This document shows positions 1 through 64,000 of a stretch of 64,000 nt of DNA, piece by piece. The translations under genes and the position numbers were made by a program. This stretch comes from Marinoscillum sp. Its GTDB lineage: Bacteria > Bacteroidota > Bacteroidia > Cytophagales > Cyclobacteriaceae. The notes under the pieces are model-generated. The model searched no databases. It saw nothing but the letters and a program-made list of their open reading frames with translations, and had not been told where the DNA came from. The stretch is taken from positions 1 to 64,000 of the forward strand of contig JAMWZA010000010.1 of NCBI GenBank assembly GCA_024305105.1, in the 5' to 3' direction. Numbering within the stretch: the first letter of the stretch is position 1; the number at the start of each line of letters is the position of its first letter.

Positions 1-269
1 CATGGAATAAGATTCAGGCAGATAGCTCGGCTATCTGGAGCAAAGTCAATACTGACTCTACTTCATTGTACAGCAAACTCGAAAGCGATTCGACCGATTT
101 GTATGACAAGCTGGATGCGGATTCTACTTCGCTCTACACCAAGCTGCAATCCGACTCTACCGACATCTGGGATGAGTTGAAAGCTGATTCACTTTACCTA
201 GATGATCGTATCCAAGCAATCATCGCCGATGATGACTCTACTGCTACATGGAATAAGATTCTGGCAGAT
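1..269 (+). repeat. 23-bp near-identical direct repeat, copies 1-23 and 247-269
   Basis: The two stretches differ at one base of 23 and both encode a W-N-K-I-x-A-D segment. The second copy follows the hendecad array, which suggests a larger (about 246 bp) duplicated unit made of a W-N-K-I segment plus hendecads. Confidence 0.85.
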
Positions 270-1010
270 TCTACTTTCTTAAAAGGATTGCTTGATGGAC
301 AAACCATCTCAGACATTCTATCAAATGGTCAGGACGCTCAATCCAACTCAATCAACAACCTCGACATTGTCGATGCAGACAGCATCGATACTAGAATACT
401 AAGTGCCGACACGATCGAAGTAGCTGATTATCTCAATGTAAATGGCCCAATTAACCTGGGTGATGATCCGACCGATGACATTACGATCAATGGTGAAATC
501 ATTGGAAGTGTGAGCTTTGAAGGAACAGGTGGCTTAGGTGGTGATGTAGTGGTACTGAACCCAGGCACTCCTACTAATGGCACATCCACCATAGCCATGC
601 CTAATCTTGCAGGCGGTAATGGAGTGATGGTAGTAGATAATGCTACCCAAACGCTATCAAACAAAACGATGGCCTCAGTTACCATTTCTCCAAATACAGA
701 ATCGCTTACGGCTGCTACAAACACGGTCACCGTTGGGTCAAGAACATTAATCAATATTACAGACTCAGATGCAGGATCGAACACTGACTTTACACTCTCA
801 GATGGAGTGAGTGACGGCCAGATGTTGATAATCATTTTTGTCAGTGGCCAGGATTCTGGTGGACAGCCATCTTTAAGACTTACCGATAATGATAACACCA
901 GACTGAACGGCGATTGGACACCAACATTTGGTGAATTAGGCTCAACTATTACGCTCATGTGGAACAATACTCTTGGAGACTGGGTAGAACTTAACAGATC
1001 CATCAACTAA
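3..1010 (+). CDS. Large hendecad-repeat surface protein, 3' end only
   Basis: The reading frame is open from the first bases of the window, so this is the C-terminal part of a longer protein; the first in-frame TTG (position 66) is just a leucine codon. The visible part begins with 11-residue repeats of the type DSTSLYSKLES (six in a row). It then has a Ser/Thr/Gly-rich stretch and a beta-rich C-terminal domain containing an LSNKT motif like those of tail-fibre-like proteins. No T9SS sorting signal is visible. The stop codon is directly followed by the ATG of a sorting-domain protein, so the two are probably co-transcribed. Hendecads usually form right-handed coiled coils, so a fibrous stalk with a terminal beta domain is my inference. 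The exact function is unknown. Confidence 0.8.
   Translation, partial: WNKIQADSSAIWSKVNTDSTSLYSKLESDSTDLYDKLDADSTSLYTKLQSDSTDIWDELKADSLYLDDRIQAIIADDDSTATWNKILADSTFLKGLLDGQTISDILSNGQDAQSNSINNLDIVDADSIDTRILSADTIEVADYLNVNGPINLGDDPTDDITINGEIIGSVSFEGTGGLGGDVVVLNPGTPTNGTSTIAMPNLAGGNGVMVVDNATQTLSNKTMASVTISPNTESLTAATNTVTVGSRTLINITDSDAGSNTDFTLSDGVSDGQMLIIIFVSGQDSGGQPSLRLTDNDNTRLNGDWTPTFGELGSTITLMWNNTLGDWVELNRSIN
21..218 (+). repeat. 33-bp tandem repeats encoding hendecads
   Basis: Asp codons recur at exactly 33-bp steps (21, 54, 87, 120, 153, 186), each beginning an 11-residue unit with pattern D-S-x-x-[LI]-[YW]-x-x-[LV]-x-x. The nucleotide sequence has diverged between copies, so the repeat is conserved mainly at protein level. 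Copies very likely continue to the left of the window. Confidence 0.9.
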
Positions 1011-1011
1011 A

Positions 1012-2304
1012 ATGAAACGACTGGTTTACATAGCGCTCGCAATGTTTGCCTGTTCGTCTCAGGCACAGGATCTTTTTGTCCAATCCGATGCTGAGTTAAC
1101 TATCGGATCTGGAGCCTACCTAACCTCTGGTACAGATGTAGTCAATGAAGGTCGGATAGACATACGTGGAAATGCTGGTATGCTCGGATTGGGTAACATG
1201 ATGAATTACGGTTTCTTTATTAACAATGGCTATTTAGAGCTTTTTAGAAATTGGGTCAATACCGGGACATTCAACACTTCTCAGGGAGAACTAATCTTTT
1301 CTGGCGGAGCAGATCAAGAGTTTGCTCATACATATCTACCGACCTCCCGACTCACAGTCAATAAAACTGGACGTATCCGAATGAGTGCTGATTCCATCAA
1401 GATTACAGACGAACTAAGTTTCACAGAAGGTGTACTCTCTATTACTGAGTCATCCAAACTAATTGTAGAAAGTGGAGCAAGTATAAGGCACCAAGCGGGT
1501 TCGGAAAGCTATTTCGATGGTTCTATCATTTCGAGAGGTACTGGCTATCGAATCTTCCCTGTTGGGGATAGCGGTTATTATGGCACTTTTGAGTTTCTGG
1601 AAATGACTGGAACCGGTCGTTCTACAGAAATAGAGGTGAGCATGGCTCATGAACCCGGGGTTGGTAAGCCTGGTGAAGATCTGGTAGGTGTCTCTGACAA
1701 CAACCGCTGGAAAATCCAGGTGAACAATGGCTCTATAGATCATGCCATTATTCAGATTGATTTTACTGAAGAAAATCTGGAGGAATTTGCCAATGAAAAC
1801 CCAATTAGACGAAAACATGACTCTCCAGTTCTGGCAGTAGCTGATTCGATTAACGGATTCTATCATTCCCTTGGAATAGAGTCCATTTTTGATACGGACT
1901 CCATCACCTTTGGTATTATTTCCAGTTCCGAATCCACTAGTGTATTACCAGGACAGTCTAAATACTTTGGAGTGGGGCTGGCCCCGACGATTGATCCAAA
2001 AGGCGAAATATATTTTCCAAATGTCTTTTCACCTGCAGCATCAGACGACCGCAATACAACCTACAAAGTGTTCGGAGAGCTCATATCCAATACACCTTTT
2101 CAAATCAAAATCTATAACCGATTTAGTACGCTGGTATATGACTCTAACACGTTCGAGGAAGCCAATACCGTTGGTTGGAATGGAGTAAACAAGACTGGTA
2201 AGGAAGAAGAAACTGGGGTCTTCTATGTGTTTGTGAAATATGCCTACACCTATGAGCCTGAGATTATTCATGAGTATTCAGGATCGATTCTGCTGCAAAG
2301 ATGA
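1012..2304 (+). CDS. Exported protein with type B (gliding-type) T9SS sorting domain
   Basis: A 430-residue protein with a clear N-terminal signal peptide (hydrophobic to about residue 18, ending S-Q-A-Q). The middle is beta-rich with no recognised enzyme motif. The last 95 residues fit the gliding-motility-associated C-terminal domain (CHU_C type): a start like G-E-I-Y-F-P-N-V-F-S-P, then F-x-I-K-I-Y-N-R-F, V-G-W-N-G, G-x-F-Y-V-F-V-K-Y. Such domains send cargo through the type IX secretion system, and type B cargo commonly sits next to a PorP/SprF gene, as here: the stop overlaps the next ATG by 4 bp. It is therefore probably a cell-surface or released protein handled by the downstream gene product. 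The cargo function is unknown. Confidence 0.85.
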   Translation: MKRLVYIALAMFACSSQAQDLFVQSDAELTIGSGAYLTSGTDVVNEGRIDIRGNAGMLGLGNMMNYGFFINNGYLELFRNWVNTGTFNTSQGELIFSGGADQEFAHTYLPTSRLTVNKTGRIRMSADSIKITDELSFTEGVLSITESSKLIVESGASIRHQAGSESYFDGSIISRGTGYRIFPVGDSGYYGTFEFLEMTGTGRSTEIEVSMAHEPGVGKPGEDLVGVSDNNRWKIQVNNGSIDHAIIQIDFTEENLEEFANENPIRRKHDSPVLAVADSINGFYHSLGIESIFDTDSITFGIISSSESTSVLPGQSKYFGVGLAPTIDPKGEIYFPNVFSPAASDDRNTTYKVFGELISNTPFQIKIYNRFSTLVYDSNTFEEANTVGWNGVNKTGKEEETGVFYVFVKYAYTYEPEIIHEYSGSILLQR

Positions 2305-3347
2305 AGTTATTAAGAACCATATCGCTCATTCTATTATTCATTGGCACACTTAAAGTGAATGCCCAGGAATTACAATTTTCGCAGTTCTTCTCTTCTTCTC
2401 TTTACCTCAACCCGGCATTTTCTGCGATTTATGTAGACCCTTCGCTTTTTGTGAATTATAGAAGGCCGCTTGATAATGGCATCATCTACAACGAGACAAG
2501 TCAGATCAGCATGTCCATGCCAGTACTAATCAACAAGGCAGAAAATCTTCCGCGAGGCGGTGTGGGAATAATGGCCTATAATAATCAATCTGGATATGAG
2601 GGCATCTTCAAAATATCAGGTGTTTTCCTCAATTATGCCCACAATTTTTCAATCGGTCGATTAAACACAGAGGTAATCGCTTTAGGAGTTCAGTTTGGCT
2701 ATGAAAACTATCGAGTAAATTTCAGCGACTTGCGATGGGGTAGCAGTTACAATCCGTACTATGGATACGATGATGCCATGGTCACTCCAGTAAGCGAATT
2801 TGATGACGAAACGAATCATCCCATCGTGAATGCTGGGATCATGTACTATTACAACAGGCAAAGAAACTTTACTCTTTATAACTACAGTGCCTTTTCCGGA
2901 TTTGCAATCACCAATCTAAATCGTCCGGATAAGACCTTTGTAAAAGACGGGAAAGCAAATGCTCCCATGCTTTTTAAATACCACGGAGGATTTGAGTTCA
3001 AAGTGAAAAAATTCAATATTTTACCAAACATACTCGCCCAGTATCAGTCAAATAACTACACTGCCGATGGAGGGATTTATGCCTGGTATACGTTTCAGGA
3101 AAACAGCTTTGGCACGGGCCAGGATTTCAAACTGGTAGCCGGAGCGTGGTACCGGCTCAGGGACTCTTTCATTTTTCTCGCTGGCTTTAACTACAATACC
3201 ATCAGTGTCAAAGCCAGCTATGATTTGAATAGCAACTTGTTTTATAACGATGAAGTGGCTTTCTCCAGAAATCACTTCGAGCTTTCCTTACAATATGTTA
3301 TCCGAAAAGATTCCAGGGTTAGGAAGATATCCAACCCACTATTCTAG
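2301..3347 (+). CDS. PorP/SprF-family type IX secretion outer-membrane protein
   Basis: A 348-residue protein with a signal peptide (about 21 residues, ending V-N-A-Q) and the family's opening L-Q-F-S-Q-F-F-S-S-S-L-Y-L-N-P-A-F. This opening is followed by alternating beta strands expected for an outer-membrane barrel. Length and first motif fit the PorP/SprF family, which in Bacteroidota pairs one-to-one with type B sorting-domain cargo. Its ATG overlaps the cargo gene's TGA (ATGA), which implies translational coupling. I infer that it anchors or helps export the upstream protein. Whether it belongs to the core secretion machinery or is one of many paralogues cannot be told from the sequence. 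Confidence 0.88.
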   Translation: MKLLRTISLILLFIGTLKVNAQELQFSQFFSSSLYLNPAFSAIYVDPSLFVNYRRPLDNGIIYNETSQISMSMPVLINKAENLPRGGVGIMAYNNQSGYEGIFKISGVFLNYAHNFSIGRLNTEVIALGVQFGYENYRVNFSDLRWGSSYNPYYGYDDAMVTPVSEFDDETNHPIVNAGIMYYYNRQRNFTLYNYSAFSGFAITNLNRPDKTFVKDGKANAPMLFKYHGGFEFKVKKFNILPNILAQYQSNNYTADGGIYAWYTFQENSFGTGQDFKLVAGAWYRLRDSFIFLAGFNYNTISVKASYDLNSNLFYNDEVAFSRNHFELSLQYVIRKDSRVRKISNPLF

Positions 3348-3351
3348 GGCC

Positions 3352-3431
3352 TGCTGAAAAACGCTTCTGGTAACGTAACTGCATGACTTTCATCGTAATG
3401 ATGTATTTTAAAAGTGTAATGTTTTTCAGCA
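3352..3431. repeat. Perfect 11-bp inverted repeat, 58-bp spacing
   Basis: Arms 3352-3362 and 3421-3431 are exact reverse complements (TGCTGAAAAAC / GTTTTTCAGCA). It lies just after the PorP/SprF stop in the convergent intergenic region. It could be a long-looped transcript end or a remnant of a small mobile repeat. Confidence 0.5.
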
Positions 3432-3474
3432 AGTACAAGGGTTTTAGCAGATATTCCCATTATTCCATCCGCCT

Positions 3475-3499
3475 GAAAATATCAGTGAACGATATTTTC
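3475..3499. terminator. Hairpin between convergent genes
   Basis: A 9-bp perfect stem (GAAAATATC / GATATTTTC) with a 7-base loop, placed just past the ends of both convergent genes. The stem is AT-rich and no clean T-run follows on either strand, so the terminator call is tentative. Confidence 0.4.
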
Positions 3500-3517
3500 A
3501 AACTAGCCCTATTCTAA

Positions 3518-6500
3518 TCAATTGCCCCGAATATAAATCTGTATTCTCTGACCAGGTTTAAGCTCAAGGCCTGTCAATCCATTCATTTCCATAATCAACT
3601 CTTCGGGTAAGTTGTACCTCTCTGCGATGGTGGTCACATTTTCTCCAGACTTGACTACATAAACATTCTCAGATAATGCTACCGATTGATTCAGCTCCAC
3701 CAACATATCCAAATTAGGTTTCACACCATCTGGATTGGGAATTCTAAGTGGCTTATACGCTTCAAGATTCGAATTCTGAAGACCGTTTAATTTCTGGAGA
3801 TTCTGTATCGGTACATGAAAGTTTTTGCTAATGCTATACATTGTTCCTTTCGGACGGACGAGGTACACTTTTACAGGCTGATAATCTATAGATTGATCAG
3901 ATTTTAACTGTATTTCTATCCTGCGGTTAAACTGACGTCCAAACGGATTATCATTGGCTGCAATCGGGCTGGATTGTCCCATAGCCAACCACTCCATGTC
4001 TTCCACCTTTATCCCTAATCCCTTAAGCATTTCCAGAGCCTGATCATTTCGCTTCTTACTGAGGTCAAGGTTATAGTCCTCATCACCTATGTTGTCAGCG
4101 TGTGATTTCAACTGTATGTAGACACGCTGCTTTTTGTAGGCTGAAGCAATTTCCTGTAATGTGATAAGTGCCTCGGGCCGCAGTTGATAAGAATCAAAAT
4201 CAAAATAGATATTTGTGTTAATTGAGTGCTGATACCGTCCTGACTCATACCCCTTTACTTTTAAGTCTTTAACAAAAAATGATGAACCGATACCCGAGCT
4301 AGAAGCGTTTGAACCATCTCCGGAAACAATTTTATATTCTCCTTTTGGGATGTCTTCAAATGCAAATTTCCCTTCTTTATTCGTGATGGTTTTAGCAACC
4401 GTTTTACCTTTATCATCTACTATTTCTACTGCAATATTAGCCTTCGGCTTGCCAGAGTCATTATCATATAGATTGCCATTGGCAGAAATGTAATTGTAGT
4501 CTGGATTTTCAAATTTGGCTACCTGGAAATTCACACCACTGGCAACATCGTCATTCCGCTCCACCAATACATTTTCGCTTAGTATTCGTTGATTTTCAAA
4601 TCGCTGCACTTTGAGTTTATTCAGCGATGAACGATCCTCCTCGCTCATAGCCATTCTAAACTTCGCATCCTCTGGTGTAATCCTGAATTTGTTTCCGTCC
4701 CGAACAAGTGCCTGACGAGCAACAAGCCGATTCCACTTTTGCTTTAGAGAAGGCGCCAGACCTGAGTAATATGAAAAGGCCTCATTGGTAATAGAAGCTT
4801 CCTGTGCACTTACAGGCGTACTACTCAGTGCAGCCACCAGCACTGATAAGTAGGTCTTTTCAGTCGCTCCAATAGACTTCAAAAATGCATCGTCCTGAGC
4901 CCTTATTTCAGGATTCCTATATTCTTCATTGAGATACTCCATGGCGATGATCCGGTCCACAGACTTTTGTTTTGATGAATCTAAATTGACATAGAACTGT
5001 ACATCCTCTTCAGAAATGGTGGTGATTTTTTGTTCCTCCTCTACTGTAGGGGCAATCTCGGCTGCTACTGACTCCTCTATTGGTGCTACCTCCTCCAGCG
5101 ATTCATTTTGTACCTGCTCCTTCTGTTGAGATTTTTCTGGTAGATCGTTTTTAACCTCAACTATTGGTTCAGATTCAGCTAAAATAGTTTCACTCCCAAG
5201 CTCCACACCATCGTCTTTGGACTGATTCGGAGGGTCATTTATGTCTGACTGATCAATGACGGCCTCTTCATTAATGCTTGTGGGCGATTCGTTTTTAACT
5301 ACTAATTCGGCAGTCATTTTCGGCGAAGTATACTTCGGTTTTTTAGGAGTCCAGATTGGAGCAGAAGCAATAACAAATCGCTCTATTCGCAGCTTATCTC
5401 CCTCCTCGTTAATGTTCCCTCCTTTGCTGATAAAACTGGAAACTTCGTCAGCACTGATTGACTTTACCTGTTCCTTCTGATCGGTACTCAAATTCAACTC
5501 TGCGAAATACATGTCTGCCTTGATCGTATTGTTTATCAATTTCGCCAGTATCCGGTTTAATCGTTCCTTCTGAGAGGAGCTGTACAGTTGATACACACTC
5601 AAATCTTTTGGGTCCAGGTTCACATTCAGATTATCCACATGAGAGACAATAAATGCCGAGGCAATGTTTCGCAATGACTGAAGGTGTTCTGTGGACATGT
5701 TCTGATAGAATATGCGGTCATCTTCCTTTAGCTGATACTTCGGATCATCTGACATGATCATCACCTTCTCCTTTACTGATTGATAAACTGAAGACTTCTT
5801 GTCATCATCTATCTGCTGCAAGTAATATGCGATAGTAGGACTCATGGCCAGTTTCTCTACTTCCGTTTTTGTTTCGAAGTAACTATATGCCAGCTGATCT
5901 ACCTTCTTTTGGTCACTCACAGCCAGACCTTGATACGTCCTTGGTTCGTACTTGATCTCTGCAGCCTGTTTGACTCTAGTTGCTAATAAATTATCCACAC
6001 GTTCCCGTTTTTCGATGGACATGGTATTATAAAACTTCCGTTCTTCATCACCCAGTGAAACACTCAAAGCAAGCTCATCTTCTTCGATGTACTTCATTAC
6101 CAAATTATCCATGTGATGCTTGTCCGAACTGGCAAGATCACGGTAGTAAAATTCATCTTCAATTCTTAGTGCCCGAATATCGTGTTCATCCAATTTTCGC
6201 ACTCTGGCATATATGATTCGATTGATACGTTCCTTATCATCCAGGCTCAAACTTTTGTATAATTCTGAAAGCTCATCGGTCATCATCAGGTTGACATCAA
6301 TGATCTTGGCCGCCAGCATGTTGGAAATGATTTCCTTGATCTCCTCCTCTTTATCTGAATCAAAGTCATAGTCATCCGAAAACAACGACTGACGACCTGC
6401 AATGGCTTCATCATTGGAAATTTCCGTGATGATTTCCTGTTCATTTCTAATCGCAAACTGATAGATATCCAACCGCCCGGCACCTCCTTCTCTGTTGGAA

Positions 6501-7759
6501 GAGAGGTAGCCTCTTGTCTTGGTTAGAAACATGAATACTTCGTCCCTGTTGGTATTGAACGGAGAACCCGGATTGAAGATCTCTGGATCTAAAAAGGTTA
6601 TCCCTTTTGCCATAAACACATCAAAACCGCCAAATCCTCTATGACCATCTGATGAGAAAAACAGCGCGTTTTGATTGGCATCATAAAAGGGAGAAATCTC
6701 AAAAAACGGTGTATTTATCTGGTTGCCGAGGTTTTCAGGAGTACTCCAATTGTCACCACCTGCATTTAGCGACATCCAAATATCATACTCGCCATATCCC
6801 CCTGGCCTGTTAGAGGCAAAGAAGAGTGTGTCACCAGTTGGAGTGACATTTGGGTGCCTGGAATCATAGCCAGCCATGTTTATAGACTCGCCCAACGCTA
6901 AAGGATCACTCCAACCGGACTTGGTTTTGGTGGTGACAAAAATGTGACAAATTGATCCCAGGTCATCGTTACAGTTGGTGTAGTAAAATCGTGTTCCATC
7001 TCTATTAAATGAACCCGATCCATCACCCCATTTGGTATTGATAACTTTTTCCAACTTATCTGAACCAGAATAAGGAGTCCAGCCATCCCCTTTTTTCTCA
7101 TACCTGTATATATCAGCAAAAGACTCGCCAAATCGATAATCAATTAGGTTTCCTCGCCCATTGGATCGTGAAGAAGTCAGACATAGGTATTCTTCATTTT
7201 CTCCATACGCGAATGCCGCAAAGTCCATGTACTCGGTATTGATATCATCACTGCACCGCTCAAATTCATGGTCTGGCTTTGGATTGGTTAGGTCATTGAG
7301 CGCCAGGAGACATCCTTCTTTTTCGATCTTGCCTTGTTTGTAATACCTTCGATAACGCTCATCTTCATGGAGTTTAATTTCCTTCATGTGATCCATAAAC
7401 TCCTCAAAGGCCTGCAAGGCGAGATTAAACTCTCCTTCATGCTTCAGCATTTCCGCATAGAAAAACTTAGCAAGTGGAAAACGACTATCAGCTTCCTTTG
7501 CCACACGCTCATAGTAATACAAGGCACTTTCATAATCAAATGTGAGTCGGTAACACTCGCCCATTTGGAACAACGCACCCAGATGGCCTGGCTCCTGATC
7601 CAGCACATCTTTGTAGTAGCGCATGGCCTTTATATACTGGTTGCTGGCAAACAGTTTGTCACCTTCCCTAAAGACTAGCGACTTGGGTAAATCCTGAGTC
7701 AACCCCAAAAGAGGCACACTCAACATTACGATCAAAAATATGGATGATTTAAAATTCAT
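3518..7759 (-). CDS. PorE-like TPR / beta-propeller / OmpA / LysM envelope protein
   Basis: I place the start at the ATG at 7759 (1413 residues, M-N-F-K-S-S...), because it opens with a signal peptide and overlaps the upstream stop as ATGA; a longer frame upstream would add a poor N-terminus. Domains in order: signal peptide; TPR-like helices about 24-145; PD40/WD40-like propeller blades about 170-445 (motifs such as F-F-A-S-N-R-P-G-G-Y-G and L-S-S-N-R-E-G-G); a long helical repeat region about 476-815 and 914-1055, split by a Glu-rich linker; a carboxypeptidase-regulatory-like domain about 1086-1145; an OmpA peptidoglycan-binding domain about 1178-1290 (Y-F-D-F-D-S-Y-Q-L, R-R-I-E-I); and two C-terminal LysM domains. 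The TPR-propeller-CRD-OmpA order is that of PorE of the type IX secretion system. The helical repeats and LysM pair are extra. It is probably periplasmic and linked to peptidoglycan. Confidence 0.85.
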   Translation of the reverse strand: MNFKSSIFLIVMLSVPLLGLTQDLPKSLVFREGDKLFASNQYIKAMRYYKDVLDQEPGHLGALFQMGECYRLTFDYESALYYYERVAKEADSRFPLAKFFYAEMLKHEGEFNLALQAFEEFMDHMKEIKLHEDERYRRYYKQGKIEKEGCLLALNDLTNPKPDHEFERCSDDINTEYMDFAAFAYGENEEYLCLTSSRSNGRGNLIDYRFGESFADIYRYEKKGDGWTPYSGSDKLEKVINTKWGDGSGSFNRDGTRFYYTNCNDDLGSICHIFVTTKTKSGWSDPLALGESINMAGYDSRHPNVTPTGDTLFFASNRPGGYGEYDIWMSLNAGGDNWSTPENLGNQINTPFFEISPFYDANQNALFFSSDGHRGFGGFDVFMAKGITFLDPEIFNPGSPFNTNRDEVFMFLTKTRGYLSSNREGGAGRLDIYQFAIRNEQEIITEISNDEAIAGRQSLFSDDYDFDSDKEEEIKEIISNMLAAKIIDVNLMMTDELSELYKSLSLDDKERINRIIYARVRKLDEHDIRALRIEDEFYYRDLASSDKHHMDNLVMKYIEEDELALSVSLGDEERKFYNTMSIEKRERVDNLLATRVKQAAEIKYEPRTYQGLAVSDQKKVDQLAYSYFETKTEVEKLAMSPTIAYYLQQIDDDKKSSVYQSVKEKVMIMSDDPKYQLKEDDRIFYQNMSTEHLQSLRNIASAFIVSHVDNLNVNLDPKDLSVYQLYSSSQKERLNRILAKLINNTIKADMYFAELNLSTDQKEQVKSISADEVSSFISKGGNINEEGDKLRIERFVIASAPIWTPKKPKYTSPKMTAELVVKNESPTSINEEAVIDQSDINDPPNQSKDDGVELGSETILAESEPIVEVKNDLPEKSQQKEQVQNESLEEVAPIEESVAAEIAPTVEEEQKITTISEEDVQFYVNLDSSKQKSVDRIIAMEYLNEEYRNPEIRAQDDAFLKSIGATEKTYLSVLVAALSSTPVSAQEASITNEAFSYYSGLAPSLKQKWNRLVARQALVRDGNKFRITPEDAKFRMAMSEEDRSSLNKLKVQRFENQRILSENVLVERNDDVASGVNFQVAKFENPDYNYISANGNLYDNDSGKPKANIAVEIVDDKGKTVAKTITNKEGKFAFEDIPKGEYKIVSGDGSNASSSGIGSSFFVKDLKVKGYESGRYQHSINTNIYFDFDSYQLRPEALITLQEIASAYKKQRVYIQLKSHADNIGDEDYNLDLSKKRNDQALEMLKGLGIKVEDMEWLAMGQSSPIAANDNPFGRQFNRRIEIQLKSDQSIDYQPVKVYLVRPKGTMYSISKNFHVPIQNLQKLNGLQNSNLEAYKPLRIPNPDGVKPNLDMLVELNQSVALSENVYVVKSGENVTTIAERYNLPEELIMEMNGLTGLELKPGQRIQIYIRGN

Positions 7760-10749
7760 AAAAAACCTGTTCCTGTAAGTAAAAATGCCCCCCAAATCCT
7801 GGGGTCTGGGAACTTCTCACGCAATTTGAGCTGGGCTCTTTCTAGTGAGAGAGCTACATTATCTGTTTTGATATATTCTTCATAAAAAATAGCCATCAGG
7901 ACCTGAGTTGCCTGGTCGTCCACTTTGGTCATACTGGTAATTAAATTTTTCGCACCTGCAACCATCATAGCCCGCTGGAGACCATACACACCTTCTCCTG
8001 ACTCGATATCACCCAGTGACGTCTCACATGCTGACAGAACAACCAAATGGGTTTTTTGAAGATGAAGATTTGATGCTTCATATGCTGAAAGAATGCCGTC
8101 ATTATTGGAGTCTTGAAAGATCCCCTCTCTGTAGTTTTTATAAGCGTCTAGAGCGCCTGTTAGAAACAATCCTGACTTAAACATGGGGTCATTGCCCGGA
8201 GTGACGCTTGACAGAACAGGGTCTGAGTCTGAAAAATACCCATGTGTGGCAATGTGCAGCACTGAAGGGTTGAACGTTGCTTTCAGCCTTGACTCAGTAG
8301 CTTGTTCGTTTTTCATAACATTCACCTCCCAGCCACTCAGGCTTAGCTGATCTCCGATATCATGAACCTCTTTTTCGGCTCCCGGCAAATTCACCAGATC
8401 TAATTTTTGCTGACGGTCCTTTCCGAATGTTGGGTTACCCAAAAGCAATGCTGTTTGGCCTACATTCACCAAATCATTTCTGTTCACATACAAATCTCTC
8501 GAACTAGTCACATAAGAGGTGAAGTATTTATCAATCAAAAAGTGCTTTTTCGAGGTTTTCAGAAGGTTAAGATTCATTCTAAAATACACTCCATCCGGTG
8601 AAACCAGAACATTTTTTGGACTTCCCAGAAGATCATCTACCGCCTTCCAGTAATTAATGTACGAGGCACGGAGATCTAACTGGTACTGAACTGAATTGCT
8701 ATACATGGAAAACCCCTTCACCTCCAAAGCAGCTCCATTATCAACTATCACATACTCCGGATTAGTGTAAGTGTCTGGTTTTACTACGATGTAGAGGTAG
8801 TGCACTTTATCGGTAAAGCCAAAGATTTCTGATTCATCTGTTTGCTGACTGGCAAACTCACGGAAACGCACAATTTCGACAAGGACCTGATCTTCTTTTA
8901 ATGACCTGCGAATAGCACGCCAGTCTATTTGCTCAGGGACAAAAAGGTTGGCAAATTCTTCTGATTGATACATCAGAGACTTCTCCATTCGCTCTACTTC
9001 CTGTTCTTCTTCTTTCAGGTCAATTCCATATTTTCTCAACCTTTCTTCGCCAAGCTGATAGAGGCCTGCCAGACGCAAAGTGGCATCAGTCCAGCGATTG
9101 TACTCCCGAATTAGTCGTTCGTCAGTACTGTTCAAAATCATGTTGTGAACCTTCTCCGATGATGAAAATAAGATTCCCTTTGTGATGATCTGGTAATTGA
9201 GAATATTTTGAATCAATTCTGGCTGTTCATCTAACATCTGGCTAGCCACAAAAGAGTAACGCTCCATATCGGCCTTCATGATGGAATAAAATTGTGCACG
9301 CTCTTGCTGTGTGAAGCTTGGGAATATCGACCGAATCTGGCTTAATTGAATGTCAATGGCTTCACGTAAGTACTGTTCGGCTTTTGGAAACTGATTTAGC
9401 GCATAGTAATACATGCCGAGGTTTTCCAATGATTTCGCGTAAGCAGGGTGATTGACTCCCAGGGCTTTCCGTCGAATTTCGAGTGCCTGGTTGTAACAAA
9501 TACCTGCACTGGAGTTACGCTCCATTGCCGAATAAAGTATACCAAGATTAGTCAGTGCGGTGGCATACTCCGGATGATTTTCGCCGTAGATGATTCTGTC
9601 AATTTTTAAGACTTCCTGATAATGAGACTCAGCCGCGATATAGGCTCCCATCACACGTTCTACACTAGCCAGGTTATTGAGGGCATTGGCATATTTGGGG
9701 TGGTCCATTCCATAAATCCTCTCAAAAATATCCGTGGCCTCCAATAGCAAGCGCTCTGCCGCTGCTAGTTGGCCCTCTTCTTTGGCTATAGCTGCGAGGT
9801 TATTGATAGCGGTAGCATAGTACCGATGTTCTTTTCCAAGATGCTTTTTACTTATTTTATATACTTCCTCAAAGTACTTTTTTGACTTTGTGTAATCCCG
9901 CAATTCGTGGTAAAGTATCCCCAGGTCATTGAGCGTTTCGAGCAGTAGCTCTTCAGATACAGTCGATAACTCGCGCTTCTCACGCTCTATTCTTAGTAAC
10001 AGTTTTTCAGATTGACCAAAGTCGCCTTTGTGTTGAAACAAAATCGCCAGATTCTCAAGGGATTCTATGTAATCAAGGGTATACTCTTCTCCCAGATCAT
10101 GGTAAATTCCATTAGCCCGCAGAAGAAACTTTTCAGCATTCTGAAGGTCTCCATTTTTCACATAGACTCTGCCTATATGGTTATTGACGTTGGCAAATTC
10201 TGGACTCTGGGCATGATGTATACTCCTACTGATCTCAAGGGCTGAATCAAAATACATATGCGCTCCCTCGAAATCACCCACTACCTCAGCATACTGACCT
10301 AAAGAAACCAGCGCATCTACGTTTTCATCTGATCGAGCCCCAAGGAATTGATTGTAAAGAAACTGTGCCTCCAGAAAGTATCGCTTGGCTTTATCAAACT
10401 GACCAATTTTTAAGGATAAATCGCCCAGCAGCTGAGCAGTTTTGGCATAGTCTCCATTTTTTTCATTGTGAAGGCTATACTTAAACTGTAGCGCGTTCTG
10501 CAAATAATACTTGGAACCAATGAAATCCTGCTGTTCCAATAGACAAAATCCCAGGTTATGTGTAAGGCTAGCCCTTGTTAATTCATCCAGGTCATAGTGA
10601 TTGAGACAGTACTCGATTTGCTCAGACGCTTCCTTCCATTCCTTTTTGGACATAGCATCTTCTATTTCTTCCTGAAGCTGATCAAGGTCTTGTGCTCCTA
10701 AAAAAAAAGGGGCAATGGCAAAGAATAAAATGGCGGTAATTCTTGGCAC
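7756..10749 (-). CDS. Exported TPR-CHAT protease-like protein
   Basis: A 997-residue protein. A signal peptide (about 19 residues, ending F-L-G-A-Q) precedes roughly ten tetratricopeptide repeats of the TPR_12/kinesin-light-chain type up to about residue 470 (recurring A-x-x-x-N-N-L-A and Y-A-x-A-L-x-N-L-G). A helical linker follows, then a C-terminal CHAT domain from about 690. The CHAT caspase-like dyad is visible: His836 in H-I-A-T-H-G-Y-F and Cys908 in L-S-A-C-E-T-S. CHAT domains are C50/caspase-like peptidases, mostly studied in the cytoplasm; this one should be exported. Its stop overlaps the ATG of the PorE-like gene by 4 bp, so the two proteins are probably made together. The substrate is unknown; the coupled protein is an obvious candidate. 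Confidence 0.85.
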   Translation of the reverse strand: MPRITAILFFAIAPFFLGAQDLDQLQEEIEDAMSKKEWKEASEQIEYCLNHYDLDELTRASLTHNLGFCLLEQQDFIGSKYYLQNALQFKYSLHNEKNGDYAKTAQLLGDLSLKIGQFDKAKRYFLEAQFLYNQFLGARSDENVDALVSLGQYAEVVGDFEGAHMYFDSALEISRSIHHAQSPEFANVNNHIGRVYVKNGDLQNAEKFLLRANGIYHDLGEEYTLDYIESLENLAILFQHKGDFGQSEKLLLRIEREKRELSTVSEELLLETLNDLGILYHELRDYTKSKKYFEEVYKISKKHLGKEHRYYATAINNLAAIAKEEGQLAAAERLLLEATDIFERIYGMDHPKYANALNNLASVERVMGAYIAAESHYQEVLKIDRIIYGENHPEYATALTNLGILYSAMERNSSAGICYNQALEIRRKALGVNHPAYAKSLENLGMYYYALNQFPKAEQYLREAIDIQLSQIRSIFPSFTQQERAQFYSIMKADMERYSFVASQMLDEQPELIQNILNYQIITKGILFSSSEKVHNMILNSTDERLIREYNRWTDATLRLAGLYQLGEERLRKYGIDLKEEEQEVERMEKSLMYQSEEFANLFVPEQIDWRAIRRSLKEDQVLVEIVRFREFASQQTDESEIFGFTDKVHYLYIVVKPDTYTNPEYVIVDNGAALEVKGFSMYSNSVQYQLDLRASYINYWKAVDDLLGSPKNVLVSPDGVYFRMNLNLLKTSKKHFLIDKYFTSYVTSSRDLYVNRNDLVNVGQTALLLGNPTFGKDRQQKLDLVNLPGAEKEVHDIGDQLSLSGWEVNVMKNEQATESRLKATFNPSVLHIATHGYFSDSDPVLSSVTPGNDPMFKSGLFLTGALDAYKNYREGIFQDSNNDGILSAYEASNLHLQKTHLVVLSACETSLGDIESGEGVYGLQRAMMVAGAKNLITSMTKVDDQATQVLMAIFYEEYIKTDNVALSLERAQLKLREKFPDPRIWGAFLLTGTGFL

Positions 10750-10869
10750 GTGCTAAAAAGCGATTAATTCTTGGCAGAAGTTAGCTAAGCCTCTCAAAAA
10801 GTCAAAATTTTTATATACGATTAGGCTATATCTGTCGACAAACGCATCTATTAAAGGAAATAGTACAAT

Positions 10870-11754
10870 TTAATACTGATTATATCTATTCGGATAATCG
10901 GTGATTAAGCCATCTACTCCCCAGTCAACTAACTGCTCCATGTCTGATACTTCATTAACGGTCCAGGGTATCACTTGAATTCCTTCTGATTGGAGTTCGG
11001 ATATCTCTTGCTTGTCTAACAATTTGAACCAACAACTGTAGATGTCGGGCTTGAACCCAAGTGAATCCATATTTTGTCTAACGGGCAAATCATTCTCAAT
11101 TAGCAAGGCTAGTTTAACCTCTGGATAGGTGGCATTGAAATACTGCAATATCCTGAAATCAAAAGACTGGATGGTGACATACTTCCAATCAATCATTCCG
11201 TCTATCAACTGGTATACTAAATCACTAAATTCTGCAGGCACAGGATGGTAAATACTATCGCCTTTCTCTACGCTCTTAATTTCAATATTGTAATTGATCG
11301 ACGGAATGCTCTTTTTATTCAGGTGTTCATTTACCGCTTTCACAACATCTACCAATAAGGGTTTAGAGACGGTCATCTTTTGCTGGTCTGGAAATCTTGG
11401 GTGTGGTTTAGAGCCACAATCAAACAGACGAACCTCCTCGTAGGTCATTTGATAGATGTTGTACTGATATTGAGCACTATCAGAAATCCCTGAACCAGTG
11501 GAATCCAGACAAATCTCTGCAGAAATGTATGGCTCATGTGACACGATGAGCTCATCGTCACGGGTTACGGCCAGATCCATTTCCAGTGTAGTGACACCTA
11601 GATCTATGGCATTGATAAATGCAGGAATGGTGTTTTCTGGAAGAAGGCCCCGGCATCCTCGGTGGCCCTGAAGGTCAAACGGCTTCATATGATTAGGCTT
11701 GTTGGTACATCCTATTATAAGTAACAGGAGAAATAGTGCGGATAGGTGCTTCAT
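10870..11754 (-). CDS. Glycerophosphodiester phosphodiesterase lipoprotein
   Basis: A 294-residue GDPD-family enzyme with a lipoprotein signal (L-I-I-G-C, Cys16). The catalytic signature is present: G-H-R-G-C-R-G-L-L-P-E-N-T, then E-M-D-L, S-H-E-P and a C-terminal W-T-V-N. The family hydrolyses glycerophosphodiesters to sn-glycerol-3-phosphate and an alcohol. It lies last in a compact minus-strand run that also holds glycerol kinase and G3P dehydrogenase. Its start codon shares one base with the upstream stop (TGATG). I infer that it supplies G3P from deacylated phospholipids in the periplasm or outside the cell; this would require G3P or glycerol uptake by another protein. Confidence 0.88.
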   Translation of the reverse strand: MKHLSALFLLLLIIGCTNKPNHMKPFDLQGHRGCRGLLPENTIPAFINAIDLGVTTLEMDLAVTRDDELIVSHEPYISAEICLDSTGSGISDSAQYQYNIYQMTYEEVRLFDCGSKPHPRFPDQQKMTVSKPLLVDVVKAVNEHLNKKSIPSINYNIEIKSVEKGDSIYHPVPAEFSDLVYQLIDGMIDWKYVTIQSFDFRILQYFNATYPEVKLALLIENDLPVRQNMDSLGFKPDIYSCWFKLLDKQEISELQSEGIQVIPWTVNEVSDMEQLVDWGVDGLITDYPNRYNQY

Positions 11755-12821
11755 CAGGTCAGAAATTTGATTCGAGTAAAAATGTAGTCTAAAGTCTCTT
11801 CATTTAGCACCATTCTGTGGTAATCCGTCCCTTCCAATTTCTCTGGTTTGTATCCGCTTTTGTGCAAATACTTCTTGTTCAGACTCGCGTCAAACCAATG
11901 CACCAATCGAATTTTTCCATCCTCAATCTCCAAGCAGGTAATTCCGCGCTTTCCTATGACACAACCTGAGTTAAACAAACACGGAATATGAAAAATGGTA
12001 TTGTAGACATAATTCTGATAATTCGTATCCCGGTTTTGTTTGTAGTATTTCTTCAGGTCCTTTTTAAGCATCTTAATAGTAGAGATAATTTCCGCTGTTC
12101 GGTGCTTGACATCTGAAGCGTAATCGCGAATTAACTGCTCAATCTTAAATTTGAGACGCTCCACTTTGTGAAGTGATTCAAACAAGGGGCGATGCGTATG
12201 CCCAATTATCGAGACAACTTTGCGATAAGCTGAGTAATGATAGGTGCGCTTTTCAATCGCGTATTGCTTTTTACTGCTATGAGCAACTGAGTAATTCTTG
12301 ATTCCAAGTGGGTTGGCAAAATACTTCAGTGTAAACCCAATCAGCTCATTGTGTTTCTGGAACTTTTTGGAAGCCTGGTGTCCATGAAAAAAGAACAGGT
12401 GATTGCCCTTATAATCAAACTTGAAAGATTCCATTAAATCATACTTGAATGGCAATTCCTTTAGCAATTCCAACTCCAAATCATGATTACCAATCGTTTT
12501 GATCAGGCGGGTTTCGTCCCGAAACCGGTCAAACAACTTATAAATCGGAGCCCATTGCTTAATGATCTTCTTAAGACTGAACCGCTGCATTTCTTCCACA
12601 TCACCATTTAGAATGAGCGAGTGTTCTTTTTCCAGATAGTAGCGCTCAAGCGTCGTTTTAAAAAGATCTGAGTTGGTTTTAAAATCATCGGTGGAACCTC
12701 CATCTCCCATATGCAGGTCACTAAATATGACCCATTTGTCCTCGTTTTTCAGCTCGAACGTGGGAGAGGCTTCAAATAAATTGTCGAGGTTCTGGTAAAC
12801 TACCTTATTGGTGATCTTCAC
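11754..12821 (-). CDS. Calcineurin-like metallophosphoesterase
   Basis: A 355-residue cytoplasmic protein (no signal peptide) with all metal-binding blocks of the calcineurin-like superfamily: F-S-D-L-H-M-G-D, L-N-G-D-V-E-E, I-G-N-H-D-L, F-F-H-G-H and I-G-H-T-H-R-P. It is longer than LpxH (about 240 residues) and carries a Lys-rich helical insert around residues 210-265. The substrate is not predictable. Its stop overlaps the GDPD start by one base, so the two are co-translated; a role in phosphodiester or phosphomonoester turnover next to GDPD and glpK/glpD is inference. Confidence 0.8.
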   Translation of the reverse strand: MKITNKVVYQNLDNLFEASPTFELKNEDKWVIFSDLHMGDGGSTDDFKTNSDLFKTTLERYYLEKEHSLILNGDVEEMQRFSLKKIIKQWAPIYKLFDRFRDETRLIKTIGNHDLELELLKELPFKYDLMESFKFDYKGNHLFFFHGHQASKKFQKHNELIGFTLKYFANPLGIKNYSVAHSSKKQYAIEKRTYHYSAYRKVVSIIGHTHRPLFESLHKVERLKFKIEQLIRDYASDVKHRTAEIISTIKMLKKDLKKYYKQNRDTNYQNYVYNTIFHIPCLFNSGCVIGKRGITCLEIEDGKIRLVHWFDASLNKKYLHKSGYKPEKLEGTDYHRMVLNEETLDYIFTRIKFLT

Positions 12822-12894
12822 TTTATCAAGTTAGCAAAACGCTAAATAAACCAGAAGATTTCATTCTGTTTATGATAAACAGTTTACCGAATTA

Positions 12895-14559
12895 TTAAGC
12901 CTGTTCTTTTTTCAGTAAGACGGCCTCCCAGGGCTCCAACGTTATTTGCCCATTTTGATAACTAAGCCCTGTATCATAGTTGCCAATTACTTTATCATAG
13001 CCCGCACAATCCAGATTGTAAATGATTTTGTCTGAAGAGAAATTTAACACAACTAAATAAATACTACTCTCATCCCATCGTTTGAATGAATAGATCTGCT
13101 CACTAGACGGATCCAAATCTTCAAAATCTGCGTAAAACAACGAAGGGTTATCCTTCCGGACCTGAATCATCCTTCGGTAAAAGTTCAGAATAGAATCAGC
13201 CTCATGCTCCTGAGAAAGCACATTGATCTGGGGATAGTTCGGATTCAACTTGATCCAGGGCTCAGCAGATGTAAACCCTCCATTTTTCTGATCACTCCAC
13301 TGTATCGGTGTTCGGGCATTGTCACGGCCATTGATGTGGACATTTTCCAGGAATTTATCTAAATCCTTACCCTCAGCTTTCCATTCCTGATAGGCATTCA
13401 TTATTTCGACATCACGATAGTCGTCAATACGACCGAAAGCCACATTGGTCATACCAATCTCATCACCATTGTAAACGTATGGCGTTCCGCGCATAGACAT
13501 TAGCAATAAGCACAATAATTTGGCTGATTTATTCCAGTATTCACCATCATTTCCAAACCGCGACACGATACGCTGAAAATCGTGATTGCCTAAGAAAATA
13601 CTCCCCCAGCCCTGATCTTTAAGTTTGGTATCCCAGTCAGCAAACACCTTTTTGAATTCAATGAAATCAATAGGTTTAGGATCAAACCTGCCGCCTTTTC
13701 CATGATCGATAAACATGTGACCAAAGTGGAAAATCATATTCAGCTCCTTCTCAGACTCAGCTACATATTTGATCCCATTTTCAAGATCTATGCCAGGGCC
13801 TTCACCGACAGTCATCGCATCATATTTGCACAAAACCTCCTGATACATTTCTTTCAGGTAGTCATGAATTTTTGGGCCATTGGCATACACATGAGCGATG
13901 GTATCATTGAAATCCGAGTAAGGGCTATCCTCGTAGTTTCTTTTAGAGATAACTGAAATCACATCCATTCGGAAACCATCCACTCCCTTGTCCAACCAAA
14001 ACTTCATAAGCTTATAGACCTCTTGCCTTAGCGCAGGGTTTTCCCAGTTTAGATCGGGTTGCTTCTTCGTAAAGAGGTGTAAATAATATTCGTCCGTATG
14101 CTCGTCATACTGCCAGGCACTTCCACTGAAAAACGACTGCCAATTGTTCGGAGGACCTCCGTTTTTGCCCTTTTTCCAGATGTAGTAATCTCTTTTAGGG
14201 TTGTCTTTGGACAATTTAGACTGTTGAAACCATGCATGCTCGTCTGAACTATGATTGACTACCAGGTCCATGAGCAATTTCATGCCCCGGTCATGGATCC
14301 CTTGCAGTAACTCATCAAAGTCCTGCATGGTGCCAAATTCATCCATGATGCTGTAATAATCACTGATGTCATATCCATTGTCATCATTGGGCGACTTGTA
14401 GACTGGGCTCAGCCAAATCACATCTACACCCAAACTTTTGATATGGTCTAGTTTTTCGATAATACCTGGTATGTCTCCAATACCATCCCCATTGCTATCA
14501 TTGAAGCTTCGTGGATATACTTGGTACACTACAGCTTCCTTCCACCACTTTTCAGTCAT
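12895..14559 (-). CDS. GH13 alpha-glucosidase (oligo-1,6-glucosidase type)
   Basis: A 554-residue glycoside hydrolase family 13 protein without a signal peptide, hence cytoplasmic. The family blocks are complete: the start W-W-K-E-A-V-V-Y-Q-V-Y-P-R-S-F, region I D-L-V-V-N-H, nucleophile Asp199 in G-F-R-M-D-V, acid/base Glu253 in T-V-G-E-G-P, and N-H-D at 325-327. Length and sequence resemble oligo-1,6-glucosidase, sucrase-isomaltase-like or trehalose-6-phosphate hydrolase members (GH13_31 or close). It lies 22 bp after glpD in the same run as glpK and a sodium symporter, and no PTS gene is visible, so trehalose-6-phosphate is less likely. An alpha-glucoside containing glycerol is an attractive but unproven substrate. 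Confidence 0.88.
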   Translation of the reverse strand: MTEKWWKEAVVYQVYPRSFNDSNGDGIGDIPGIIEKLDHIKSLGVDVIWLSPVYKSPNDDNGYDISDYYSIMDEFGTMQDFDELLQGIHDRGMKLLMDLVVNHSSDEHAWFQQSKLSKDNPKRDYYIWKKGKNGGPPNNWQSFFSGSAWQYDEHTDEYYLHLFTKKQPDLNWENPALRQEVYKLMKFWLDKGVDGFRMDVISVISKRNYEDSPYSDFNDTIAHVYANGPKIHDYLKEMYQEVLCKYDAMTVGEGPGIDLENGIKYVAESEKELNMIFHFGHMFIDHGKGGRFDPKPIDFIEFKKVFADWDTKLKDQGWGSIFLGNHDFQRIVSRFGNDGEYWNKSAKLLCLLLMSMRGTPYVYNGDEIGMTNVAFGRIDDYRDVEIMNAYQEWKAEGKDLDKFLENVHINGRDNARTPIQWSDQKNGGFTSAEPWIKLNPNYPQINVLSQEHEADSILNFYRRMIQVRKDNPSLFYADFEDLDPSSEQIYSFKRWDESSIYLVVLNFSSDKIIYNLDCAGYDKVIGNYDTGLSYQNGQITLEPWEAVLLKKEQA

Positions 14560-14581
14560 AACTTCTTTATACTATTACTTT

Positions 14582-17721
<3,140 letters not shown>

Positions 17722-17725
17722 TTAA

Positions 17726-19426
17726 TTACCAGAATATTCCTACTACGACGGCCGTAATAACCAATAATATGACAGCAAGAATCCGGTAGTTTTTATACCA
17801 TGGCAAGCCTTCCAGTTCTTTTGTCTCTGCTTTGAACAGGCCAATGTTCCATGTCAATGTATCGACCACTTCCTGACTTGGTGCTGGTGTCAGCCTACTG
17901 ACGATCACATGAACCACCATACAGAACAGCATCAACAATGGCGCTTTGTGTAAATAATGTAGCTCTGTCAGTGCTGGAGCCCAGTCATACATGCCCGCCA
18001 ATATCACAAAAACCGAAAACCCTAACCCGGCCATCAGCGCCCAGAAGGCGCCATGTCCATTAGCTCTCTTAGAGAACAAGCCTATTAAGAATACCGCCAC
18101 CACAGGCGGAGCAATAAAACCAAGTACCAACTGCAGATATTCCCAAAGCGAATCGGAAATTTGCTCTATATACTGTGTCCAGAATGCAGCGAGTAACACT
18201 AAAGCCACCGTTGCTATTTGCCCTGTTCTTACCAATTGCTTGCTTGTCAAATCAGGCTTGAGCTTGCTCACAAAGTCCATGGTAATCAATGTCGAGGCAG
18301 AGTTCAAAGTAGCAGAAATACTACTGCTCATTGCCGCTAGTAGTCCGGCGATCACCAAACCAAGTATTCCTGTCGGCAATAATTGATATAACATCACCGG
18401 ATAGGTCATGTTTGGGCAATCGGCCAGATTATCACAAATCACCGACTGTCCGGCTTCATTGGTAATGGCGTAATTCAATCCACTTATATCCAAATCGGAG
18501 AATAGAACAATGGCAATAACACCAGGCAAAATCATAATAAAAATAACCGGTATTTTCATCAAACCTGCGAAAAGTGCTCCCCAGCGACCATGGTTCAAGT
18601 CTTTAGCCGAAAGAACACGCTGCACCATAAACTGGTTGTTGGCCCAGAAGTAAAACCCTAAAAGCGGCACTCCAAATACCAGTCCGGTCCACGGCATATA
18701 CGACTTATTGGAGGCGGGCCCGGCCATATCAAATACCTCATCAGCGGGCTTATCCAAATAACCTGTGCCATTTAACTGGTCCAATCCGGCCATCATTCCT
18801 GACCAACCGCCCACTTCCACAATACAGAAGTAGGTAATAATCATTGATCCCAAAATCAGAAGCACCGCCTGAATCACTTCAGTGTGTACTACCGAGGATA
18901 ACCCGCCCGGAATCGTATATGCTGCTGCTGCCAACGCCAACCCAATAATGATGAACGTAGACGAAACTTCCGGGAAAATAATTTTGAGAATGAGGTTTCC
19001 GGCATACAACCCAGACGCTGTATCGATGATGACATTCCCTATAATGGTGATAAAAGAAAAGTAGTACCTGGACCGAACATCATACCTTCTTTCCAAAAAC
19101 TCTGGCATGGTATACACCTTGGATCGGAGATAGAATGGCAGGAAGAAAATGGAAAAGAAGACCAACACCACGGCAGCCATCCACTCGTAGTTATAGACCG
19201 CAGTATTTGTTTGGTAGGCATCTGAGGTCAGCCCGATAAGGGTGTTACTTCCAATATTGGCAGCAAATAATGAGATACCTACTACTGGCCAGGTCATGTC
19301 CCGTCCAGCCAAAAAATATTCTTCGGAGGATTGTTGCTTTCCTTTAGATATTCCATACCATATTATCCCAAGGATATACACCACGATAATGGTGATATCA
19401 ATAAAACCGAGTTGTACACTTTCCAT
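17726..19426 (-). CDS. SGLT-type sodium/solute symporter
   Basis: A 566-residue polytopic membrane protein with about 14 hydrophobic segments and the sodium:solute symporter signature: E-E-Y-F-L-A-G-R-D-M near the start, then S-L-F-A-A-N-I-G-S-N, Y-E-W-M-A and V-Y-T-M-P-E-F-L-E-R-R-Y. This arrangement is closest to the sugar/myo-inositol (vSGLT) branch. It is first in a run glpK, glpD, GH13, metallophosphoesterase, GDPD, with gaps of 16, -4, 22, 73 and -1 bp. The context suggests that it imports the substrate the run degrades; the likely substrate is a sugar or glycosyl-glycerol, not a nitrogen compound. Substrate specificity cannot be read from the sequence. Confidence 0.85.
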   Translation of the reverse strand: MESVQLGFIDITIIVVYILGIIWYGISKGKQQSSEEYFLAGRDMTWPVVGISLFAANIGSNTLIGLTSDAYQTNTAVYNYEWMAAVVLVFFSIFFLPFYLRSKVYTMPEFLERRYDVRSRYYFSFITIIGNVIIDTASGLYAGNLILKIIFPEVSSTFIIIGLALAAAAYTIPGGLSSVVHTEVIQAVLLILGSMIITYFCIVEVGGWSGMMAGLDQLNGTGYLDKPADEVFDMAGPASNKSYMPWTGLVFGVPLLGFYFWANNQFMVQRVLSAKDLNHGRWGALFAGLMKIPVIFIMILPGVIAIVLFSDLDISGLNYAITNEAGQSVICDNLADCPNMTYPVMLYQLLPTGILGLVIAGLLAAMSSSISATLNSASTLITMDFVSKLKPDLTSKQLVRTGQIATVALVLLAAFWTQYIEQISDSLWEYLQLVLGFIAPPVVAVFLIGLFSKRANGHGAFWALMAGLGFSVFVILAGMYDWAPALTELHYLHKAPLLMLFCMVVHVIVSRLTPAPSQEVVDTLTWNIGLFKAETKELEGLPWYKNYRILAVILLVITAVVVGIFW

Positions 19427-19586
19427 TTAGGGTAGATTTAGTTGTTGTAACGAAACCCTATAATAGTAAGAAATCAACAATTAACCCCGATTTAACGAAG
19501 CCTCTTTTGGGAATATGAAAATGAAAACGATTGAATATTGAAAATAATAATTTTAAGACTCAATAAGTGAGTGAAACTCGTGACTA

Positions 19587-20342
19587 TTAACTCACTACGG
19601 ATTGATTCACCAGCTCGTTTATAGTCTTCTGTTTACCTAATCTGACCACCTCTCCTATTACAATAATAGCTGGCGATGAAAGCTTATGCTCTTCTACTTT
19701 TTGGACTACATCGTGTAGCTCAGTCAGGACAGATCGCTCGTTATCTCTACTGCCATTTTGTATGATACCAATGGCTTCATTAGCACCTCGGTTTTCTTCA
19801 AACAGTTCTACAATTTTAGGGAGATGTTTCATTCCCATGAGAATGACCACCGTGGCAGAAGACTGAGCAGCCAATGCCACGTCATTTGACAACTCAAAAT
19901 TGGAGGTGGTGCCTGTTACCACCCAGAAACTTTCATTTATTCCTCTCCTGGTTAATGGGATTTCACTCAATGCAGGTACGGAGATCGCACTGGTTATTCC
20001 TGGAATTACCTCGACATCCATGCCATGAGCACGTGCATGCTCCAGCTCTTCATGACCTCTACCAAATACAAACGGATCGCCACCCTTAAGACGCACCACG
20101 TGTTCGTAGTTCTTTCCATTGTCAACGATCATGTCGTTGATGTAAATCTGCTGGTACTGATGAATGCCGGGTTTTTTTCCTACGTAAACGAATTCGCATT
20201 CTGGCGTGCAATGCTCCAGTAAAGCAGGATTGGCTAAAGCATCATACAATACGACCTGAGCCCTATTTAGTGCCTTAATGGCTTTTAATGTGATTAAATC
20301 TGGATCCCCTGGTCCTGCACCTATTAAGTAAAGAGTAGACAT
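19587..20342 (-). CDS. cobA: Uroporphyrinogen-III C-methyltransferase (siroheme pathway)
   Basis: A 251-residue SUMT enzyme that methylates uroporphyrinogen III with SAM to precorrin-2, the first step towards siroheme. It shows V-x-L-I-G-A-G-P-G-D-P-D-L-I-T-L-K-A, R-L-K-G-G-D-P-F-V-F-G-R-G and P-G-I-T-S-A motifs and has the single-domain length. No oxidase/ferrochelatase (CysG N-terminal) part is fused, so those steps come from elsewhere. It is divergent from nirB and shares its promoter region, which holds two tandem TACGTA pairs. This fits supply of siroheme to NirB and co-control by nitrate. Confidence 0.94.
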   Translation of the reverse strand: MSTLYLIGAGPGDPDLITLKAIKALNRAQVVLYDALANPALLEHCTPECEFVYVGKKPGIHQYQQIYINDMIVDNGKNYEHVVRLKGGDPFVFGRGHEELEHARAHGMDVEVIPGITSAISVPALSEIPLTRRGINESFWVVTGTTSNFELSNDVALAAQSSATVVILMGMKHLPKIVELFEENRGANEAIGIIQNGSRDNERSVLTELHDVVQKVEEHKLSSPAIIVIGEVVRLGKQKTINELVNQSVVS

Positions 20343-20343
20343 A

Positions 20344-20414
20344 TACGTAATTAATTTATGTAAAACTACGTATTTAATTTTTAATAATTAAGTATTATTA
20401 CGTAGTTTTACGTA
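20344..20414. promoter_or_regulatory. TACGTA operator cluster, cobA/nirB divergent promoter
   Basis: Hexamers lie at 20344, 20357 (TATGTA), 20367, 20399 and 20409. Two of the pairs (20357/20367 and 20399/20409) have exactly 10-bp spacing and are inverted copies of one another (about 19 bp, one mismatch), one pair facing each gene. The symmetry over a divergent promoter suggests one regulator acting on both cobA and nirB. Confidence 0.7.
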
Positions 20415-20431
20415 AAAATAAAGCTACTCAT

Positions 20432-22921
20432 ATGAAAAAGGTAATAGTCATTGGTAATGGAATGGTTGGCTACAAGTTTTGTGAAAAGCTCCGAGCCAAA
20501 GCCAAAGCAGATGAAGTGTCTCTGGTGGTATATGGAGAAGAGCCTATACCAGCTTATGATCGGGTCCATTTAAGTGAGTACTTTGAAAACCAATCCGCAG
20601 AGAAGCTCTACATGGCTCCAAGAAGTTGGTATGAGGAAAATGACATTACCTTGAAAACCGGTCAGCTGGTCACCAACATTGACCGAGAGTCCAGAGCGAT
20701 TGAGACACATACAGGAGAAAAGGAATCTTACGATTACCTCATTCTGGCAACTGGTTCCAGCGCCATGGTCCCCCCTATTACTGGAGTAGATAAAAAAGGA
20801 GTATTTGTCTACCGAACTATTGAAGACTTAGAACAAATCATCGATTATGCGCAGCACGCTAAAAGAGGAGCAGTGCTTGGTGGTGGATTACTTGGATTGG
20901 AAGCTGCCAAGGCACTTTTAGACCTGAAGCTGGACGCACAAGTAATCGAGTTTGCTCCGCGATTGATGCCAAGACAACTGGATGACTCAGGTTCCAATAT
21001 GCTGAAAAGCAAAATTGAATCGCTTGGCATTGAAATCCTTTTAAACAAAAACACGAAAGAAATCCATGGCAATGGAAAGTTGGATCGATTAGAATTCTCT
21101 GATGGCACCAGTCTGGAAACCGACATGTTAGTTATTAGCTGCGGAATCGTATCTCGAGATGAACTGGCCAAAACATGTGGTCTAGAGACTGGGCCAAGAG
21201 GAGGATTTGTGGTCAACGACCAGTTACAAACCAACGATCCATCTATCTATGCCATAGGGGAAGCAGCCAATTACAATGGGATGGTTTACGGCTTGGTAGC
21301 TCCGGGCTACGACATGGCGGAGACAGTAGTGGACCAACTTACAGGCGATCAATCCAAGCAGTTTTCTGGCGCTGATATGTCCACCAAACTGAAATTGATC
21401 GGTGTGGATGTGGGGAGTTTCGGAGATGCATTGGGGCAATCAGAAGGCTCCATTCCCATCGCATTTGAGGACAAGAGTGCCGGTGTCTACAAGCGCATCA
21501 ACTTATCCGCTGATAAAAAGAAATTACTGGGAGGCGTGTTGGTAGGAGATTGCGCGGATTATAGCATGCTCCTTCAAATCACTCAAAATGGCATGGCAGT
21601 TCCGCCCAACCCTGAAGACCTAATCCTGGGAGCACGTGGAGCCGGTGGTGGTAACTCCATAGCAGATCTTCCAGACAGTGCTCAAATTTGTTCTTGTGAA
21701 AACGTGACCAAATCGGCTATTGTCTCTGCCATAAAAGACGATGGTATTACAGATCTCAAGGAAATCAGAACATGTACCAAAGCAGGAACAGGTTGTGGCG
21801 CATGTTCACCGATGGTTGGTGATATCGTCAGCGCTACACTGAAGTCCATGGGACAAAGCGTCCGGAAAACGCTTTGCGCACATTTTGACTATACACGACA
21901 GGAACTCTACAGCCTGATCAAAATAAAGGAAGTGAAGTCATTCAATGACCTACTCAATCAGTATGGTAGAGGTGATGGGTGTGAGACGTGTAAGCCTGCA
22001 GTTGCTTCATTGATGGCCAGCATCTGGAATGAACCTATCCTTAAGCAAGACACCATTCAAGATACAAATGATCGATTTTTAGCGAATATTCAAAAAGGTG
22101 GAAGCTACTCCGTAGTACCAAGAGTGCCAGCCGGAGAGATTACTCCCGACAAACTGATTGTCATCGGGCAGGTAGCCAAAAAATACGATCTATATACAAA
22201 AATAACCGGAGGCCAGCGTATCGATTTGTTCGGCGCAAAGCTGAACGATCTTCCAAAAATCTGGCGTGAACTTATTGATGCAGGTTTCGAAAGTGGTCAT
22301 GCCTACGGAAAATCCTTACGAACAGTGAAAAGCTGCGTTGGGTCCACCTGGTGTCGATATGGCCTGCATGATTCCGTAAGTTTTGCTATCGAAATTGAAA
22401 ACCGGTACAAGGGCCTACGCTCACCGCACAAACTCAAAGGTGGAGTTTCCGGCTGTAGACGTGAATGTGCCGAAGCACAGGGAAAGGACTTTGGTCTGAT
22501 GGCTACAGAGATCGGCTATAACCTTTATGTCTGCGGAAATGGTGGTGCTAACCCGCAACATGCCAAACTACTGGCTGGTGATGTAGACGAAAAAACAGCC
22601 ATCAAATACCTCGACCGATTCCTTATGTTTTACATCCGTACTGCAGAGCCCCTAAACAGAACTTCTGTATGGCTAAACAAGCTGGAAGGGGGAATTGACT
22701 ACCTGCGTGAGGTGGTAGTAAATGATTGTCTGGGATTAGGTGATGAATTGGAAAAAGACATGCAAGCACTCATCGCAGCATACCACTGTGAATGGAGAGA
22801 GGCAGTAGAAAACGAAGATATGAAACAAAAATTCAGACACTTCGCCAACAGTGAAGCAGATGATCCAACACTTCAATTTGTGCCAATGCGCGAAATGAAA
22901 AAACCAGCTGATTGGGATTGA
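20432..22921 (+). CDS. nirB: Nitrite reductase (NAD(P)H) large subunit
   Basis: An 829-residue cytoplasmic enzyme reducing nitrite to ammonium. Domains: an N-terminal FAD/NAD(P) pyridine nucleotide-disulfide oxidoreductase fold (V-I-G-N-G-M-V-G-Y; second dinucleotide site G-G-G-L-L-G-L-E), a BFD-like [2Fe-2S] segment near residue 425-470 (C-S-C-E-N-V ... C-x-x-C), then the nitrite/sulfite reductase half-domains. The [4Fe-4S]-siroheme ligands are intact: Cys635, Cys641, Cys675, Cys679. The length is normal for NirB/NasB. It is followed after 21 bp by nirD. Siroheme would be supplied through the divergent cobA. Confidence 0.96.
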   Translation: MKKVIVIGNGMVGYKFCEKLRAKAKADEVSLVVYGEEPIPAYDRVHLSEYFENQSAEKLYMAPRSWYEENDITLKTGQLVTNIDRESRAIETHTGEKESYDYLILATGSSAMVPPITGVDKKGVFVYRTIEDLEQIIDYAQHAKRGAVLGGGLLGLEAAKALLDLKLDAQVIEFAPRLMPRQLDDSGSNMLKSKIESLGIEILLNKNTKEIHGNGKLDRLEFSDGTSLETDMLVISCGIVSRDELAKTCGLETGPRGGFVVNDQLQTNDPSIYAIGEAANYNGMVYGLVAPGYDMAETVVDQLTGDQSKQFSGADMSTKLKLIGVDVGSFGDALGQSEGSIPIAFEDKSAGVYKRINLSADKKKLLGGVLVGDCADYSMLLQITQNGMAVPPNPEDLILGARGAGGGNSIADLPDSAQICSCENVTKSAIVSAIKDDGITDLKEIRTCTKAGTGCGACSPMVGDIVSATLKSMGQSVRKTLCAHFDYTRQELYSLIKIKEVKSFNDLLNQYGRGDGCETCKPAVASLMASIWNEPILKQDTIQDTNDRFLANIQKGGSYSVVPRVPAGEITPDKLIVIGQVAKKYDLYTKITGGQRIDLFGAKLNDLPKIWRELIDAGFESGHAYGKSLRTVKSCVGSTWCRYGLHDSVSFAIEIENRYKGLRSPHKLKGGVSGCRRECAEAQGKDFGLMATEIGYNLYVCGNGGANPQHAKLLAGDVDEKTAIKYLDRFLMFYIRTAEPLNRTSVWLNKLEGGIDYLREVVVNDCLGLGDELEKDMQALIAAYHCEWREAVENEDMKQKFRHFANSEADDPTLQFVPMREMKKPADWD

Positions 22922-22942
22922 TTAGTCAATAAAAGAAAAAAC

Positions 22943-23317
22943 ATGAGCCAACAAACACTCAATTACAAAACCATAGAACCTAATCAGGTAAAGACATGGT
23001 ACGAAGCCTGTAAGGAAGAGCAATTCCCATCTGATGGTGGATTGTGTGTAGAGTTCGAAGGGTTGCAAATAGCCATTTTCAACTTCTCACGGCGTAAGAA
23101 ATGGTACGCTACACAAAATCTTTGCCCGCACAAAAAGCAAATGATCCTATCCAGAGGAATGTTGGGGTCAGAAGGAGAAGAACCCAAAGTGGCTTGCCCG
23201 TTTCATAAAAAGACCTTTTCTCTGGAATCAGGTGCTAACCTTAATGGACATGAATGCGCATTAGCCACCTACCCTATCAAAGTGGAAGAGGGCGTGGTTT
23301 ACGTAGGTTTAGGGTAA
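22943..23317 (+). CDS. nirD: Nitrite reductase small subunit, Rieske type
   Basis: A 124-residue Rieske-fold protein directly after nirB. It has an intact [2Fe-2S] Rieske pattern: Cys61 and His63 in C-P-H, and Cys85 and His88 in C-P-F-H. Many NirD proteins, including that of E. coli, lack these ligands, so this subunit probably carries a real cluster. It is expected to associate with NirB and pass electrons or stabilise it. Confidence 0.92.
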   Translation: MSQQTLNYKTIEPNQVKTWYEACKEEQFPSDGGLCVEFEGLQIAIFNFSRRKKWYATQNLCPHKKQMILSRGMLGSEGEEPKVACPFHKKTFSLESGANLNGHECALATYPIKVEEGVVYVGLG

Positions 23318-23353
23318 TTCTACGTACACAATACCGTAAGAAACCCAATGGAT

Positions 23354-23369
23354 TACTTACTTTTACGTA
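23354..23369. promoter_or_regulatory. Tandem TACTTA-N4-TACGTA operator before the sensor kinase
   Basis: Hexamers at 23354 (TACTTA) and 23364 (TACGTA) have 10-bp spacing. Additional single TACGTA hexamers lie at 23300 (inside the end of nirD) and 23321. The pair sits 31-46 bp before the kinase start codon, which suggests autoregulation of the two-component system. Confidence 0.6.
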
Positions 23370-23399
23370 GCTCCATCAAAATCGGTGTACACATCGCTC

Positions 23400-25172
23400 A
23401 TGCCCAAATTACGTTTTAGACGCTTAGGACTTTTCTACATTGCTGCTTTGGGTGGTATTGCACTGAGCATTGTCATTAGTCAATTACTGATCCAGACCTC
23501 CATTAGGAGCCAGCAAGATGATGCCCGTGTCATTAATGTAGCCGGTCGTCAGCGAATGCTCAGTCAGAAAATCAGTAAAGTAGCACTACAGATTCAGCAA
23601 ACCCAGAGTGATAGCGCCAGCAATTACACGGAACTCAAGAGGGCTGTTGACCTCTGGCAGCAGAGTCATGAAGGCCTCCAAAAAGGAGATGCTGAGCTCG
23701 GCCTTTCCAGAAACCCATCTCCGCTGGTCAGAAAAATGTTTTCTGAAATAGACCCTCACTATCTGGCCATATTGGGATCAGCTCGTCATCTTTTTTCCAC
23801 CAGCGACCCGTCAGCCATCGCTAATGACGTAGCAGTTATTCTTGCCAATGAAGACCCTTTTTTAGAGGGCATGGACCGCATTGTGTTTCAATACGATTAT
23901 GAAGCTCAAGAAAAAGTCCACGAGCTAAAACGCAAGGAACTCTACCTTTTCGTGATCTCACTGCTGATCATAGGGCTGGAGTTACTCTTCATTTTTGCGC
24001 CATTAGCAAAAACCATTCGTGCTACTGTTCAGCATCTGACCGATTCCGAAAAGGCCTCTCAAAACATGGCTCGAGAGCTGTCTAAACTGTATGAAGAACT
24101 TGGAAGAAATTATCAGGATCTGGAAGCTGTCAATGTAAAACCAGAATCTCCTTCGTTGTTTGCCAGCATCCGAAAAGACGGCTCATTTAACCACCTATCC
24201 AATCAGTTTCTACGAATGATGGAGTATGAAGAGGAAGAGCCTCCCACCACTTTTGATCAACTGCTGGTAGCGAGTGATTACCGACAGGACTTTATAGATG
24301 GGCTTCTCAAACTTCTCAAAGAAGGCAAAAACTGGTCTGGTGAAATTCGATTAATTACTGAGCCGGGTGATTTCTGTTGGCTAGAGACCTACCTCATTCC
24401 TGTACAGAATACCGGAGAGGTGAAATGGATTGCCAGAAATACCACGCAGCTCAAAGAAGCAAAGCTCAAATCCAGAGAAATAAATAAAGAGCGTATCGAG
24501 AAATCCGTAAAAGAGCAACAATACCGCTCGGCCCTTATTCTGGAAGGTCAGGAAGAAGAGCGAAAGCGGCTATCGAGAGAAATTCACGATGGTGTGGGGC
24601 AGATGCTATCTGCCATGAAGCTGTCATTGGAATCATTTACCCCCTCCTCCACTCCCATGAAAATGCGCCTCAACGACGCAAAAGATCTTATGAAATCGAT
24701 CATTCAGGAAGTACGTAGGGTTTCATTTAACCTCACACCTAGTAGCCTGGACGATTTCGGCCTGATTCCGGCCCTGAACAAATTCTGTGAAGAAATTAAT
24801 GCAGTAACCAAACCAGAGATCAAGTTCGTCAACGAAACCAAATTCATTAACCGACTGGAGAGCAATATCGAAACGAATCTTTACCGAATCATTCAGGAAG
24901 CTGTAAACAATGCCATCAAGTATGCCAAAGCCTCACACATTACAGTCAGCATTTCTCACACGATCAATAACCTAAACATTACCGTACAGGATGATGGCAA
25001 AGGGTTTGATATGGGCCGGGTGGAGCGAAGTGGTCATTTCGAAAAAGCTGGTCACGGTATTTTTAATATGAGAGAAAGAACTTCTTATATTGGTGGAAAT
25101 TTTAAAATGGACACGGAAGTCGGAAAAGGAACTCAGATATATATCACATTATCCCTTGACAAAAATGATTAA
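23400..25172 (+). CDS. NarX-like nitrate/nitrite sensor histidine kinase
   Basis: I use the ATG at 23400 (590 residues); a GTG 15 bp upstream is possible. Layout: first membrane helix about residues 9-29; periplasmic PilJ/type-IV-pili-MCP-like domain; second helix about 180-205; a PAS-like region about 250-360; a HisKA_3 dimerisation helix with phospho-acceptor His396 in R-E-I-H-D-G-V-G-Q; an HATPase with N-N-A-I-K-Y-A and D-D-G-K-G-F-D. Right after the first helix comes A-G-R-Q-R-M-L-S-Q-K-I-S-K, which matches the P-box nitrate-binding motif of NarX/NarQ sensors. With the adjacent NarL-type regulator (8-bp overlap) and nitrate genes around it, a nitrate sensor is very likely. Confidence 0.88.
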   Translation: MPKLRFRRLGLFYIAALGGIALSIVISQLLIQTSIRSQQDDARVINVAGRQRMLSQKISKVALQIQQTQSDSASNYTELKRAVDLWQQSHEGLQKGDAELGLSRNPSPLVRKMFSEIDPHYLAILGSARHLFSTSDPSAIANDVAVILANEDPFLEGMDRIVFQYDYEAQEKVHELKRKELYLFVISLLIIGLELLFIFAPLAKTIRATVQHLTDSEKASQNMARELSKLYEELGRNYQDLEAVNVKPESPSLFASIRKDGSFNHLSNQFLRMMEYEEEEPPTTFDQLLVASDYRQDFIDGLLKLLKEGKNWSGEIRLITEPGDFCWLETYLIPVQNTGEVKWIARNTTQLKEAKLKSREINKERIEKSVKEQQYRSALILEGQEEERKRLSREIHDGVGQMLSAMKLSLESFTPSSTPMKMRLNDAKDLMKSIIQEVRRVSFNLTPSSLDDFGLIPALNKFCEEINAVTKPEIKFVNETKFINRLESNIETNLYRIIQEAVNNAIKYAKASHITVSISHTINNLNITVQDDGKGFDMGRVERSGHFEKAGHGIFNMRERTSYIGGNFKMDTEVGKGTQIYITLSLDKND

Positions 25173-25830
25173 AGTAGCACTAGCAGACGATCACGAAATC
25201 GTACGATATGGCATCAAAATGGTGCTGGAAGATGATCCTGAAATCGATGTGATTTGGGAAGCCTCCGATGGCCAGGAAACATTGGATAAAATGGCAGAAG
25301 AGGCTCCTGACGTATTGGTGGTAGACATTCGCATGCCGCTCCTTACCGGCCTGGAGGTCACCCAAAAACTAAAACAGGACGATCCTTCCGTAAAAATAGT
25401 CATGCTGACCATGCACGATGACTCAGAGTATGTACTAAAATCCATGCAGTTTGGCGCTGATGGTTACCTACTGAAAGACACCAACAAGACAGAGTTCAAC
25501 AAAGCAGTAAAGCTGGTAAACAGTGGACAGAAATACTTCAGCGGAGATATTTCTACTACGATTGTCAACTCTTTTTTAGGTGGTGGAAACCCCAATCCTA
25601 ATGCCGAAGTAGCTACTGAAACATTGGTTGCTCAGGACTATGGACTGACCAAACGTGAGAAGCAGATCCTGAAATTGATCTATGATGGTGTCTCCAATAA
25701 AGAGATTGCCGAGCATCTGGATAAAAGTGTCCGGACCATCGAAACACATCGCTTCAATATCATGAAAAAGCTGGAGGTGAACAACATCACTGAACTCCTC
25801 AAAAAAGTGGAACGGGAACAAATAGTCTAA
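25165..25830 (+). CDS. NarL/FixJ-family response regulator
   Basis: The start is the ATG at 25165 (221 residues, M-I-K-V-A-L-A-D-D-H), overlapping the kinase stop by 8 bp; an upstream in-frame ATG would add 25 residues read inside the kinase gene. The receiver domain has the acidic pair at residues 8-9, phospho-acceptor Asp54 in V-V-D-I-R-M-P, and the conserved Lys in L-L-K-D-T. The C-terminus is a LuxR-type helix-turn-helix (L-T-K-R-E-K-Q-I-L-K-L ... N-K-E-I-A ... T-V/I-x-T-H-R). It is the cognate partner of the P-box kinase and my preferred candidate for the protein that binds the TACGTA pairs. Confidence 0.93.
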   Translation: MIKVALADDHEIVRYGIKMVLEDDPEIDVIWEASDGQETLDKMAEEAPDVLVVDIRMPLLTGLEVTQKLKQDDPSVKIVMLTMHDDSEYVLKSMQFGADGYLLKDTNKTEFNKAVKLVNSGQKYFSGDISTTIVNSFLGGGNPNPNAEVATETLVAQDYGLTKREKQILKLIYDGVSNKEIAEHLDKSVRTIETHRFNIMKKLEVNNITELLKKVEREQIV

Positions 25831-25953
25831 TCATGGCTAGGCGATTTCGAACCCGCAATCAGCTATACATTTTAGCCTGTTGATCTAACAGATTCATACC
25901 CTTGCTACTGGTTTAGAGACTGTACTTTTATGGTACTAACGACCAATGCAAAC

Positions 25954-27240
25954 ATGAGTGCTATAACCACAAAAACCTGCCTTTATTGGCTCACAAGCCT
26001 TCTCTTTTTCACCGCATTTGGACAAAGTGATTTTGTCAAAATAGAAAAGCAGCAATTCGTATTAGACGGCAAGCCCTACCGATTCATCGGCACCAACTTG
26101 TGGTATGGGATGAACATCGGTGGAGGCAATAATGAAGATCGCCTGCGTCTTCAAAGTGAGCTTGACCAATTACAAGAGGTGGGACTCACAAACCTTAGAA
26201 TCATGGCTGCCAGCGAGGGCCCTGAAAATAGTCCTTATCAAAATAAACCCATCTTACAAACAGCTCCCGGCCAATACAACGAACAGCTTCTTGAAGGTCT
26301 TGATTTCTTGCTGGTGGAGATGAGCAAGCGAGACATGAAAGCAGTGGTTTGCCTCGGTAATTTCTGGATGTGGAGCGGCGGGTTTCCACAATACATTGCT
26401 TGGGCTAATCAAACCACCATTCCATATCCTGACATTGAAAATGGCACGTCCTGGGATGATTTTATTACTTTTTCTGAGTCATTCTACACCAACAAGAAAG
26501 CCATAACACTGTATCACAACTTTCTTCGATTTATCATCAATCGCCAAAATAGTATCTCTGGAATTTCCTATAAAGACGACCCAACGATCATGTCGTGGCA
26601 GCTTGCAAACGAACCTCGCGGGTACAACCACAAAAGGCAGTATCGTCGGTGGATTCGTAAATCTGCCAAGCTGATTCAAGCCATAGACACAAATCATTTG
26701 GTATCCATCGGTGCAGAAGGAGACACGTCTACCAAACTATCTGGAACCGATCTACACAAGGATTCCAAGACCAGACATATAGATTACGCTACCACGCACT
26801 TATGGATTCAGAACTGGGGATGGTATGACCCTCAAGATCCTTCCACATATGATAGAGCTAAGACCAAAGCGCTCAATTATTTGGATGGGCAAGTTAAAAA
26901 AGCTGAAAAGCTGGGTAAACCACTGGCCTTGGAAGAGTTTGGGGTTCCACGTGATCAAGGAAATTTCCAAACTGAAAGCGCCACCTCTATTAGAAATGAT
27001 TTTTACAATTTGGTGTTTGGTTATGTTTCTGAGAAAGCAACAAACGGCAGTATTCTTCAAGGGTGTAATTTCTGGTCATGGGGCGGTGAAGGTCGGCCAG
27101 CAAACCCTGGTACTTTATGGCAAATCGGCGATGAGCTCATTGGCGATCCGGCACATGAGCTTCAAGGTTGGTACTCAGTATATGATACAGATAAGGAGAC
27201 TATTGACATTATTAAGAAGCATTCCAACTTGTACAAATAA
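25954..27240 (+). CDS. GH5 endo-beta-1,4-mannanase (subfamily 7-like)
   Basis: A secreted glycoside hydrolase of about 428 residues; an alternative ATG at 25930 adds 8 residues before the same signal peptide (ends F-T-A-F-G-Q). Counted from that upstream ATG, acid/base Glu228 lies in L-A-N-E-P-R-G and nucleophile Glu336 in A-L-E-E-F-G-V. The flanking W-Q-L, T-T-H-L-W-I-Q-N-W-G-W-Y and N-F-W-S-W-G-G-E-G blocks are typical of beta-mannanases. It would cleave mannan or glucomannan outside the cell or in the periplasm. It has no sorting domain and no lipobox. Its position inside a nitrate gene block, with no other polysaccharide genes, is odd. Confidence 0.88.
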   Translation: MSAITTKTCLYWLTSLLFFTAFGQSDFVKIEKQQFVLDGKPYRFIGTNLWYGMNIGGGNNEDRLRLQSELDQLQEVGLTNLRIMAASEGPENSPYQNKPILQTAPGQYNEQLLEGLDFLLVEMSKRDMKAVVCLGNFWMWSGGFPQYIAWANQTTIPYPDIENGTSWDDFITFSESFYTNKKAITLYHNFLRFIINRQNSISGISYKDDPTIMSWQLANEPRGYNHKRQYRRWIRKSAKLIQAIDTNHLVSIGAEGDTSTKLSGTDLHKDSKTRHIDYATTHLWIQNWGWYDPQDPSTYDRAKTKALNYLDGQVKKAEKLGKPLALEEFGVPRDQGNFQTESATSIRNDFYNLVFGYVSEKATNGSILQGCNFWSWGGEGRPANPGTLWQIGDELIGDPAHELQGWYSVYDTDKETIDIIKKHSNLYK

Positions 27241-27245
27241 GAAAA

Positions 27246-27269
27246 AGCGAACCCTTTTAGGGGTCCGCT
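27246..27269. terminator. Hairpin after the mannanase gene
   Basis: A 10-bp stem with one mismatch, starting 6 bp after the stop. There is no T-run on the plus strand, but an A-run precedes the stem, so it would be a classical terminator on the minus strand. On the plus strand it may stabilise or end the transcript. Confidence 0.5.
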
Positions 27270-27333
27270 CAAGCCAACCACACGTTCCATTCACACTTTT
27301 ACAGGATCAAAAGTAGTATATCTCAAGTATTAT

Positions 27334-27371
27334 TACGTATTTCATTGCTTTTAAATACGTATTTTTACGTA
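27334..27371. promoter_or_regulatory. TACGTA operator before the Fnr-like gene
   Basis: TACGTA lies at 27334, 27356 and 27366. The last two form a pair with 10-bp spacing, ending 28 bp before the ATG. The flanking bases are A/T-rich. It probably makes the Fnr-like gene part of the same regulon. Confidence 0.65.
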
Positions 27372-27399
27372 TTTTTGATGTTCACTAATCACAAAAGCC

Positions 27400-28098
27400 A
27401 TGGATTGCTTTAGCTGTGAAAACCATCAGTGCATCATCAAAAAGAATTGCCGGCAGGAAAAGCTCCGATCTTTCATCCAAAGAAAGGCGACACTTCGCTG
27501 CAAAAAAGGACAGAATTTTATCATAGAAGGTGCGCCTGTTCATGGGCTCTATTTCGTACAAAATGGAAAAGTCAAAGTAGCCAAAACCGGACTGAATGGC
27601 AAGGAGCAAATCGTTCGGTTTACAGGAAATGGTGAGACGATCGGACATAGAGGATTCGGTGCTGGACAGACCTATCAAATAAACGCTGTAGCACTTGAAA
27701 ACACGGTTTTATGCAATTTCTCCACAGATACACTGAAAGAAATGTTAATGGAGGTGCCTACGCTTACCTACGAGCTCATGACCTTTTATGCCGAAGAGCT
27801 CAACCGTAGTGAAACCAAGGTGAAGAAGTTTGCACAGATGACTGTTCGGGAAAAAGTCATCGATGCATTACTCTACATCAACCGCAAATTTGGTCGCACA
27901 CACGACCTGCTAAACCTGCAACTATCCAGAAAGGAAATATCGGACTTTGCGGGCACCACAGAAGAGCAGGTCATCAGAACCTTGTCATCACTTAGAAAGG
28001 ATGGGCTAATAGAAACTACAGGTAAGCGAATCGGTATAAAAAACGTAGAATTACTTAGAAAAGAAATTTCTGAACACAATTACTTCCTGGACAGCTAA
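27400..28098 (+). CDS. Crp/Fnr-family regulator with four N-terminal cysteines
   Basis: A 232-residue regulator: cyclic-nucleotide-binding-like beta barrel about 30-135, dimer helix, and a C-terminal winged helix with L-S-R-K-E-I-S-D-F-A-G-T-T-E-E-Q-V-I-R-T-L, where the recognition helix carries the E-x-V-x-R pattern of Fnr/Crp proteins. The first 17 residues contain Cys3, Cys6, Cys11 and Cys17. Classical Fnr uses three N-terminal cysteines plus one in the barrel; here all four candidates are N-terminal. An oxygen- or NO-sensing Fe-S cluster is therefore likely but not proven. It is placed between the nitrate sensor and the nitrate transport operon. Confidence 0.88.
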   Translation: MDCFSCENHQCIIKKNCRQEKLRSFIQRKATLRCKKGQNFIIEGAPVHGLYFVQNGKVKVAKTGLNGKEQIVRFTGNGETIGHRGFGAGQTYQINAVALENTVLCNFSTDTLKEMLMEVPTLTYELMTFYAEELNRSETKVKKFAQMTVREKVIDALLYINRKFGRTHDLLNLQLSRKEISDFAGTTEEQVIRTLSSLRKDGLIETTGKRIGIKNVELLRKEISEHNYFLDS

Positions 28099-28128
28099 CA
28101 CACTGACCTCCAAAACACTAAATCACAT

Positions 28129-28153
28129 AACCTGCCTTTTCGCAGGTTTTTTT
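28129..28153 (+). terminator. Rho-independent terminator of the Fnr-like gene
   Basis: A 7-bp stem AACCTGC / GCAGGTT with a short CTTTTC-type loop, followed by an uninterrupted T-run, 31 bp past the stop codon. The form is textbook. Confidence 0.9.
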
Positions 28154-28199
28154 ATGAATTAAAAGATCGTTTTAAGCTACCAGCCACACATAAATAGTC

Positions 28200-28257
28200 T
28201 ACGTACAAGGCTCTAGGTTTGCAAATATCTACGTAATACTACTTATTTATTGACGTA
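28200..28257. promoter_or_regulatory. TACGTA operator before the porin/nrt genes
   Basis: Sites at 28200 (TACGTA), 28230 (TACGTA), 28240 (TACTTA) and 28252 (GACGTA). The 28230/28240 pair has the 10-bp spacing seen in the other four nitrate promoters. The cluster ends 28 bp before the porin ATG. Confidence 0.6.
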
Positions 28258-28284
28258 GGGACTAAAGCTAAACGAATACAGACC

Positions 28285-29547
28285 ATGAAAAAATTTACTT
28301 ACCTAACTGTGTTGATCATGGCCCTTGGATATGGGGTGCAGGCACAAGTATCGATTTCTGCCGAAGTTCGTCCACGGACAGAATTTCGAAATGGATTCAA
28401 GACATTGACAGAGGAAGCAAAAAACGCTTCATTTTTTACCGAACAGCGTTCGCGGTTATACCTGAATTATGCTGACTCATCATTCAAATTCCAGGTAGCC
28501 TTTCAAGACATCCGCATCTGGGGAGAAACACCACAGATTTTCAAAGAAGAGTATGGCAAAACTTTCATCAGCGAAGCCTGGGGTCAGTACTACTTCACCA
28601 ATGCACTCTCAGTAAAAGTAGGTCGCCAGATCATCAGCTATGACAATCAGCGATTTCTTGGTGGCCTGGAGTGGGCACAGCAAGGAAGAAGACACGATGC
28701 GTTGCTTTTTTTATATGAAACACAGAAAAGCAAATTGCACTTCGGCCTGGCATACAATCAGGATGACGATGTGCCAGAACAAGGATTTCTGCAATCTCCG
28801 GGAGCTGGCTACTACAGTGTTGGAGGTAACTACAAAACGTTCCAGTATGCCTGGTTTAACCAGCAACTGAACGAAGGCTCACTATCCTTACTCGCTTTCA
28901 ATGCCGGTTACCAAAATGCAGACACCACCGTCTCGTTTAAGCAAACATTCGGAGTTGTTGCTTCGAAGAAAATAGGCGGCATCAAACTCGCTGGAGACTT
29001 TTACTACCAAACTGGAGAACTATCCAAAAACAACGTGAGCGCAATGCTGGCAGGAATCAATGCCACGTTTACGACCTCCGTTACACCATTGACTTTAGGA
29101 GTTGAATATGTGTCAGGAAAAGATGATGGAGATACATCGTCTGATATCACAGCATTCAGCCCTGACTTTGGGACCAACCACGCACACAATGGCTTCATGG
29201 ATTACTTCTATGTGGGACCAGCCAATGGTGCAGTAGGTGTGACGGACATTTACCTCAAAACAAATTTTAAAGTAGCCGGAGGTGCCTTCAAAGTACACGC
29301 ACACGAATTCCTGACAGGTTCTACACAGCTGGATAACGAAGGAAATGAACTAAGCAAAACGATGGGTACGGAAGTGGACCTGGTATTCGCTAAAAAACTC
29401 AAAGGCGGGGTGGTTTGGAATCTGGGATACTCTCAGATGTTTGCCACAGACACCATGGAGGCCCTCCGAGGCGGAGACAAAAGCGCACTCCAATGCTGGG
29501 CATGGACCATGATTACCTTCAAGCCTACCCTGTTTACATCGAAATAA
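28285..29547 (+). CDS. Outer-membrane porin, alginate-export-like family
   Basis: A 420-residue protein with a signal peptide (about 20 residues, ending V-Q-A-Q) and a beta-barrel pattern. The sequence near the start (E-V-R-P-R-T-E-F-R-N-G-F, Q-R-S-R-L-Y-L-N-Y) and the G-R-Q-x-I-x-Y-D-N-Q-R-F-L-G block fit the alginate_exp porin family. The family name is historical. Here it is first in a run with nrtA (27 bp downstream), so a role as the outer-membrane pore for nitrate/nitrite is a sound inference from context. Confidence 0.82.
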   Translation: MKKFTYLTVLIMALGYGVQAQVSISAEVRPRTEFRNGFKTLTEEAKNASFFTEQRSRLYLNYADSSFKFQVAFQDIRIWGETPQIFKEEYGKTFISEAWGQYYFTNALSVKVGRQIISYDNQRFLGGLEWAQQGRRHDALLFLYETQKSKLHFGLAYNQDDDVPEQGFLQSPGAGYYSVGGNYKTFQYAWFNQQLNEGSLSLLAFNAGYQNADTTVSFKQTFGVVASKKIGGIKLAGDFYYQTGELSKNNVSAMLAGINATFTTSVTPLTLGVEYVSGKDDGDTSSDITAFSPDFGTNHAHNGFMDYFYVGPANGAVGVTDIYLKTNFKVAGGAFKVHAHEFLTGSTQLDNEGNELSKTMGTEVDLVFAKKLKGGVVWNLGYSQMFATDTMEALRGGDKSALQCWAWTMITFKPTLFTSK

Positions 29548-29574
29548 TCTGATAACACATAAAATTTATCAAAC

Positions 29575-30960
29575 ATGAGATTAGTCAAAAGCACATTTAT
29601 ACTTGCCGCAATGGCGATCATCTGGACAGCATGTACAGGTGGCACAGCAAAAAACAAAACAGCCGATTTGGAGGAATCAAAAGAATCCTCCTCCAAGCTG
29701 ATGATTGAGAAGCCACAGCTTACATTTGGTTTCATCAAATTAACCGACATGGCTCCACTGGCCATCGCCAAAGAGCTTGGTTACTTTGAGGATGAAGGTC
29801 TTTACGTAACGATTGAAGCGCAATCCAACTGGAAAAATGTTCTCGATAGAGTCATCGACGGACAGCTGGACGGGTCCCACATGTTGGCCGGTCAGCCGAT
29901 TGCAGCAGGAGCCGGATTTGGCCGTCAAGCCGAATTGGTGACGCCATTTTCAATGGATTTAAATGGCAATGGAATTACCGTATCGAATGAAGTTTGGTCT
30001 GCAATGAAACCGAATGTTCCACAAGATGCTGAGGGCAAACCCATACATCCAATAAAAGCAGATGCCCTGGCTCCAGTCGTGAAAGACTTTAAAAACGCCG
30101 GACGTCCATTCAAAATGGGCATGGTATTTCCAGTGTCCACACACAACTACGAGATTCGCTACTGGTTGGCAGCAGCCGGAATCAATCCGGGCTTTTATAC
30201 TGCCGAAAATATCCAGGGCCAGGTAGACGCAGATGTGTTGCTATCCGTAACTCCTCCACCACAGATGCCCGCCACACTGGAAGCCGGAACCATCTTTGGA
30301 TACTGTGTGGGTGAGCCATGGAACCAGCAAGCCGTTTTTAAAGGAATCGGAGTACCCGTAACAACCAACTACGACATCTGGAAAAACAACCCGGAAAAAG
30401 TCTTTGTGATGACTAAGAAGTTCGTAGACGAAAACCCGAACACCGCCATTGCTGTAACCAAAGCACTGATCAGGGCCGCCAAATGGTTGGACACCCCAGG
30501 TAACAGACCAGAAGCAGTTGGCATTCTTTCCATGCCGCAGTATGTGGGAGCGGATTCGATCGTTATCGCCAACTCCATGACAGGAACCTTTGAATTTGAG
30601 AAGGGTGACAAACGAGAAATGCCTGACTTTAACGTTTTCTATCGCTACAACGCCACGTACCCATTCTATTCAGATGGCATCTGGTTCCTGACTCAAATGA
30701 GAAGATGGGGTCAAATCCCGGAAAGCAAGCCAGCCGACTGGTACCACAGCACCATCAAGGACATCTATCGTCCGGATATCTGGAAACAGGCTGCTGATAT
30801 GCTAGCTGAAGAAGGCAAGATTCCAACTTCTGATATTCCTGAAACAGATGGGTACAAGACTCCTTCGAGTGACTTTATTGATGGCACCACCTATGATGGA
30901 AAAGACCCGATTGGGTATGTCAACAGCTTCGAAATTGGCAATAAGGACGAGAGTTTGTAG
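29575..30960 (+). CDS. nrtA: Nitrate ABC transporter substrate-binding lipoprotein
   Basis: A 461-residue NrtA/CmpA-type binding protein. The N-terminus is a lipoprotein signal with Cys21 in W-T-A-C, followed by an acidic/Ser-rich linker. The mature part begins [19 protein letters not shown] and contains H-M-L-A-G-Q-P and [12 protein letters not shown], all typical of nitrate- and bicarbonate-binding NrtA/CmpA. Nitrate is favoured because of the neighbouring nitrate and nitrite reductase genes. It would bind nitrate in the periplasm and deliver it to NrtB. Confidence 0.93.
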
Positions 30961-30963
30961 GAC

Positions 30964-31138
30964 TGTCAAGTCTCAAACGAAGATGCTGAAACAAGTTCAG
31001 CATGACCAAAAAAACAGGGATCAAGACTTGACAATTTCAATCTCAAAAAATAGACGTTGGTGTCTGAGGGTTTGGCTCGCCCAGCCCTCGCACCAACTTC
31101 ATTCCAAAATATTTATAGCTTCATAAAATACCAACGTC
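30964..31138 (+). promoter_or_regulatory. Structured nrtA-nrtB intergenic region with competing hairpins
   Basis: Three nested or competing structures are visible. First, arms 30964-30973 and 31024-31033 are perfect 10-bp complements and enclose an 8-bp stem-loop at 30983-31003. Second, GTTGGTG (31056-31062) pairs with CACCAAC (31091-31097), extended inside by GAGGG/CCCTC. Third, GACGTTGGT (31053-31061) is also perfectly complementary to ACCAACGTC (31130-31138), the nine bases just before the nrtB ATG. The second and third structures exclude each other, which is the layout of an attenuator or translational switch. A dispersed extragenic repeat is the alternative. Confidence 0.55.
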
Positions 31139-32236
31139 ATGAAGGACAAATCAATCAAAACATTAAAGATGTTCGGGCTCGGCTTCCTGGAGCCTTTGAT
31201 CCGAATATTTAGCGGTGAAGAGCCTGCCAAAAACGGTAAAATCTTCTTCACTCGGGCGCTATTGCCTTTACTTTCCATTTTTGTATTCATTGCTATCTGG
31301 CACGCAGGCGCCATGGCGCTTTACAACAGTGAAGCAGATGCCCGAATAGAAAAAGCACGTGAAGAACAAGGGGAAGAAGCCGCCATTGCCATGCAGGAAT
31401 GCATCGAATCTGGCGATATCTCCTGCCAGCCCAACACACTGCCATCACCAGCGCAAGTCTATGGCGCATTCCAGGCATTGTGTCAAGATCATCAGAGCAT
31501 CAGCGAAAAGAAAGACGACTTCAAAGAGCGCGTTTCTGAAACCAACGAACAACGCGAGGCACAGGGACTGGATCCCATTACCTACACGGGAAGACCTTCA
31601 TTTCTAGACCAGATTGGCACGAGCCTGAAAACCGTTTTTGCCGGATGTCTCCTGGCCATGTTTATCGCCGTACCTATCGGGATTATCATTGGTTTGAGTC
31701 CATCGTTAAGAACGTCATTCAACTGGCTCATTCAGATTTTAAAACCGGTTTCTCCGGTAGTCTGGCTGTTGCTCGTCTTTATGATTGTGAAAACAGTCAT
31801 CACCGATCCTAGTCTCGACAAATCATTCATTATTTCCTTCATCAGTGTGGGACTATGTGCCATGTGGGCAACATTGGTCAACACCAGCATGGGCGTGAGC
31901 ACTGTAGACAAAGATTTCATCAATGTGGCCAAAGTATTGAAACTCAATATTGGACAAAACATCTTCAAAATCATTCTTCCAGCCTCTTTACCATTGATTT
32001 TCACTGGATTACGCATTACAGTCTCTGTGGCCTGGATGGTGTTGATCGCCATCGAACTACTGGCACAAAGCCCGGGTCTTGGGTCATTTGTATGGGAAGA
32101 ATTCCAAAACGGTGCGAATGACTCCAATGCCAAAATCATTGTGGCCATGTTCGTCATCGGGCTTATCGGATTTCTGCTTGACAGAATCATGCTGAGTGTA
32201 CAAAATATGATGAGTTTCAATAAAGGAATGGCATAA
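31139..32236 (+). CDS. nrtB: Nitrate ABC transporter permease
   Basis: A 365-residue inner-membrane permease. One N-terminal membrane helix (about 41-60) is followed by a charged periplasmic stretch of roughly 90 residues, then the five-helix permease core with the binding-protein-dependent transport signature near the C-terminal half ([16 protein letters not shown]). Family members are usually about 270-300 residues, so the periplasmic insert is an extension. The stop overlaps the next ATG by one base (TAATG). Confidence 0.9.
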
Positions 32237-33114
32237 TGGCAATACTGGAATTAAACAATGTTTCAAAATCCTTCGGCGTGGGGTCTAACAAGATCGACGT
32301 GCTTACAGACATCAATCTAAGCGTTAATGAAGGAGAGTTTTTAGCAATCGTTGGGTTTTCGGGTAGCGGTAAAACCACCCTCATCAACCTAATCAACGGA
32401 CTACATTTTCCCGACCAGGGAGAGGTACTCTTAAAAGGAAATCCGATTGTTGGGCCGGGCCCGGATAGAGGAGTGATTTTTCAGAACTATTCATTACTAC
32501 CCTGGCTGTCTGTTTACAGCAATGTAAAACTCGCCGTGGATGAAGTGTTCCCAAAAATGTCTCGATCAGAGAAGGAGGCACACATTTTGAAATACATCGA
32601 AATGGTGAACCTCACACCCGCCCGGGATAAAAAACCATCTGAACTATCGGGAGGCATGCGCCAGCGGGTATCTGTAGCCAGAGCACTGGCCATGAACCCG
32701 GAGATGCTCCTGATGGATGAGCCACTAAGCGCACTGGATGCTCTGACGCGTGGGTCACTACAGGAAGAAATCATCAAGATCTGGAGTCAGAACAAGAAAA
32801 CTGCCGTGCTCATCACCAACGACGTGGATGAAGGCATCTTGATGGCAGACCGCATCATTCCACTCACGCCAGGCCCGAATGCCACACTCGGACCAGAATT
32901 CAATGTGCCGTTTGAGCGGCCCAGAGATGTGACCAACATCAACAAAGACGAGCAGTATAAGCGCTTACGCAACGAGATTCTGGAGTACCTGATAGAAGTG
33001 GGGTCCACCAGAAGACAGGTGAGTGACCAGAAATACATTTTGCCGGACCTGAAACCAACCATGCCTGGTCGCATACGCCTGGGCCGGAAAAAGCAGAAAG
33101 TAAAGTATTTCTAA
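32236..33114 (+). CDS. nrtC: Nitrate ABC transporter ATPase (first)
   Basis: A 292-residue ATPase with Walker [10 protein letters not shown], the Q-loop block [13 protein letters not shown] signature L-S-G-G-M-R-Q-R, and Walker [12 protein letters not shown]. Cyanobacterial NrtC has an added C-terminal NrtA-like regulatory domain of several hundred residues; this protein has only a short basic tail (R-L-G-R-K-K-Q-K), so that regulatory part is absent. The symbol follows operon order. Confidence 0.85.
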
Positions 33115-33176
33115 ATCGCTACATGCCAGAGCCAGCATTCAAAATCAATTCCTTAAAGCACTAAGAACTCAACACC

Positions 33177-33992
33177 ATGCAAACACAACTTCAAGCAGTT
33201 CCCACCATGCCAGAGCCGGTTGCTCGGCCAGACATGCTGGTCTGCCAGGACTTAAAAAAAGTATATCCCACGCCAACGGGCGATTATGTGGTACTGGACG
33301 ATCTGCAACTTTCGATTAAGGAAAGTGAGTTTGTCTCGATCATCGGCCACTCGGGTTGTGGTAAATCAACCTTGCTTACCATGATCGCGGGTCTCAATGA
33401 AATCAGCGGTGGGCAAATTATCGTGGATAAAGATCCCGTACGCGAGGCAGGTCCAGACCGGGCGGTGGTTTTTCAGTCACCCAGTTTGCTTCCATGGCTC
33501 ACTGCCTTGCAAAATGTGATGATTGGGGTAAAGCAAGTATTCCCCAGTGCATCCCGAGCAGAAAAAGAAGAAATCTGCAAATACTATCTGGACAAAGTTG
33601 GGCTTGGAAATGACTTTCATAAAAGAGCCACGGACTTATCACAGGGTATGCAGCAGCGGGTGGGAATCGCCAGAGCATTTGCCCTGAAGCCTAAAGTACT
33701 ACTCCTCGACGAACCCTTTGGGATGCTGGACTCACTCACGAGAGGAGAACTTCAGGATGTACTGCTAGAGATCTGGCAAAAGGAAAAAATTACGGCTGTG
33801 GCAATCACCCACGATGTGGATGAATCCATTTTTCTGGCCGATCGGGTGATCATGATGACCAGTGGGCCTTATGCGAAGATTGGCGATGAGCTGGAGATCC
33901 CTTTCGAGCGACCAAGGAATCGCAAGGAAGTACTGGAGCATCCGGATTACTACGATTACCGGGCGTATTTGCTCAATTTTCTGAATCACTAA
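33177..33992 (+). CDS. nrtD: Nitrate ABC transporter ATPase (second)
   Basis: A 271-residue ATPase with Walker A G-H-S-G-C-G-K-S-T, Q-loop F-Q-S-P-S-L-L-P-W-L, signature L-S-Q-G-M-Q-Q-R and Walker B L-L-L-D-E-P-F-G-M-L-D. The signature reads L-S-Q-G instead of L-S-G-G, a change also common in NrtD proteins. It presumably forms a heterodimer with the first ATPase on NrtB. A strong terminator follows. Confidence 0.88.
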   Translation: MQTQLQAVPTMPEPVARPDMLVCQDLKKVYPTPTGDYVVLDDLQLSIKESEFVSIIGHSGCGKSTLLTMIAGLNEISGGQIIVDKDPVREAGPDRAVVFQSPSLLPWLTALQNVMIGVKQVFPSASRAEKEEICKYYLDKVGLGNDFHKRATDLSQGMQQRVGIARAFALKPKVLLLDEPFGMLDSLTRGELQDVLLEIWQKEKITAVAITHDVDESIFLADRVIMMTSGPYAKIGDELEIPFERPRNRKEVLEHPDYYDYRAYLLNFLNH

Positions 33993-34008
33993 AAGAAATT
34001 TTCTTAGA

Positions 34009-34161
34009 CTCAGAGTCCTCTATGAGTGACTTTGAGAGGATGGAAATCATTAAAAGAAATCGAATCAAACTCAGTAGGAGCTGTTGGCAGTATTGCCGGC
34101 AGCTTTTTTATGTTTGTATTGAATTCTTCTTACCTCAGAGTCCTCTGCGAGTGACTCTGAG
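34009..34161. repeat. Two 28-bp palindromic repeats flanking a terminator
   Basis: Copies 34009-34036 and 34134-34161 differ at 3 of 28 bases. Each is itself a hairpin, with arms CTCAGAGT/ACTCTGAG (one mismatch in the first copy). They bracket the terminator of the nrt operon. They look like extragenic palindromic (REP/BIME-like) elements. Confidence 0.65.
34079..34109 (+). terminator. Rho-independent terminator of the porin-nrt operon
   Basis: An 11-bp stem (34079-34089 with 34094-34104, two G-T pairs) with a 4-base loop and a six-T run, 87 bp after the last ATPase stop. Confidence 0.9.
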
Positions 34162-34251
34162 GGGGGAGATAAGCGGGATGTTTAGCAGACACTTTGCAGA
34201 TGACTTAGTAGGCCCATGCGCAATAGTCTGTTACAACCTTTTATCTGTTTT

Positions 34252-34704
34252 TTAAGGTTGCTTTGGGTTCGTTCCCCACCCATCAAATTCGCAATCATGT
34301 TCGTAACCAAGTTTACACATGGATTTAGTCCAGTTCAAAACTTCTTCAGTTGACATTTTGATTTTGGTTGTCCAACCAGTTACGAGATAGAGGCCATCAT
34401 CTCCAGCTGAAAGTCCAGCCTCAGCACTGTATTCCAAACTCTTTACCGCTGTTAATAAGTCGTCTGCCTTACTTTGTTCATCCGTATAAAAAAAGAACTC
34501 CAATCTTAGTTCTGAAGAATCCGTTACCCCGTGTTCTCTAAGTTGACTCATAGTTTGGGGAGTCATCTGAGTTTGACTAGCTAAATTTTGTTTATGCGAT
34601 AGTTCGTCCATAAAGCGTTGGTTGTTCATAGATGAGTTGCAGTTCGTAATTAGCATCGTTAGAAGTAATAAATTTAGTAAACTAGATAAAGTTGAAAGTT
34701 TCAT
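34252..34704 (-). CDS. Lipoprotein with an RraB-like domain
   Basis: I start at the ATG at 34704 (150 residues), which gives a lipoprotein signal ending L-I-T-N-C. The mature part resembles the RraB (regulator of ribonuclease E activity B, DUF695-like) fold: an early L-R-x-x-G-x-x-D, a long alternating beta/alpha region with L-E-F-F-F-Y-T, and the end C-E-F-D-G-W-G-T, which is the family's hallmark. RraB is normally cytoplasmic and inhibits RNase E; an exported lipoprotein cannot do that, so the domain must serve something else. The gene is in an AT-rich, cassette-like stretch and has no co-directional operon partner closer than 236 bp. Confidence 0.65.
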   Translation of the reverse strand: MKLSTLSSLLNLLLLTMLITNCNSSMNNQRFMDELSHKQNLASQTQMTPQTMSQLREHGVTDSSELRLEFFFYTDEQSKADDLLTAVKSLEYSAEAGLSAGDDGLYLVTGWTTKIKMSTEEVLNWTKSMCKLGYEHDCEFDGWGTNPKQP

Positions 34705-34940
34705 TAGATCGGAGTGCAATTACCAGTATATCGACCAACTATCGGTTGTATGCCACAGCTTATTAAAGCGCACAATTTAGTGAAATCTGCCGATGCTCAC
34801 AACGGTTGTAAATGGCACTGCGTTTGGAAAGATAAAACTCCTGCTAGCTGCACTCGGTAGAATGCTCCGCCTTTTCTCAGTGGCAGATTCATGGTGAAGT
34901 TCGTACTGAAGTATGTAAAGTGGCAGTTGGCGCATTCGTG
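34705..34940. other. Intergenic spacer with attC-like inverted segments
   Basis: There is no ORF. The spacer has several short inverted repeats (ACAAC-C-GTTGT palindrome near 34800; TGCCAC/GTGGCA; AAGCGC/GCGCTT) spread over it. Read on the minus strand it starts just after the stop of the 178-residue gene, whose last codons themselves lie in a CCCTAAC-type box. The layout resembles a decayed integron attC site but does not match the consensus fully. Confidence 0.35.
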
Positions 34941-35477
34941 CTAGCGCTTGTTAGGGTTTTTCAGTCTATTGGTGATTAATTCTGTTCCATCAGCCGAAAT
35001 GAATTTTAGGTTAGACCCTTCAATTCTCAATTCAGTTTTAAAGTTGGCAGAGTCATCAAATGTTTCAGTTAGCGTTGCGCCATAAGTTGAAATATTGTTT
35101 ATTTTAAAAGGGATGGCATCAGGAGGAATTTGTAATTTGTTGAGCGGTTGATTAGTTGAATCGAGTGAATAATAATAAGTATGACCAGTTGAATCCGTAT
35201 TGAATCTAAATTGGATTACTGACACTCCTGGATATGGTTCGACAGTTGTTAAAATTGAATCCTGGCTAATAAACCTATAATATCCAGAATCAAGTTTCCT
35301 TATAACAATTGTTCTATTAGGTTCAGTAAAGAAGTCTTCTGTTGACCATGAAACAGTGTCTCCAAATGCCGTGGAAGGTTCATATGACCAGTTTCCTTCA
35401 AGTTGTGTTCTTAAGGAGCTGCTTTGGTTGCATGACACTAACAAAACCAAAATACAAAGAAGTCTAAAGTGATTCAT
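34941..35477 (-). CDS. Unknown lipoprotein
   Basis: A 178-residue lipoprotein (L-L-V-S-C, Cys16) that I do not recognise. The mature part is predicted mostly beta, with an opening L-E-G-N-W-S-Y-E that recalls lipocalin-like or DUF-type Bacteroidota lipoproteins. It is AT-rich relative to its neighbours. The coding region is bounded by inverted 7-mers: CCCTAAC at 35485-35491 just before the ATG, and its complement at 34950-34956 inside the last codons. This is the placement expected for a mobile gene cassette. Confidence 0.7.
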   Translation of the reverse strand: MNHFRLLCILVLLVSCNQSSSLRTQLEGNWSYEPSTAFGDTVSWSTEDFFTEPNRTIVIRKLDSGYYRFISQDSILTTVEPYPGVSVIQFRFNTDSTGHTYYYSLDSTNQPLNKLQIPPDAIPFKINNISTYGATLTETFDDSANFKTELRIEGSNLKFISADGTELITNRLKNPNKR

Positions 35478-35824
35478 AGATTAACCCTAACATTCGTTAT
35501 TGCGCAACCACTGTTGCACATAACCTATTTCAGCTACTCTATACCTAGGCTTCAAAATTTGCAATCCGGCCGGATATACTTATTATTCCTTCAAAATAAC
35601 GGAATAAACCCGTTAACACAAATAGCTTCTGTCAGCGTTCCAGCACAATCGTCTTGATGTAGCACTTTAGCTTTCCTCATCTCTGGTTACTGCGCCCCAA
35701 TTCACATCCAAATTATTTTCTTTTCTCTTTTACCAATGTTGCCAATCGTGTTTTCGCATCTCTATACCCTTTAGGCTGCACACTACTCAATACTTACCGA
35801 TTATACCATAAAGGATATGCTATT
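35478..35824. other. Intergenic region with attC-like hairpin at one end
   Basis: This stretch separates two minus-strand lipoprotein genes. Bases 35496-35524 form an imperfect 29-bp inverted repeat (GTTAT ... ATAAC outer arms, GCGCAAC/GTTGCAC inner arms). A related sequence lies at 34217-34240 beyond the RraB-like gene. From about 35540 to 35824 I see no credible gene, repeat or terminator. Confidence 0.5.
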
Positions 35825-36967
35825 CTAGCGATAGGTAAGCTCCAGGTTATCTGTCCATCCCTGAAAGGCATAAATCTGATTAGCTCCATCATTGTGACCA
35901 TTCGCTATTAAGATGTTCAGGACTGCATCAGACCCACTTAATCGATACTTGTCTACCTTTCCAGCTCTACTGCCAGGAGTGATTTCATAAATGGTTCCAA
36001 AAATAGCCGGTAGGTAAATACGATTTACCCCATCATTTCTCACATCACCATACTCAATCTCAAATGGCCCAGTAACTTCGGATGAAATAACCACTCGCGA
36101 CCAATTCCCATTTTCATAATAGTACTCATAGAAGTCTTCCACTCCCATCACATAAAGGGAACCAGACGCTTCTATAGCCCGTAGTAAGAATGAATAAGCA
36201 TATGAAGTTTCGGCTTCACCCGGAAAGATGCGCGGCATTTCAGTCTTACTCCACTCCCCATTATAGGCAAATTCATATAGTTTTCCAGACCGAGAAGACA
36301 TGTAAATATTGTCTCTGTTCTCTCCACGAACATCACCTGCATCCATGGCAACAACCGGGTCTTCATGATCAGGAATATCGATCAACCGGGTATTCCACTC
36401 CGAACCAGTATAAAAAACCTCAATAATTCGCTCCTCATCAAAATCTAATTCCTGTATAATCAGACTTCTCCTGTCCTCATTGGAAAATTTTCCAGACACA
36501 AAACCACCAACGGTTACCTCTAAGTCAGAGGAATAAATTGTATCATGCTTCCATTCGCCTTCATCAAAAGTCAATTCCGTAAAGTACTGATGCGCTATGT
36601 TGTAGGTGCCTTCCTTGTATTTGAGCCCAAGAGCAATCACATGTCGTTTCCCATCAGATTTAAGGTCATCGAGCCATGCCCAGCCTGCTGGAGTGTTGGT
36701 AACAGAACCGGTCTGCTCCCACCTACTTTCTTTATATGTATACTCCAGAATTCCTGACACCTCAAATGGACTAGACAAAATAATTCCATACGCACGATTA
36801 ATACCGTCATTTCTACCCACACCAATATCAAGAAACTGCGCTGGCAACCGCTCTTGTCGAAATCCATGCTCCTCACGATCCTTACAACTAATAAATGAAA
36901 TGGTCGCAACTACAATTATTAAAACCGGTAAAAATCGGAGACGGCATAACATTGGTAAGGCATTCAT
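35825..36967 (-). CDS. Repeat (beta-propeller-like) lipoprotein
   Basis: The start is placed at the ATG at 36967 (380 residues) because it begins a lipoprotein signal with S-F-I-S-C; a longer frame from 37009 adds only a weak N-terminus. The mature protein contains repeats of roughly 50 residues built on G-D-V-R-x-[DE]-x-x-[ND]-x-I-Y followed by an aromatic E-W/N-W segment, like FG-GAP or seven-bladed propeller proteins. No enzymatic motif is visible. It sits between the cassette-like stretch and the narK promoter, on the opposite strand to the nitrate genes, and is probably unrelated to them. Confidence 0.7.
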   Translation of the reverse strand: MNALPMLCRLRFLPVLIIVVATISFISCKDREEHGFRQERLPAQFLDIGVGRNDGINRAYGIILSSPFEVSGILEYTYKESRWEQTGSVTNTPAGWAWLDDLKSDGKRHVIALGLKYKEGTYNIAHQYFTELTFDEGEWKHDTIYSSDLEVTVGGFVSGKFSNEDRRSLIIQELDFDEERIIEVFYTGSEWNTRLIDIPDHEDPVVAMDAGDVRGENRDNIYMSSRSGKLYEFAYNGEWSKTEMPRIFPGEAETSYAYSFLLRAIEASGSLYVMGVEDFYEYYYENGNWSRVVISSEVTGPFEIEYGDVRNDGVNRIYLPAIFGTIYEITPGSRAGKVDKYRLSGSDAVLNILIANGHNDGANQIYAFQGWTDNLELTYR

Positions 36968-37135
36968 AGTCAGAGAGTTTATAACAAATATGATGGAATT
37001 ATCAGTCATTTAGAAATGCCTCTCTTCCTATTTTGAGCCAACCCTGCTAAAAGAAATCCCTATATGACCACCGCTAAGCTGATAATATTTCCTGGCAGGT
37101 AAGATGCTCTATGACCTTTTAATCTCAACCCGTAC

Positions 37136-37215
37136 TACTTACGTAATTAATTACGTAGTATTACTTACTTTTATCTAAGTATTTACGTAGTTTTGAACTT
37201 CTTCAGAACTACGTA
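37136..37215. promoter_or_regulatory. TACGTA operator cluster before narK
   Basis: TACGTA at 37140, 37152, 37184 and 37210, plus TACTTA at 37136 and 37162. The 37152/37162 pair has the 10-bp spacing; 37140-37157 is a perfect 18-bp palindrome. The 32-bp step from 37152 to 37184 equals that between the inner sites (20367 and 20399) before nirB. The last hexamer ends 12 bp before the ATG. Confidence 0.7.
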
Positions 37216-37227
37216 ATCAAACTTAGT

Positions 37228-38577
37228 ATGGAAACAAGTAAAAACGGCAGAGCCAAAAAGATTGAACTTTTCAACCTCAAATCCATCAACATGCGGGTTT
37301 TTCACCTGACATGGATGGCTTTTTTCCTTTGTTTTTTCGGCTGGTTCGGGATCGCTCCGATGCTCGCCATTGTCCGGGAAGACCTGGGCATCACCACCGA
37401 TCAGATAGTCAACACCAACATGATCGCTGTGGCTTCTACTGTTTTCATGCGACTGATAATAGGTTGGTTGTGCGACCGGATAGGCCCTCGAATAACCTAT
37501 ACCTGGTTGCTAATCCTTGGCTCCATTCCGGTCATTATGATCGGAATGGTCCAAAATTATGAGCAATTTCTTATCGCGCGTATGTTTATCGGAGCAATAG
37601 GCGCAGGTTTTGTCATCACACAGTTTCATACCTCAGTGATGTTCGCTCCCAATATAGTTGGAACCGCCAATGCCACTACTGCCGGCTGGGGAAACCTGGG
37701 TGGTGGCGTGACACAGCAGGTGATGCCACTGATCTTTGCTGCAGTTGTCGCATATACAGGTTCAGAATTTCTGGCCTGGAGACTTTCCATGATTGGACCG
37801 GGGATCATGCTTTTCATCATGGGGATCGTCTACTACTACTTCACTCAAGACACTCCAGCAGGAAACTACAAGAGCCTGGACAGTAAAAAGAAAGAGAATA
37901 AATCAAAAGACAGCATTGGCAAGGTCCTAAAGGACCACAAGGTTTGGTTACTGTTTCTAATCTATGGCGCGTGCTTTGGTGTGGAACTTATCGTCAATTC
38001 TAAGGCCGCGCTGTATTTTATTGACTACTTCGATATGAATATTCAAACAGCAGGACTCATCGCCGGACTTTTTGGTTTGATGAATTTATTTGCCCGCTCA
38101 CTTGGAGGCTTCTTTGGTGATCGATTTGGCAAAAGCGGAGGACTAAAAGGCCGGGTTAAGTGGCTCTTTGTCACATTGTTCATAGAAAGTCTGGCATTGA
38201 TTCTCTTTTCCAGAATGGGTACGATACCAATGATCATTGTCTCGCTGTTACTGTTCAGTCTGTTTGTGCAAATGAGCGAAGGCGCCACTTACAGTGTAGT
38301 TCCTTTTGTCAATAAAAAAGCGCTGGGGATGGTTTCAGGAATAGTTGGCGCTGGAGGAAATGCAGGTGCTGTTGCAGGAATGCTCCTATTCAAAAAGCAG
38401 CTGACCGGTCTTGAATGGACGGATTCGTTTTTTGTGCTGGGCTTTATTGTCATGGCCGTTTCTTTCTCCACTTTCCTCATTCGATTCTCTAAAAAAGCAG
38501 AGGTCATCGCTCGTAAGGAAACTCGAGCTAAAAAAGAAGAAATCATTCAGCTACAGCCCGAACTCGTCACTTCATAA
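37228..38577 (+). CDS. narK: NarK-family nitrate/nitrite transporter
   Basis: A 449-residue major facilitator protein of the nitrate/nitrite porter family with 12 predicted membrane helices. It has the nitrate signature A-G-W-G-N-L-G-G-G-V-T-Q (around residue 150) and a second glycine-rich block (G-A-G-G-N-A-G-A-V-A-G). It imports nitrate or exchanges nitrate for nitrite across the inner membrane. It is first in a three-gene run with the nitrate reductase and the rubredoxin protein, under a TACGTA cluster. It duplicates the function of the NrtABCD system 4 kb away. Confidence 0.94.
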   Translation: METSKNGRAKKIELFNLKSINMRVFHLTWMAFFLCFFGWFGIAPMLAIVREDLGITTDQIVNTNMIAVASTVFMRLIIGWLCDRIGPRITYTWLLILGSIPVIMIGMVQNYEQFLIARMFIGAIGAGFVITQFHTSVMFAPNIVGTANATTAGWGNLGGGVTQQVMPLIFAAVVAYTGSEFLAWRLSMIGPGIMLFIMGIVYYYFTQDTPAGNYKSLDSKKKENKSKDSIGKVLKDHKVWLLFLIYGACFGVELIVNSKAALYFIDYFDMNIQTAGLIAGLFGLMNLFARSLGGFFGDRFGKSGGLKGRVKWLFVTLFIESLALILFSRMGTIPMIIVSLLLFSLFVQMSEGATYSVVPFVNKKALGMVSGIVGAGGNAGAVAGMLLFKKQLTGLEWTDSFFVLGFIVMAVSFSTFLIRFSKKAEVIARKETRAKKEEIIQLQPELVTS

Positions 38578-38588
38578 AAATATTACTC

Positions 38589-41500
38589 ATGCCACAAAAA
38601 TGGGGAGAACCACATAAGACTGTTTGCTCATACTGCGGAGTAGGGTGCGGCATTAAGGTGCGTAAAAGCAACAAAGGTCGATTGCAGCTGGAAGGTGATG
38701 CTGACTATCCGGTCAACAAAGGCATGCTCTGCTCGAAGGGCATGAACCTTCACTACACCACCATGGACCAAAGTGACCGTCTCCTCAAGCCTCAGATGCG
38801 GTGGAGTAGGCGACATCCCATGCAGGATGTGGACTGGGATACGGCTATTAACAGGGCCGCAGCAGTTTTCAAGACATTTATTCGTGAGCATGGCCCGGAC
38901 AGTGTAGGGTTGTATGTCTCGGGACAGTGCCTCACGGAAGAATACTACCTGGCCAACAAGCTTGTTAAAGGATTTATCGGCACCAATAACATTGATACCA
39001 ACAGCCGGCTGTGCATGAGCTCGGCGGTAGTGGGTTATAAAGAAACCGTGGGTGATGATGCCGTGCCTATATCGTATGAGGATATCGAGTTATCAGATAC
39101 CATCCTTATTGCAGGTGCTAATCCTGCGTGGTGTCACCCCATTCTCTTTAGACGAATTGAGAAGCACAAAGCGGAAAATCCCAATGTAAAAATCATAGTG
39201 GTAGACCCACGGGTGACCGATAGCTGCGCACTGGCAGATATTCACTTACAAGTCCAGCCAGGCACCGATATGGAACTGTTCCATGCCATTGGATTCTACC
39301 TGGTAGAACATGGCTTAGTTGATGACGAATTTGTCCGAAAGCACACCAATGGTTACGAAGCTTATCTAAAGGAAATTCGCTCGAAATCACTAAAAGAATA
39401 CGCCGCAATATGTGATGTGTCGGTTGAGGACATCATTCATACTGCTCGGTTAATTGGGCAGTCCAAGGGATTCATCACCATGTGGGCCATGGGACTCAAT
39501 CAGAGTACGGCCGGAGTTAACCAAAACCTGGCGCTCATCAACCTCAATCTGATCACTGGAAAAATAGGAAAACCTGGTTCGGGTCCCTTTTCTCTGACAG
39601 GTCAGCCCAATGCCATGGGTGGACGTGAAGTCGGTGGGCTCTCCAATCTATTAGCAGCACATAAAAACCTCGCTAATCCGGCACATCGACAGGAAGTAGC
39701 CGATTTCTGGGGTGTGGATTCCATTCAGGAGAAACCAGGCCTTACGGCAACAGAAATGTACGAAGCGCTCAAATCCGGAAAAATGAAGGCTGTATGGGTT
39801 ATTTGTACCAATCCGTCCGTGAGCATGCCCAATGCAAGACTCGTTGATGAAGCATTAAAGGCCGCCAAATTTGTCATCGTTCAAGACATTTCTAAAAATA
39901 GTGACACAGTAAAATATGCCGATTTGGTTCTTCCTGCAGCAGGTTGGCTGGAAAAGGAAGGCACCATGACCAACTCCGAACGGCGCGTGACATACTTACC
40001 AAAAGTAATAGATGCTCCGGGTGAGGCCCTTCCCGACTCAGAAATCATTATGCGATTTGCCAGGGCCATGGGATATCATGGGTTTGACTTCAACAATGCT
40101 TCAGAAATTTATGACGAGTATGCTCGCATGACCAAAGGAACTCCGATAGATGTATCAGGACTCTCCTATGAAAAACTAAAAATGCACCGGTCCATTCAAT
40201 GGCCGGTGCCTTCTGAAGACCATGAAGGTACGCCACGCCTTTTTGAGAATGGAAAGTTTTTAACTCCAGACCATAGAGCCAACATCCATACCGCTGGTCC
40301 TTCACTTCAGCAAGAGCCTACGAATCCGGAATTTCCATTGATACTGACCACCGGAAGGGTTCGTGACCAGTGGCATACCATGACACGAACGGGGAAAGTT
40401 GCTAAGCTCAACAAACACATCGATCGACCATACCTTGAAATCCACCCCGATGATGCAGAGTCTCGAAAAATAAAAGATGGTGCACCCGTTAAAATAAGAA
40501 ATTCAAGAGGTGAAGTTCAGGTCTCGGCAAAGATCACGGATAGCATCAAGAAAGGAGTTGTTTTTCTGCCCATGCATTGGGGAAAGCGACTCAATCACGA
40601 CTTAAACCGTGCCAACAACCTTACCAGCGATGCGGTGGACCCTAAATCGAAACAACCTGGATTTAAGTATGCTGCCGTGGAAGTCGCTCTATATCAACCA
40701 CCGAAACAAAAAATTGTAGTGGTCGGAGCGGGAGCTGCAGCCTATCGGTTTGTGAATACTTACCGGGAGTTTAACCAATCAGATGAAATTCATGTGTTTT
40801 CGAAAGAGGAGTGGCCATTTTACAATCGGGTATTACTACCTGATTATGTCAATGAAACCAAAGAGTGGGAAGATTTGGTCAAATACACGGAAGAGGAATT
40901 ACGTCAACTCGACCTGGTCATGCATCCTTCGAATCCCATAACGTCCCTCGATCGAACGACAAAAATGGTAACGGATAGCCAGGGAAACCAACATGCTTAC
41001 GATACGCTTATTGTTGCAACTGGAAGTCGGGCATTTGTGCCCCCAAACGCTCCAATGGACCTTCCCGGAGTATTCACCATGCGTGATCGTACCAATGCAG
41101 ACGACCTCAAAAAACAGGTCTGCCCGGGGAGTCATGTCTTGATCATTGGAGGTGGACTACTTGGTCTGGAGCTTGCTGCAGCCCTTACCGAAATACAAGT
41201 AAACACCACTATTGTACAGCTAGGCTCACGACTGATGGAGCGTCAGTTAGACCCGGTGGCAAGTGCCATGCTAAGAGAATATGTGGAAGACCTTGGAGTC
41301 CGTGTGTTCACGAACGATGAAGTGACGGATATTAATGAAAACACCGAAAAGCTCCTGGATGTCACGTTAAAAAGTGGTCATGCTGTAACCGCCAATGCAG
41401 TCGTTTATGCCATTGGCACCAGACCTAACACACAACTGGCCGTAGATAGCGAGCTGGAATGTGGACGTGGAGTAAAAGTGAATGATTACCTACAGACCAG

Positions 41501-42101
41501 CGATCCTTCCATCTTCGCCCTTGGTGAAATAGCCGAGCATCATCGCAAAATGAATGGCATCACCGCAGCTGCTGAACAACAAGCGGATATTTGCGCGCGT
41601 TTTATCGCCGGAGATCCTTCACAGTATTATCAAGGCACTACACCGATGAACATCCTCAAGTTTCCAAGTCTGGATCTGTGCTCCGTCGGGCTGGCCGAAA
41701 TTCCAGTGAATGGAAAAGGATATAGTGAGATTACATTTCTAGATCGTGAAGCGCTATTTTACAAAAAATGTATCGTTCACAATGACAAACTTGTTGGCAC
41801 CATTCTTCTCGGAGATAAGACCGAATTTGCGGAGTACAAAGAACTGATTGATAGTGGTACCGAATTGTCAGAAAAACGAATGCAACTCTTGCGATCTGGT
41901 CAGGCTCCAGCAGCAGCCAAAGGAAAACTTGTCTGCTCGTGTAATAATGTGGGTGAAGGGAATTTGACAGAAGCTATCGCACTTGGACACGATAATCTTA
42001 ACAGTCTCTGCCAGGAAACGGGTGCCGGACTGGGGTGTGGAAGTTGTAAATCTGAAGTAAAACGATTGATCGACCGATCGGTACAAACGGTCAGCAGTTA
42101 G
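38589..42101 (+). CDS. nasA: Assimilatory nitrate reductase fused to a flavoprotein module
   Basis: A 1170-residue cytoplasmic Mo-bisPGD enzyme reducing nitrate to nitrite. N-terminal [4Fe-4S] ligands: Cys13, Cys16, Cys20, Cys48. The probable Mo ligand is Cys142 in R-L-C-M-S-S. The catalytic core runs to about residue 700. It is followed by a complete FAD/NAD(P)-binding oxidoreductase of the NirB/NasB N-terminal type (V-V-G-A-G-A-A-A-Y; G-G-G-L-L-G-L-E) and a BFD-like [2Fe-2S] end (Cys1116, Cys1118, Cys1150, Cys1153). Usually the flavoprotein is a separate subunit (Klebsiella NasC, Bacillus NasB) or absent. The fusion should take electrons directly from NAD(P)H. It starts 11 bp after narK. 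Confidence 0.92.
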   Translation: MPQKWGEPHKTVCSYCGVGCGIKVRKSNKGRLQLEGDADYPVNKGMLCSKGMNLHYTTMDQSDRLLKPQMRWSRRHPMQDVDWDTAINRAAAVFKTFIREHGPDSVGLYVSGQCLTEEYYLANKLVKGFIGTNNIDTNSRLCMSSAVVGYKETVGDDAVPISYEDIELSDTILIAGANPAWCHPILFRRIEKHKAENPNVKIIVVDPRVTDSCALADIHLQVQPGTDMELFHAIGFYLVEHGLVDDEFVRKHTNGYEAYLKEIRSKSLKEYAAICDVSVEDIIHTARLIGQSKGFITMWAMGLNQSTAGVNQNLALINLNLITGKIGKPGSGPFSLTGQPNAMGGREVGGLSNLLAAHKNLANPAHRQEVADFWGVDSIQEKPGLTATEMYEALKSGKMKAVWVICTNPSVSMPNARLVDEALKAAKFVIVQDISKNSDTVKYADLVLPAAGWLEKEGTMTNSERRVTYLPKVIDAPGEALPDSEIIMRFARAMGYHGFDFNNASEIYDEYARMTKGTPIDVSGLSYEKLKMHRSIQWPVPSEDHEGTPRLFENGKFLTPDHRANIHTAGPSLQQEPTNPEFPLILTTGRVRDQWHTMTRTGKVAKLNKHIDRPYLEIHPDDAESRKIKDGAPVKIRNSRGEVQVSAKITDSIKKGVVFLPMHWGKRLNHDLNRANNLTSDAVDPKSKQPGFKYAAVEVALYQPPKQKIVVVGAGAAAYRFVNTYREFNQSDEIHVFSKEEWPFYNRVLLPDYVNETKEWEDLVKYTEEELRQLDLVMHPSNPITSLDRTTKMVTDSQGNQHAYDTLIVATGSRAFVPPNAPMDLPGVFTMRDRTNADDLKKQVCPGSHVLIIGGGLLGLELAAALTEIQVNTTIVQLGSRLMERQLDPVASAMLREYVEDLGVRVFTNDEVTDINENTEKLLDVTLKSGHAVTANAVVYAIGTRPNTQLAVDSELECGRGVKVNDYLQTSDPSIFALGEIAEHHRKMNGITAAAEQQADICARFIAGDPSQYYQGTTPMNILKFPSLDLCSVGLAEIPVNGKGYSEITFLDREALFYKKCIVHNDKLVGTILLGDKTEFAEYKELIDSGTELSEKRMQLLRSGQAPAAAKGKLVCSCNNVGEGNLTEAIALGHDNLNSLCQETGAGLGCGSCKSEVKRLIDRSVQTVSS

Positions 42102-42117
42102 GTATATTTGTTAAGCT

Positions 42118-43533
42118 ATGATGCAGGTAAAGGACTTAATTCGTGTATTTGTCAAAGGTGGAATCATCTCTCCGGGAGATTTCCTGAAAGTGCTTCTGAT
42201 TGCTGAAAAGCTCGGCTCTCAATACTTGCACCTGGGATCGAGACAAGATATTCTATTTGCTGCCAAGGAAAAGAGCAAAGAGATTCTGGACGAAACGTTC
42301 CAGTCCATTAGGACGGAGTATGAAATCAACACATTCGATTATCAGAACATTTTAAGCAGCTATGTTGCTTTGGATATCCTGCCAGGCAAGAAGTGGTTGG
42401 CATCTCACATCTATCACTATATTCTTAACAGTCTGGACTACCGAGCGAAGCTGCGAATCAACGTAGTAGACCCATCGCAAAGTCTGGTCCCACTCTTTAC
42501 AGGGCAGGTAAATTTTATCGCTTCCGGTCAAGAAAACTACTGGTATGTATATCTCCGATTTAAGCGGATACAGCATGCTCCCTGGCAAATGCCTTTGTTG
42601 GTGTACACCGAGGATCTTGTGAAGATTGCGAAAGCTCTGGAAGAAAATAGCGTGACAACAAACAACTGGGATTACAAGGACATTTTTACCTTTCTGACTG
42701 AGAACGTAAAAATGAACACGCAGCCTGTCACAGAGAACTTGGTTCTACCGGAAACACACTTTCCGTACTATGAAGGAATCCACCGACAGGCAGACGAAAA
42801 ATATTGGCTAGGACTCTATTGGCGTAATAACCAATACAAAATTGAAACGCTTAAGGCCATTATGGAGCGTTGCATAGAGACAGAGGTCGGAAAAGTAACC
42901 TTAACTCCATGGAAGTCCTTTGTGATCAAAGGCATCCTGGAAAAGGATCGGCTGGGATGGGAAAAACTGATGGGGAAATTTGGAATGAACCTACGGCACT
43001 CTGCCTTAGAACTCAACTGGCATCTACCAGCTCTGGACCAGGAGGCGCTCGATCTTAAGTTTTATTTGGTTCGGGAACTGGACAAACAAGATATCAGCAC
43101 CTACGGGCTGACTTTCACCATCAAGACTTCCGAAGACATTACCCTTTTCACATCGGTGGTGATCGAAAAAGGGGAAGATCAGGATATGTACAACATACTT
43201 TACAGCAAAAACTTCAACCCAAACCTGACAGACTATCGGTACTATGCCAAAGACGTTCACAAATCCGTTTTGGCTCCGTTGATCGTTGAATTGAGTCTGG
43301 TGTATTACGAGAGTCTAAATGAAGAAACTCAGGAGTCTCCCAAGGTAAAATCGATTCGCGATAACATTGAAAAGGAATTGTTTCAGTGTATTCATTGCCA
43401 AACGGTTTATGACTCAGAATATGGAGACCCGGAAGCATCTATTCAATCAGGTATAGCATTTTCAGCACTGCCTGCTGACTATGTTTGTCCAACATGCGGT
43501 GGCAAAAAAGAAGGGTTTCAGAAGATGAAGTAG
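42118..43533 (+). CDS. Rubredoxin protein with cysteine-less nitrite/sulfite-reductase-like fold
   Basis: A 471-residue protein, 16 bp after the nitrate reductase gene. The C-terminus is a rubredoxin (Cys424, Cys427, Cys457, Cys460; D-Y-V-C-P-T-C-G). The rest resembles nitrite/sulfite reductase: an early G-G-I-I-S-P-G-D-F-L-K half-domain ending L-H-L-G-S-R-Q-D, and a second block V-T-L-T-P-W-K-S-F-V-I-K, as in siroheme enzymes and CobG. However, it has only one cysteine outside the rubredoxin, so the [4Fe-4S]-siroheme site is missing. I infer a non-catalytic NiR/SiR relative used for electron transfer or docking in nitrate reduction. A member of an unnamed family in nitrate operons is likely. 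Confidence 0.75.
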   Translation: MMQVKDLIRVFVKGGIISPGDFLKVLLIAEKLGSQYLHLGSRQDILFAAKEKSKEILDETFQSIRTEYEINTFDYQNILSSYVALDILPGKKWLASHIYHYILNSLDYRAKLRINVVDPSQSLVPLFTGQVNFIASGQENYWYVYLRFKRIQHAPWQMPLLVYTEDLVKIAKALEENSVTTNNWDYKDIFTFLTENVKMNTQPVTENLVLPETHFPYYEGIHRQADEKYWLGLYWRNNQYKIETLKAIMERCIETEVGKVTLTPWKSFVIKGILEKDRLGWEKLMGKFGMNLRHSALELNWHLPALDQEALDLKFYLVRELDKQDISTYGLTFTIKTSEDITLFTSVVIEKGEDQDMYNILYSKNFNPNLTDYRYYAKDVHKSVLAPLIVELSLVYYESLNEETQESPKVKSIRDNIEKELFQCIHCQTVYDSEYGDPEASIQSGIAFSALPADYVCPTCGGKKEGFQKMK

Positions 43534-43536
43534 GAA

Positions 43537-44085
43537 TCAATCCAGATCTTCGGGCGTGTTTACATTCTTTAACTCGGCATTGTCCTTAGGAGACACAGTT
43601 TTTACCTTACACTGTTTGAGCACTCGCTGGAGGCCGTACAGACCCATTTCGATGGCGTCAAGCACCACTCGAAAGGACGTGGGTTGGTAAATAGTTACTG
43701 TCGTTTCCAGATAATCGCTCCCTTCGGGCTGATAGGTAATGATATCATGTTCTTCATCGGCAGCTTCAATCAGACGCTTCAACGTATCCTGAGTCACATT
43801 TACCAAATCACAGGCCACGATTAACCAGGACTCCTCCGGACGGTGATTGATCGCTGAAACCAACCCGCCAATGGGACCGATGGCATCATACTGATCTACC
43901 AGTTTATAATGGCTCTCAGGAAGATCTCGATATTGTTCCACATTACACGACACACATACGTCTAAACCCATGTCAGTCAACATGTTGTAAAGGTGATGGT
44001 ACTGTGTACGGCCATTCACATCTAATAAGTGTTTTTCAGCACCCATGCGCTGACTCTTTCCTCCGATTAGCAACAATGCTTTCAT
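43537..44085 (-). CDS. mobA: Molybdenum cofactor guanylyltransferase
   Basis: The ATG at 44085 (182 residues, M-K-A-L-L-L-I-G-G) is preferred over a TTG nine bases upstream. The nucleotide-binding motif L-L-I-G-G-K-S-Q-R-M-G-A-E-K and the C-D-L block are typical of MobA, which links GMP to molybdopterin to make the bis-MGD cofactor needed by the nitrate reductase. The gene is convergent with the nitrate operon (3-bp gap) and is read from the trehalase side, 5 bp after its stop; co-transcription with two unrelated lipoprotein genes is unusual. Confidence 0.9.
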   Translation of the reverse strand: MKALLLIGGKSQRMGAEKHLLDVNGRTQYHHLYNMLTDMGLDVCVSCNVEQYRDLPESHYKLVDQYDAIGPIGGLVSAINHRPEESWLIVACDLVNVTQDTLKRLIEAADEEHDIITYQPEGSDYLETTVTIYQPTSFRVVLDAIEMGLYGLQRVLKQCKVKTVSPKDNAELKNVNTPEDLD

Positions 44086-44090
44086 GCTTT

Positions 44091-45689
44091 TCAATATACT
44101 GGATTTTCAGATAGTAAACCAAGTGCTACGCCATTCGTCCACCCAAAACCATCCTGAGTGGGGTATTCGCCACCTCCGGCATTTAAGGTTGTATCAGATA
44201 CATTATACTTCTCCATCATCTTACCGGTATTCCGATACACTTTCTTATTTACCTGAAGCCATCGGGCAGCCACATCAGCCGCCAAATCACCTTCACCGTA
44301 ATGCTCCATACCCTTGATGCCAATCCATTGTAGTGGTGCCCAGCCATTCGGAAAATCCCACTGCTGACCAGACTCTATGGAAGTAGTAACCAACCCGCCT
44401 GGTTGAAGCAAATTGCTTTTTATATACGAAATCGTCCGAGCTGCTTGTTCATCGGTCGCTGTATTAAAATAAAGTGGATATGCGGCAGCCATGGTCACCT
44501 GATCCTCTAGAATATCTTCAGTCCATACATAATCTGTAAACGCACCTTTTTCTTCATTCCAAAAAACCCGCTGTATTGCGGTCAGGCGGTTTGCAGCTTT
44601 TGCTGCATATTCATCGGCTTTGTCCATATTTCCCTCATGGGCATACATTCTGTTCAAAATCACCTCCACACCGTGTAGTAAGCAATTGAGGTCCACTGGT
44701 AGTATTTCGGTCGTCCGAATGGTGGCGAAATCTTCTTTGTCTTTAAACCATCTGGTACTGTAATCCCAACCAGATTCAGCACCGGCTCTCAGATTCCGGT
44801 AAAGGGTACTTTTTTCCTCCGTTGATAACTCCTCGGCCAGCTCAAAGTCTTCTTTGTGAGACTCCGGTCGTGGAAAATCCAGTAAATCGTAATACCGATT
44901 CAAAACAAGTGAATCACCAACGAGTATGGCTCTATTCACCGCCACATTGGATGGTGTAAGCTGGTCAGCTCCTTGCATCCAGAAGTTATACTCCTTCTCA
45001 ATCATGGGGAGATACCTTACGGCCTTATCCAGGGAAGCGAGTTGCGCATATAAGTTCACCATTTGAGCAAAATAAGGCGGCTGACTTCTGCCAAGATAAT
45101 AAGTCCTGTTTCCATTTGGGATAAACCCAACCGTATCAATCAGGTAAGCAAAATTGTCCACCATCAACTCCACCAGGTCGGTTCTTCCTGAAACTCCGAG
45201 TCCAATCATTGTGAAATAGCTATCCCAATAATAAATTTCACGGAAACGGCCACCAGGTACTACATATTGACCGGGTAGCGAGATTAAGGTAGAAATGGCA
45301 GAAGTGTCACTTGCCTCTCTGGTCAGGTCTACCCACATGTTGTCCAAATGCTCTTTAAAGAATTCATTCTCCTCAATATTCTTCACTTCAGGGCTTACAG
45401 GTTCCTCAAAATTCGCCTTCACAAAAGCCTCTAAATCAAAGTCAGGGTTGTTCTTAACCTCCTCGTACTTCTCAGCAATTTCGTAGGGATTGCTTTTTGG
45501 GGTACAATCCACAAACGTTTTGGAATCTGGAAACACGCCGGCCATTTGTACATCATGAAAAAGTGGCCCTAATGACTGCCAGGGCTGATAAAAACCTTCC
45601 TGCTGTGGGGTTTCCTTTGCTGGCTGGCAAGAATACAAAAATAGCAGTACCATGAGGCCTGCTATTTTAATGGGGTTCAATAAATTCAT
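44091..45689 (-). CDS. treA: Trehalase (GH37) lipoprotein
   Basis: A 532-residue family 37 glycoside hydrolase that splits trehalose to two glucose units. Both family signatures are present: P-G-G-R-F-R-E-I-Y-Y-W-D-S-Y and Q-W-D-F-P-N-G-W-A-P. Additional core blocks are D-S-K-T-F-V-D and G-G-G-E-Y. A lipobox (L-Y-S-C, Cys21) indicates membrane anchoring, so it acts outside the cytoplasm. It lies 10 bp after a haloperoxidase-like gene and 5 bp before mobA. Confidence 0.94.
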   Translation of the reverse strand: MNLLNPIKIAGLMVLLFLYSCQPAKETPQQEGFYQPWQSLGPLFHDVQMAGVFPDSKTFVDCTPKSNPYEIAEKYEEVKNNPDFDLEAFVKANFEEPVSPEVKNIEENEFFKEHLDNMWVDLTREASDTSAISTLISLPGQYVVPGGRFREIYYWDSYFTMIGLGVSGRTDLVELMVDNFAYLIDTVGFIPNGNRTYYLGRSQPPYFAQMVNLYAQLASLDKAVRYLPMIEKEYNFWMQGADQLTPSNVAVNRAILVGDSLVLNRYYDLLDFPRPESHKEDFELAEELSTEEKSTLYRNLRAGAESGWDYSTRWFKDKEDFATIRTTEILPVDLNCLLHGVEVILNRMYAHEGNMDKADEYAAKAANRLTAIQRVFWNEEKGAFTDYVWTEDILEDQVTMAAAYPLYFNTATDEQAARTISYIKSNLLQPGGLVTTSIESGQQWDFPNGWAPLQWIGIKGMEHYGEGDLAADVAARWLQVNKKVYRNTGKMMEKYNVSDTTLNAGGGEYPTQDGFGWTNGVALGLLSENPVY

Positions 45690-45699
45690 TTGATTGAGT

Positions 45700-47040
45700 T
45701 TAGTTATTCGCTAGAGAATTGTTCTTTCTGGTCTGAACATTACTCACTACCCATTCTCCAACTTTCTCTCCCTGGTCCACACCATGTTTTATTGCCATCA
45801 TGTAATGGATTCCTCCATACAATCGGCTAATAGCTGCTTCTTCACTCGCCTGCATAAACGATTCAAACTCGCGAGTTGGCAAACCGTATTCGTTTTCAGT
45901 GGTATCTGAAAATGCAAAACCATCACCCATAAGGTCGGTAAGTGTAACCGCAGCAGCTCTGGAGATAACACTGTGACCACTGGTGTATTCTGGAAACGGA
46001 GGTGTCTGAAGCAACGGCACCCATTCCTCATCCATGTATTGGTTGATGAGTGTCTCTGGTCGAATCACAATACTTCTCCATTTTTCATCCCAGCAACTAA
46101 TAAATCCATCAAACAAGGCAATACTCGTTCGGGTAAATGCTTCTACCGTTTCCGTAAAATCACTCCCTGCTGCTCTGGTAGCAATCGCTGCAATACCCAT
46201 CCAGTGGCCTCCAGGAGTAATTTTCTTTGTTGCAAACATGGCATGACCTCTATGATGAGAAACATATGGATTACAATCCCAGAATTTAGCGATTTCCTTT
46301 TTATTGTCATCCATTCCGCCACCCTCTTCATAGACCTGAACCAATTGGCCGTAAAACTCACTTTGCTCATCCATGCTGAGTTCTAAAGGTGGTGGTGGTG
46401 GAAACTGTCCGGCCGAATCCAGTACCATCGGTCTGATTTTCATCCAATGCGGCTCGATTCCCTCCATGTAATCTGGAGGTGTCGGCTTCCATAAAAACTT
46501 CTCATTCCTCACCGTGTACTTTGGAAAAGTACGTGTCTGCTTGTAATTGTCTTTATCTGCCCATGCCAGGACATGATCTGCTACCAACTCACCATACGCA
46601 ATGGACTGCTCCTTAACTGCTTGAGGAAGTCCATTCTCTTCCAGCTTCTGATATAAATTGTTTCTAAACTCTTCGATCTTATCCTCAGAAAAGATCAGTG
46701 TTTGGCCAATTTTCATGAACGCATGAAGGCTAGCTAATTCTGGATTAATAGATGGATCGGTAGGCGCTGGAGGCGAGGTAAACCCATTTAATTGTCCTCC
46801 AAGTGACTTCAGGGTATCTGATTTAAAGGCCGCAAGCACCTCAAATGCCGCGATATTTGGATATACATAGACCCTACTCGCCACAGGAGGTGAGAAAATA
46901 TCGTAAACGATCACGTCTGTCAACTGCTTTACTGCACCCTGATACGTCTCAGGGTCATTCAGAATGGATTTGTAGGCTGTATTTTCCTGACAGCCAAAAC
47001 AGACCCCGGCTAAGAAAACAATTAAAAAATACTTCTTCAT
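45700..47040 (-). CDS. Vanadium haloperoxidase / PAP2-like lipoprotein
   Basis: A 446-residue lipoprotein (C-F-G-C, Cys17). The C-terminal half has the vanadate/phosphate pocket of the PAP2-haloperoxidase superfamily: K-W-R-S-I-V-I-R-P-E-T-L, P-P-F-P-E-Y-T-S-G-H-S and S-R-L-Y-G-G-I-H-Y. The spacing and length fit the vanadium-dependent haloperoxidase-related group of Bacteroidota; whether it oxidises halide or acts as an acid phosphatase cannot be decided here. It is first in a run with trehalase and mobA. Confidence 0.85.
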   Translation of the reverse strand: MKKYFLIVFLAGVCFGCQENTAYKSILNDPETYQGAVKQLTDVIVYDIFSPPVASRVYVYPNIAAFEVLAAFKSDTLKSLGGQLNGFTSPPAPTDPSINPELASLHAFMKIGQTLIFSEDKIEEFRNNLYQKLEENGLPQAVKEQSIAYGELVADHVLAWADKDNYKQTRTFPKYTVRNEKFLWKPTPPDYMEGIEPHWMKIRPMVLDSAGQFPPPPPLELSMDEQSEFYGQLVQVYEEGGGMDDNKKEIAKFWDCNPYVSHHRGHAMFATKKITPGGHWMGIAAIATRAAGSDFTETVEAFTRTSIALFDGFISCWDEKWRSIVIRPETLINQYMDEEWVPLLQTPPFPEYTSGHSVISRAAAVTLTDLMGDGFAFSDTTENEYGLPTREFESFMQASEEAAISRLYGGIHYMMAIKHGVDQGEKVGEWVVSNVQTRKNNSLANN

Positions 47041-47210
47041 ACATTAAGATTGAGATTTCACGGCAAAGTTAACCAACAGAATGAACAATTCTTAATCTCT
47101 ATAAATTCCTAAAAAATACCTTTTTTGTGCAATTCAATTACCCCTTTTCTGGTATTTACTTTGGCATAAACCTCCTCTACCTTTGATCTATCAATCAAAC
47201 TTATAGCATC

Positions 47211-47291
47211 ATGTTAGTTACTATTTTAGGAATTATTCTATTGGGTACTATTTCATTATTGGAGAAGTACTGGTTAAGCACGAATTCATAA
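47211..47291 (+). CDS. 26-residue putative membrane peptide
   Basis: A short frame, ATG to TAA, encoding M-L-V-T-I-L-G-I-I-L-L-G-T-I-S-L-L-E-K-Y-W and a short polar tail. One hydrophobic helix of about 17 residues is followed by a charged E-K pair and aromatics, the usual form of a single-pass small membrane protein. It is followed 20 bp later by a long hairpin with a T-rich end on the same strand, so it could be a complete small transcription unit. It could be a small regulator of an enzyme complex or a type I toxin-like peptide. The coding potential is uncertain at this length. Confidence 0.4.
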   Translation: MLVTILGIILLGTISLLEKYWLSTNS

Positions 47292-47311
47292 GCTATCCAT
47301 CATATATCACA

Positions 47312-47378
47312 AAAAGCCATCGGCCTGATCGCCTCTTCATACTGTTAGCATTACCAAAGGATCGGACTGATGGCTTTT
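47312..47378. terminator. Long imperfect hairpin between small ORF and pruA
   Basis: Arms AAAAGCCATC and GATGGCTTTT pair perfectly at the base, and the stem extends to about 19 bp with three weak positions; the loop is about 29 bases. A/T runs at both ends allow termination on both strands, serving pruA (minus) and the small ORF (plus). Confidence 0.6.
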
Positions 47379-47399
47379 GTTACTTCTTCAAATAAGGGC

Positions 47400-49031
47400 T
47401 TAATCCTTATCTAAAAAAGGATATCGATAATTTTTAGGTGGTACGAAAGTTTCCTTAATCGTACGTGCGCTTACCCATCTCAACAAGTTCATTGACGCGC
47501 CAGCTTTATCATTTGTACCAGAACCTCTGGCTCCTCCAAATGGCTGCTGCCCAACAACCGCACCGGTCGGTTTGTCATTAATGTAGAAGTTTCCAGCACT
47601 GTTTCTCAGTCTTCTTGCTGCCAATTCGATCGCCTCACGATCTCTGGAGAAAATAGCACCTGTCAGCGCATATGGAGACGTTTCATCTACTAACTCTAAC
47701 GTAGCCTCAAAATCCTTCGGCTCATAAACGTAAATGGTCAACACAGGACCGAAAATCTCTTCGCACATGGTGGTGTACTTCGGATCTTTTGCCAGCAATA
47801 CCGTCGGTTCGATAAAATATCCAACCGAATCGTCGTAGTTACCACCGAACAGGACTTCTACATTACTGTCTTTCTTGGCCTGATCAATGTAGGCAGCAAT
47901 CTTATCAAAGGCTTTTTTATCAATCACCGCATTAACAAAGTTGGTGAAATCCTCTGGAGTGCCCATGCTGATTTCGCTAAGGGCCGCACCCATATGGTCT
48001 TTCACATCTGACCAGATATTTGATGGAATGTACGCCCTGGAAGCTGCACTACACTTCTGTCCCTGAAACTCAAAAGCACCACGAACCAACCCTGTGGCCA
48101 CTTCCTGTGGATGAGCAGATTCGTGAGCCACTACAAAATCCTTCCCCCCAGTCTCTCCTACAATTCTTGGATAAGATCTGTAGAGATCAATGTTTTCTCC
48201 AATGGTTTTCCAAAGGTGTTTGAACACACCTGTACTCCCTGTGAAATGCAAACCGGCAAAGTCCTTGTGTTTGAAGACCACATCTCCGGCAACCGGACCA
48301 TCCACAAAAATCAGGTTAATGACTCCATCTGGCAACCCCGCCTCTTTGAACACTTCCATGATCACCTGAGCAGAGTATACTTGTGTATAGCTCGGTTTCC
48401 ATATCACTGTATTCCCCATCAATGCAGGTGCTGCAGGCAAGTTTCCAGCTATTGCCGTGAAATTAAAAGGCGTAATCGCAAACACAAACCCTTCCAACGG
48501 ACGGTATTCCAGTCTATTCCAGATTCCAGGGGCTGACTCTGGCTGCTCCATGTAGATGTCCTGCATGTAAGCAGCATTGAAACGAAGGAAGTCTATGAAT
48601 TCACAAGCCGCATCGATTTCAGCCTGAAATGCATTTTTTGATTGAGAAAGCATGGTCGCAGCATTGATTTTCGCACGGTAAGGACCAGCAATCAAATCCG
48701 CCGCTTTCAAGAAAATACTCGCCCGATGTTCCCAGGCCATGTCTTCCCAGGACTGCTTGGCAGCCATAGCCGCATCTATAGCCTGTTGCACATGGGAGGC
48801 ATCTCCTTCATGGAATTGACCCAATGAATGCTGGTGGTCATAAGGTGGCGACATCTTGATCGTCTTACCTGTTTTTACCTCTTTTCCACCGATGAACATC
48901 GGAATATCAATTTCCACTTTTCTGGCCGATGCTACAGCATCTTTGAGTTCCTCGCGCTCTGCTGTACCAGGAGCGTATGTCAGTACCGGCTCGTTAGTTG
49001 GTGCCGGGATATAGTAATTTCCTTTAGGCAT
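47400..49031 (-). CDS. pruA: L-glutamate gamma-semialdehyde (P5C) dehydrogenase
   Basis: A 543-residue aldehyde dehydrogenase of the 1-pyrroline-5-carboxylate dehydrogenase branch, which oxidises glutamate semialdehyde to glutamate in proline degradation. Features: F-A-I-T-P-F-N-F-T-A-I, G-E-T-G-G-K-D-F, catalytic Cys327 in G-Q-K-C-S-A-A-S-R, and the C-terminal P-F-G-G-A-R-G-S-G-T-N-D-K-A-G. The length (about 540) matches stand-alone PruA, without a fused proline dehydrogenase domain. No putA/prodh gene is adjacent. Confidence 0.95.
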   Translation of the reverse strand: MPKGNYYIPAPTNEPVLTYAPGTAEREELKDAVASARKVEIDIPMFIGGKEVKTGKTIKMSPPYDHQHSLGQFHEGDASHVQQAIDAAMAAKQSWEDMAWEHRASIFLKAADLIAGPYRAKINAATMLSQSKNAFQAEIDAACEFIDFLRFNAAYMQDIYMEQPESAPGIWNRLEYRPLEGFVFAITPFNFTAIAGNLPAAPALMGNTVIWKPSYTQVYSAQVIMEVFKEAGLPDGVINLIFVDGPVAGDVVFKHKDFAGLHFTGSTGVFKHLWKTIGENIDLYRSYPRIVGETGGKDFVVAHESAHPQEVATGLVRGAFEFQGQKCSAASRAYIPSNIWSDVKDHMGAALSEISMGTPEDFTNFVNAVIDKKAFDKIAAYIDQAKKDSNVEVLFGGNYDDSVGYFIEPTVLLAKDPKYTTMCEEIFGPVLTIYVYEPKDFEATLELVDETSPYALTGAIFSRDREAIELAARRLRNSAGNFYINDKPTGAVVGQQPFGGARGSGTNDKAGASMNLLRWVSARTIKETFVPPKNYRYPFLDKD

Positions 49032-49083
49032 AGTATGTCGTCGTTTATTTAGGTCAACAAAACTATAAAAGCGATTGTTCTTT

Positions 49084-49776
49084 TCAGAGCAAAGTCATCA
49101 ATTCCGACAGACTTTTAATCTCTAGCTCACATTCTGATTTGATTCGTCCGGTGGGATTGTAAAGAAGTGGTGTTATGCCGGCATTTTGGGCTCCGAGTAT
49201 ATCTGTCTTAGGGTTATCACCAATCATGAGAGACGCTTCTTTAGTCACTCCCAAAACCTCAAGTGCATGCTCAAAAATCTCTGGACTCGGTTTTTTCACT
49301 CCAATGGTCTCGGATGTAAAAACCTGCTCAAAATAGCCGTTCAGTCCACTTGCCTTTAGTTTGATTTCCTGCACATCATCAAACCCATTGGTAATAATGC
49401 TCATTCGGTATTTACTGGCGAGATAGTTTAGTGTCATCTTGGTTTCCGGCATTACTACCGATTGCCTCGGACAGTGTTCCAGAAAATAATCGCTCATTTC
49501 CAACGCCTGGGAGTGATCTGAACCGCCACAGTTTTTGAGAACGAGCTTGAATCGCTCATTTCGAATGTCCTCTTTGGTGATGCGTCCCTGGTTGTAATCA
49601 TGCCACAAGCCATCATTGGTTTTAAAATAGATTTCTAAAAATCGCTCATGACCGTGCCTGATCACTTGACCCAATTCAAAATGGAGATACAAATCCATCA
49701 GCACTTTGCGCGCATTGGTCTCATAATCCCACAGCGTATGGTCCAAATCAAAAAAGAGGTAAGAAAATCGTCTCAA
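49084..49776 (-). CDS. YjjG-type HAD nucleotidase
   Basis: A 230-residue HAD hydrolase. Motif I is F-F-D-L-D-H-T-L-W-D-Y, followed by a helical cap, motif II I-I-T-N-G, the Lys in G-V-K-K-P-S-P-E-I-F and motif III I-G-D-N-P-K-T-D. This fits the YjjG family of noncanonical pyrimidine nucleotidases, which hydrolyse odd dNMP/NMP. Its ATG overlaps the upstream regulator stop by 4 bp. Confidence 0.9.
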   Translation of the reverse strand: MRRFSYLFFDLDHTLWDYETNARKVLMDLYLHFELGQVIRHGHERFLEIYFKTNDGLWHDYNQGRITKEDIRNERFKLVLKNCGGSDHSQALEMSDYFLEHCPRQSVVMPETKMTLNYLASKYRMSIITNGFDDVQEIKLKASGLNGYFEQVFTSETIGVKKPSPEIFEHALEVLGVTKEASLMIGDNPKTDILGAQNAGITPLLYNPTGRIKSECELEIKSLSELMTLL

Positions 49777-50156
49777 GAGCGGTAACCTTTGGTTGCGAGT
49801 TTGTTGGCAGCAAGCTCACGGTTGGAGTTCATCACATTGCAGATTTCCTGATCTTTTTGCAGCTGAATGTCTTTGTTCAAAAACTCAAAAATCTGAGCCA
49901 CCATGTCGTAAACTTCATCTTTGATGCTGTAAAAAATCCATTGATCTTTCTTGGTCGCATTGACCAATCCCGAATTTTTCAAGTACGTGATGTGGCGTGA
50001 CGTTTTTGTCTGTGTGTAATCCAATATGGATTCCAAATCCGAAACAGCCAGCTCGTCATTTTTGTACAGCAAATGGATGATTCGCACCCTTGACTCATCG
50101 CCAAAAGATTTGAAAATTTGGGTCCCGTAGTTTAAACTAAAGTTTTTAAGACGCAT
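49773..50156 (-). CDS. ArsR-family winged-helix regulator
   Basis: A 127-residue DNA-binding protein with an ArsR-type winged helix (F-G-D-E-S-R-V-R-I-I-H-L-L ... T-S-R-H-I-T-Y-L-K-N-S-G-L-V). No metal-binding Cys pair is seen in the recognition helix; the only cysteine is in the C-terminal tail. It is coupled to the HAD nucleotidase (4-bp overlap), a common pairing in Bacteroidota. The ligand is unknown. Confidence 0.88.
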   Translation of the reverse strand: MRLKNFSLNYGTQIFKSFGDESRVRIIHLLYKNDELAVSDLESILDYTQTKTSRHITYLKNSGLVNATKKDQWIFYSIKDEVYDMVAQIFEFLNKDIQLQKDQEICNVMNSNRELAANKLATKGYRS

Positions 50157-50291
50157 AGTTGAATTGGCTAGTCCGATTTCGTGATTAACTTTGAGCTTAG
50201 ATACAGACGTTAAAAAACGTTAGGAAGTCTAAATTTATGAAAACTTTTTACCTTTCTTACGTCTTATTCTTATACGGAAGAAAATATCAGC

Positions 50292-50915
50292 TTGATCAGA
50301 AAGATTCTTTACATAAGTCTATTAATTGCCGGATGTCTGGCGAGTGCGCAGGAAGTAACCACTTCCAATGACAAGCGCATTGTGCAATTAACTGGAGTTA
50401 TTTTCACTCCTGATAGCACCTCTGTGATTCCGGGGGTGCACGTCTACGTGCCAAAGGCTGGCCGGGGAACCACTACCAATCCGTACGGCTACTTTTCAAT
50501 GCCTGTGCTGGAAGGAGATAGTGTGGTCTTTAGCTCGGTCGGATTCAAACGGCAGTTTTACATCGTGCCTGAGCACAAAGAAGACAATAGCCTAAAGTTG
50601 ATTTTCACCATGGAAGAAGATGTCACCTTCCTGAGTGAGGTAGAAGTCTTCCCTTACCCTACTGAAGAAATGTTTAAGGCCGCTCTCCTATCTATGGAGC
50701 TGCCGAACCAAAGAAACTACAACAATCTGAACGAGTGGGTGAGTGCGGATTACATGCGCAGTTCATACATGAACATGACTCCTGATGTGGCCAGCAGACG
50801 ATACTACGAACAGATGCGTGGACGACAGTATCAGGATCAATACATGCAGCCGGCAAACAATCTCCTGAACCCTTATGCGTGGGCCAGCTTTATCAAAAGC
50901 CTGAAGAAGAAATAA
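50292..50915 (+). CDS. Secreted carboxypeptidase-regulatory-like domain protein
   Basis: A 207-residue protein with a TTG start; no in-frame ATG lies near, and the first 19 residues form a signal peptide ending A-S-A-Q. Residues about 30-115 form a CarboxypepD_reg-like beta sandwich (G-V-H-V-Y-V-P-K-A-G-R-G-T-T-T-N-P-Y-G-Y-F), as found at the N-terminus of TonB-dependent receptors. Here, however, no plug or barrel follows; the rest is a Met/Tyr/Asn-rich tail. A stand-alone periplasmic domain of this kind is common in the phylum and of unknown role. Confidence 0.82.
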   Translation: MIRKILYISLLIAGCLASAQEVTTSNDKRIVQLTGVIFTPDSTSVIPGVHVYVPKAGRGTTTNPYGYFSMPVLEGDSVVFSSVGFKRQFYIVPEHKEDNSLKLIFTMEEDVTFLSEVEVFPYPTEEMFKAALLSMELPNQRNYNNLNEWVSADYMRSSYMNMTPDVASRRYYEQMRGRQYQDQYMQPANNLLNPYAWASFIKSLKKK

Positions 50916-50939
50916 AAAACCCTGACCATTCAGTCAGGG
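50914..50939. terminator. Bidirectional terminator-like hairpin
   Basis: A 7-bp perfect stem CCCTGAC/GTCAGGG (50920-50926 with 50933-50939) and 6-base loop. An A-run in front gives a T-run on the minus strand, so it is a good terminator for the minus-strand dipeptidase transcript and a weaker one for the plus-strand gene. Confidence 0.7.
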
Positions 50940-50992
50940 CTTATATCATCTTAAATTTTTGTAGTTCTGAAATAATCTATATTAGTCGTCAT

Positions 50993-51155
50993 TCCCTGAA
51001 TGCGATTAACTCGGTCAGATTTACTCGGTCAAAATCTACACAATCATCAAGCATTCTAAGGGAATCTCATGACACTAATTCCTACTTCATAAAGCTCCCT
51101 TAGAATTATCACATTGCACTCATGAATTTAATAACTCAGGCAAATGATTCAGGGA
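50993..51155. repeat. Nested inverted repeats, possible miniature element
   Basis: Outer arms 50993-51001 and 51147-51155 are perfect 9-bp complements; inner arms 51053-51063 and 51096-51106 are perfect 11-bp complements. Between them lies a direct repeat of ACTCGGTCA. The 163-bp unit has no ORF. It could be a MITE or a structured RNA. Confidence 0.5.
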
Positions 51156-51178
51156 GTGAAAATCATAGTAATTTGTGA

Positions 51179-52438
51179 TCAAAGTTCCTGAAGCTTCTCA
51201 GCTGTGGCAATCACCTCATTCCAAACTCGGAAGGTATTTTTATAACAAATCTTCGCTATGTCTTCTTCTGTATACCCTCTCTTTAATAATTCGGCAATCA
51301 CATTTGGATACATGGATACATCCTTGAGACCCACAGGCAAACTATTTCCCACGCCATCAAAATCAGAACCAAACGCTACATAATCGATACCTGCCAGCTC
51401 TACTACCCGGTCGATGTGATCCGCTACAATCGGCACATCAGCAAAAATTTCATTCTCATCGGCATATTTTTGCGCATACGCTTCATAAGCTGAGTCGCTA
51501 CGAGACAAACCCGTCTCTGCACGATAGTTGGTCATTACAGAATCCATCTCATCAAACTTGTCCCTGGACGCTTTAGATAAGAAGGTCGAACCAAAGTTGA
51601 TGTGTATAACACCACCATTTGCAGCCAAATCTTTGATCATCTGGTCCGACATGTTTCGGTGGAACCCCGGAGTGAAATAACGACAAGAAGAATGTGAAGC
51701 AATAACAGGTGCCTTACTCAATGCCAATGCATCATAGAATGCACTATCCGTAACGTGCGAGATGTCTACCATGATCCCGTACTTGTTCATCTCAGCAATC
51801 ACCTGCTCCCCAAAGGGACTCACGCCATTCCACGTGTAGGTCGTATCATAAGATGAATCGCTTATTTGATTGTCCTTGGAGTGGGTAAGCGTGATGTACC
51901 GAATACCACGCTCAAAAAAGTATTTCACATTGGCCAGATCATCTTCAATAGGCGCTCCATTTTCCATACCCATCGGTAAAGAAATCAACCCTTTGTTAAA
52001 GTTTTCTTCAATTTCTGCAGGAGTGTTCGCGGCAGCAAATTTGTCTGGAAAAGCCGTGGTAACGTCCATGGTCATGGTAATGAGTGAATCAGCAAATTCC
52101 TTGGCTCCACCATCGAAATAATAAGAAGATGGAATGTAAATGGACATAAAAGGAGCATCCAATCCTCCGGCCTTCGACTTTGGGTAATCAAAGTTACCTT
52201 CCGTTTCCACGGAAACATCCTCCACTTCTTTTCTCAGCATAAACCCTTTCACTTCCATTCGATAGGGAAGATCCACATGACCATCTACGATAATGTACTG
52301 ATCCGCCAACTCCTTGGCATAGGCCTGGATTTGCTCCTCACTCATGGTAGAGATGTCCTTAGGAGCTTCCTCCTTTTTGGTAGGACTACATGCTGCGAGC
52401 ACAGCCAAAATCAAACTGAAACTGAAGAGTTTTTGCAT
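51179..52438 (-). CDS. Membrane dipeptidase (M19) lipoprotein
   Basis: The start is the ATG at 52438 (419 residues); a TTG 21 bp upstream is less likely. The lipobox is L-A-A-C. Peptidase family M19 features: metal-binding H-x-D in D-G-H-V-D-L-P, a Glu in M-G-M-E-N-G, the H-S-S-C-R block and a second His in D-I-S-H-V-T-D, then G-S-D-F-D-G-V-G. M19 zinc enzymes cleave dipeptides, including some with D-residues. It is predicted to be anchored outside the inner membrane. It is transcribed after a lipoprotein gene (25-bp gap), possibly as one unit. Confidence 0.93.
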   Translation of the reverse strand: MQKLFSFSLILAVLAACSPTKKEEAPKDISTMSEEQIQAYAKELADQYIIVDGHVDLPYRMEVKGFMLRKEVEDVSVETEGNFDYPKSKAGGLDAPFMSIYIPSSYYFDGGAKEFADSLITMTMDVTTAFPDKFAAANTPAEIEENFNKGLISLPMGMENGAPIEDDLANVKYFFERGIRYITLTHSKDNQISDSSYDTTYTWNGVSPFGEQVIAEMNKYGIMVDISHVTDSAFYDALALSKAPVIASHSSCRYFTPGFHRNMSDQMIKDLAANGGVIHINFGSTFLSKASRDKFDEMDSVMTNYRAETGLSRSDSAYEAYAQKYADENEIFADVPIVADHIDRVVELAGIDYVAFGSDFDGVGNSLPVGLKDVSMYPNVIAELLKRGYTEEDIAKICYKNTFRVWNEVIATAEKLQEL

Positions 52439-52463
52439 AATGATTGGTGTATTTTTCAAGTTG

Positions 52464-53396
52464 CTATTGTTCTATTTTAATGTCAAAAGTAATCTGCCGT
52501 TCCGATTTACTATCACCTATAATGTTAGTGATTTTTATCAATGCTACACGACCGCCTCTCTCGCTGTTATCAAGACGAAGAGAAATGATTTGGCCTTTGT
52601 AAAGTCCAGATAAGGCAGTAACGCTAGCGCCAGAAAAGAGGTCTACCAACTGCTGGGCTGTCACTACCTCATCAAAGTCCACTGATGCCGGATCCAGCTC
52701 AATGAATTGTGTATTGTTTATTTCCAGGAACGGCCAGTCAAAACTCAAATTGTGATTCCAAATAGTATCCGCGTCAGCGTCACCAGGCGAACTCATGATG
52801 TAACCTGCCTGTCGATCGTAGGCCACGATGAAATCAACTCTTTTTTGATTGTTCAAGTCTGATTTGACGTTCAATGGGAAGTAGGCGACACTATCCATTA
52901 CATTGTAAAGATTTCCTTCAAATTGTTGATTGTAAGGAGAAACCACTCGCTGACTGTCCACCCTGATTGGCGACTCATTTACCAGTAGCGAAAAAGTAGA
53001 TTCAATAGATGCGCCAAGTGTATCTGACAGGCTGAACACAAAACCTAAGGAATCTCCTGCAAATGTAAAGTCGATCAGCAACTCAAATTCCGACATGGAA
53101 TAAGCGGTAACCAAAGTATCTGGCTGGTACGTATCGATGCTTACCTGATCTTCATCCAATGAATAGCTCGCGGTGAACGACTCAATGCCCGCTCCGGCAG
53201 AAACCTCGGCTGATATTTTCAATGTATCGCCAACATCCGCGGTAAGTTGATCAGGGTTTTCCATTCCATTAACCGTAAAGGTGATGATTGGCTCCTCTGG
53301 TACTGGCTCCTCTCCAGAGCCCGACTCTTTTTTACACCCTACAAAAAGGACTAAAGCGGCTAAAGCAGCCGAAACCAGAAGGTTAGATTGGTTCAT
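52464..53396 (-). CDS. Unknown lipoprotein, paralogue of the one at 57937
   Basis: A 310-residue lipoprotein (V-G-C-K-K, Cys21) with a short Glu/Pro linker, an Ig-like beta domain about 35-140, and a C-terminal domain about 160-310. Its layout and several positions (a V-D-F-x-x-x-Y-D/T core, an F-D-E or F-A-E segment before a W/L-V-D-x-F stretch, a GG-x-x-x-x-L-I/V end) match the 325-residue lipoprotein at 57937-58914. The pair is probably an old duplication. No function is recognised; Bacteroidota have many such surface lipoproteins. Confidence 0.75.
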   Translation of the reverse strand: MNQSNLLVSAALAALVLFVGCKKESGSGEEPVPEEPIITFTVNGMENPDQLTADVGDTLKISAEVSAGAGIESFTASYSLDEDQVSIDTYQPDTLVTAYSMSEFELLIDFTFAGDSLGFVFSLSDTLGASIESTFSLLVNESPIRVDSQRVVSPYNQQFEGNLYNVMDSVAYFPLNVKSDLNNQKRVDFIVAYDRQAGYIMSSPGDADADTIWNHNLSFDWPFLEINNTQFIELDPASVDFDEVVTAQQLVDLFSGASVTALSGLYKGQIISLRLDNSERGGRVALIKITNIIGDSKSERQITFDIKIEQ

Positions 53397-53584
53397 GAAC
53401 TGAGATTTTAGATTTACCCTAACACAGCAAGTTTTTTTTAACTGCCTCCGGGAAGATTATGCGTGCACATAATTTGGGTTAAAAGTACATACAGTGAAGG
53501 GGAAATAAAAAAGTGGGCAACAATGAGTTATAGGATATTTTATTAGTTTAGCTACAGTTATTCACTAACCTAACTTTAACTATA

Positions 53585-54415
53585 ATGGAAAAACTAATCA
53601 ATCTGTCTTTGATAATTACCGCGATCATAAGTATCCAGCCATCGCTAGCACAAATACAGTATCCAAACCAGGAAACCTCAAGTTACTCTTCTACCTATAA
53701 ATCTCCCAACTTCACCTACCTGATGTGGGACAGAAACGATGAGGGAGATGGTGCATTCACTAGCGAGGTACGGCCAATGTTTTTCTACTGGGACGCCGAT
53801 GACAGTCGATTTAATTACTTGATCGATACGGGAAATATGCCTTACTTAAATGCCAGTTTTAATAAAATAGGTATCGGAACTACTGACCCTGATGCATCAG
53901 TACATATCTATTCGAATACCTCTGGACAATTTCCTGAAATAAAGCTTGGTTACACAACTACGTTTGATGCTGAATGGACAATAAGATCTACGATCGCTTT
54001 AAATTTTAGTTATAATGGTGTTGATAGGTTTAGAATGTATCATAATGGCACTACCGAAAATTTTGGAGGGTTCATGGCTGAGGAGTTTCGAACACATGGC
54101 AGTAATTTTAAAGTAACTCAAAACGGCTATCTATACGCTCGTCAGATAGAAGTTCAGGCCACGGGAAGTTTTCCAGACTATGTTTTTGATGAGGACTATG
54201 AACTTAGAAGTCTGGATGATGTAAATGACTACATCCAGCAAAATCATCATTTACCTGATGTCCCTTCAGCTAAAGAAGTAAAAGAAAATGGTCATAACCT
54301 TGGAGAAATGGATAAAGTCTTACTAAGGAAAATTGAGGAGTTGACACTTTACATATTGGAGCTTAAGGAGAAAAATGAAGAGTTGGAAAGTAGATTAATA
54401 AAATTAGAGGAATGA
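53585..54415 (+). CDS. Exported fibre-like protein with coiled-coil end
   Basis: A 276-residue protein with a signal peptide (ending S-L-A-Q). The C-terminal 80 residues follow a motif common in Bacteroidota fibre-like and endosialidase-chaperone-like proteins: P-D-Y-V-F-D-E-D-Y, L-R-S-L-D-D-V, H-L-P-D-V-P-S-A-K-E-V, G-x-x-L-G-E-M, then a heptad coiled coil L-R-K-I-E-E-L-T-L-Y. The full autoproteolytic S74 peptidase domain is not visible. The gene overlaps the next by 4 bp. It is probably a secreted or surface protein of unknown role. Confidence 0.75.
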   Translation: MEKLINLSLIITAIISIQPSLAQIQYPNQETSSYSSTYKSPNFTYLMWDRNDEGDGAFTSEVRPMFFYWDADDSRFNYLIDTGNMPYLNASFNKIGIGTTDPDASVHIYSNTSGQFPEIKLGYTTTFDAEWTIRSTIALNFSYNGVDRFRMYHNGTTENFGGFMAEEFRTHGSNFKVTQNGYLYARQIEVQATGSFPDYVFDEDYELRSLDDVNDYIQQNHHLPDVPSAKEVKENGHNLGEMDKVLLRKIEELTLYILELKEKNEELESRLIKLEE

Positions 54416-54834
54416 TTTCAGTATTTATAACGCTATTGATTCATCTCATCCCTGTTCAAAACGCTGTAGCCGTTTATCATGAAGTTCTGGATGTTGCTTG
54501 TGTAGACCTTTCAAGACTTGGTGAGAAAGAGTTTATTGTTAAGAACAGAAAAGAAATGATAAAAATCTTTAATAAGGGGACTACTCATTGCTCGTACAAC
54601 TACCCTACAATAGATTTCAATAAAAAGTCATTGCTTGTCTTTACTACTTCTTCTTCTGGCTGTGAAGAACCAGATTTCAATTATTCTTATAAAAAATCTA
54701 ATGACACATTAATACTTACGGTTGAAGAAAAATCATACGGTACCTGTCGTAAAGCAATGGTAAAGACTCACTGGGTTGAAGTACCCAAAATATATAATGA
54801 GTCCATAAAATTTCTGAAATTAAGAAAACCATAA
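54412..54834 (+). CDS. Small exported protein, unknown
   Basis: A 140-residue protein with an N-terminal hydrophobic signal (about 20 residues) and four cysteines (C-V-D, H-C-S-Y, G-C-E-E, T-C-R-K) that could form two disulfides in the periplasm. No family is recognised. It is coupled by an ATGA overlap to the fibre-like gene before it and by a one-base overlap (TAATG) to the serine protease after it, so the three form an operon; an inhibitor or partner of the protease is one possibility. Confidence 0.65.
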   Translation: MISVFITLLIHLIPVQNAVAVYHEVLDVACVDLSRLGEKEFIVKNRKEMIKIFNKGTTHCSYNYPTIDFNKKSLLVFTTSSSGCEEPDFNYSYKKSNDTLILTVEEKSYGTCRKAMVKTHWVEVPKIYNESIKFLKLRKP

Positions 54835-57800
54835 TGAGAACAAGTAATAACATTCAGCAACTACTTTTTGTGATTGTTTTATGCTCAAGTTTTTCGCTAA
54901 ATGGGCAAATCAGTAATCGCATGATTAAACCTGAGAATATATTCAATTCAACAAGTAGAGTTAAAATAAAACAAGTCCATTTACCTGCAACCAATAATAC
55001 TCTTGAGCTTGAAAAAGCACGTAAAATGAAAGAAGAAACCTGTGCTACTTGCAAATCGGGTTACTATGGAAAAGGTATTGATGTGGATATTGATTTGATG
55101 AGGGATGGCACAAAGTTGAATTCTCATCTCGGCACGACTTATATTATACAAATAACTGATAAAACAGCTAAAGGTCTTGAATTTCATTTTGATCAATTCA
55201 ACATTCCTAGTGGTGGCTACTTACATATTTACTCAGAGGATGGAAATCATAAGCTGGGTGCATTTACAGATATAAATAATAATCCTCGCGACAAATTTGC
55301 AACACAAATAATTCCCGCAAACAAAGTTTATATTCAATATTTTCAACCTATTGGAAAGAAAAGTAAACTTCAAATCAATACCATTATTCATTCTTTCCGT
55401 AGTATCCAGAGCAATAGTGGATTCGAAAACTCAGGTTCATGCACAGTAAATGCAGACTGTGAAAGTGGACTTGATGAACAGAAGGGCGTTGTAATGATGA
55501 CTACCTATAATAACAGTACCAAATTAACAACTTACTGCACTGGGTTTCTTGTCAATTCTGATGTTCAAGAAGCCTTTAAGAGACCCTACCTACTTACGGC
55601 TGGACATTGTGTTGATGGGAGTAAACCAGGATATTTTCATGACGCCATATTCTATTTTGACTATCAAAGTGAATCTTGTTCAAATCCATCTGAAGACCCA
55701 ATCAATGAATCAATGACAATGCAGGGTGCCTATTTAATTACGAAAGGCAGTATAAATAATGAAACATCAACGGATTACTCACTATTGGAACTACAAAATT
55801 TACCCCAGCAGTTTTTAGATGTTGTTTATTTGGGATGGGAAAGAAATGTTGTTACTTCAAATGTTAATGTTAATATCAGTCATCCAAATGGAGATATTAA
55901 AAAAATAGCAAAAACAAGTGTCAAACCTACTTCAAAGGCAACTGCAGACTATTGTGGAAATTCAAGTGATATTAAGAATTGGGAAGTAACCTGGTCCTCA
56001 GGAATCACAGGTGGGGGTTCCTCGGGCTCTCCTCTTTTAAACGCCTCTAATCGAGTTGTTGGAATTCTCCATGGTGGATTATCTCGATGTTCTGATTCTC
56101 CAGATGATCAGGCATGTGGTGTTACATCAGCTGTTAATGGTCCAGACAACTTCGGAAAGTTTTCCGAGGCATGGAATGTTTCTAACCTGGCATTTAGTTC
56201 ATCACTGAAGTCTTACCTAGACCCTGACAATAAAAACAAAGCCTATTTGAACTCTTACGATCCCCCAGCTCCAGAAGTAGAACCAGGAACTTCTACCAGT
56301 GGAGAAGGATTACGAATAACCTTCCAAAACAATGAAAAGAAACTATTTGGCCAGAGTACCGCAATCCATAATAATATAATGGCAATTGGAGCGCCTGAGG
56401 AAAATAGAGTTTACATATATGAAATAGTGAACTGTGGTGCCAACTTACAACATGTAATTGTCAATCCAGGAAGTACTGGTAAATTTGGCTATGCCGTTGA
56501 TATCTATGAAAATTACATCGTTGTTGGAGCACATTCAGAAACAGACAAAGGCAGAGCATATGTATATAAGTCATCCAATGGAATATGGAGCAAAATTCAA
56601 ACCTTAGCGGCCCAGGAGTTCCCAACAGCAGATTATTTTGGCTATAAAGTACAAATAAACTCCGATTGGATTGTAGTTAGCTGTCCAAACAGTAGAAATG
56701 GTAAAGGAAGTATCTATGTATATGGAAAGACTAATGAAGGCTGGTATGACGACTTATATAGCACCGGAGAATTCATCAAAAATGAGTCGGAAGGAACTTT
56801 TGGTTATGACTTAGACTTGAAAGGCAACAAATTGGCTATTGGCAACCCACCATCAGTAGTGACGAACGGGAAAATTGGTCGAGCACATTATTTTGAACTT
56901 GGGCCAAGCGGGCCTGGAAGTCGTCATAGCTTTAGTGGGAATCAATACTTTGGTGGCCATGTAGCACTAAATGGAAATGAAATGGCCGTTTATGAACAAG
57001 GAAAGATCAAAGTCTACTATAAATCTGAAAGTAACTGGAATTGGAATCATAATGTCGATATTGGTGAAACCATTTATGACATTGAGTTTGAAAACAACTT
57101 AATGGCTGTAGGTAAAACCTCCCATGAAATGGGTTTATATAAGCGGGGAATATTAGGATGGACAGAATATTACACAATTCTACCTCACACCAACATTGTT
57201 GGTTATAGCAAATCTATCGCACTTTCTGAAAAGTATATAGTAGCCGGATCTCCAGAAAATAGTGGAAGTAACTCGGGATCTGCATACATCTACTCGAAAT
57301 ATCAAACCGAATCATCTCTTACATATTCAAAGTGTAGCACAACAATTAACGGGTCCCTTGCAATTAAGAGTGATGAAGTGAGCCTTGGAGGTACTTCATG
57401 CTCTACAGATTATTTAATTTCTTCTTCAGGGAAGCTAAATGTGAATTCGAGTGATCGTATTACACTGAAAGATGGATTTAAGTCTAAATTTGGAAGTGAA
57501 TTTAAAGCCATCACGTCTTATTGTACATTTGGTGAAAGGTCTTCATTGATATCGCCCGCTTTTCAAACCATTTACCAGAATCACTACCAAATGGAAGAGT
57601 TACGACCTTTATCAGCAAAAACATCTCTAAATTTATTGAAACACAACTCTGTAACTCTCTACCCAAACCCAAGTGATAATGGAATCATTAATGTCATAGT
57701 ACCAAACAATAATGAAGAATGGAGCTATGTCGTTACAGACATTTCAGGTAACCTATTGATCTCCGGAGTAAGTGGAAATCATCAACCATTGGACTTATCC

Positions 57801-57878
57801 AAGTACAGATCTTCATTAGTTTTTCTGATCATAAAGTCAGGCGAGAGCACTGTGGTAAAAAAAGTAAGGGTGAACTAA
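54834..57878 (+). CDS. Secreted trypsin-like serine protease with T9SS type A sorting domain
   Basis: A 1014-residue protein: signal peptide (ending L-N-G-Q), pro-region to about 200, a trypsin-fold protease of the lysyl-endopeptidase-like type with His258 (L-T-A-G-H-C), Asp314 (T-S-T-D-Y-S) and Ser397 (G-S-S-G-S-P), several disulfide-forming cysteines, then FG-GAP/propeller-like repeats about 490-820 (A-I-G-A-P-E, V-V-G-A-H-S-E), and a C-terminal type A sorting domain (L-Y-P-N-P-S-D-N-G ... V-K-K-V-R-V-N). Export through the type IX system to the cell surface or medium is expected. It is AT-rich compared with flanking genes. Confidence 0.9.
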   Translation: MRTSNNIQQLLFVIVLCSSFSLNGQISNRMIKPENIFNSTSRVKIKQVHLPATNNTLELEKARKMKEETCATCKSGYYGKGIDVDIDLMRDGTKLNSHLGTTYIIQITDKTAKGLEFHFDQFNIPSGGYLHIYSEDGNHKLGAFTDINNNPRDKFATQIIPANKVYIQYFQPIGKKSKLQINTIIHSFRSIQSNSGFENSGSCTVNADCESGLDEQKGVVMMTTYNNSTKLTTYCTGFLVNSDVQEAFKRPYLLTAGHCVDGSKPGYFHDAIFYFDYQSESCSNPSEDPINESMTMQGAYLITKGSINNETSTDYSLLELQNLPQQFLDVVYLGWERNVVTSNVNVNISHPNGDIKKIAKTSVKPTSKATADYCGNSSDIKNWEVTWSSGITGGGSSGSPLLNASNRVVGILHGGLSRCSDSPDDQACGVTSAVNGPDNFGKFSEAWNVSNLAFSSSLKSYLDPDNKNKAYLNSYDPPAPEVEPGTSTSGEGLRITFQNNEKKLFGQSTAIHNNIMAIGAPEENRVYIYEIVNCGANLQHVIVNPGSTGKFGYAVDIYENYIVVGAHSETDKGRAYVYKSSNGIWSKIQTLAAQEFPTADYFGYKVQINSDWIVVSCPNSRNGKGSIYVYGKTNEGWYDDLYSTGEFIKNESEGTFGYDLDLKGNKLAIGNPPSVVTNGKIGRAHYFELGPSGPGSRHSFSGNQYFGGHVALNGNEMAVYEQGKIKVYYKSESNWNWNHNVDIGETIYDIEFENNLMAVGKTSHEMGLYKRGILGWTEYYTILPHTNIVGYSKSIALSEKYIVAGSPENSGSNSGSAYIYSKYQTESSLTYSKCSTTINGSLAIKSDEVSLGGTSCSTDYLISSSGKLNVNSSDRITLKDGFKSKFGSEFKAITSYCTFGERSSLISPAFQTIYQNHYQMEELRPLSAKTSLNLLKHNSVTLYPNPSDNGIINVIVPNNNEEWSYVVTDISGNLLISGVSGNHQPLDLSKYRSSLVFLIIKSGESTVVKKVRVN

Positions 57879-57883
57879 ATAAA

Positions 57884-57916
57884 AAACCCCACCCAAAATC
57901 GATTTGGGTGGGGTTT
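57884..57916. terminator. Strong bidirectional terminator
   Basis: A 14-bp perfect stem (57884-57897 with 57903-57916) with a 5-base loop and A/T runs on both sides. It serves the protease operon (plus) and the convergent lipoprotein gene (minus). Confidence 0.9.
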
Positions 57917-57936
57917 AAGATTAATTTTATTCTAAC

Positions 57937-58914
57937 TTAATCAGCGTCTTCTTGAACGATTACTTGAATCTTGATTCCGTCGTTTTCATCATAATAATTC
58001 CCATCACCATTAGCATCTACTGTTTCAACAACAAGGATTAACCCTCTTTTGCTTCCTCCTTCTTTGTCAGCGTCTGTCTCGAAAGCTAGAACCATATCAG
58101 CCTCCAGATTTGTTTGAAGACCTGCTTCATTGGTTCCAGCTTCAAAAGCAGCATCAATGCCTGCCCAAGTAGTAGTTTCAGCAAAAGCAGCCGCATTCAA
58201 TGATGTTTCTTTAATGATAGTTGCATTCAAAGTTCCCCATTGCTGACCCGTTGCGCTTAAATCATAAACAGCTGAAGGATAACTTGCAGGTGCAGCTAAA
58301 CAAAATCCATTGGCATTGGTAGTAGCATAGTACCCAAAGTCAACATCTGCAGAGCTAGCCTCGCTTGCTACAATTGCAGCTGCAGAAATTCTTTCACCCA
58401 AATTTGTCGAATAGAATGTCATGGAATTTCTATCATCTGTAGGGGTATCAGGATCATTTGCCAATGGTGCCGCCAAAAGGAAAGTTGTATAAACTCTAGC
58501 CTCTGGAGATGAAATATCTACAGTATAATTCGCTTCACCTTGCAAATTATTCTTATCAACAACTTCATAAGTGAACTCGAACGTGTCATCAAGAACTGAA
58601 TTTGCAAGAGTTGTAGCTACTTCTACAGTGAATGTAGTGACTGCTCCATCTTCAACACCATCAATAGCTGAAGCATTGTATTCTGCATTGAATGTGCCAT
58701 CGATGTATACATTAAGTCTATCAAATCCACCTGCGGCTGTAACTTCTACTGCTGCAGTAAAAACGCCACCAGGTACTACTTCTGATCCAGAAGTTACGCT
58801 TACAACAGGCGCATCTGGCAACGGCTCCTCTGTGTCTCCATCACCACAACTAGCTAAAAATGTCATTGACGCTACCGCCAATAGAATGAATGAACTTTTA
58901 ATTAAATTTCTCAT
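57937..58914 (-). CDS. Unknown lipoprotein, paralogue of the one at 52464
   Basis: The start is the ATG at 58914 (325 residues), which opens a lipoprotein signal with L-A-S-C; upstream in-frame sequence is poor. After a short acidic linker come an Ig-like beta domain and an Ala/Thr-rich C-terminal domain ending in an acidic tail, with an N-G-D-G-N-Y-Y-D-E-N-D-G calcium-loop-like segment. It shares domain order with the 310-residue lipoprotein 5 kb to the left. The function is unknown. Confidence 0.75.
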   Translation of the reverse strand: MRNLIKSSFILLAVASMTFLASCGDGDTEEPLPDAPVVSVTSGSEVVPGGVFTAAVEVTAAGGFDRLNVYIDGTFNAEYNASAIDGVEDGAVTTFTVEVATTLANSVLDDTFEFTYEVVDKNNLQGEANYTVDISSPEARVYTTFLLAAPLANDPDTPTDDRNSMTFYSTNLGERISAAAIVASEASSADVDFGYYATTNANGFCLAAPASYPSAVYDLSATGQQWGTLNATIIKETSLNAAAFAETTTWAGIDAAFEAGTNEAGLQTNLEADMVLAFETDADKEGGSKRGLILVVETVDANGDGNYYDENDGIKIQVIVQEDAD

Positions 58915-59289
58915 TTGTTTCGAATTTTGATTGATTATTAGTTTCAGACGATTTCTTATGAATTCTGTGCAAAATAAACGCACTTCTACTTAATATCTTC
59001 TAATAAACCCTTAGAAAAACTAAATTTCTTGCACGCCCAATAGAACCAACACAGAAGGCTCTAAATAGTTTGATCCCCGACAGGACACCTTTTTTTTAAA
59101 AAGGGTTGGAATCCCATGGAATATTGATAAATTGATCTCTTTTAATTGCCAGAAAGTATTAATTTTCATATTTTAATGGTTGTTTTCGCTTGAATACAGT
59201 AGCCACGAAAAAGAGTTATTGTATTTTTGAAGAAATGTATCATTTTTGTAAACGGAGTATAACCGCTTAATCTAACAGAAAATACTGCT
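58915..59289. other. Intergenic region between divergent genes
   Basis: There is no ORF of note. An 8-mer TATTTTTG at 59222-59229 fits the Bacteroidota -7 pattern TAnnTTTG, about 60 bp before the plus-strand start, but I do not see a well-spaced -33 TTG, so it is only a weak promoter candidate for the gene at 59290. No repeats or terminators seen. Confidence 0.4.
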
Positions 59290-60024
59290 ATGACCGATCC
59301 AATTTCACCTAGTTTGCTTGCAGCCTGGAATACCTACGGGCAATATTTAGCTTACGCGATAGCCGGTGTAGGGGTCTTGATCTTAATAGGTCACTACCTA
59401 AAACTCATGACCACCACAGACAACAAAGCGAGATACGATTACATCAACATGCACGAAATCAACCTTCTATGGTACGGATTTGTGTTGATTTTGGTTGGGG
59501 TGTCTTTATTTGTTAACACGTTCCAGACAGCTACCACCTGGTTGTGGTTCTTTGTATGGGTATTTGTGAGCATCATGGTAGCCATGATCATTGGCGTAAT
59601 TGTTCAAAACGTATTGAAGTTTTACTACCCATTCTTCATCGAGAAGCGTTTGAAGAAACTTAGATACACACCGCGTGTATCTCCTGAAGGTAGAAAAATG
59701 AAACTCCTTAGTGAGGAAGAGGAAGATGTATACCTGGATGAAGGGATGCAGGCTGAGGAAGATGCCTTCTCTGTAGACTATGACGTATGGATCGATGAAG
59801 TATCAGGATATACCAAGATCGAAAAGTACAATGGTAGACTTCATGCACTTCAGTGTCCTGAGTGTAACTACCAGACATTAAAAGTAGACAAGGAAGAAGT
59901 AGTTCAGGAAGCTTCTGAAACCGAAGAAGGCGAATTGATGAAGTATTTCACTTGTGGCTACTGTGGACACAAGGAAAGAAAGTCTTTCAACATTGCCAGA
60001 ATAAGAACTGAAGAGCCAGCTTAA
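59290..60024 (+). CDS. Membrane protein with C-terminal zinc ribbon
   Basis: A 244-residue protein. Three hydrophobic helices (about 17-38, 57-77, 84-106) are followed by a basic stretch and an acidic Glu-rich linker, then a cytoplasmic C-terminal domain with two CxxC pairs (C-P-E-C-N near residue 195 and C-G-Y-C-G near 223), a probable zinc ribbon. The segment before it (D-V-W-I-D-E-V-S-G-Y ... Y-N-G-R) resembles the ribbon of TPM-domain membrane proteins, but the TPM domain itself is missing. The function is unknown. A single-gene unit with its own terminator. Confidence 0.75.
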   Translation: MTDPISPSLLAAWNTYGQYLAYAIAGVGVLILIGHYLKLMTTTDNKARYDYINMHEINLLWYGFVLILVGVSLFVNTFQTATTWLWFFVWVFVSIMVAMIIGVIVQNVLKFYYPFFIEKRLKKLRYTPRVSPEGRKMKLLSEEEEDVYLDEGMQAEEDAFSVDYDVWIDEVSGYTKIEKYNGRLHALQCPECNYQTLKVDKEEVVQEASETEEGELMKYFTCGYCGHKERKSFNIARIRTEEPA

Positions 60025-60047
60025 TTAGTTGGGACAAAGACATACAG

Positions 60048-60073
60048 AGCCTCTCCACGGAGAGGCTTTTTTT
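60048..60073 (+). terminator. Rho-independent terminator
   Basis: An 8-bp perfect stem AGCCTCTC/GAGAGGCT with a CACG loop and a seven-T run, 23 bp after the zinc-ribbon gene. Confidence 0.93.
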
Positions 60074-60077
60074 ATGC

Positions 60078-61502
60078 CTAAAGTTTAATGCAAATGTTCT
60101 GAGGCTCGGTGAAGAAACGTAAAGCGTCATTACCCCCTTCTCTACCAACTCCCGATGATTTCATGCCTCCAAACGGGGTTCTGAGATCCCGAAGCATCCA
60201 ACAATTCACCCAAATAATGCCCGCCTGCACCTGATGTGCTACACGGTGTGCACGTTTGAGATCATTGGTCCAAATCACTGCTGCTAGTCCATATTTGGTT
60301 GAATTCGCCTTTGCAATAGCATCAGCTTCGTCCTCAAATGGCACTAACGTCACTACCGGACCAAACACTTCCTCCTGATTGATCTCACAGTATTCATCTA
60401 ATCCAGCGATAACAGTGGGTAAATAATAATAACCCTCCTGATCCAACCTCTTACCTCCTATTAGTATTTCAGCACCCTCCGAACGTCCGTTTTCCACAAA
60501 CTGCTCAACTTTCTGAAGATGTCGATCAGATACCAAAGGCCCAAGATTCACGTCTCCTTTGGGGTCACCTACCGTAAGGTCATTTACCTGCTTGACAAAG
60601 GACTCTTTAAATTTTTCGAATATGGAGTTCTGAACAAATATGCGTGATCCACACAAACAAATTTCTCCTTGATTGGTAAAGGCACTTTTAACACTAGTGG
60701 TAATCGCCTCCTCAAAATCACAGTCATCAAACACTATAACAGGGTTTTTGCCACCCAACTCCAGAGATGCTTTTTTGAACTGCTCTGCTGCCAGTTTACC
60801 AATAAGCCTACCGGTCTCCGTACCTCCGGTAAACGAAATTGCCTTAACCTCCTCATGCTGCACAATCGACTGACCAATCACTGCTCCACGTCCATGCAAG
60901 ATGTTGAGCACACCTGCTGGCAGTCCAGCTTCAATGATAAGCTCAGAAAGTAAAAAAGCCGTGTACGGTGTAATTTCTGATGGTTTGGCTATGACACAAT
61001 TGCCAGTAGCCAGAGCCGGAGCTATCTTCCACGTGAGCAGGTAAAGTGGCAAATTCCATGGAGAAATACAGCCAACTATTCCCAAAGGAGCTCTGCGGGT
61101 GTAATTAACCGCCTGACCTTCCATGATATGACTCTCTGTAGAATCATTGACGATGGCTGCTGCAAAAAACCTGAAATTTGCAGCTGCTCTGGGGATATCC
61201 ACACGTCTGGCAAGACTCACTGGCTTTCCATTGTCCAAACTCTCCGCTTCAGCCAACCTGCCTATATTCGCTTCTATCAGATCAGCAATTTTCATCAAAT
61301 ACCGCGATCGCTTATCAATCGACATTTGACTCCACTCGGGAAATGCCGATTTTGCGGCTTCTATTGCTTTCTGTAAGTCCCTATCAGTAGAATCCGGCAC
61401 TTTGCCATACACCTGCCCAGTGCTGGGATTGTAATTATCGATATAGTTCCCCTCCAGAGGCGCTACCAACTCACCATTGATGAAATTTTTCAGGCTTATC
61501 AC
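60078..61502 (-). CDS. 2-aminomuconate semialdehyde dehydrogenase (ALDH8-like)
   Basis: A 474-residue aldehyde dehydrogenase with Asn150 (S-P-W-N), Glu248 (L-E-L-G-G-K-N-P) and nucleophile Cys282. The catalytic block N-Q-G-E-I-C-L-C-G-S-R-I-F-V-Q is nearly the one found in ALDH8A1, the 2-aminomuconate semialdehyde dehydrogenase of the kynurenine pathway. The neighbours (3-hydroxyanthranilate dioxygenase and kynureninase, divergent, about 870 bp away) support this role: oxidation of 2-aminomuconate semialdehyde to 2-aminomuconate with NAD. It overlaps the SDR gene by 4 bp. Confidence 0.88.
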   Translation of the reverse strand: MISLKNFINGELVAPLEGNYIDNYNPSTGQVYGKVPDSTDRDLQKAIEAAKSAFPEWSQMSIDKRSRYLMKIADLIEANIGRLAEAESLDNGKPVSLARRVDIPRAAANFRFFAAAIVNDSTESHIMEGQAVNYTRRAPLGIVGCISPWNLPLYLLTWKIAPALATGNCVIAKPSEITPYTAFLLSELIIEAGLPAGVLNILHGRGAVIGQSIVQHEEVKAISFTGGTETGRLIGKLAAEQFKKASLELGGKNPVIVFDDCDFEEAITTSVKSAFTNQGEICLCGSRIFVQNSIFEKFKESFVKQVNDLTVGDPKGDVNLGPLVSDRHLQKVEQFVENGRSEGAEILIGGKRLDQEGYYYLPTVIAGLDEYCEINQEEVFGPVVTLVPFEDEADAIAKANSTKYGLAAVIWTNDLKRAHRVAHQVQAGIIWVNCWMLRDLRTPFGGMKSSGVGREGGNDALRFFTEPQNICIKL

Positions 61503-62272
61503 AGCGATCCAGTCCTTCCCCCATCTACCGGAATACTCACTCCTGTAATGTATGCGGCTTTGTCAGACGCTAAAAAAGCTGCCAGATTCCCAAGTTCTTT
61601 CGGCTCTCCGAACCTACCGGCTGGTATGGTAGCTCGCATTTGATCTGCAGATGCTTCTTTGGATATATTGTTCTTTTTAGCCACATTCTGGATAATGGCA
61701 TCCAAACGTGTCGTGCCAATCGCACCAGGAAGGATGTTATTCACAGTAATGCCATCGGCCGCTACTTCATTCGATAGCGTTTTGGCCCATGAAGCCATGG
61801 CACCTCGGGTCGTATTGCTTACGCCCAGCCCTTGTATTGGGATTTTTACACTGGTAGAAATCACGTTGATGAATCGACCAAAATTCTTTGATTTCATGTG
61901 TGGCAATACCAATCGCATGATTTCATGACTGGTATATAAGTGCATTTCCAGGGCGTTTTGAAACTGATCCAAAGTGGCCTCAGCTATTGGTCCCGGAGGT
62001 GGGCCACCCGTATTGTTAACAACAATATCGATCTGCTCTTCAGCGAGCTTTGCTAAGAGCTGTTCCACTCCCTTTTTACTTCCCAAATCTGCAGGAATGT
62101 ATTGATGTCCACTGCCTGTGAGTGATTTGACATGGGATTTGAGGTCTGCTTCATTTCTCGCAACGATGGTCACGCGAGCACCCTCAGCAGCAAGAGCCGT
62201 AGAAATCGCACCACCGATGCCTTTTGAGCCGCCACAAACCAACGCATGTTTGTCTGATAAAAGTAAATCCAT
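61499..62272 (-). CDS. Short-chain dehydrogenase/reductase in the kynurenine cluster
   Basis: The ATG at 62272 is chosen (257 residues), placing the Rossmann motif V-C-G-G-S-K-G-I-G near residue 11; upstream in-frame codons give an unlikely start. N-N-T-G-G-P-P-P-G replaces the usual N-N-A-G, and the catalytic region has S-x-S-x-x-I-P at the Ser site with a less clear Tyr-x-x-x-Lys: T-T-R-G-A-M-A-S-W-A-K has no Tyr at the expected place. This is the pattern of a divergent SDR subgroup common next to kynurenine genes. The substrate is unknown. Divergent from the dioxygenase gene (98-bp spacer). Confidence 0.82.
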   Translation of the reverse strand: MDLLLSDKHALVCGGSKGIGGAISTALAAEGARVTIVARNEADLKSHVKSLTGSGHQYIPADLGSKKGVEQLLAKLAEEQIDIVVNNTGGPPPGPIAEATLDQFQNALEMHLYTSHEIMRLVLPHMKSKNFGRFINVISTSVKIPIQGLGVSNTTRGAMASWAKTLSNEVAADGITVNNILPGAIGTTRLDAIIQNVAKKNNISKEASADQMRATIPAGRFGEPKELGNLAAFLASDKAAYITGVSIPVDGGRTGSL

Positions 62273-62370
62273 AGATTCAAGTACAATTAGTAACTGCATC
62301 CGCCTTTGCAACACGGAATACGTTCATTATTTTACATGTCAAAAGTAATTTATCCAAAAATCTACTAGCT

Positions 62371-62898
62371 ATGAGCATTAAGAGACCTTTCAATCTTCAG
62401 GAATGGATTGATACGAACAGGGATTTGTTAAAACCACCAGTGGGAAATAAAAACCTCTATGCCGATGCTGGTGACTACATCGTGATGATTGTAGGTGGCC
62501 CCAATGCGCGAAAAGACTATCATTACAACGAAACAGAAGAGCTCTTTTTTCAGTTAGAAGGAGATATCAATGTGAAAATTCAAGAAGATGACCGGGCCGT
62601 TGATATCCCGATCAAAGCAGGAGAAATGTTCTTGCTTCCTGCAAAAGTGCCACATTCGCCAATTCGATCTGAAGGATCTGTGGGATTGGTTGTTGAAAGA
62701 AAAAGGGCTGATATGCAAGATGGGCTGCTATGGTTTTGCGATAATTGCAACCATAAACTGCACGAGACTTATTTTCAGCTTTCTAACATTGAAAAGGATT
62801 TCTTACCTCGTTTTCGGGAATTTTACAATTCGGAAGAACTGAGAACCTGTAAGAGCTGCGGAGAAGTAATGGCATCAGACCCAAGATTTACAGATTAA
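62371..62898 (+). CDS. nbaC: 3-hydroxyanthranilate 3,4-dioxygenase
   Basis: A 175-residue cupin dioxygenase that opens the ring of 3-hydroxyanthranilate to 2-amino-3-carboxymuconate semialdehyde. Iron ligands fall at the positions known for bacterial enzymes: His51, Glu57, His95, with substrate-binding Arg47 and Arg99. The C-terminal tail has two CxxC pairs (C-D-N-C, C-K-S-C), the second rubredoxin-like iron site seen in bacterial but not animal enzymes. The stop codon directly abuts the kynureninase start. Confidence 0.95.
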   Translation: MSIKRPFNLQEWIDTNRDLLKPPVGNKNLYADAGDYIVMIVGGPNARKDYHYNETEELFFQLEGDINVKIQEDDRAVDIPIKAGEMFLLPAKVPHSPIRSEGSVGLVVERKRADMQDGLLWFCDNCNHKLHETYFQLSNIEKDFLPRFREFYNSEELRTCKSCGEVMASDPRFTD

Positions 62899-64000
62899 AT
62901 GACCTACAAAAACACCCCAACCTACGCTCAGGAGCAGGACCAGTTAGACCCACTTAACCACTTTCGATCCGAATTTCACATTCCACAACGCAATGGCGAA
63001 GACTGTATCTATTTCTGTGGAAATTCTTTGGGCTTGCAACCAAAACTGACCCAATCGTACATTCAGCATGAATTGGACAACTGGAAAGCAAATGGTGTAG
63101 AAGGACACTTTGATAAAGACCGCCCTTGGGTGGAATACCACAAGTTATCCAAGCAATCGCTGAGTAGACTCACTGGCGGACAGGAAAACGAAGTGGTTTG
63201 TATGAATAACCTTACGAGCAATTTGCACCTTCTTCTTGCTTCGTTTTACCAACCAAAGGGTAAGCGGGTAAAGTTAATGATTGAAGGCGGTGCGTTTCCA
63301 TCCGATCACTATGCTGCGGAGAGCCACATGCGAAGAATGGGAATAGACCCAGCAGAACATCTGATTACACTCACACCTAAACAAGGCTCCATCTTCAGTA
63401 CAGATGAGATTGTCTCAGCAATAAAAAATTATGATGACGAACTTGCCCTGGTCATGTTTCCAGGTATTCAATACTATACAGGTCAGTTTTTCGATATGAA
63501 AGCTATTGCAAAGGCTGCTCATGATGTTGGTGCCTATGCTGGTTTTGACTTAGCCCATGCCGTGGGAAATTTACCCCTGACTCTTCACGACGACAATGTG
63601 GATTTTGCTACCTGGTGTAGCTACAAGTATGTGAACTCCGGGCCTGGTGGGATGTCTGGAATCTTCGTGCACGAGCGCCATGCCTCTGATCCTGAGTTTC
63701 CCAAGCTGACTGGCTGGTGGGGCCATGACAGCAAGACACGGTTTCAAATGGACAATCAATTTGTCCCAAACCCTGGAGTGGACGCCTGGATGCTAAGCAA
63801 TCAAAACATCCTTTCTTCGGCTGCCCATCTGGCATCACTCGCCATTTTTGATCAAACATCTATGCAGGAATTAAGGTCGAAAAGCCTTAAGCTCACAGGA
63901 TACCTCGAGTATCTATTGCTGAATGATCCGATCATTGCTGAACACATTGAAATACTGACTCCTTCCAATGCTGAAGAACGCGGCTGTCAGCTATCGGTGT
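62899..64000 (+). CDS. kynU: Kynureninase, cut by the window end
   Basis: An open frame from the ATG immediately after the dioxygenase stop to the last base (367 codons visible; the full enzyme is usually 415-465 residues). This PLP enzyme cleaves kynurenine or 3-hydroxykynurenine to (3-hydroxy)anthranilate and alanine. It shows Y-F-C-G-N-S-L-G-L-Q-P near the start, F-D-L-A-H-A-V-G-N, and the PLP-binding Lys243 in C-S-Y-K-Y-V-N-S-G-P-G, followed by G-W-W-G-H. The gene feeds the dioxygenase upstream. Confidence 0.95.
   Translation, partial: MTYKNTPTYAQEQDQLDPLNHFRSEFHIPQRNGEDCIYFCGNSLGLQPKLTQSYIQHELDNWKANGVEGHFDKDRPWVEYHKLSKQSLSRLTGGQENEVVCMNNLTSNLHLLLASFYQPKGKRVKLMIEGGAFPSDHYAAESHMRRMGIDPAEHLITLTPKQGSIFSTDEIVSAIKNYDDELALVMFPGIQYYTGQFFDMKAIAKAAHDVGAYAGFDLAHAVGNLPLTLHDDNVDFATWCSYKYVNSGPGGMSGIFVHERHASDPEFPKLTGWWGHDSKTRFQMDNQFVPNPGVDAWMLSNQNILSSAAHLASLAIFDQTSMQELRSKSLKLTGYLEYLLLNDPIIAEHIEILTPSNAEERGCQLSV

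Follow-up and report, generated by a model that had tools for sequence, protein, structure and literature searches.

In the Paracoccus nasABGHC system, the accessible portions of two reports describe NasG as an electron carrier common to the NADH-dependent nitrite reductase and the nitrate reductase (PMC4724949, PMC6618116). For the Bacteroidota, the accessible part of a report on Dyadobacter mentions nirB, an 'additional copy' of nirB, and narK, and does not contain the word 'rubredoxin' (PMC12584681). This additional nirB copy may be a fused NasA of the kind described below. A search of titles and abstract openings in the open-access literature found no paper describing the protein analysed here, which we call NiR-Rd. 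Two annotated relatives, on Spirosoma and Hymenobacter plasmids, are labelled just 'rubredoxin' and lie beside a 'nitrate reductase'.

The window, a stretch of 64,000 nucleotides from Marinoscillum sp. (Bacteroidota; contig JAMWZA010000010.1), contains a nitrate assimilation cluster (Table 1) in which NiR-Rd, a single-copy gene in the source genome, starts 16 bases past the stop codon of the molybdopterin nitrate reductase NasA, directly behind it as originally predicted. The FAD modules of both NasA and NirB carry the Pfam domain Rubredoxin_C, and NasA also matches the model for NorW, the NADH:flavorubredoxin reductase, at 1.6e-53, which lies under that model's cut-off. In Spirosoma a gene annotated cobA adjoins nirB. 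The cluster also holds an outer-membrane protein of the 'alginate export' family (28285-29547), which may be a nitrate porin; relatives recur in the nitrate clusters of several other loci (L008, L015, L064 and L099 among them). PilJ-domain proteins in the nitrate clusters of two further loci (L003:1100-1990 and L006:3309-4235) match the window's histidine kinase (23385-25172) at its N-terminal end, and no kinase domain was found in these stand-alone proteins. A gene of 269 aa lies between NasA and NiR-Rd in one genus, g7 (L061:7627-8436 and L092:3272-4081); it had no Pfam match over the cut-off, with one weak nucleotidyltransferase-like match in L061.

Table 1. Features of the nitrate cluster in the window, and NasA copies of other loci that end before the BFD domain
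Feature	Position	Strand	Basis and remarks
CobA-type tetrapyrrole methylase, probable siroheme supply for NirB	19587..20342	-	Pfam TP_methylase; specific name inferred from place
NirB, NADH nitrite reductase large subunit	20432..22921	+	FAD module, BFD, siroheme/4Fe-4S domain; Pfam, PF01077 match
NirD-like Rieske small subunit	22943..23317	+	Pfam Rieske_2
Probable nitrate ABC importer genes (substrate-binding, permease, two ATPases)	29575..33992	+	Pfam; the names NrtA-D are our own
NarK-family nitrate/nitrite transporter	37228..38577	+	NCBIfam TIGR00886 above cut-off
NasA, molybdopterin nitrate reductase	38589..42101	+	N-terminal [4Fe-4S]; NirB-like FAD module with Rubredoxin_C, BFD [2Fe-2S]; Pfam, NCBIfam
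NiR-Rd (siroheme-reductase-fold protein, C-terminal rubredoxin)	42118..43533	+	ORF, 471 aa; Pfam, AlphaFold2 fold, hhalign
NiR/SiR-like region, residues 1-407	42118..43338	+	NirA-like fold without the four cluster cysteines; Pfam NIR_SIR_ferr, VIA-align, hhalign
C252	42871..42873	+	Sole Cys outside the rubredoxin in the window protein
Rubredoxin domain, residues 422-467	43381..43518	+	Four Cys ligands in two CxxC pairs; Pfam, VIA-align
MobA-like NTP transferase, probable Mo-cofactor gene	43537..44094	-	Convergent with NiR-Rd; Pfam NTP_transf_3
BFD-less second NasA paralogue, in NirB cluster	L085:11623-14994, L087:2869-6240, L088:2600-5959		Beside NiR-Rd

Both parts of NiR-Rd were recognised by Pfam: NIR_SIR_ferr matched in two half-domain stretches (E 3.1e-10, above the gathering score) and Rubredoxin at residues 422-467 (E 5.6e-15). 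No Pfam match was obtained to the NIR_SIR 4Fe-4S domain (PF01077) or to any Rieske or Fe-S ferredoxin family, 'ferredoxin-like' being, for the half-domains, the name of a fold. NCBIfam gave weak partial matches to CysI, CobG and NirA, and PHROGs gave none. The two motifs quoted in the original prediction are present, as G14-G-I-I-S-P19 in half-domain 1 and L262-T-P-W-K-S267 in half-domain 2.

A match of the predicted structure to the nitrite/sulfite reductase (NiR/SiR) fold had been set beforehand as a test. AlphaFold2 without an alignment gave a useless model (pLDDT 37.7); with a 23-sequence alignment that included the window, the model reached pLDDT 79.0 and pTM 0.68. When this model was searched against the PDB with Foldseek, the top matches included the hemoprotein of sulfite reductase, at E 1.7e-15 and prob 1.00, and NirA of M. 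tuberculosis, at E 2.3e-14. Superposition of residues 2-296 on NirA (1zj8_A) by VIA-align gave Z 23.3 and 3.2 A over 284 residues. VIA-align hardly reaches residues 297-407, for which the evidence is the profile alignment together with a stretch of the model that has lower confidence.

That alignment was made with hhalign from 46 family sequences (window included, the partial L021 dropped) against 20 NirA/SiR sequences, the latter drawn from 24 siroheme-enzyme loci minus three NirB and L084, which failed the motif filter. It placed NiR-Rd 2-407 colinearly onto NirA 121-579 with a probability of 96.6% and E 6.4e-10. In the controls E was 0.36 for the reversed profile, 0.075-0.74 for five profiles with shuffled columns and 0.31 for a NasA profile; with the best decoy at 0.075, chance resemblance is ruled out. 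An earlier run with shallow alignments had been colinear and weak (prob 27%, E 7e-4). The alignment around K111-N115 shifts by two residues between the shallow and deep runs, and nothing is drawn from it. Direct PDB sequence searches matched only the rubredoxin region, both with NiR-Rd itself (among the best 60 of 70 matches) and with profile A1, from which the near-copies L019 and L020 were left out (among the best 60 of 66). Descent of NiR-Rd from an assimilatory siroheme nitrite or sulfite reductase is thus well supported, by sequence profile and predicted fold.

The four cysteines that hold the [4Fe-4S]-siroheme centre (CxxxxxC and CxxxC) were found in all 20 NirA/SiR sequences and have no aligned counterpart in NiR-Rd. 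In the window protein there is no cysteine between C252 and the rubredoxin, and among 63 relatives no column of that interval has cysteine in more than 20. Several basic residues of NirA, which we take to be binders of the siroheme carboxylates or the substrate, have changed as well: R197 and R237 are mostly Q/N/P and P, respectively, and the segment with R323, R327 and K329 (all in L058 numbering) is unaligned. Because the four cysteines and several conserved arginines are lost in the alignment, a coupled [4Fe-4S]-siroheme centre of the known type cannot be expected, as had been predicted. A NirA gene damaged by sequencing errors is ruled out by the recurrence of the pattern in 46 aligned sequences, and a nitrite reductase of known kind by the loss of the cluster cysteines. 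By its body NiR-Rd descends from the siroheme reductases without counting among their working members, and the description of a retired siroheme enzyme, with a rubredoxin fused to a NiR/SiR-like fold without the cysteines of the centre, is well supported by Pfam, predicted fold, profile homology and alignment.

Other ancestral residues were kept. In the 46 aligned sequences G15, R42, Q43 and N77 are each present in 46 and R9 in 41, with K in four; counted over the wider set of relatives, R42, Q43 and N77 are retained in 62 of the 62 that cover them, and position 9 holds R or K in 59 of 63. A further set is newly invariant or nearly so: W93, N115, D118, G129, N132, S136, W142, P216-G220, G232, Y234, R236, C252, K266, E298, L313, K314 and T328. 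The NiR-like part is strongly constrained. For these conservation and count sets, L043 and L046-L048 were removed, being the same genes as L064, L063, L062 and L061.

The window protein has five cysteines: C252, then C424, C427, C457 and C460 in the rubredoxin domain. This domain superimposed on the solved rubredoxin 1rdg with Z 11.4 (52 residues at 0.7 A), and the model range 419-471 gave about Z 11 against solved rubredoxins. The complete pattern of two CxxC pairs was found in 58 of 63 relative ORFs; it is shortened to CxxC..CxxC in three (L061, L092, L093) and absent in two (L062 and L097), L097 ending early in an assembly with other broken genes. Judged by its sequence, the tail is a true rubredoxin domain, whose metal may also be Zn. 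The original prediction of a single cysteine before the rubredoxin is exact for the window protein and atypical of the family: C252 is conserved in 62 of 63 relative ORFs, the exception being the divergent copy of L089, and in 53 of 63 a cysteine also occupies the position of residue 249. In the aligned relatives a CxxC pair in half-domain 2 (window 42862-42873) is the common state, and the window, which keeps the second cysteine only, is the exception. Finding both cysteines in most relatives left the odds of the readings discussed below unchanged.

The distribution of NiR-Rd was followed in 448 distinct Bacteroidota genomes, made up of a sample of 296 and one of 164 from the window's order, with 12 genomes in both, four of these positive. 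NiR-Rd was present in 84 of the 448, and 83 of the 84 also have a NasA with the FAD module together with NirB, in agreement with the predicted co-occurrence with fused NasA. In none of the 448 was NirB found without NiR-Rd. The sample of 296 contained a long NiR-Rd match in 23 genomes, fused NasA in 27 and full-length NirB in 22, these last being the NiR-Rd genomes minus G126; of the 79 genomes with any match there, 56 matched through the rubredoxin only (at E 7.6e-14 or weaker) and were left uncounted. In the order sample NiR-Rd occurred in 65 genomes, NirB in the identical 65, and FAD-module NasA in those and in G431. Fisher p-values of this co-occurrence are not evidence per genome, because the sampled genomes are related.

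A NasA was scored as fused when the match ran into the FAD module and beyond residue 1100, with tables read by eye; counted as exceptions were G371 (match ending at 951, its NirB cut by the contig start, 280-829), G382 (on two contigs), and G367 and G408 (in two reading frames). Piecewise hits of one gene were merged for the locus counts, and distances to NirB were counted for one NiR-Rd per genome, the nearer where there were two. The systematic sampling covers the Bacteroidota, and the scan of genome contigs detects close relatives only. A plasmid scan gave four full-length NiR-Rd matches, all in Bacteroidota, and ten rubredoxin-only matches in Rhodococcus. One locus (L002) with cluster proteins 74-89% identical to those of the window stands in a record titled 'Rickettsiales bacterium', probably a mislabelled Bacteroidota MAG.

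In the order sample NasA lies directly upstream of NiR-Rd, on the same strand and within 600 bases, in 56 of 71 loci, and NiR-Rd does not directly follow NasA in the other 15. In 17 of 65 genomes NirB and NiR-Rd lie on separate contigs, and in two others the distance between them is 156 kb and 754 kb; these unlinked cases rule out pure physical hitch-hiking.

Several exceptions are informative. Five genomes (G008, G050, G155, G179 and G219) have fused NasA with neither NirB nor NiR-Rd, and in each a gene for a NirA-type enzyme lies no more than about 3 kb from NasA. The five NasA group in a single clade (support 1.0) and so amount to one evolutionary contrast. The loci concerned (L057:9669-13619, L056 and L058-L060) present a second kind of nitrate cluster in Bacteroidota, in which fused NasA is accompanied by NirA in place of NirB and NiR-Rd; at least in L057 a flavodoxin and a FAD/NAD reductase lie beside NirA and NasA, and the reductase was confirmed in another NirA-type genome. 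Two genomes with sequences at contig ends also depart from the rule: G431 has a NasA cut by the contig end, with neither NirB nor NiR-Rd found, and G126, which has neither of the two reductases, carries at a contig end a NiR-Rd relative without rubredoxin. The original assignment of NiR-Rd to nitrate reduction holds in so far as NasA accompanies it in 83 of 84 genomes, but it is too narrow: NirB is tracked at least as tightly, and the five NirA-type genomes have NasA without NiR-Rd.

In genus g196 (G380, G410 and G417), a second NasA, 48-49% identical to that of the window, ends before the BFD domain. For the L085 copy Pfam confirmed that BFD is absent and Rubredoxin_C kept. Each of these BFD-less copies has a NiR-Rd with intact rubredoxin 23-26 bases downstream, and the three genomes have one NirB and two NiR-Rd, one beside or near each of the two NasA. 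BFD is absent in three and present in 40 of the 43 NasA examined, a set that excludes the window's NasA and a fourth second copy (G441); the loss represents one lineage. A second NiR-Rd copy with altered rubredoxin was seen in G430 (L094:3907-5322), with no NasA-like gene within the surrounding 9 kb.

From these observations we infer that NiR-Rd would be a retired siroheme reductase that now serves the NADH-dependent NasA-NirB system as a subunit for electron relay or docking, and we give this reading as a whole a probability of about 0.5. NirB presumably performs nitrite reduction, NiR-Rd having lost the coupled centre. The old NiR body would serve as a docking scaffold, with a docking specificity inherited from the ancestral reductase, and would present the rubredoxin to the FAD modules of NasA and/or NirB, which are of the rubredoxin-reductase/NorW type. 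There the rubredoxin would accept single electrons from NADH-reduced FAD and relay them to the [4Fe-4S]/Mo centre of NasA, perhaps also to NirB, a relay that would keep nitrate and nitrite reduction balanced.

This reading, which the original prediction had offered as an electron carrier or docking subunit, is favoured because one NasA lineage lost its [2Fe-2S] domain while the neighbouring NiR-Rd kept the rubredoxin, because the FAD modules of NasA and NirB carry Rubredoxin_C and NasA resembles NorW, and because co-occurrence is strict even where NirB is unlinked and most copies lie directly behind NasA. Counting against it, fused NasA already has its own FAD, plus BFD in nearly all copies, and the two contig-end genomes and the loci apart from NasA do not fit. 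Since the five NirA-type genomes have fused NasA without NiR-Rd, the relay is no general requirement of NasA.

The NirB co-occurrence, which is slightly stricter than that with NasA, could instead mean that NiR-Rd has NirB as its docking partner, or links it to NasA, and hands over nitrite or gates NirB, with the rubredoxin a structural part or minor carrier. Retention of the pocket residues, without exception for R42, Q43 and N77 among relatives that reach these positions and usually for R9, is consistent with this, as are a NiR-Rd that directly follows NirB, not NasA, in L090 (G405) and the divergent copy 3' of NirB in L089 (G385). On the other hand, the usual place of NiR-Rd is directly behind NasA, and where two NasA share one NirB there is a NiR-Rd for each NasA. 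We consider a partner on the NirB side possible, if on the unlikely side.

Mo-cofactor genes adjoin some copies, such as the MobA-like gene in the window and a Radical_SAM/Mob_synth_C gene in L085, and the accessible part of one report states that Paracoccus NasC requires the chaperone NarJ (PMC6618116). A maturation factor, that is, a reductase mimic that aids Mo-cofactor insertion into NasA or siroheme insertion into NirB while its rubredoxin senses redox state or metal, might be imagined on these grounds. It is improbable, given that NirA-type genomes have the same fused NasA without NiR-Rd and that a rubredoxin kept beside BFD-less NasA points to electron flow.

Strict conservation of W93, N115, D118, W142, R236, K266 and E298, with the second cysteine in most relatives, exceeds what a passive scaffold needs. 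From sequence, the pocket residues R9, R42, Q43 and N77 and the CxxC may mark a place in the NiR part where a cofactor binds or redox chemistry occurs, which qualifies the carrier or docking reading. In its furthest form, this part would bind siroheme or another cofactor without a cysteine-linked [4Fe-4S] cluster, or use the CxxC, and be fed by its own rubredoxin; NiR-Rd would then be a cluster-free siroheme-type enzyme or a nitrite/NO-handling site, an obligatory third component of the NasA-NirB system, for which we see only a slim chance. That NiR-Rd is still an enzyme, with a new ligand or the CxxC at work and the rubredoxin replacing the lost cluster as internal donor, has a precedent in the class III hybrid cluster protein, where a rubredoxin is fused to a catalytic body, and would fit the retained pocket, the paired cysteines of most relatives and the new invariant residues. 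The four cysteines and the basic residues R197, R237 and R323/R327/K329 of NirA are nevertheless substituted or unaligned, and NirB is on hand for the known reaction, so that we hold this to be very doubtful. A decaying relic hitch-hiking in the operon would account for the rubredoxin lost or shortened in five of 63 copies but is scarcely credible in view of the many invariant residues over 46-47 aligned sequences and the strict co-occurrence, unlinked cases included.

The relay or docking reading is accordingly the one we retain: NiR-Rd probably assists nitrate and nitrite reduction in the Bacteroidota by supplying the two reductases with electrons, and is at even odds an electron-transfer partner of assimilatory nitrate reduction, of unusual origin. 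If so, nitrate assimilation in Bacteroidota would use a component absent from the open-access papers found, and the conversion of a siroheme reductase into an electron-relay or docking subunit would be a clear test case for the evolution of an enzyme into a carrier. The label 'rubredoxin' on its relatives would be corrected, and the sharing of NADH electrons between NasA and NirB explained for this phylum.

Compared with known systems, NiR-Rd is closest in build to NirA and the sulfite reductase hemoprotein (PDB 1zj8, 2akj, 4g39), with which it shares the fold, colinear sequence over ~400 residues and the residues R9, R42, Q43 and N77; it differs in lacking the four cysteines, in the replaced or unaligned arginines and in the added rubredoxin. 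A complete rubredoxin attached to a larger redox-protein body is also found in flavorubredoxin NorV and the class III hybrid cluster protein, but the body of NiR-Rd is neither a flavodiiron protein nor a hybrid cluster protein, having instead a NiR/SiR fold without its centre. The BFD [2Fe-2S] domain of NasA and NirB is likewise a probable one-electron relay next to a FAD module, and is absent in one NasA lineage that has NiR-Rd; it is fused in cis and belongs to another family, with another cofactor, than the rubredoxin. Paracoccus NasG is a ferredoxin with a structure unlike that of NiR-Rd, and the window differs further in having a FAD module within NasA itself and, in addition, a NirD-like Rieske protein encoded separately. 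To our knowledge, the NasG ferredoxin has no relation to NiR-Rd. What the two would share, as far as the accessible descriptions of NasG go, is the role proposed here, that of conveying electrons from the site where NADH is oxidised to both reductases.
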